Source: a virus. From it: a DNA stretch of 23,787 nucleotides. A model generated the notes under the pieces. That model had not been told where the DNA came from. It ran no database searches and was given only the letters and a program-made list of their open reading frames with translations. This document shows, one piece after another, positions 1 to 23,787 of this stretch. Numbering within the stretch: position 1 is the stretch's first letter; every line of letters starts with the position of its first letter. Location of the stretch: positions 1-23,787 of IMG/VR virus record IMGVR_UViG_3300024252_000079. The stretch is one strand, 5' to 3'. Made by a program: the position numbers and the translations under genes.

Positions 1-549
1 AAGTGTAATGTCACCTATATCTGTTCCGTCAGAATCAGTAGAAAAAGGAAATTTTTCTATCGTATTATAATATGTACCTCCATTTCTTCCACCAGAAACA
101 TATCCATGAGTAGATGATTTTTGTCCTGTTGCACCATAACTAACTTGTGTTAAGTCGCCTACGTCTGTTGCATCAGCATCTGATGCATAGCTATATTTGT
201 CAATTACGTTAATGGGCCCAGGCGAAGGGTATTGATAACCACCAGAAGCATAACCATAACTTGTTCCTTGAAATGTATAAGACTGAACATCACCAGTACC
301 AGCTCCAACATTCGTCCAAACATTTGAATCTGTAGTAGCATCAGTCAAAATGAAAAACTCTCCTGAAGTACTATTTGCCCATTGTGTGCCTAAAGTTGCG
401 TTAGTTGTTATGGTGGGATCACTTGATGATATTGTTGGCCCTGATACAATACCTGTAAGGTTAGAACCATCAATAGCAGGAAGAGCACCAGTTAGTTTAC
501 TAGCAGCAATATTTACAATATTATCATCTGTTACTTTTGTTACACTCAT
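1..549 (-). CDS. Fibre protein with kelch-like 50-residue repeats (partial)
   Basis: The ATG at 547-549 has AAGGAAATAAG before it and the frame stays open for 183 codons to the window edge, so the 3' end is missing. It starts MSVTKVTDDNIVNIAASKLT and continues GALPAIDGSNLTG, the linker shared with other fibres here; then TQWANSTSGEFFILTDATTD and VWTNVGAGTGD, typical of fibre junctions. From about residue 100 a 50-residue repeat begins: GYASGG...INVIDKYSYASDADATDVGDL, then GYVSGG...YNTIEKFPFSTDSDGTDIGDI. Such G-Y-x-SGG...I-x-K-F/Y repeats look like blades of a kelch-type beta-propeller and could form a receptor-binding head. The number of repeats is not visible. No other start or function can be judged. 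Confidence 0.85.
   Translation of the reverse strand, partial: MSVTKVTDDNIVNIAASKLTGALPAIDGSNLTGIVSGPTISSSDPTITTNATLGTQWANSTSGEFFILTDATTDSNVWTNVGAGTGDVQSYTFQGTSYGYASGGYQYPSPGPINVIDKYSYASDADATDVGDLTQVSYGATGQKSSTHGYVSGGRNGGTYYNTIEKFPFSTDSDGTDIGDITL
464..501 (-). repeat. 38-base exact repeat, copy 1 (fibre linker)
   Basis: Identical at all 38 bases to 9782-9819. It encodes SKLTGALPAIDGS in the kelch-like fibre. The matching copy is in fibre B, about 9.3 kb away. Confidence 0.92.
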
Positions 550-577
550 TTCTTATTTCCTTTTTTGTTATTGAATG

Positions 578-3355
578 TTAGTAATTAACTGCCCATCCGT
601 GAAGCTGTGCTATCTTTGAAGATGCTTGTTGATTAGCCCACTCTGCTTTCATCTTAACCGCTGTGCCAGTATTCGACAGAGTAGTTTTTCCTAAAGGAAT
701 AACATTTGTCGTTCCGTCAAACGTAGTTGGACTACCGTAAGATGCAGCCTCTGTCCAATTGCTTCCGTTATCAGCTGAAAAGTAAGCTTTCAAATCAGTA
801 CCAATTGTGTTTGTACCTACACTATCTTTAACAAGTAAAGCACCCGTTACTTCTGAAACCGTTGAGTCAGCAGTCGATGCAGTTGAAACAAGTGAACCTG
901 TTGCACTTAATGTTGTATTAGTAGCAGTTCCATAAGGTGCTGTAGGAGGCGTGAAATCTGAATCCCAACGGGCTACTCGTGAAATTCTTACTTCATCAAT
1001 ATGAGCATCTGCGTAATAACCCTGCACCGTAGTTTTTCTACCTATATAAAATTCATTTGTATTATTCGTCATATTAAGTGTTGATGTGGTTGTGTTTTCA
1101 GATGTGCCATTCACATAAAATTTCATTACCCCGCTTGACCTAACAACACACAAATGATACCACTGGGGAGATGAAACAGCTGTTGTAGTATTTACTGTTG
1201 CTCCACTTGAACCATCAGACATTTGAAACCTGATAATATTACCAGATGTTCTATACATTGAAAATGCAAATCCTGACCAAGTTGCGTCTGAATTAACTTT
1301 AGACAAAATACCATCTTCGTTACCTGCCCACGCAGCTGTTGGACGATACCAACACTCCATAGTGAAATCACCAGTTCCTAGATTAAATGCATCATCATCA
1401 GGAACGCTTAAATAATCACCAGTACCATCAAAGTACATTGAAGAAGCACCAAACTTTGATTGTGCCGTACTATGCTGAGAATCTCCACCAACTGTAACCG
1501 TCCTAGCATTCTGGCTACTATCCACAAAAGTCTGACTGCCATTAGTCGTATCACTCTGAACCAATAAGAGTGTATCATGGTCTGGCGTTGGTTCTCCGGT
1601 TGCTTCAATAATTGCTTCTATCTTGTTATGGTTTCCATGATGAGCCGTCAGGCTAGTCAATGTATCGTTTTGACCATACCCACCATTAGGATGTGTCCCT
1701 GAAAGATATTCTACAAGTACATTCCCACTTGTACCTTCATCCACACCAATAGCCCAAAATACAGTTCCCTTTTCAATTGGCACATTCAAAACAAAAGTTT
1801 TCTCACCCGCACTATTAAGATTTATAGTTTCCGAATCTGACCCAATTTGTGATACTGGGTTTGTGCCATCAGATGACCAAATTTCATAATGACCGTTAAA
1901 GGCCGTGGTGACGGAAGTAATATTAATTTTAATACCTGTAATATTCCCAGTTCGTGTGGCTTTGAATAGTGACCCCATATATTTAGCTGTAGAGACTCCA
2001 TCACCCCAATTAGTGGAGGCTGAAGCAGTTTCATGGTAGTAACCATCACGCTGAATTTTTGCAGAGTCAGTTATTTTAAAGTTGTCGTAATCAGCTTCTT
2101 GTGGCCCCGGATCACCTGATGCAAACCGCATTGTCCCTGAATAAGTCGTGCCATATGTATGGACAACAACGTCATCATCATAGACTTTGATTGTTCCAGA
2201 TACTCTTTCAATTTTAACAACCGAACCATCTGCAAAAGTATGCGTATCTGATTGTGCAGAAGAACCAATCATAAAATCAGTTACACTTTCGTCACGATAC
2301 CAAAATGAATTGGTCATGCTACTCATTCCTGCCCGTTGGTCAGCGGTGCGAGTCCCATCCTCATCAATTGCATACACACCAAACTCAGACTGATTTGATT
2401 CCGCCAGCGTAAAAGTTATCTCGAAATCGCCATCAAGAGTTATAAGCGTACTAATATTATTATTACTTCCTGTAGCTTTCCAATACGCTCCTATCGAATG
2501 ATCGCCAAGAGGATTACCAGCTACAGGATGTTCGCTGTTTGAGAATGTGTAATCAAAATCATTACTACTCAAAGCAATGTTTGTAGCAGTATCTAATTCT
2601 GAAGCAGAAGTTACATACTCATCAGAACTTACTAATGCATTTACAGAGTTAGTACTATCAACACCTGTTGAATCTTGAAAGTGGTCAATGAAATCATCAG
2701 TCAAGTTCATTGCAACTTTATTATCAACACTAGCCCAATGAAGAGCAAGAGTTGAAAGGTCTTGGTATTGTGATTCAAAATTAACGGACACACTAGCAGG
2801 CAATGTACCTGTTAGTTTAGAAGCGTCCATACTAACAATTTTTGGATTTGTTACTGAACCATCCCACAATGTATTTTCAGCAAGTGCCATGAAATAAACT
2901 AATACTTTCATACCAGTTGGGGGAGCTGTCGTAAATGTCAACGTAGTTCCGCTTACTGTATAATCAGTTCCCGGCTTTTGGTTAACACCATTATATGTAA
3001 CTAAAAGGTCTTCTGGATTAGTTACTGAATGATTCAATGTAAGTGTAGTTGAACCATTACCCGTCATTACTTGATAGTCAATAGCATCTTGTGGTATTAC
3101 AGATGATACTGTCATTTCCTGACCAAGATAAACTACGAATACTATATCACCTGTGGTTGGAGCTGCTGTGAATGTTAGTGTACTTCCAAGTACTGTGTAA
3201 GCTACGTTTGGTTCTTGGACAACACCGCCTACTGAAACTATTAGTCCATTTGCATTTGAAATATATGTTAAGTCAAATGCAACAGTTGAACTATCAGCCG
3301 TAAGGGTCTGCTTTTCCAATACACCATATTCAATATCTCTGCCTATGTAAGCCAT
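578..3355 (-). CDS. Tail fibre protein, long paralogue with LamG-like lectin domain
   Basis: A 925-residue protein. The ends match the 542-residue neighbour: MAYIGRDIEYGVLEKQ plus two QEP/QKP beta modules (1-160), DASKLTGTLPA (178-188), a lectin-like region (about 268-432 with VVKIERVSGTIKVYDDDVVV), and the C-terminal module from about 812 ending HGWAVNY. Extra to this gene are a beta module at about 433-590 (FKATRTGNITGIKINI, VFWAIGVDEG) and a LamG/concanavalin-like domain at about 592-805, recognised by SSMYFDGTGDYLSVPDDDAF, FTMECWYRP, WYHLCVVRSSGVMKFYVNG and HIDEVRISRVARW. LamG folds in fibres usually bind glycans. AAGGGAT precedes the ATG, with 21 bases to the upstream stop. The length difference is explained by insertion of about 370 residues of recognition modules. 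Ligand unknown. Confidence 0.88.
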   Translation of the reverse strand: MAYIGRDIEYGVLEKQTLTADSSTVAFDLTYISNANGLIVSVGGVVQEPNVAYTVLGSTLTFTAAPTTGDIVFVVYLGQEMTVSSVIPQDAIDYQVMTGNGSTTLTLNHSVTNPEDLLVTYNGVNQKPGTDYTVSGTTLTFTTAPPTGMKVLVYFMALAENTLWDGSVTNPKIVSMDASKLTGTLPASVSVNFESQYQDLSTLALHWASVDNKVAMNLTDDFIDHFQDSTGVDSTNSVNALVSSDEYVTSASELDTATNIALSSNDFDYTFSNSEHPVAGNPLGDHSIGAYWKATGSNNNISTLITLDGDFEITFTLAESNQSEFGVYAIDEDGTRTADQRAGMSSMTNSFWYRDESVTDFMIGSSAQSDTHTFADGSVVKIERVSGTIKVYDDDVVVHTYGTTYSGTMRFASGDPGPQEADYDNFKITDSAKIQRDGYYHETASASTNWGDGVSTAKYMGSLFKATRTGNITGIKINITSVTTAFNGHYEIWSSDGTNPVSQIGSDSETINLNSAGEKTFVLNVPIEKGTVFWAIGVDEGTSGNVLVEYLSGTHPNGGYGQNDTLTSLTAHHGNHNKIEAIIEATGEPTPDHDTLLLVQSDTTNGSQTFVDSSQNARTVTVGGDSQHSTAQSKFGASSMYFDGTGDYLSVPDDDAFNLGTGDFTMECWYRPTAAWAGNEDGILSKVNSDATWSGFAFSMYRTSGNIIRFQMSDGSSGATVNTTTAVSSPQWYHLCVVRSSGVMKFYVNGTSENTTTSTLNMTNNTNEFYIGRKTTVQGYYADAHIDEVRISRVARWDSDFTPPTAPYGTATNTTLSATGSLVSTASTADSTVSEVTGALLVKDSVGTNTIGTDLKAYFSADNGSNWTEAASYGSPTTFDGTTNVIPLGKTTLSNTGTAVKMKAEWANQQASSKIAQLHGWAVNY
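2922..2965 (-). repeat. 44-base repeat shared by the two large fibres, copy 1
   Basis: Matches 4566-4609 at 43 of 44 bases. It encodes DYTVSGTTLTFTTAP in the second N-terminal beta module of the 925-residue fibre. It is much closer than the flanking DNA of the two genes. Confidence 0.9.
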
Positions 3356-3376
3356 TTATTTTATATCCCTTCCGTA

Positions 3377-5005
3377 TTAATAGTTAACCGCCCAACCATG
3401 TAAGCGTGTCTCTTTTGTTCCTGATGCCTGATTTGCCCATTCTGCTTTCAATTTCATTTCCGTGCCAGATGTTAAACCAGTTGTCTTTCCAAGTTTAACC
3501 ATTTTCTTTGAAGCACCATTGAAGTTGATAGCTGAACCATAAGAAGCAGCTTCAGTCCAGTTAGCACCATCATCAGCAGAAAAGTAAGCTTTCAAATCAG
3601 TACCGAGTGTAGCAGTTCCAGATGAATTCTCATAAACCATTACACCAGAAGCAGTTGTTGTTGCAGAGTCTGCTGTTGATGCTGTTGAAATAAGCGTACC
3701 TGTTGCGCTTGTTGTAGGAGTAGAAGCAGTAAAAGTTAAACTATCTATATCACCATCAAAAGGTGTTCCGTGATTAGTAAAAGTAAAACGCATATCTACA
3801 TTACTTGTTTCAGGATAAGTATAAACTAAAGAAGAATTAATATATACTTTAACTTGACCAGATATTCTGGTGTATTTAACAACATCACCCGCATTTACAC
3901 CGGCAGACATAACTCGTGCAGTACCAAAAGAAGAATATTGTGCATAAGTTCTGTTAGCTGCACTATTACCAGTAAACCAATACGAAACAGTCATGTTGTC
4001 CATTCCGCCGTAGGCTACACCTGCCCATGTACTATCTTCGGTTACAGGATAAAATCCCCATGCTTGATTATGCACACCAGTTGCTGTAAATTGAATTGTA
4101 AAATCACCAGTTCCAGAAGTCCATACGGATTTAATTCCATCATCTCCTGTTATATTATCAACACCACCAGAAGTAATAGTATAAGCACTAGTATCTCCTG
4201 TCCAATCACCAGAGCCTGGAGTTGTAACCGTATCCGCAGAATAAATACTACTAACATACTCACCAGTAGTATTACGGTCAACTGTTGTTTCCGTCAAGAT
4301 TCCGCTATCACTTTCAAACTGGTCAATGAATACGCCAGGCAAGTTGAAAGATGCTTTGTTATCTGCAACTGCAACGTGTATACCAAGTGAAGCAATTGTT
4401 TGGTCAATACTAGTTGTGTCTACACCCATACCAGCAGGCAATGTACCTGTTAGTTTAGAAGCATTCATTCCAACAATTTTTGCGTCTGTTACTGAATTAT
4501 CAGCAAGTGTTCCAATTGCAGCTGCTTTACCCAAATGATAAACAAGGATTCCCATACCACTATCAGGAGCTGTCGTAAATGTCAACGTAGTTCCGCTCAC
4601 TGTATAATCTGTAACCGGCACTTGTGTTACACCATTCAGCATAACCATTAGTGATTGTGCATTTTCAGGTGCTGTTGATAGCGTAATAGGTGTAGTATCA
4701 GAACCATCACCAGTACCAGTTTGAAAAGTAATGCTCTCTCTTACACCAGAAGCTGTAGTTAGCTCTTTTCCGAGATATACTGCATAGGCAACTAAACCGT
4801 TTGCAGGAGCAGCAGTGAATGTTAGAGTTGTACCTGATGCAGTATAAGCTACATCGGGTTCTTGAATAATACCACCAACACTAACCAATAAACTCTTTGC
4901 ATCTTTAACACCACTATCCAAAACAAATGCAGTTGTTGAGCCGTTAGTTGTGAAGGACTGCTTATCCAATACACCATATTGAATATCTCTTCCTATGTAA
5001 GCCAT
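3377..5005 (-). CDS. Tail fibre protein, short paralogue
   Basis: A 542-residue protein. Residues 1-160 start with MAYIGRDIQYGVLDKQSF and hold two beta modules of the form LLVSVGGIIQEP-x-x-AYT...TTLTFTAAP and LMVMLNGVTQVP...TTLTFTTAP-x-SGM. Residues about 170-190 have DNSVTDAKI and ASKLTGTLPAG, a linker found in the other fibres. The middle (about 235-425) looks like one lectin-type beta sandwich (GDFTIQFTA, VKYTRISGQVKVYINSSLVY). The last 115 residues (STASTADS, GTDLKAYFSADDGANWTEAA, KAEWANQASG, ending HGWAVNY) match the end of the next gene. It is probably a host-recognition fibre. AAGGAT lies before the ATG. Compared with its paralogue it lacks two central modules. Confidence 0.87.
   Translation of the reverse strand: MAYIGRDIQYGVLDKQSFTTNGSTTAFVLDSGVKDAKSLLVSVGGIIQEPDVAYTASGTTLTFTAAPANGLVAYAVYLGKELTTASGVRESITFQTGTGDGSDTTPITLSTAPENAQSLMVMLNGVTQVPVTDYTVSGTTLTFTTAPDSGMGILVYHLGKAAAIGTLADNSVTDAKIVGMNASKLTGTLPAGMGVDTTSIDQTIASLGIHVAVADNKASFNLPGVFIDQFESDSGILTETTVDRNTTGEYVSSIYSADTVTTPGSGDWTGDTSAYTITSGGVDNITGDDGIKSVWTSGTGDFTIQFTATGVHNQAWGFYPVTEDSTWAGVAYGGMDNMTVSYWFTGNSAANRTYAQYSSFGTARVMSAGVNAGDVVKYTRISGQVKVYINSSLVYTYPETSNVDMRFTFTNHGTPFDGDIDSLTFTASTPTTSATGTLISTASTADSATTTASGVMVYENSSGTATLGTDLKAYFSADDGANWTEAASYGSAINFNGASKKMVKLGKTTGLTSGTEMKLKAEWANQASGTKETRLHGWAVNY
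4566..4609 (-). repeat. 44-base repeat shared by the two large fibres, copy 2
   Basis: Partner of 2922-2965 in the 542-residue fibre, with one silent-looking difference. It suggests recent exchange or conversion between the paralogues. Confidence 0.9.
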
Positions 5006-5058
5006 TTAATTATCCTTTTTAATATTATTTATTATTTGGGTTATCGTTTAATGTTAGA

Positions 5059-5385
5059 TTAGGAATTAACATCTTCTAAGATTGAACAGACAACATCACA
5101 AGCACCTGAAGCTGTTACACGAATACTATCGCCAGTTTCAAGGATAACTTTTTGTCCTGAAATAACCTGCAATGAACTACCAGATGGGATCGGAGCATCT
5201 TTAACAATAAATGCATCGGTACTTGCAGAACTGTCCAGTACTTCAGCAGAAGCTGTAACAGCACTTGCTGTTGTATTTGCAATATCCAACTCTAGGATAA
5301 TACTATCCTTACTAGCGGGTGCTGTGTATACAGTCGTTACTGAAGTTACACCTACTGATTGTACGCCTTTGAAATCATTAGCCAT
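5059..5385 (-). CDS. Small beta-rich virion-type protein
   Basis: A 108-residue protein with alternating hydrophobic/Thr-Ser segments (VGVTSVTTVYTAPASKDSII, LDIANTTASAVTASAEVLD, a PIPSGSSLQVISGQKVILE turn, GDSIRVTASGACDVVC), which suggests a single beta-sandwich domain of about 100 residues. It has no signal peptide or membrane segment. Similar small Ser/Thr-rich proteins occur among virion genes of marine phages, but I cannot name the family. AAAGGAAC precedes the ATG, and the 141-base gap upstream, the largest between genes in this window, holds two late-promoter-like motifs, so it may be the first gene of its own transcript with the two large fibres that follow. It could be a decoration protein or fibre accessory; this is inferred from size and place. 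Confidence 0.78.
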   Translation of the reverse strand: MANDFKGVQSVGVTSVTTVYTAPASKDSIILELDIANTTASAVTASAEVLDSSASTDAFIVKDAPIPSGSSLQVISGQKVILETGDSIRVTASGACDVVCSILEDVNS

Positions 5386-5457
5386 GGTTTTGTTCCTTTA
5401 TTATAGATTGTGTTATCTGTGGTTAGTGTTACGGAGTTTTACTGAACTCATTACCAT

Positions 5458-5465
5458 TATTTATA
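5458..5465 (-). promoter_or_regulatory. T4-type late promoter motif, proximal copy in the 141-base gap
   Basis: Minus-strand TATAAATA 73 bases upstream of the ATG at 5385, in ACTTATAAATAATGG. The leader would be about 60 bases. This gap is the longest stretch without a gene in the window; apart from the two motifs and the ribosome site AAAGGAAC I see only a weak 5-base inverted repeat (GAGTT/AACTC) near 5435-5450. Confidence 0.55.
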
Positions 5466-5509
5466 AGTATCTCTCACTCCAATTCATTGTAAAACAAACT
5501 TTTTTCTTT

Positions 5510-5517
5510 TATTTATA
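5510..5517 (-). promoter_or_regulatory. T4-type late promoter motif, distal copy in the 141-base gap
   Basis: Minus-strand TATAAATA lying 9 bases past the stop of the 255-residue fibre gene. It is followed by an A-rich tract as at the other sites. With the second copy at 5458-5465 it would give two start sites for the small beta protein and the two large fibres downstream. Confidence 0.5.
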
Positions 5518-5526
5518 AATCTTTTT

Positions 5527-6294
5527 TTATCCTAATGCAATTGCAACTGCAACTGCGAAACCCTCTGTAGCACCTGATGATACAGAGGTTGTATTTTCCC
5601 ATTTGGATGTTGCTGAATTGTATACTAATTGTTGTCCATTACTAGGAGTAGTTATAGTGGTATCATTCATTTCTTCTAGGGTATTTTCTGTGCTGACCTG
5701 TGCATCAACATATGCTGTTGTTGCAAGTTTAGTTGAATTATCACTTGGGGATTGAGTTGTACCTGTAATTGTTCCTGCGATACTACCAGAACCAATAATA
5801 CCATTACTGTTTAAATCTAAATTACCACCTAATTGTGTTCCAGCAATAGTTGTAACTGTTAAAATACCAGTAGCAGAAATATTACCAGTACCAATAATGT
5901 CATTACTGTTTAAATCTAAATCGCCACCTAAAGAAGGGCTTGTATCAGATACAATATTTATTGCACCTATAAATCCACCTAGAGCAGTAATTGTTCCAGT
6001 AGCAGCAATCGTTCCAGTAGCAGAAATATTACCAGTACCAGTAATATTTTTATTGTTTAAATCTAAATGACCACCGAGTTGTGGCGTTACATCTTCAATA
6101 AGATTTTCCATATCATCACTATCAGTAGCAACAACTTCATTGATAGCAGCAACAAGGCTTGATTTATCTGTAGTAGTTAAACCACTTAAATCACCAGCAT
6201 TAGCTCCTACACCAAATACCAAAGTGCCCAAATTATTATTTTTTGTTCTCCACTCGTCAAAAGTGTCTGATAAATTTACTGTAATGCTAGGCAT
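5527..6294 (-). CDS. Repeat-containing tail fibre protein
   Basis: A 255-residue protein. The N-terminus (ITVNLSDTFDEWRTKNNNLG, residues 4-23) followed by LTTTDKSSLVAAINEVV (39-55) is a common start in phage fibre and baseplate-appended proteins. Residues about 70-175 have three repeats of P-x-LGG-x-LDLN-x-x-x-I-x-GTGNISATG, visible also as three DNA repeats. STKLATTAYVDAQV (187-200) is a segment often found before the head of phage fibres. The C-terminus (LVYNSATSKWENTT, then a hydrophobic AVAVAIALG) is short, so there is no large receptor domain. A strong TAGGAGT precedes the ATG. It may be a short fibre, or a base to which another protein binds; the role beyond fibre-like is inferred. Confidence 0.82.
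   Translation of the reverse strand: MPSITVNLSDTFDEWRTKNNNLGTLVFGVGANAGDLSGLTTTDKSSLVAAINEVVATDSDDMENLIEDVTPQLGGHLDLNNKNITGTGNISATGTIAATGTITALGGFIGAINIVSDTSPSLGGDLDLNSNDIIGTGNISATGILTVTTIAGTQLGGNLDLNSNGIIGSGSIAGTITGTTQSPSDNSTKLATTAYVDAQVSTENTLEEMNDTTITTPSNGQQLVYNSATSKWENTTSVSSGATEGFAVAVAIALG
5782..6080 (-). repeat. Three imperfect DNA repeats in the 255-residue fibre
   Basis: Copies at about 5782-5835, 5869-5931 and 6016-6080 share TGTTTAAATCTAAAT (plus-strand reading; TTGTTTAAATC in the third) with flanking ACCAGTACCA. They encode LGG-x-LDLN-x-x-x-I-x-GTG units. Confidence 0.85.
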
Positions 6295-6334
6295 TTATTT
6301 TACTCCTAAGAACGACATAGTATTTATTATTTGT

Positions 6335-6838
6335 TTACCATCTATAAGGCTTATCTGCAAATGGATAGTCAGGGTCTTCATATTTTACAACTGTTTCATC
6401 GTAATATTTTGAATCTGGATTATGTTGTGATAGAGCATCAGACGTATCCCACATATCAAACCATGTACCATGTTCATTATAATGCTCTTCGTTCCAAACA
6501 AACCTATTAGGCCCACCATTCAATCCTGTTGGATAAGGAATAGGGGGTTCATATCTAAATGTTTCTGTATTAAAAACAAAACTAGGAAAAGGTGTTGGAG
6601 GAATGAATGCATCATTATCCCTATCATAAGTATAGTCGAGTCCTGCAAAGTTTTTTCTTATTGCTGGTTTACTATCTTCTAATCCAGTTTCAGGATCATA
6701 ATGTTTTCCACCAAAGGTATTATAAGATGTCTTAATCCATTCTCCACCAAGACCATCATCATAGTTATCTATAAAACTTTGGGATGCTGCTATTACATTA
6801 ACTACTTTATTATCTATAACTTTTGCAAAGTGTGCCAT
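6335..6838 (-). CDS. Conserved marine-phage virion-type protein, 167 residues
   Basis: The frame is open further upstream to 6946, but the best start is the ATG at 6836-6838: it is preceded by TAGGAG about 10 bases away and gives the natural beginning MAHFAKVIDNKVVNVIAAS. The longer version would overlap the Gly-rich gene and add residues that are only its frame-shadow. The protein is acidic and rich in Tyr, Pro, Trp and Asn, with WIKTSYNTFGGKHY, LDYTYDRDNDAFIPPTPFPS and FVWNEEHYNEHGTWF. Proteins of this pattern recur beside fibre genes in marine T4-like phages, as I remember them, but I know of no assigned function. No signal peptide or enzyme motif is visible. The position between adhesin and fibre genes suggests a virion or fibre-assembly role. 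Confidence 0.82.
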   Translation of the reverse strand: MAHFAKVIDNKVVNVIAASQSFIDNYDDGLGGEWIKTSYNTFGGKHYDPETGLEDSKPAIRKNFAGLDYTYDRDNDAFIPPTPFPSFVFNTETFRYEPPIPYPTGLNGGPNRFVWNEEHYNEHGTWFDMWDTSDALSQHNPDSKYYDETVVKYEDPDYPFADKPYRW

Positions 6839-6857
6839 TAAATATTTTCTCCTATAA
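6839..6857 (-). promoter_or_regulatory. Ribosome binding site that decides the 167-residue start
   Basis: Minus-strand ATAGGAGAAAATATTTA directly precedes ATG 6836-6838. The TAGGAG core and spacing support this start over the in-frame ATG at 6944-6946, which lies inside the Gly-rich gene. Confidence 0.75.
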
Positions 6858-7721
6858 TTATAATGGAAATGGTGCTCTAATAACAACAATGCCTCTGCCA
6901 CCTGTGCCGGGGTTTGAGCCACTACCAGAACCATGTCCACCACCACCTGTATTTATTACACCATCTGCTACGCCGGGTGAAGTGCCTGGGTTTCCACCGC
7001 CACCGTTACCACCGGCAGATTCTCCACTATTTCCAGAAGTATTTCCACCACCGCCTCCGCCGCCTCCAGCATAGAATACAGCAGAACCAGTTCTAAGGTC
7101 ATTTGATAATCCAACACCACCAACGCCTGAACCACCACCATTACAACCACCACAGCCGGGACAACCACCGAATGCATTAGCATTAGCACCAATTCCACCA
7201 GCACCACCGCCTCCGCCTCCACCCGTGACTGCTCCACAACTTGAACCTCCACCTCCGTTATTTCCTTGTCCAGCAGTTCCTGCACTACCACCCGCACCGC
7301 CGGGTTGGGCTGGATGTCCACCACCAGAACCAGAACCACCAATACCAGTATTTGTTCCTTTGAAACCTCCACCAACAGCATCAGTTAAACCAGTAATTCC
7401 TGTAGTATTATTAAATCCAGAAGATGTTTGAGTACCGCCACCACCTACAATAATATTAAATAAGCCGGGACTTACTGCTAAAGCATTTTGTACTACCATT
7501 CCACCAGCACCACCACCGCCATGTCCAGCTCCACCACCACCGCCTCCGGCAACTGAAAGAACATCAACGGTAACTGCGTTAGAACCAGTAATTTCAAAAG
7601 TACCAGACTCTAAAAAAGTATGAATTTTGAAATTAGACCTAAAGGTTTCAGTACCACCGAAAGTGCCGGGGTCTACCAAACCTACTGTACCAGTATGTCT
7701 ACCTTGATTTATAAATGCCAT
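6858..7721 (-). CDS. Stand-alone Gly-rich adhesin
   Basis: A 287-residue protein of which more than half is Gly-rich (roughly residues 57-280): runs of GGGGGGAG, GGGGHGSGSGSNPG and several Asn/Ser/Ala interruptions, with Cys-containing segments such as GGCPGCGGCNGG. The front (residues 1-55) is not Gly-rich and contains FKIHTFLESGTFEI, which resembles the lead-in to the Gly-rich domain of the preceding gene; the ending GGRGIVVIRAPF also matches that gene's GGSGIVVI. It therefore looks like a detached copy of the adhesin domain, possibly a separate tip protein. The ATG has AAGGAAT at good spacing and follows the preceding gene by 18 bases. The opposite strand appears as proline-rich open frames, which are shadows. 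Receptor and assembly partner are unknown. Confidence 0.82.
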   Translation of the reverse strand: MAFINQGRHTGTVGLVDPGTFGGTETFRSNFKIHTFLESGTFEITGSNAVTVDVLSVAGGGGGGAGHGGGGAGGMVVQNALAVSPGLFNIIVGGGGTQTSSGFNNTTGITGLTDAVGGGFKGTNTGIGGSGSGGGHPAQPGGAGGSAGTAGQGNNGGGGSSCGAVTGGGGGGGAGGIGANANAFGGCPGCGGCNGGGSGVGGVGLSNDLRTGSAVFYAGGGGGGGGNTSGNSGESAGGNGGGGNPGTSPGVADGVINTGGGGHGSGSGSNPGTGGRGIVVIRAPFPL

Positions 7722-7739
7722 AACTTATTCCTTATTATA

Positions 7740-9371
7740 TTATGCAAATTCTAAAATTACAACTATTCCAGAACCACCCTGATTCGCGCGATTTATATTA
7801 CCATTACCACCACCTGGCGTTTCTCCCCAAAAAGAAGTTCCTGGCGTAGGGCCTGCACTTGATGCTGAACCCCTCATTTGCACACTTCCACCTGTACCTC
7901 CTCCACCGCCGGGATTCCCAGCAGCAAAAGCAGTAGTATCATTTGGATTTACACCACTACCACCATTTACACCACTAAGTCCACCGCCACCACCAAATGC
8001 AGTTGCGTGTGTTCCAAATGTAGAAGCTTCTCCAGCAGAACCGTTCGAGAGTCCAGAAGGATTGCCGGGGCTGTTTAGTGCATTACCCAGAAAGTTGCCA
8101 CCACAACTACCAACTGTAACAGTTTCACTTACGATGTTGGTTACATCAAGAAACCCCATTACTGTTCCGCCACCACCACCATAGCCCCGAATTATTGCCT
8201 GAGCTGGGTTTGCTTGAGTACCATCACCATTATGAGAGAATATGCCATCACCACCACCACCACCTGTTACGAAATATAATACTCTTGTAACACCAGCAGG
8301 TTTTGTCCATGTATGTGTTGTAATATTAGGCCCTGAAATGCCATTTCCAGTTCCATTTGCACTAACTACAGAACCAAATGTTTGTATACTAACAAGTGAT
8401 GTACCACCACCACCAGTTAATGTGGAAGCTGCTGTAGCAAATGAAAGAACACCAGAACCATTAGTTTGTAGAAATTCTCCAGCTGCTCCATCTGCTTGAA
8501 CACTTAATTGTGTAACACCAACTGCATTGTTAGCAATCTTAGTTCCATCAACTGCACCAGCTGCAATTTTAGTACTAGTAACTGCACCAGCTGCAATCTT
8601 AGTTCCATCAACAGATAATGATGCAAGCTTTGCAGTTGTTACATTTGCATCAATAATATTTCCTGTGCGGACTGAATTATCAGCCATCTTTGCTAGTGTA
8701 ATATTTCCATCAGTAATTTTATCTGTGGTTACACTCAAACCAGCTATCTTATTAGAAGTTATACTACCATCAGCAATCTTACCAGAAGTAACATTCAAAT
8801 CTGAAATCTTAACTGTAGTTACAGCATTAGTTGCTAACTCTGGTGTACCTACTGCCTGTGCAACTATCTGTGTATTTGCAAGATTACCAGATACATCACC
8901 TGATAATGTCATATTGGATGCTGGTGTAATAAACTGTAAATTACCAGAACCATCAGCTGATAAAAGTTGTCCACCCGTTGAAGGTGCAGTAACATTTAAT
9001 TCTGTAAGTCCAACAGCATTAGTTATAATTTGTGCATTACTAATTGAACCAGATAAATCACCACCAAGTTGCATATCATTATTAACATCAATGGATTGAA
9101 ATGACATATTACCAGAACCATCAGTAGTAAGAACCTGTCCATTACCACCATCTGATAAATTCAATTGAACAATACCAACACCACCACCAGCAGCAGTACC
9201 AACAACATTACTCATATCCTCTTTTGCTAAAGGATGTCCGCCCTGTGTATTACCATCATGGCACACTAAGGTATTCTTAGTTGTGTCTTGTGTTATCTCG
9301 CCTTCGGCACCAGCAAATACACTATGATTTGCTGTTGTACCTCTTCGTCTTTGTACTAATTTAGCTGGCAT
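7740..9371 (-). CDS. Tail fibre with Mtd-like N-terminus and Gly-rich adhesin C-terminus
   Basis: A 543-residue protein. Residues 1-56 are the RRRGTT-x-x-H anchor (VQRRRGTTANHSVF, LVCHDG, HPLAKEDMSN). Residues 70-177 hold two full copies of the DGSGNxxF plus GGDLSG/SGDVSG module, and a half copy sits at 288-312. Residues about 180-290 contain about eleven ten-residue repeats (NVTSGKIADG, SVTTDKITDG, AVTSTKIAAG). From 352 (HTWTKPAGVTRVLYFVTGGG) to the end it is a Gly-rich domain with runs of GGGGG alternating with Thr/Ser/Asn segments, closing with GGSGIVVI. Such C-termini resemble Gly-rich phage adhesins like gp38 of S16-type phages, which use stacked polyglycine-II helices with variable loops at the tip; that comparison is from general knowledge. 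The start has AAGG and a conserved late-promoter-like block upstream. Confidence 0.88.
   Translation of the reverse strand: MPAKLVQRRRGTTANHSVFAGAEGEITQDTTKNTLVCHDGNTQGGHPLAKEDMSNVVGTAAGGGVGIVQLNLSDGGNGQVLTTDGSGNMSFQSIDVNNDMQLGGDLSGSISNAQIITNAVGLTELNVTAPSTGGQLLSADGSGNLQFITPASNMTLSGDVSGNLANTQIVAQAVGTPELATNAVTTVKISDLNVTSGKIADGSITSNKIAGLSVTTDKITDGNITLAKMADNSVRTGNIIDANVTTAKLASLSVDGTKIAAGAVTSTKIAAGAVDGTKIANNAVGVTQLSVQADGAAGEFLQTNGSGVLSFATAASTLTGGGGTSLVSIQTFGSVVSANGTGNGISGPNITTHTWTKPAGVTRVLYFVTGGGGGDGIFSHNGDGTQANPAQAIIRGYGGGGGTVMGFLDVTNIVSETVTVGSCGGNFLGNALNSPGNPSGLSNGSAGEASTFGTHATAFGGGGGLSGVNGGSGVNPNDTTAFAAGNPGGGGGTGGSVQMRGSASSAGPTPGTSFWGETPGGGNGNINRANQGGSGIVVILEFA
8508..8837 (-). repeat. About eleven 30-base codon repeats forming the fibre shaft
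   Basis: A tandem array with a 30-base period encodes ten-residue units such as NVTSGKIADG and AVTSTKIAAG. A similar array spans about 10850-11160 in fibre A, and only about two units remain in fibre B. Such units probably form a trimeric beta shaft whose length follows copy number. Confidence 0.8.
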
Positions 9372-9396
9372 AATATTTAACCTTATGTTTTTTTAT

Positions 9397-9404
9397 TATT
9401 TATA
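9397..9404 (-). promoter_or_regulatory. T4-type late promoter motif before the Gly-rich fibre
   Basis: Minus-strand TATAAATAATAAAAAAA, overlapping the stop codon of the preceding fibre gene and 26 bases upstream of the next ATG. The same 17 bases occur at 17410-17426, which makes chance less likely. It would let the 543-residue fibre be transcribed apart from fibres A and B. Confidence 0.62.
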
Positions 9405-10416
9405 CTCTAGTCTTTAACATGAATCTTAAACCTCGACCTGCTGTAGTATTACCTATCTGTATTACCTTAAAAGTTATTCTATCACCTGATACAAAACTGT
9501 TCGTTGTTAATGTTCCGGCAGTAAGAGTAGAAGCACCAGATGCAAACGCAGGTTTAGAAGAATAAATACTTGTTCCATTTTTTTCTACATCACATATAAT
9601 TGGCTGTCCTGCTGATACAGTACTAACAAATCCAACTTCACCATCAAACGAACCTGTACGAGCCATAACCATTTCACCATATATTTGTACGACAACATCT
9701 ACTGGTAATGTTGCGGTATCAAAACCAGCAATAAAAGATATATCGTAAGGCAAACCATCTGCATTAATATTCGTTAATGCTGAACCATCAATAGCAGGAA
9801 GAGCACCAGTTAGTTTACTTGCAGATACAGTATCAATCTTTGCATCTGTTACATTTGCATCAACTATTTTTATTGTAGAAATTGAATCCGTTGCTAATTC
9901 TGTTTGTCCAACAACTCCAACTGACAATTGTAAATTACCAAGAAATCCAGTTAAATCACCACCAACTTCAATTTCTGTAGATGGATTTTTAAAAATTAAT
10001 GTTCCACTACCATTAGTAGTTAATACTGAACCAGCAGTTCCATCAGGAACATTTAGTTCATTAATATTAATAGTATTAGAATTTATCTGTGCATTTGCGA
10101 TTGTACCAGTTAAATCTCCACCAATCGTTTCATTAGATGCGCCAGGAAAACTTACGAAACTCAAAACACCAGCACCATTTGTTTGTATTACTTGACCAGC
10201 CTGGCCTGGACTATTCGTGATGTTTAACTGAGAAGCACCGACAGTATTAGAAACATTACTCATGTCCTCTCTTGCTAGTGGATGTCCGCCAACCGTAGTA
10301 TTATCATGTACCACTAATGTATCTTTAGTAGAATCAACCGACAGTTCCCCATCCTCACCCGTAAAAGTATTATGCTCTACGGTAGTGCCTCTTCTAAATT
10401 GAACTTGCTTAGCCAT
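9400..10416 (-). CDS. Tail fibre protein with Mtd-like N-terminus (B), paralogue of A
   Basis: A 338-residue protein that repeats the plan of its upstream neighbour: N-terminal anchor (FRRGTTVEHNTF, LVVHDN, HPLAREDMSN), two copies of the AGQV-x-x-TNGxGxLxF plus GGDLTG...NAQI module (residues 64-170), a very short SIxTIKI repeat shaft (about 177-195), ASKLTGALPAIDGSALT (199-215), and the C-terminal domain (223-338) that is about half identical to that of fibre A (PYDISFIxGFDTATL, QIYGEMV, ICDVEKNGTSIYS, AGRGLRFML). The main differences from A are the loss of most ten-residue repeats and one extra module copy. Both starts share TAGGAAAACAA before the ATG, so the duplication included the ribosome site. 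The gap between A and B is 27 bases. The function is inferred as host-surface adhesion. Confidence 0.87.
   Translation of the reverse strand: MAKQVQFRRGTTVEHNTFTGEDGELSVDSTKDTLVVHDNTTVGGHPLAREDMSNVSNTVGASQLNITNSPGQAGQVIQTNGAGVLSFVSFPGASNETIGGDLTGTIANAQINSNTININELNVPDGTAGSVLTTNGSGTLIFKNPSTEIEVGGDLTGFLGNLQLSVGVVGQTELATDSISTIKIVDANVTDAKIDTVSASKLTGALPAIDGSALTNINADGLPYDISFIAGFDTATLPVDVVVQIYGEMVMARTGSFDGEVGFVSTVSAGQPIICDVEKNGTSIYSSKPAFASGASTLTAGTLTTNSFVSGDRITFKVIQIGNTTAGRGLRFMLKTRV
9707..9757 (-). repeat. 51-base repeat shared by fibres A and B
   Basis: Matches 10751-10801 at 48 of 51 bases. It encodes the start of the shared C-terminal domain (PYDISFI-x-GFDTATL) in fibre B; the partner is in fibre A. 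It is the best-conserved part of this paralogue pair. Confidence 0.88.
9782..9819 (-). repeat. 38-base exact repeat, copy 2 (fibre linker)
   Basis: Partner of 464-501. It encodes the same SKLTGALPAIDGS linker in fibre B, just before its C-terminal domain. A diverged version lies near 10810-10850 in fibre A. Confidence 0.92.
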
Positions 10417-10443
10417 ATTGTTTTCCTATTTTTATATCAATCA

Positions 10444-11556
10444 TTATACTCTGCAATTTAACATAAATCTTAAACCTGCACCAGCAGTACCAGAACCAAT
10501 TTGAGTAACTCTAAAAGTTAATTTTTGTCCGGCAGTAAAATTAGAAGTACTTAATGTACCAGCCGTCATTACTGTACTTCCAGCAGCAAACGTAGGTTTA
10601 ACAGAATAAATACTTGTTCCATTTATTTCTACATCACATATAAGAGTTGAACCTGTGGGTGCAGTTTCTATAACTCCAAACTCACCATTAAACACACCAG
10701 TTCTTGAAGTAACCATTTCACCATATATCTGTGCAACAACATTTATTGTTAATGTTGCAGTATCAAAACCACCGATAAAAGATATATCGTAAGGCAAACC
10801 AGTTAATGCACTACCATCAATAACAGGAAGAGGCCCAGTTAACTTACTTGCAGCCATACTAAAAATTTTATCATTAGTTACATTTGCATCAACTATTTTT
10901 ATAGTTGTTACACTATCCGCAGCAAGTTTTGCTGCTGTTACTGATAAATTTGCAAGTTTATCAGTTGTCACATTTAAGTCAATAATTTTAACAGTTGATA
11001 CAGAGTTAGTTGATAATTTTGATTGAGTTACATTTGCATTTAAAATCTTGGAAGTGATTACAGAATTTGTTTGGAGTTGTGCGCTACCAATAGAAATGTT
11101 AGATAACTTTGCTTGTTGAATAGTACCATCAGCAATCTTATCATTCGTTACACTTAGACTTGCAAGTTCATTATTGCCAACTGCACCAACAATGATTTGA
11201 GCATTTCCTACCGTACCCGATAAATCACCACCAATAGTAGCAGAAGAAACATCTGATATTTCAACGAAACTTAAAACACCAGAACCATTTGTTTGTAATA
11301 CTTGTCCTGCTGCTCCATCATTGAGATTTAATTGTGCAACACCAACACCACCGCCTGTTGGAGTACCACTAACATTACTCATGTCGGCTCTTGCAAGAGG
11401 ATAACCTGTTGGTTGTCCTTCAGCAAATGGTGTATTATCACCGTCATGTACCCTCACTGTTTTATCAGTAAGGTCAACCGTTATTTCACCAGCAGCGCCA
11501 GGAAAATTATTATGATCTGTCGTTGTACCTCTACGTCTTTGTACGATTTTAGCCAT
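10444..11556 (-). CDS. Tail fibre protein with Mtd-like N-terminus (A)
   Basis: A 370-residue protein. Residues 1-55 (VQRRRGTT, HNNFPGAAGEITVD, VRVHDG, YPLARADMSN) match the N-terminal domain shared with the Bordetella phage major tropism determinant and many marine fibre proteins; it usually anchors the trimer to the virion. Residues 76-127 form one copy of a module L-N-x-x-x-G-x-AGQVLQTNGSGVLSF...IGGDLSG...NAQII. Residues about 132-235 are ten-residue repeats of the type SVTxxKIxDx, likely a trimeric beta shaft. Then ASKLTGPLPVIDGSALTG leads into a C-terminal domain (255-370) shared with the next gene, possibly the receptor-binding head. Its start has TAGGAAAACAA before ATG and overlaps the small upstream gene by 8 bases. 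Fibre identity is strong; the target is unknown. Confidence 0.87.
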   Translation of the reverse strand: MAKIVQRRRGTTTDHNNFPGAAGEITVDLTDKTVRVHDGDNTPFAEGQPTGYPLARADMSNVSGTPTGGGVGVAQLNLNDGAAGQVLQTNGSGVLSFVEISDVSSATIGGDLSGTVGNAQIIVGAVGNNELASLSVTNDKIADGTIQQAKLSNISIGSAQLQTNSVITSKILNANVTQSKLSTNSVSTVKIIDLNVTTDKLANLSVTAAKLAADSVTTIKIVDANVTNDKIFSMAASKLTGPLPVIDGSALTGLPYDISFIGGFDTATLTINVVAQIYGEMVTSRTGVFNGEFGVIETAPTGSTLICDVEINGTSIYSVKPTFAAGSTVMTAGTLSTSNFTAGQKLTFRVTQIGSGTAGAGLRFMLNCRV

Positions 11557-11755
11557 TTTGTTTTCCTAATAAGGTCTTTATCATTTCTTTAAGTTCTGCT
11601 ATATCATTCTTCATATTATTTATATCATCAATTTCCTGTTGTTTTTTTTGTCGTGCCAGTTTATAATTTTCTAATCCTCTTCTATCTGCATTAAGAACAG
11701 CCTTAGAATTTGGATCACGGACATATTGTGTTTCTTGTATTTTTATATTTTTCAT
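11549..11755 (-). CDS. Small charged protein, predicted coiled coil
   Basis: A 68-residue protein rich in Lys, Glu, Asp and Gln. Residues 27-64 (from ENYKLARQKK to LKEMIKTLL) show heptad-like spacing of Leu/Ile/Met and should form one helix, probably a coiled coil; there is no signal peptide or membrane segment. It starts 4 bases after the stop of the 1878-residue gene and overlaps the next fibre gene by 8 bases, so its position favours a real gene over a chance frame. No clear ribosome site precedes the ATG, so it is probably read by coupling. Its place between the large virion protein and the fibres would fit a small connector, chaperone or fibre-assembly factor, but I do not recognise the family and assign no function. 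Confidence 0.7.
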   Translation of the reverse strand: MKNIKIQETQYVRDPNSKAVLNADRRGLENYKLARQKKQQEIDDINNMKNDIAELKEMIKTLLGKQNG

Positions 11756-11759
11756 ATTA

Positions 11760-14700
11760 TTATGCTAATGCTATAGCTCTCAAATCTTTTATCAATGGAA
11801 CATTTGTTGTGTTAGGTGATGTCATAACAATTTTAACTGCAAATGTTTTAAAGGTATCATAGTCAACTCCACTAGAGTCGTAAGTAGTGTTTGCAGTAGT
11901 TGGTGAAAATTCAAGTTCTAGGTATTCTCTATTATTGATAGAAGCAGAAACACTATTAGAATTTGATGTTTCACCCATTATTACCCAAGGTCGATTATCA
12001 AAAATATCCCCATCAAACTGTGATAAGACTTTGTAATAAACATAAATCTTAGAACCAGCTGGACGATTAGCAGTTAAAAATACTTGTAAATCTGAAGCAT
12101 CAAATCCGTCTTTCAAATTTACCCGTCTTGTAAGATACCGAGCAATAGAATCACCACCATTTGCATTTGTTTCATTTGTAGCAACATTATTAATAAGGTT
12201 TTCAATAGTAATTACACTATTCCTCACTGTATCAATAACAGGACTAATAAATTTACTCTGTGAAGTTAACTGTGCTCTTTCCTCATAACTACCAGCATTT
12301 ACAGTAATTTTTTTCTGTTCATCTAAAATATAATTACTATTTTGAATGATAGGTCTATAATCAGTATCAAAAGTATCAGCACCCTCATCTGTTAATTTAA
12401 CACCCCATGCTATATTAGTTCTATTTATTCTTACTTCTTGCGGAATAATTTGAAGAATATCAGCCTTGAATTCTGCTGTTGATGTTCCGTCTTTAAACAC
12501 AGCGTTTGCATTATTTCCAATAGCAAATTCTGCAATATTAATATTAAATGTTAAATCTTGATTTTGTTCTGGTGTCCACGTTGAAGCATTCTGTGATTTA
12601 AAAAATACACCAGCATAAGGTTGTTCTGAAATTTTTCTATTCGTACCTATAATATTTTCACCAAGCTCAGCAATAAATGCTTCATATTTTAAACTATTAC
12701 TTATTACAACAATTGCATACTCGCCAGGTTGTAAATAAACCAAAGATGGAAATGTAAACTTAGTTGCAACTGAAGCATCATCACTTACATTAACGTCAGC
12801 AGGAAATTTATTAACATCAGAAAATGGAACAACAGTCTGTGCAGGATAACCATTTAAAGTATCCCGAATCTGTAATGTTACTGGAAGTCCATCTTCGTCT
12901 TTTGTCTTAAAAAATAATTCAACATCTGTTAAGAATACTCCATCTGGATACAATGCAGCATCAACCAAAAATGTTTCAGCCAATGGATCAATCCAACCAA
13001 CAATATTTCTTCGATTGAAAGTATTTGTAGTAGTTCTAAAATCTGTAGCAGTACCTTGTGCAAATTGTTGTATTCTAGGAACTCTTGTAGACACTACAAC
13101 ATTTTCTCTTGTCTGCAATAATCCCTGTGCTTGATAAACAACTTCTGCATAAGTTGAAGCTTCAATTAGATTTGCTGAAGTATTATCTACTAATAAGAAT
13201 TGTCTTTCACCAGTTCTAAATCTAAGAGCATCTGTGTTTGGAATTGTGAAAGTCAATCCGTTAATTGAACCACCATCATCTGTAAATATATCACCACCTA
13301 AACTTCCACCACTCGGAGTACAATTTGCTGAAACAGCTTCTCCATCAAAGAAAGCATACACCCTTGTATTAGGTTTCATTCCTGTTACAGAAACCGTTAC
13401 ATCTCTTGAGCGAATAAATGGAATAACAGAAACATCAACCACTCTATCACCAATGCTGTTTCTTACAACATCAGAACCCGTGATTTCATTTCGGATACCA
13501 AGTCTTGTTTGTGTTATTGTTTGTTCAATAGTTTGTGTTGCTCTAATGGCTGCTCTACCACCACCACCATCAGCCCTTCTACTTCCGGCCACTTCTCCAA
13601 TTACAGTTTCACGACCAGTATTAATTGTTTGCCAATCATTGAATTGTGTACCAAAGGATAGACCAACCAAACTTTCCCATGCATCATTTTCACCTTGAAG
13701 GTTTACAACAACCTCTGGATTATTTGTAGTATCAATCCAGTTATCATTAGGTGGCGTTAGATCAACTGTACCAACCCACGCTAATACTGCAAATGGATTT
13801 AAATTAACCGACCTACTTGCAACTGGCTGAGATACAAAAGATGCATTATCATAAGGTAAAGTAATACAGTCACCCGTTTTCCTTACACCCGTTGAAGATG
13901 ATTCATCATAAATAACATCGGTAATATTAGAAGTAAATCTCGGCCGTAATATTTTTTCATCAAAATCAATTGAACATTGATAATCTGCACTCAATACATT
14001 TCCAACACTATGGCCATTAAATCCATCAACCAAAAATCCATTCTTAAATCTATCCAAACCAGCAACATCTTTAATAACTATATTTTCAGCATCTTTTTCT
14101 AATAATGATAATGATGTATAATACTCAACATTAGAAAGTCTCTTTTCTAACTTACCGATATCTCTCATCGTATATCGTTTGTTCTCAATATACTCTGCTC
14201 TAACATCCTTTGCACTAAAAGTAAAAGCAGGAATAAAAATTGTATAGAGGTTCATTGTACCATCAAGTCTTGCAGGAGGGGTTGTGTTTAATGAAGATAT
14301 ACCTTTATTATTTCCAAACTTTCTCTCTCTACTTAAATATACTGTATCAATTCTTGGAAGGTAATAACTAAAGTCAGCTTGCCAGTTTGAGTTTGGTACT
14401 GGAAGTTCTATATTTTCTATAGTTGTTCCACCATCAGCTCGTCTAGGTCTAAAATCTACACAATCTCGTAACTCAACTTCAATACCTGTAACTGGACTTG
14501 TATACTTTGGAATATTATTAAAACCAATAGCTGCACCATAAGAATCAACAGAAAGATAACCTACACCTGTATGTGTAAAATGGTCAAATACGATTGCAGT
14601 TTGACCAGTAGGTGCTGTCCCTCCTGCTTTTAATTTTATACTACCATGCTCATAAATATTATCTCTTTGTCCATCATCTAATTCATATTGTGTGGTAATA

Positions 14701-17396
14701 TTCGTATCACCAGTTGCGACAGAACTAACAACTTTTGTAAAATTTGATGTTGCACCAGTAACATTCTCTGCAACAAAAGTTCCAGATACAGGAACATAAG
14801 TAACAGAAGTAGTTCCACCAGCACCAAGAACAACAGTCCCTTTAGCACCAGAAGTAAGGCCTGTTATTGTTTCGCCAGGACTTAAAGTATCAGAAGTATT
14901 TCCAACAGTAAGTGTAGGTAACACTGCTGCATTATTAATATCTCCAGAATCATAAACTGCTTTCAATTTCCAAATATCAGATTTGTTAAGAGAATCAGAA
15001 GTTGTAGATACAGTACTCGGTGCAGCTTTTGTTTCCACGACATTACCTACTAAGTTCTTTATCCTCTCCTGCTTACTATCAACATTAATAGTTGCAATAA
15101 TATCTGCTGTAAAATTTGTATTTACATTAGCATTAAGTGTTGCAGTAGTATTCTGTGGGCCATTAACTTCTATAGTTCCACCAGTATCAAATGGAACGAT
15201 CTGACCTGCGACAAACGTAGATGTACCAGCACTTTTAATTACTGCTAAATATCCTTCTCTCTTATTAGTTGCACTTAATACACCCGTACCAAAAAATGTT
15301 TCAGATGCACCAGCAGTAGCTATAGTAGCTTGTCCAGAAGTAAATGCTACAGATTCAAAAACTCTTTTAATTGTATAACTTGTATCTATTACATCATTAA
15401 GTCCACGAATAGTTTGAACGGTATCTTGTGGTAATTTAAATACTAATGTATTATCAGAAGTTTCAAACAACTTTGCATCACCGGCAGAGGCTGGAGAGCT
15501 GCCAGGAACTTTACCAGTATCATCAATGTTAGCTGACGATTGAATTACAACAGGTGTCACTGAAGAATCTACAGGTACTACAAGTGATTCAACAGCTGCA
15601 AAATTAGAACTAGTCATTGTTAAATCATAAAGATATAAATTAATAATTCTTGATGTACCAGAACCAGAAGAAAAATCAATACTTCTTACTTTTGCTGTTC
15701 CAATTATTGTATTTGCATATGTTGTTGGATTAGTCAATACTACACTAGAACTTGTTACACTATGAAGGTCTACTGTTTGGTGTGTAGAAATATTAAATAA
15801 CCCATTAATTTCTTTTGTGATAACAAAGTTACCATATTGCATTAACCTATCAAATCCATTTACGTTTACTACTTCTCTTGCTTTATCTAACCTAATATCG
15901 GAAGAAATTATTGTTTCATACTCAAGACCTTCAATGAATGCTTTGCCTGGGTCTAACCTTACAATAAATTTTGTAGCATCATCGGGATCATCTCTAAGTT
16001 GAACATTAAATGAACGTACAGTATAACTTCCCGATTCATCAAATGTTCTACGAGCAAAAGTATTTTCTAATACTGAATAAATAGGAACTTGAATATCTTT
16101 TTCTTTTATACCTTTATTAATTCTAAGCAATTCATAAAAATCAGTATCGTCTGTAGAAGTCAATACTTTCTTCGCAAGAGTCAATGATAGTTTCAACCTA
16201 TCTGCGCCAGGTGCTGCAAAGTTAGAAGAGCCTTGTGAATTATCAAGTAAGTTTAAATCGTCACCAGAATTAATAATAGTTTCTGTAGCAGTAATTCCAA
16301 TTTTATAACTTGGGTCATTAAAATATTTATCTAAAATAATTGTTTGTTGTGGTGTTTTAATAAAATTTCCATTAACATAAAAAACACCTTCTGCAATAGA
16401 AGCAGAACTACCTTTACCAACAGCTGTTGCCAAAGTACTGGTAGCAATAGCAGTAACACCACCAGCTGGTGCATTTGCAATAGTAACCGTTGGGGCTTCT
16501 GTATAACCAGCACCTTTTTCCATTATAGTAATAGAAGTTACTATACCACCACTGATGGTTGCAGCTGCAGTTGCATTAGTTCCACCAGCAGGTGCGTTTG
16601 CAATAGTAACCGTTGGAGCTTCTGTATAACCAGAACCACCTCTTGTAATATTAATAGTTTGTATGTTTGTTGGTGTAGAGTCAACTACAACAGCAGATAT
16701 ACTCAAATCAGAAGAGGCAATTCTCTCTCCTGCAAGGAAAACAGCAGAGGTATCCCTAACAGCATTAGCTTCAGCACCAACACCATTACCACCAACCAAT
16801 GTAACAGTTGGTGTCGTAGTATATCCTGTACCCTTATTCGTAACATTAATAGCAATAACAGAGCCACTATTGACTACTGCTGATGCAGCTGCACCAGAAC
16901 CACCACCACCTGTTATCATAACAACAGGCTCAGTTGTGAAACTGTTTCCACCCAAAATTACATCAATACTTTGAACCTTATCCGTTGTAGAAACACCAGA
17001 AATATATTTAACATATAATGTATTTGGATCGCCTGTAGTAGTATCTATTGCCGAATTTCCTAAAACAAGTGCTTTAGTTCCAGACTTACTTCCAATAATA
17101 GTTTTTCCACTAAAACCAGCTACGTTAATATCCACACTATTATATTGTGGTTTTAATTTAACATATTCATATTCTAAATTTAGAACAAGTTCTCCACCAG
17201 TAACCCTACTGCCATTTTTAAAAACATGGTCGCCAAACTTCTTTACTTGATCTCTTAAAATGGATTGTTGGGTAGTGAGTTCTCTAGCCTGCACAGGAAG
17301 TGCTGGTTTATATAATACTTGATGAAAATTATCATTATCATCAAAGTCATCAAAATAGGGACTTTGATTTGTATTTATTGTAATTTTATTCGACAT
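11760..17396 (-). CDS. Giant virion protein with split DUF4815-like N-terminus
   Basis: At 1878 residues this is the largest gene here. The N-terminus (SPYFDDFDDNDNFHQVLYKP, then PVQARELTTQQSILRDQV, residues 12-50) and the block GVFYVNGNFIKTPQQTIILD...SLLDN-type...APGADRLKLSL (about 335-400) are the two halves of a DUF4815-type domain, as I remember that family from phage tail proteins. Between them (about 149-320) lie at least four GxGYT-x-x-PTVTI beta repeats, two nearly identical. The centre is long, beta-rich and repetitive. The C-terminal third has FLTDVELFFKTKDEDGLPV and YLQPGEYAIVVISNS, also seen in large virion proteins of marine myoviruses. It occupies the place of T4 gp9/gp10 between gp8 and the fibres, so it may be an outer wedge or fibre-anchoring protein; that role is inferred. 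AAAGG precedes the ATG, with a late-promoter-like block just upstream. No enzyme motif was recognised. Confidence 0.82.
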   Translation of the reverse strand: MSNKITINTNQSPYFDDFDDNDNFHQVLYKPALPVQARELTTQQSILRDQVKKFGDHVFKNGSRVTGGELVLNLEYEYVKLKPQYNSVDINVAGFSGKTIIGSKSGTKALVLGNSAIDTTTGDPNTLYVKYISGVSTTDKVQSIDVILGGNSFTTEPVVMITGGGGSGAAASAVVNSGSVIAINVTNKGTGYTTTPTVTLVGGNGVGAEANAVRDTSAVFLAGERIASSDLSISAVVVDSTPTNIQTINITRGGSGYTEAPTVTIANAPAGGTNATAAATISGGIVTSITIMEKGAGYTEAPTVTIANAPAGGVTAIATSTLATAVGKGSSASIAEGVFYVNGNFIKTPQQTIILDKYFNDPSYKIGITATETIINSGDDLNLLDNSQGSSNFAAPGADRLKLSLTLAKKVLTSTDDTDFYELLRINKGIKEKDIQVPIYSVLENTFARRTFDESGSYTVRSFNVQLRDDPDDATKFIVRLDPGKAFIEGLEYETIISSDIRLDKAREVVNVNGFDRLMQYGNFVITKEINGLFNISTHQTVDLHSVTSSSVVLTNPTTYANTIIGTAKVRSIDFSSGSGTSRIINLYLYDLTMTSSNFAAVESLVVPVDSSVTPVVIQSSANIDDTGKVPGSSPASAGDAKLFETSDNTLVFKLPQDTVQTIRGLNDVIDTSYTIKRVFESVAFTSGQATIATAGASETFFGTGVLSATNKREGYLAVIKSAGTSTFVAGQIVPFDTGGTIEVNGPQNTTATLNANVNTNFTADIIATINVDSKQERIKNLVGNVVETKAAPSTVSTTSDSLNKSDIWKLKAVYDSGDINNAAVLPTLTVGNTSDTLSPGETITGLTSGAKGTVVLGAGGTTSVTYVPVSGTFVAENVTGATSNFTKVVSSVATGDTNITTQYELDDGQRDNIYEHGSIKLKAGGTAPTGQTAIVFDHFTHTGVGYLSVDSYGAAIGFNNIPKYTSPVTGIEVELRDCVDFRPRRADGGTTIENIELPVPNSNWQADFSYYLPRIDTVYLSRERKFGNNKGISSLNTTPPARLDGTMNLYTIFIPAFTFSAKDVRAEYIENKRYTMRDIGKLEKRLSNVEYYTSLSLLEKDAENIVIKDVAGLDRFKNGFLVDGFNGHSVGNVLSADYQCSIDFDEKILRPRFTSNITDVIYDESSSTGVRKTGDCITLPYDNASFVSQPVASRSVNLNPFAVLAWVGTVDLTPPNDNWIDTTNNPEVVVNLQGENDAWESLVGLSFGTQFNDWQTINTGRETVIGEVAGSRRADGGGGRAAIRATQTIEQTITQTRLGIRNEITGSDVVRNSIGDRVVDVSVIPFIRSRDVTVSVTGMKPNTRVYAFFDGEAVSANCTPSGGSLGGDIFTDDGGSINGLTFTIPNTDALRFRTGERQFLLVDNTSANLIEASTYAEVVYQAQGLLQTRENVVVSTRVPRIQQFAQGTATDFRTTTNTFNRRNIVGWIDPLAETFLVDAALYPDGVFLTDVELFFKTKDEDGLPVTLQIRDTLNGYPAQTVVPFSDVNKFPADVNVSDDASVATKFTFPSLVYLQPGEYAIVVISNSLKYEAFIAELGENIIGTNRKISEQPYAGVFFKSQNASTWTPEQNQDLTFNINIAEFAIGNNANAVFKDGTSTAEFKADILQIIPQEVRINRTNIAWGVKLTDEGADTFDTDYRPIIQNSNYILDEQKKITVNAGSYEERAQLTSQSKFISPVIDTVRNSVITIENLINNVATNETNANGGDSIARYLTRRVNLKDGFDASDLQVFLTANRPAGSKIYVYYKVLSQFDGDIFDNRPWVIMGETSNSNSVSASINNREYLELEFSPTTANTTYDSSGVDYDTFKTFAVKIVMTSPNTTNVPLIKDLRAIALA
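16459..16633 (-). repeat. Direct repeat, 52 bases twice, 123-base period
   Basis: Bases 16459-16510 and 16582-16633 match at 49 of 52 positions with an offset of exactly 123 bases (41 codons), keeping frame. They encode the repeat GYTEAPTVTIANAPAGG twice in the giant virion protein. Further, more diverged copies lie at about 16790-16840 and 16900-16950. Confidence 0.9.
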
Positions 17397-17418
17397 AGTA
17401 ACCTTTATCTTTTTTTAT

Positions 17419-17426
17419 TATTTATA
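17419..17426 (-). promoter_or_regulatory. T4-type late promoter motif before the 1878-residue gene
   Basis: Minus-strand TATAAATAATAAAAAAA starts here in the 32-base gap between gp8 and the giant virion gene. The core matches the T4 late -10 box. The A-rich extension and a following ATAAAGGTTA recur before the gene at 9371. The leader would be very short, about 10 to 15 bases. Confidence 0.62.
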
Positions 17427-17428
17427 TA

Positions 17429-18814
17429 CTAGAATTCTACTACTAGTTTAATATCTTCAGTTGAATCTGATGCCCTGTATATCGGAGTTCTAAATTCAGT
17501 ATAAAGAAATATTCCGCTATCTTCCTGTACTTCACTTTTTTGATAAACTGTTCCAGTCGCCAATGGATTTCCGCTAGTGTTTAATTTTGGATTAACCATA
17601 ATATGTACTTTTCTAAAATCATCATTGATAGGAATATCTTCTCCTTCAAAACCAATCAGTCGTACATTCATCATAACAAATGCTCCACCTAATTCCGAAA
17701 CTGCATTTTTTCCATGACCGCCGGGAGGACTGATTACTACTTCCAATGTAGCATTAACACCACCACCATTTGTCACTACAGCTGTTCCAGAACGATAACC
17801 AGTACCGGCAACATATACTACTACTTCTTCTACAACACCACCCGTAATTTTTGATACAGCTGCTGAAGCAGGAGTTGAACTATCACTGGACGTAATAGTA
17901 ACAGCAGGGAAAACAGTATATACACTTGTTTGGTCTGGTACTAAATTGGCATCCCAATCTGGTGAAATTGTTGCGGTTCGAGTAGCACCTGTATAATTTG
18001 TAATTGTTCTGAATTGTCCAGACCCTTTTCCACTAGTAATTCGGACTATCATATTATCATAAAAATTATCAACTTCACTTGCTGGAGTTGAACCACTATC
18101 TGCTAAAGGAATTGTATTTGCTCCACCACCAGCTCTTGCTGTACCAGCATTTGTTTTATATCCAGTACCACCAGCTGTAACTTTAATATATTCTAAAGCA
18201 CCATCAACTGCTGCATCCTCTACAGTTTTTTGTGTGGTATTATTACTAGCTGGAGATTTCACAGGCAACCAATCAGTAGTAACATATTTTAACACATCTG
18301 CTTGTAATACTTCAAACATATATTTCCATCTATAACCATCAGAAGTAGGAATTATACCAGTACCAGAACCAGTTGGTTTAATTACTGATTGAGCACCATT
18401 ACCATTGCTTATACATTTGTAAACTCTATAATCTTCAGTAAAAATATAAAATGGTTTTTCTAAGGTACTTGTAGCAGAATTATTATTATCAATAATATCG
18501 TTCCGTGTATGTGAATATTCACGATATACAGTCCCAGATTCCCAATCGTATCTAGCAATTACATGAGAAACACTAGAAGATGGTATTTTTTTCAAAGCTA
18601 AAAGGTCGTTCCAATGTATTCCCGGCGATACACTGGTATCGTCAGGAGTAGGAACAGCAGTATCACTAGGACTAGTTTGACTATATTCCCCCAAACTTGC
18701 ACCATTCCAAGGATCATTTTTACCAATTGCTACATAAATGTTATTCGTTATAAAACTAGAAATAAAATTATCAGCTTGGTATTTTCTAAAACTATTATTG
18801 ATTATTGCACTCAT
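17429..18814 (-). CDS. 8: Baseplate wedge protein gp8
   Basis: A 461-residue protein; T4 gp8 is 334. The N-terminus (NSFRKYQADNF, then IYVAIGKNDPW at 26-36) matches T4 gp8's SKFR...IFITFGRSEPW. Other shared blocks are the ARYDWESGTVY region (87-97, T4 RRDWGDTRY), VYKCISN (131-137), DGYRWKYMFEV (159-169, T4 DGYVWEYLFEI), FRKVHIMVNP (400-409) and the end IFLYTEFRTPI...DSTEDIKLVVEF. gp8 dimers connect gp7 and gp10 in the outer wedge. The extra length is an insertion at about 200-370 that holds VTAGGTGYKTN and YVAGTGYRSG, the same beta-repeat type seen in both neighbours. AAAGGAA precedes the ATG, and a TATAAATA element lies 38 bases upstream of the start. Confidence 0.92.
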   Translation of the reverse strand: MSAIINNSFRKYQADNFISSFITNNIYVAIGKNDPWNGASLGEYSQTSPSDTAVPTPDDTSVSPGIHWNDLLALKKIPSSSVSHVIARYDWESGTVYREYSHTRNDIIDNNNSATSTLEKPFYIFTEDYRVYKCISNGNGAQSVIKPTGSGTGIIPTSDGYRWKYMFEVLQADVLKYVTTDWLPVKSPASNNTTQKTVEDAAVDGALEYIKVTAGGTGYKTNAGTARAGGGANTIPLADSGSTPASEVDNFYDNMIVRITSGKGSGQFRTITNYTGATRTATISPDWDANLVPDQTSVYTVFPAVTITSSDSSTPASAAVSKITGGVVEEVVVYVAGTGYRSGTAVVTNGGGVNATLEVVISPPGGHGKNAVSELGGAFVMMNVRLIGFEGEDIPINDDFRKVHIMVNPKLNTSGNPLATGTVYQKSEVQEDSGIFLYTEFRTPIYRASDSTEDIKLVVEF

Positions 18815-18851
18815 ATTCTAATTCCTTTAATATTGTTTGTTACTTGTTTTA

Positions 18852-18859
18852 TATTTATA
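18852..18859 (-). promoter_or_regulatory. T4-type late promoter motif before gp8
   Basis: TATAAATA on the minus strand in the 73-base gap between the gp7 stop and the gp8 start. It equals the -10 core of T4 late promoters read by the gp55 sigma factor with the gp45 clamp. Start of transcription would fall near 18840, leaving a leader of about 25 bases with the gp8 ribosome site. Function is inferred from motif and place. Confidence 0.6.
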
Positions 18860-18887
18860 ATACTTTTTAGAGAAATTTAAATTTAAT

Positions 18888-21434
18888 TTATCCAATTTGG
18901 GTGAATGGTAAAGATGTACTCTCTGTACCACTATTATATTGAACTACCATAGAATCCACTACTTTTTTTGTTTTTAACCCAGCAAAAAGCACAAACTCAG
19001 CAATTTCACGTTCACTATAATTTTCTATTGGATTATTAGTTGTTATCTGTCTAACTGCTGTAGCTGTTGCATTTGAGCCACCACCACCAGTTATTGTGAC
19101 TGTAGGGTGATATTCATATCCAGAACCAATATCATCAATATTAATTGAGATCACTACTCCACCTGAAATAACAGCAGTAGCCAAAGCACCTGAACCATTA
19201 TCTAATCCATTACTTGATTTTGTAATGGTAACAGTAGGAGCAGAAGTATAACCAGAACCACCATTGGTTACGGCAATTCTACCAATACCTTTTACTGTAT
19301 CTAGTGCTTGACTAAATCCACCTTGACTATTAAATTTTTGTCTATCAATTGTTCTTCTTAATGGGCCAAGGCGTAATTGAGTAACACCATTCGGGTCTTG
19401 GAATACCCAACCAAAATCATCAGTTTCATTATCATTTAAATCGGTTACTAATCCATCATCTTCATTTCTAGTTGGGTTTGTGATAGTAAATAAATAATCA
19501 TCATAACCACCCAATGTTGAAAGTTTTTGAACACCCAAATCTTGTTCGTATGTTTGACATTTAGTTGGAAGAATATAAAAAGTTTCTTGAGTAACAAGAT
19601 TATAATCTTCACGTTGCAATGGAAAATCACCTGAAACATTATTATCTGTAATAGAACCGAAATTAGTAGGTGAGGGTATTCCAGTAGTGAATGGAAAACT
19701 ACCGTCACCAACAAAACCAGTTGAAGCAGGTATCGGTATTCCAGCTGGTTCTATAATCAAACCAGAGTTTTCTTCTGTAGTAACAGCCTCACCTAAAGTA
19801 ACAGTTTGATAATCTTCATTTGGATTAGGTTCTAAAGCTACTGATTCAGTTATAAATCTATAGTCTTCTACGTTTGGTGTCAATTCTATAAAACCATAAT
19901 CATCACCAGTAATATTTTTTCTTTGATCTTGTTCGTCATCACAAGTTTCTAATCTTAAATCTAATATACGTCCAACTGGAATCAATGCAGGTTCTATTGT
20001 TCCATCGTGAAAAACAATAGTATATCTATCTCTCTGTACAACATTAACAATACTTAAAGGAAAACTTATATTAGATACTAATTGAAAATTTCCAAATAGT
20101 GCTAGACCTGCTGGATGAGCAACCCGCTTAACAATTTCTCTCCACCTGTTGATTGACTCACCAGATGTTATAACATAAGAAAAAAGTTGATAATAAAAAC
20201 TATCTTGTAAATGTTTATCCGAACTTAAAAACCCATCATTGTTTATAAACTTCTCTCCGCCCTCACTAGAGTACCCACCAATAGTAGTTGTACCAGTTGC
20301 AGTACTATCACCCAGATTAGTAAAGTCTAATGTTGGAGCTGTCAAATATCCAAATCCATTACTAATTATATTTAATGATTTTACTCCACCAATATTAGAA
20401 TTTGTTAAGGTAAAAGCAATAACTGCATTTGTACCTGAACCACCCGATACAACTGGAAGTCCAGTATAACCTCTACCAGAATTTTCTATATTTAATTGAA
20501 TTATAGTTCCACTAGCATCAACCTCTGATACAACTAGACTTGCTGTTCTGCCATCAGTTGCTAACTTATTGGTATTATCAATAGTTAATTTATCACCAAC
20601 CTTATATCCAGTACCACCACTTGTTATAACCACCTCTTTCAAAGAACCAGTATAAACTTCTGCAATTCTAATAAATCCACCAGAGCCAGCATTACTTGTA
20701 ATAGGTATAGCATCACCAACACTATATGAAGTGCCAGGATTTGTTATAGTTGTATCTATAATCATATTTCCAGAACGAAAACTACTCACCCCGTCCGAAA
20801 TTATTTCATTTTGCCAGAATGTTCCAAGTACCTCAGAAAGAAACATAGTAGAGACTGTAAACTGACCGATGTTTTCTTTAGTAATGGATTCTACTATAGC
20901 TGTAGCACCAGACAATTGACCTGTAATTCTCTTTCCAATTAATTCATATACACCATCATTAACAGTATTATCTAAAACTCTAATGATTTTATCTTTAGAA
21001 TATTTTCCATCTGATACTCTAAGAATATCTTCTCTTGGAAAATAAAAAGTAATCTCTTGTTTATATAATAACCTAAAAAGAAATTGAAAAGATTTCTCAC
21101 TACCTTTAGTTCTATAAAAATCTCTAAGATGTTTTAGAACAAATGGTTTATTTGCATTTGCAAATACAGCCTCTGGAATATCCTCACCAAATTGTTTCTT
21201 GAAGTACTGTAGGAAATCATCGACAGTCTTATCTACATTAGCATAGTTATCAAGACTACCTATAATTTCATATGGCTTACCTTCTTGCTCCATGTACTCA
21301 TAATATGCTTCCATGAAATCAACAAATAATTGATGATCTTCTTTTACAAAAGCAGGGAGTTGACCTTCTACCTTTGCACTTATCCTTTCGTGAAACTTAG
21401 GATGTATTGGATGATTTGGATTTACAGTTGTCAT
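18888..21434 (-). CDS. 7: Baseplate wedge protein, gp7-like
   Basis: An 848-residue protein in the T4 gene 7 position. Residues about 25-135 match the C-terminal third of T4 gp7 (1032 residues): LPAFVKEDHQLFVDFMEAYY, later LRDFYRTKGSEKSFQFLFRL and LYKQEI, against T4's FYSTKG...YKFLFKVLYNEEV. Residues 428-450 (INRWREIVKRVAHPAGLALF) match the T4 block SRWKSDVIRFVHPVGFGF. The long N-terminal beta region of T4 gp7 is absent. Beta repeats with GGTGYKVG, GRGYTGLPV and NGFGYLTAPT (about 225-385) sit between the two matching blocks, and a second set (GGSGYTSAPTVTI, GSGYEYHPTVTI; about 713-790) lies near the C-terminus. gp7 is the outer wedge protein binding gp10 and gp8. No strong ribosome site precedes the ATG; the start follows the gp6 stop by one base, so coupling is likely. 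Alignments were made from memory. Confidence 0.85.
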   Translation of the reverse strand: MTTVNPNHPIHPKFHERISAKVEGQLPAFVKEDHQLFVDFMEAYYEYMEQEGKPYEIIGSLDNYANVDKTVDDFLQYFKKQFGEDIPEAVFANANKPFVLKHLRDFYRTKGSEKSFQFLFRLLYKQEITFYFPREDILRVSDGKYSKDKIIRVLDNTVNDGVYELIGKRITGQLSGATAIVESITKENIGQFTVSTMFLSEVLGTFWQNEIISDGVSSFRSGNMIIDTTITNPGTSYSVGDAIPITSNAGSGGFIRIAEVYTGSLKEVVITSGGTGYKVGDKLTIDNTNKLATDGRTASLVVSEVDASGTIIQLNIENSGRGYTGLPVVSGGSGTNAVIAFTLTNSNIGGVKSLNIISNGFGYLTAPTLDFTNLGDSTATGTTTIGGYSSEGGEKFINNDGFLSSDKHLQDSFYYQLFSYVITSGESINRWREIVKRVAHPAGLALFGNFQLVSNISFPLSIVNVVQRDRYTIVFHDGTIEPALIPVGRILDLRLETCDDEQDQRKNITGDDYGFIELTPNVEDYRFITESVALEPNPNEDYQTVTLGEAVTTEENSGLIIEPAGIPIPASTGFVGDGSFPFTTGIPSPTNFGSITDNNVSGDFPLQREDYNLVTQETFYILPTKCQTYEQDLGVQKLSTLGGYDDYLFTITNPTRNEDDGLVTDLNDNETDDFGWVFQDPNGVTQLRLGPLRRTIDRQKFNSQGGFSQALDTVKGIGRIAVTNGGSGYTSAPTVTITKSSNGLDNGSGALATAVISGGVVISINIDDIGSGYEYHPTVTITGGGGSNATATAVRQITTNNPIENYSEREIAEFVLFAGLKTKKVVDSMVVQYNSGTESTSLPFTQIG

Positions 21435-21435
21435 A

Positions 21436-23265
21436 TTAAATTATTGTTTCTGCTACCATATTGATAGTAATTGATGATGCTTCGTTTGCATCATATGTAA
21501 TAATCTGTTCTCTCAACGGAGTAATATCACTATTGTTTAACTCAGGCGTAACATTAAATCTTATACTAGAAGAACCATCAGTAATCGCTAATGGTCTTAA
21601 ACTACCTAATTGTATTTTACCAGTAGTATAATCAATTGTTCCCTGATTGGTAGAACCATCAGATTGTATCAGATATTCTTTAGGAGTATCAACAACACCA
21701 TTAGTAGTCTTTGCAGCCTTAATGTTTCCAAGTGAATCGTCAACTAATGAATATGTATTTCCATCAGTTCCAGTAAATGATGTTGAAGTAATACTGCCCT
21801 TCTCTATTGCATTAGTAAAATATAAAGTATAAGTCTGTGGAACATTTAAAGTTTCTGGAGCTATTCTTTGTTGATACTTAATAAGTGTCTTATTGTTTCT
21901 GATAGAATTATTTGTATTATCAATATCTTGTACTAGTTGTGAATGACGAAACTTCTGGTCAAATTTTTCAAGATTGGTTTGTAAATAATTTTCAATAGAA
22001 CTATTAATATTAATTTTCAAAGTATCTTCATCTGTCAGATTAGTAATAGGATCATAATTTATTGTACTATCAATAATAAGATAAATGAAAACAGGATTAA
22101 CTATAATTGGTTCAACAGTAACAACATTAACCCTTTTTAAAATAGAATTCTTAATAGAACTTTTTGTTGTTTCACTAAGAACATTATTCCCCGTTAATTT
22201 AACAGCAATAAATACTCTCCCATATTGTACTGGGTCAGCATCTTCACCACCGTAAACTGTTACTGATTCTATATCAGGACGCTCTTGTAAAAGTATTGCT
22301 TTATAATCATATTTAGTTGTAGCTCTATTTTGTGTTTGATAAAGTTTTGGTGCTTGGAATTTTAAAGATTCTATACCCTGTGCATCTGCACCACCCGTAG
22401 CACTCTCATTCGTTGTCAAAGTATATTGTGATGATGACAATTGAGCAACACTACCAACAGCTGTAAATGTTGAAGCAAAATTTCCACCAGTACCATTAGT
22501 CACGATGTACTCAATAAAAACAACATTACCGTCTGATAGTTGTCTACCAACAGCACCATCACCAAATGTTATTTCATATTTTCCACCTTCTACTTCTTGA
22601 AGAAAATAAACTCTATCAGTTCCTTTAATAGTAGTTACATCAATAGCATTACCATCAGCAAATGTAAAAACTTCTGAATCAGTAGAAGATTTTTGAACAT
22701 TAACTGTAATAGTTGATATATCTATACTTGGATTAGGTAGAACAAATCTTTGTGTGTCATCTGCACCAACAACCGAATATGCTTTATTTAAAATTCTTCC
22801 TTCAATAATTTCTAATCCCGTAACTGAATATGTTCCAGTAGATGACCGCGGAATAGTTGTTGTTTTATTTGTTGCATAGGTATAAGCAACACCATCAATA
22901 CTTGAAGTAAACTTAGTATTTTTATCAATCGTTAATGATACAGGAGAACCAGTAGGAGTGAAAGTAATATTTAACTTAGCTCGTGATGCTTTTCTTGAGG
23001 TTGGATGTACGTTGAGATGTTTTGCGTGAGATACAACCGACTCTCTCAATGAAGACGAATCTAAAAACATTTCGTTACCAAGCATATTTGCATAATACGC
23101 CATATAATGGCTATTGTAAGCTAGTAGGTCAACCAGTACAGCCATACCACTACCTTCAAAATCATAATCCTGAAATTTAGTTTGGCCTTTTAAAAATGTA
23201 ACTAAGTTTGATTTGATACCATCAAACTCTAAGTCTGTGATTTGTAGTTTATCTGATGATGGCAT
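21436..23265 (-). CDS. 6: Baseplate wedge protein gp6
   Basis: A 609-residue protein, close to T4 gp6 (660). Residues about 10-95 align by eye with the start of T4 gp6: a block I-K-x-N-L-x-x-x-L-x-G-Q, then DYDFEGS, then V-x-x-DLLAYN, a run ending LR-x-SVV, and P-TS. The later DAQGIESLK-x-QAPKLYQTQNR followed by a T-x-YDYKAI stretch is the pattern shared by gp6 and baseplate J-like proteins. gp6 dimers form the inner iris ring that joins the six wedges around the hub and rearranges on contraction. ATG at 23263-23265 is preceded by AGAGGAAT, which lies inside the end of the upstream endonuclease gene. One base separates its stop from the gp7 start, so gp25-HNH-gp6-gp7 looks like one tight translation unit. 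Confidence 0.93.
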   Translation of the reverse strand: MPSSDKLQITDLEFDGIKSNLVTFLKGQTKFQDYDFEGSGMAVLVDLLAYNSHYMAYYANMLGNEMFLDSSSLRESVVSHAKHLNVHPTSRKASRAKLNITFTPTGSPVSLTIDKNTKFTSSIDGVAYTYATNKTTTIPRSSTGTYSVTGLEIIEGRILNKAYSVVGADDTQRFVLPNPSIDISTITVNVQKSSTDSEVFTFADGNAIDVTTIKGTDRVYFLQEVEGGKYEITFGDGAVGRQLSDGNVVFIEYIVTNGTGGNFASTFTAVGSVAQLSSSQYTLTTNESATGGADAQGIESLKFQAPKLYQTQNRATTKYDYKAILLQERPDIESVTVYGGEDADPVQYGRVFIAVKLTGNNVLSETTKSSIKNSILKRVNVVTVEPIIVNPVFIYLIIDSTINYDPITNLTDEDTLKININSSIENYLQTNLEKFDQKFRHSQLVQDIDNTNNSIRNNKTLIKYQQRIAPETLNVPQTYTLYFTNAIEKGSITSTSFTGTDGNTYSLVDDSLGNIKAAKTTNGVVDTPKEYLIQSDGSTNQGTIDYTTGKIQLGSLRPLAITDGSSSIRFNVTPELNNSDITPLREQIITYDANEASSITINMVAETII

Positions 23266-23663
23266 TATTTATTCCTCTTTATTGATTCCACTCTTTTTCT
23301 TATATGTTCCGCAGATTGTTTATATCCTTTATGGGAAGCACTATTATTTTTTCTGTGTTCTTCAGAATGTTTTCTACCTTTTAATTTTTGACTTATTTTT
23401 ATTTTAGTTTCTTCGGGAGTTATATATCCAAGCTTACGTTGTTTCCCTTTGTTTGATTTTACCTGTGCTTCTTTAAGTGCTTCCGCACAATCTATTTGTC
23501 CTGATAGTTGTCTCCAAGCAACTTCATCTTGCCACCTGCCATGTTTCTCAAAGAGTTTCTTATGAGCTTCTGCGTGTTCTGATATAGTAAGTGTAACTAT
23601 ATTAGATGGGTCATCACTACCACCAGCGTGTCTTGGTATTATATGATGTCTATGTGTTATCAT
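23265..23663 (-). CDS. HNH homing-type endonuclease with NUMOD3 motifs
   Basis: A 132-residue protein. Residues 3-35 carry an HNH signature: HRHHIIPRH, then N at the central position (SNIVTL) and EHAEAHKKL, matching the His-His/Asn/His metal-finger nucleases. Residues about 85-130 are rich in Lys, Ser and His and hold two NUMOD3-like DNA-binding motifs (KISQKLKGRKHSEEHRKN and a second around HKGYKQSAEHIRKR), as found in GIY-YIG and HNH homing enzymes. It probably cuts DNA of related phages lacking the gene and so promotes its own spread. The start is supported by AGAGAGG 6 bases upstream, inside gp25. It overlaps gp25 by 4 bases and gp6 by 1 base, so it is free-standing rather than intron-borne. 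The HNH residues look intact. Target site and activity are inferred only from family. Confidence 0.9.
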   Translation of the reverse strand: MITHRHHIIPRHAGGSDDPSNIVTLTISEHAEAHKKLFEKHGRWQDEVAWRQLSGQIDCAEALKEAQVKSNKGKQRKLGYITPEETKIKISQKLKGRKHSEEHRKNNSASHKGYKQSAEHIRKRVESIKRNK

Positions 23664-23787
23664 CGAAGCCTCTCTAAAAATAATTCGATTGTTACTGGAT
23701 TAGGATGGTTGACAACTCTAAATTCAATAGTTACATCAAAACCATTTCTGTCTAAATCACCACCAACAAAAACAGAAATAACTTCTG
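23660..23787 (-). CDS. 25: Baseplate wedge protein gp25, C-terminal end (partial)
   Basis: Only the last 41 codons lie in the window; the 5' part is beyond position 23787. The visible peptide contains VTIEFRVVNHPNPVTIELF and ends LERLR before TGA. This resembles the end of gp25-type wedge proteins, where a beta strand with I/V-E-I/F-R is followed by an N-P turn and a last hydrophobic strand. In T4, gp25 (about 132 residues, lysozyme-like sheath-initiator fold) sits in the inner wedge with gp6 and gp53 and helps start sheath assembly. The stop overlaps the start of the next gene as ATGA, which suggests translational coupling. The call is supported by gp6, gp7 and gp8 following in order. Because only the tail is visible, identity rests on this short stretch plus context. 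Confidence 0.8.
   Translation of the reverse strand, partial: EVISVFVGGDLDRNGFDVTIEFRVVNHPNPVTIELFLERLR

Follow-up and report, generated by a model that had tools for sequence, protein, structure and literature searches.

In many unrelated phages, a gene for a glycine-rich (Gly-rich) candidate tip protein is accompanied by a gene of the family phrog_7759. This pair is also encoded in the window, by which the whole analyzed stretch of 23,787 nucleotides is meant. For this marine bacterial virus, we consider it rather probable that the free Gly-rich protein is a separately made tip, which is folded or capped by its phrog_7759 partner, and that the phage acquired a second tip separately, in the form of the Gly-rich domain fused to a neighboring fibre. 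Naming phrog_7759 as the partner of Gly-rich tips would help annotators to find receptor-binding tips, which are missed by BLAST because of their glycine runs. The tips that can be found in this way include those in phages of very abundant ocean bacteria, and one tip fold is seemingly used in two chain orders.

Pairing of phrog_7759 with Gly-rich genes

The two genes of the pair are located as follows:

6335..6838, minus strand: phrog_7759 protein of 167 aa, start codon ATG at 6838; would serve the free tip as chaperone or cap (PHROG family, gene order, structure comparison)
6858..7721, minus strand: free Gly-rich protein, 287 aa, candidate tip (ORF, PF21722 match, VIA structure comparison)

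The family phrog_7759 is catalogued as function unknown, and its relatives are encoded on at least 584 stretches of a viral collection. The best 80 of these were selected by phrog_7759 alone and hence lean to close relatives; their 80 phrog_7759 proteins fall into 77 clusters at 90% identity. Genes encoding at least 28% Gly in a 100-residue stretch were counted as Gly-rich. A same-strand Gly-rich gene was found directly upstream of phrog_7759 at 67 of 73 scorable loci, and at 72 of 78 after five extra cases were recovered by stop-to-stop reading (70 of 76 without L020 and L021, which share contigs with L010 and L006). Elsewhere around phrog_7759, Gly-rich genes were counted directly downstream in 12/73 cases, two genes upstream in 9/63 and among the other genes in 40/545. 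Among the named phages, the pair is present in 15 of the 19 records examined (28 records were found). The records of these carriers are typed as podo- or myovirus families, with SAR11, OM43, Roseobacter, Pontimonas and cyanobacteria as hosts. Melnitz, S-SM1 and CRP-143 are carriers available in culture. At 6 of the 78 viral loci and in 4 of the 19 named records, phrog_7759 is not located directly behind a Gly-rich gene.

The free protein could also be an internal or baseplate structural protein, the pairing then being due to joint transfer of a hypervariable region, with the two proteins having no functional contact; we regard this as improbable. Such a role would fit the Gly-rich region, which is largely conserved and not hypervariable, and the weak structural model of the tip (both described below). 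However, an enrichment like that of the gene directly upstream of phrog_7759 is seen neither for the downstream gene nor for the gene two upstream, and co-transfer of the region is therefore insufficient. Furthermore, changed host sensitivity of a Klebsiella phage goes along with mutations that hit the Gly-rich domain in its Pam3-like fibre, as stated in excerpts of PMC12671077.

No Pfam or NCBIfam model names phrog_7759 (69 and 4 members scanned, respectively). The Pfam model of the tail fibre assembly proteins, which we take to be PF02413, was absent among the nine families matched at E-values up to 1 by the 69 members. The comparison of phrog_7759 with the assembly proteins of Mu and lambda via hhalign resulted in probabilities of 0.1% and 0.9% (the lambda gene being cut at its end), and no PDB chain was matched in sequence searches with the free tip and its partner. 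In the open-licence literature of PMC, no mention of phrog_7759, Gly_rich_2 or PF21722 was found.

The free protein and the fused domain

The earlier note had described a 543-residue fibre with a Gly-rich end and, beside it, a stand-alone Gly-rich protein. Both could be identified as minus-strand ORFs, at 7740-9371 (Gly-rich over the C-terminal ~200 residues) and at 6858-7721 (287 aa). The phrog_7759 gene falls outside the coordinates considered there. The parts of the free protein and the fibres of this region are:

7587..7637, minus strand: lead-in of the free tip, residues 29-45, SNFKIHTFLESGTFEIT, predicted beta-core strands (model and profile)
7338..7439, minus strand: most variable block of the free tip, residues 95-128 (alignment)
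7143..7238, minus strand: conserved four-Cys cluster, free tip residues 162, 187, 190 and 193 (alignment)
6873..6893, minus strand: closing strand GIVVIRA of the free tip, residues 277-283 (model and alignment)
7740..9371, minus strand: fibre, 543 aa, with Mtd_N N-terminus and Gly-rich C-terminus, the fused copy (ORF, Pfam)
7740..8345, minus strand: Gly-rich C-terminal domain (~200 residues) of the 543-aa fibre (Pfam, BLAST)
9400..10416, minus strand: sibling Mtd_N fibre, 338 aa, ending in LRFMLKTRV (Pfam, sequence)
10444..11556, minus strand: sibling Mtd_N fibre, 370 aa, ending in LRFMLNCRV (Pfam, sequence)

The free protein reaches up to 49% Gly per 100 residues and contains no Trp in its whole sequence. 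It is a member of PF21722 (Gly_rich_2), with 27.3 bits at a gathering cut-off of 24.3, and this family was matched by 10 of 10 aligned free proteins including that of the window (best E 4.1e-12). A lead-in profile built from tips of other phages matched it weakly (E 0.0037). Only ~28 residues precede the core, and the model has no helix there (residues 1-15 being of low confidence).

The Cys-rich stretch GGCPGCGGCNGG is present as claimed. It had been called unusual, and at least four Cys are indeed rare among the wider tips (2 of 66, one of these being a member of the free family). The cluster is not peculiar to the window copy, since the four Cys columns (162, 187, 190 and 193) are kept in 8, 8, 9 and 8 of the 10 aligned free proteins, the window protein included. 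A natural homologue of the L010 type is devoid of these four Cys. A check for loop hypervariability, which had been suggested as well, revealed one variable block, whereas the other loops are more conserved: in the alignment of free proteins, the non-Gly identity to the window protein is lowest for residues 95-128 (0.28) and amounts to 0.44 for residues 129-215 and 0.57 for residues 216-287. Most insertions are located between residues 97 and 156.

A tblastn search of GenBank phages with the free protein gave no match, the probable reason being that glycine runs are masked by the complexity filter, and relatives were therefore taken from viral contigs. In these, the free tip gene keeps its gene order and is the syntenic copy. 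A profile scan with the free family resulted in seven loci, of which three are on contigs already in the sample and four are new and more distant (L102-L105). The gene preceding the tip has an LRF-x-L type end, as judged by eye, in 13 of 15 free tips, a count that excludes L102-L105 as well as L002, L013 and L015, which hardly differ from the window or from L012. In the window and in L006, the preceding gene lacks this end.

The fused domain is located on the third Mtd_N fibre, where it replaces the usual C-terminal domain of that fibre type. With 18.2 bits (E 0.0028), it stays under the PF21722 cut-off of 24.3 and is similar to this family, but not a member. In searches of close relatives, it was seen only in the window and in one near-identical contig. 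The GenBank matches to the 543-aa fibre cover its N-terminal and middle part (among the matches listed, 40 of 103 records), so that more distant fused relatives may exist. A PDB sequence search with the fused fibre gave Mtd alone, at the N-terminus, and the lead-in profile from the tips of other phages did not match the fused domain.

The HTW/HTF lead-ins and the GGSGIVVI and GGRGIVVI endings, on which the supposed relation of the two copies was based, are present in the sequences. An ending of the type G-x-G-hydrophobic occurs within the last 70 aa of 61 of the 66 Gly-rich tips adjoining phrog_7759 (exactly GxGIVVI in 2 of 66), and being so widespread it is therefore no particular tie between the window's two copies. 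Judged by sequence, the common lead-in and ending are a signature of the widespread domain PF21722 and no evidence of recent duplication. No BLAST match between the free and fused domains was found at E-values up to 10 among 162 distinct Gly-rich ORFs when composition-based statistics were applied and no complexity filter was used. When the free-family profile was compared to the fused domain by hhalign, the last 11 residues alone were aligned (probability 3%). On these grounds, a recent duplication was rejected.

It is likewise very unlikely that the window's copies derive one from another, with a gp38-like free tip in transition to a fused tip. The adjoining genes, the same domain class and the similar ending would agree with such a descent, as would the N-termini of tips with the same partner gene in other phages: among 21 phrog_7759-paired tips with an N-side lead-in, they are short in 6 (22-51 residues) and longer in 15 (63-556 residues). 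Apart from the missing BLAST match and the 11 aligned columns, the best outside BLAST match of the fused domain speaks against it, as it is located in the interior of another fibre (L008, 33% over 89, E 4e-4), and relatives carry the free gene with no such fused fibre before it in the stretches examined. Thus, free and fused forms both occur across phages, but for the two copies of the window a duplication in transition is not supported.

Structure models and the proposed role of the pair

The tip model has a mean pLDDT of 49.5, with most of the Gly-rich middle below 50. For this weak model, the VIA comparison gave the Pam3 fibre 7ypx_A as the top match (Z 7.7, 160 aligned, 3.8 Å), ahead of the tail tip of Bxb1 (Z 7.5, 171 aligned) and of glycine-rich domains from ALK/LTK (Z 6.3-4.2), the first unrelated row having a Z of 4.0; a Z under 8, as in all these cases, may mean a mere common arrangement. 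The first Foldseek row was poor (E 0.81).

The phrog_7759 model has a pLDDT of 87, and its single short helix is located towards the end of the protein. In a Foldseek comparison with 350,542 chains, the top row was 7ypx_a, a chain of 162 residues from the same entry as the Pam3 fibre, with a poor E of 0.15. The sole VIA row with a Z of at least 2 comprised residues 3-57 of this chain (Z 5.3, likewise below 8; 2.5 Å over 54). Judged by its length, the chain is gp25, whose fibre-binding domain is given as Met1-Ala55 in excerpts of PMC9608196. These weak matches pair the tip and its phrog_7759 neighbor with both partners of one solved complex, Pam3 gp24 and gp25. S16 gp38 and Mu Tfa were not among the matches listed by Foldseek and VIA for the tip and the phrog_7759 model, respectively, both absences being uninformative. 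The low-confidence matches to Pam3 gp24, Bxb1 and ALK/LTK support the earlier proposal of the stand-alone protein as a tip, and it is very probably a receptor tip.

According to our proposal, the free protein is synthesized as a polypeptide of its own and serves as a receptor-binding tip. Besides an N-terminal tail, which is conserved and short (~28 residues), it would have a beta core of the TNF-like type and a Gly-rich lattice, and the models place it tentatively in the fold class of Pam3 gp24. The phrog_7759 protein would be a dedicated folding chaperone or transient cap, sitting on the tip core like Pam3 gp25 on gp24. Through its tail, the tip is probably attached to a fibre with a C-terminal domain of the LRFMLKCKV type, the commonest upstream neighbor. 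The fused domain of the 543-aa fibre would be a second tip, separately acquired, and the phage would then have two different candidate receptor-binding ends. Within this proposal, the gene order, the recurrence of the pair, homology and conservation are observed, the fold class and the gp25-like domain are derived from models, and docking, capping and receptor contact are inferred. Counted against the tip and chaperone roles are Melnitz isolates that differ in this region, but not in their host range among the tested strains (excerpts of PMC9004378).

With a smaller, though appreciable, chance the product of the phrog_7759 gene belongs to the virion as a minor component (tip part or second adhesin), staying on the particle like Mu Tfa and not released as a chaperone. 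The strict adjacency to the tip gene, the Mu Tfa that remains bound in the virion (PMC9608196, in part) and the transient-cap chaperones proposed for Alteromonas phages (PMC10579305, in part) were counted for this. However, its best structural match, Pam3 gp25, was absent from virions by mass spectrometry, whereas gp24 was present, according to the same excerpts of PMC9608196. A role of phrog_7759 as chaperone or cap is preferred.

Chain orders of the tips and known systems

The lead-in was located with the profile at the N-terminal side of 21 and at the C-terminal side of 44 of 66 tips (both sides: 0). As 24 C-terminal tails had served to build the profile, the 44 C-side matches are partly due to construction, but the 21 N-side matches are not; among shuffled sequences, 3.1 of 66 proteins match. 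Six short locus-edge fragments were left out of this count, which replaced a cruder pattern count of 72 tips (N 13, C 46, neither 12, both 1, L077). On the sequence level, the two chain orders suggest a circular permutation. The phrog_7759 lineages are weakly clustered by tip order, the fewest changes being 12 versus 16.6 in shuffles and reached by 1 to 2 of 500, in a poorly resolved tree of 64 rows whose well-supported branches force only two changes and in which L090 has a lead-in on neither side. In open-licence PMC literature, nothing was found on circular permutation of glycine-rich tail fibers, and for glycine-rich tail fibers with a chaperone in cyanophages the Pam3 study alone is on topic.

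The chances are about even that phrog_7759 is a widespread unnamed chaperone-cap family for Gly-rich TNF-like tips, under which phages swap two circularly permuted tip orders. If true, chaperone-cap and permuted tips would be a ready-made module for swapping host recognition between podo- and myoviruses, with the tip either on its own or as part of a fibre.

The surroundings of the pair resemble the host recognition cluster of pelagimyophages, which is bordered in the window by:

11760..17396, minus strand: VrlC-like protein, 1878 aa (sequence, PMC7029224)

The region is located just downstream of VrlC, the site of variable tail fibres in excerpts of Zaragoza-Solas 2020 (PMC7029224). The main text of that paper does not use the word 'glycine'; its excerpts name Mtd, collagen and other domains, and no tip-chaperone pair.

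With the Bxb1 polyglycine tail tip and the ALK/LTK domains, the tip model may have the overall arrangement in common (VIA), the latter being glycine-rich domains of animal receptors. The PF21722 match of the free protein does not take in the paired phrog_7759 gene or the four-Cys cluster. The S16/T-even-like adhesin gp38 (PDB 6F45) is also a stand-alone Gly-rich protein encoded after the fibre, with a proposed tip role. The gp37-gp38 likeness drawn earlier stands by function, but not by attachment: S16 gp38 attaches via conserved N-terminal Trp on helices and has a beta-helix middle, as far as described in part of the source, whereas Trp is missing from the free protein, whose best matches in structure appear TNF-like. 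Compared with the S16-type polyglycine II three-layer sandwich, its Gly-rich middle is mostly below a pLDDT of 50 and has one variable block.

The Tfa of Mu and lambda is likewise encoded by a small gene directly behind the receptor-binding gene, and through gp25 it may have a common N-terminal fold with phrog_7759 (excerpts of PMC9608196). It differs by the lack of a Pfam or hhalign match and by a C-terminal helical domain that is absent from the phrog_7759 model. Pam3 gp24/gp25 (PDB 7YPX) differs as well: gp24 has an N-terminal helical bundle and shaft docking to the baseplate instead of a short tail, gp25 has a helical trimerisation domain, which is absent from the phrog_7759 model, and neither chain matches the window's tip or partner at the sequence level. 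In Pam3, however, the tip gene also comes first, followed by the partner gene, and the distal part is Gly-rich; in the model comparisons, the window tip resembles gp24 and phrog_7759 the fibre-binding domain of gp25.

Gene order around the Gly-rich genes

The window is a viral record of 23,787 bases. The genes discussed here are listed in the order leading away from the VrlC-like gene.

11760-17396, minus strand: 1878-aa protein with relatives among the VrlC/structural proteins found in Melnitz, Mosig and cyanomyophages
Next: 68-aa protein
Next: Mtd_N fibre of 370 aa
Next: Mtd_N fibre of 338 aa
7740-9371, minus strand: Mtd_N fibre of 543 aa with a Gly-rich end (fused copy)
6858-7721, minus strand: stand-alone Gly-rich protein of 287 aa (free tip)
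6335-6838, minus strand: phrog_7759 protein of 167 aa
Beyond: more genes, some of them fibres
578-3355 and 3377-5005: two more fibres with the N-terminus (phrog_18673) and the C-terminal ending in common; in one of the two, of 925 aa, residues 643-796 form a Laminin_G_3 domain (concanavalin-like)
Elsewhere, 23265-23663: 132-aa ORF adjoining the baseplate genes, by eye resembling an HNH-type homing endonuclease

In pelagimyophages, the host recognition cluster is described as variable and located between VrlC and gp14 (Zaragoza-Solas et al., PMC7029224), which corresponds to the region behind the 1878-aa protein. The Gly-rich pair therefore falls within the fibre genes of a T4-like marine phage.

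The earlier note had read the fused and free copies side by side as alternative tips or as a transition between separate and fused tips. Both Gly-rich stretches, the lead-ins, the endings and the Cys motif are present in the window. Lead-ins and endings are marks of one domain class, PF21722 (Gly_rich_2), whose cut-off of 24.3 bits is exceeded by the free protein (27.3) and not reached by the fused copy (18.2). Among 162 distinct Gly-rich ORFs, no mutual match of the free and the fused domain was obtained at E values up to 10 (complexity filter off, composition-based statistics on), and a profile comparison of the free family with the fused domain aligned the last 11 residues and nothing else. 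By these comparisons, the free and the fused domain are not closely related. The N-terminal 210-250 residues of the 543-aa fibre are common to both sibling fibres (43-46% identity), and its Gly-rich domain occupies the place of their LRFML-type end. A search for close relatives detected the fused domain in one near-identical contig only; the free protein is present in other contigs with conserved gene order, and the related locus L005 has another Gly-rich-ended fibre (371 aa) in addition to its free tip. The pair of Gly-rich proteins is real, but their lying side by side seems incidental, the free tip being syntenic and the Gly-rich end of the neighbouring fibre only a distant relative.

Fifteen free tips were compared, from 12 viral loci and the window, with second copies from L007 and L011, each of which has a second fibre-plus-tip unit. 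In 13 of them, the gene directly upstream closes by eye with a shared type of domain (...GDRITFKVTQIGSGTAGxGLRFMLKCKV); the exceptions are the window and L006. Elsewhere the C-terminus of Mtd_N fibres, this domain has a gene of its own (138-140 aa) immediately ahead of the free tip in L005 (5581-5994), L008 (5577-5996) and L010 (5577-5996), so it exists both fused and free.

Pairing of tip genes with phrog_7759

The better finding is the putative tip-chaperone pair that the free tip forms with its other neighbour, phrog_7759. For the pairing analysis, 80 loci (the best 80 of at least 584) were chosen by the phrog_7759 profile alone, with no selection for Gly-rich genes, which were defined by at least 28% Gly in a 100-residue stretch. 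Two loci without an upstream gene and five without a cleanly called target were left out of the first count. A Gly-rich gene was found directly upstream on the same strand in 67 of the 73 scored loci, compared with 12/73 directly downstream, 9/63 two genes upstream and 40/545 for other genes. When the five set-aside loci were read stop to stop, a Gly-rich ORF ended at or overlapped the phrog_7759 start in all of them (72/78 in total). At 90% identity, the 80 phrog_7759 proteins fall into 77 clusters.

Matches to phrog_7759 occur in 28 phage records of GenBank, of which 19 were examined, the remaining nine being apparent duplicates or sister isolates, judging from their names and lengths. The Gly-rich gene is present directly upstream in 15 (Melnitz-2, Melnitz-3, phiPsal1, CRP-143, zth2-2, ctn9Y15, CRP-207, ctNMl277, cta1H496, HTVC025P, 023Pt_psg01, Greip, HTVC023P, S-SM1 and S-RSM4) and not in S-SSM5, P-RSM4, DSL-LC04 and ct2KA10. 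In Greip, the Gly-rich ORF runs off the record end and is annotated as DNA stabilization protein. According to the GenBank records, Methylophilales phage Melnitz-3 (L018, 9027-10348) has an extra tip and phrog_7759 pair (324 aa and 115 aa), at the site of which Melnitz-2 (L016) has another gene. No credible Pfam match was obtained among 69 phrog_7759 members (nine families matched, by 1 to 3 of the members apiece, best E 0.0084) and no NCBIfam match for the four members tried.

Pontimonas phage phiPsal1 (L106) contains at 1593-2498, directly before phrog_7759, an unannotated Gly-rich frame of 302 codons ending in GGSGIVIVRYAV, where the annotation shows two short ORFs in other frames. In the related locus L014, a 137-aa protein (10682-11092) has an alternating Cys tail, NCACDCACACNC, at its end.

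Variability and chain order of the tips

Ten full-length free-tip proteins were aligned, the window's and nine others 46-75% identical to it. At non-Gly positions, these share with the window protein a mean identity of 0.62 over residues 1-28, 0.52 over 29-57, 0.37 over 58-94, 0.28 over 95-128, 0.44 over 129-215 and 0.57 over 216-287. Insertions lie mostly between residues 97 and 156, except for 18 columns around residue 30. The Cys cluster, which had been called unusual, is so across the wider tip set (at least four Cys in just 2 of 66 tips, one being L019, a further free-tip family member with all four), but not within the free family, where the four columns are conserved in 8, 8, 9 and 8 of the 10 proteins. 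L010 lacks all four Cys, L011 lacks two and L006 has His at one; the joint loss and the replacement of Cys by His point to a possible metal site, or to a staple linking loops.

The tips upstream of phrog_7759 in the loci L024-L098, L108, L109, L112, L113, L115, L016 and L018 show two chain orders. Instead of closing with GxGIVVIRY, many finish with a further TGGTVTSSGGYTIHTFTSSGTFTA-like stretch, which is the lead-in that other tips have ahead of the Gly-rich part. A lead-in profile built from 24 C-terminal tails was run on 66 tips, leaving out six short edge fragments, and matched 21 on the N-side, 44 on the C-side, none on both and one on neither, compared with 3.1 matches per 66 shuffled sequences. 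Seventeen further tips from GenBank phages gave eight N-side and eight C-side cases, one with neither and none with both; the C-side cases include Greip, a fragment whose N-side lies beyond view. By eye, the lead-in is N-terminal to the Gly-rich part in both window copies, although the profile misses it in the fused copy. The two mutually exclusive positions suggest a circular permutation of the core, which predicts this exclusion because the core requires a single hairpin, whichever end supplies it; an alternative is strand exchange between subunits. On a tree of the putative chaperones, N-order and C-order tips are intermingled (at least 12 changes), which may mean that phages swap tips while keeping one chaperone family; the tree is poorly resolved, and its well-supported branches force two changes only.

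Structure models and comparison with Pam3

The free-tip model (mean pLDDT 49.5) is reliable in the beta core only (best at about residues 21-60, 81-90 and 278-284). With the structure-alignment tool VIA it matched best the Pam3 tail fibre (7ypx_A, Z 7.7, 160 aligned residues, rmsd 3.8; 7yfw_a, Z 7.4) and the Bxb1 tail tip (9d93_Qa, Z 7.5), followed by the ALK and LTK glycine-rich domains, with the first unrelated match at Z 4.0. Foldseek alone was weak (top E 0.81). The phrog_7759 model, built with 67 sequences, is good (pLDDT 87, pTM 0.76). Of the 350,542 chains searched with Foldseek, 7ypx_a came first (E 0.15), and it is also the sole VIA match with Z of at least 2 (Z 5.3 and rmsd 2.5 over 54 residues, with model residues 1-81 placed on residues 3-57 of the chain).

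7YPX is described as the Pam3 gp24-gp25 complex, in which gp25 uses its N-terminal domain (Met1-Ala55) to hold gp24 by the TNF-like and the Gly-rich domain (PMC9608196). The 162-residue chain 7ypx_a was taken as gp25, since the last residue of gp25 is Phe162 in that description. Two separate weak searches therefore reach both partners of one complex, with the same gene order.

The following mechanism is likely, with gene order, pairing and conservation observed here and all contacts inferred. The phrog_7759 protein would bind the core of the nascent tip and allow the Gly-rich lattice to fold, perhaps cover the distal loops, and then leave. A short N-terminal tail would hold the tip at the fibre end, and its variable loops would contact the host surface. 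Against this count the lack of a sequence-level link of phrog_7759 to assembly proteins, the predicted structure, which differs from Pam3 gp25 in having no helical trimerisation domain, and the identical host ranges described for Melnitz isolates differing in the tip region (PMC9004378, whose isolate numbering may differ from that of GenBank).

The function proposed for the large unnamed family phrog_7759 is new; the pair itself is a variant of a known, Pam3-like kind. By analogy, precedents may be seen in Pam3, for which PMC9608196 describes gp24 but not gp25 as found in virions and likens gp24 to both S16 gp38 and ALK, in Alteromonas phage tail-fibre chaperones, described as possible transient caps (PMC10579305), and in a Klebsiella phage fibre with host-adaptation mutations described in a Pam3-like Gly-rich domain (PMC12671077).
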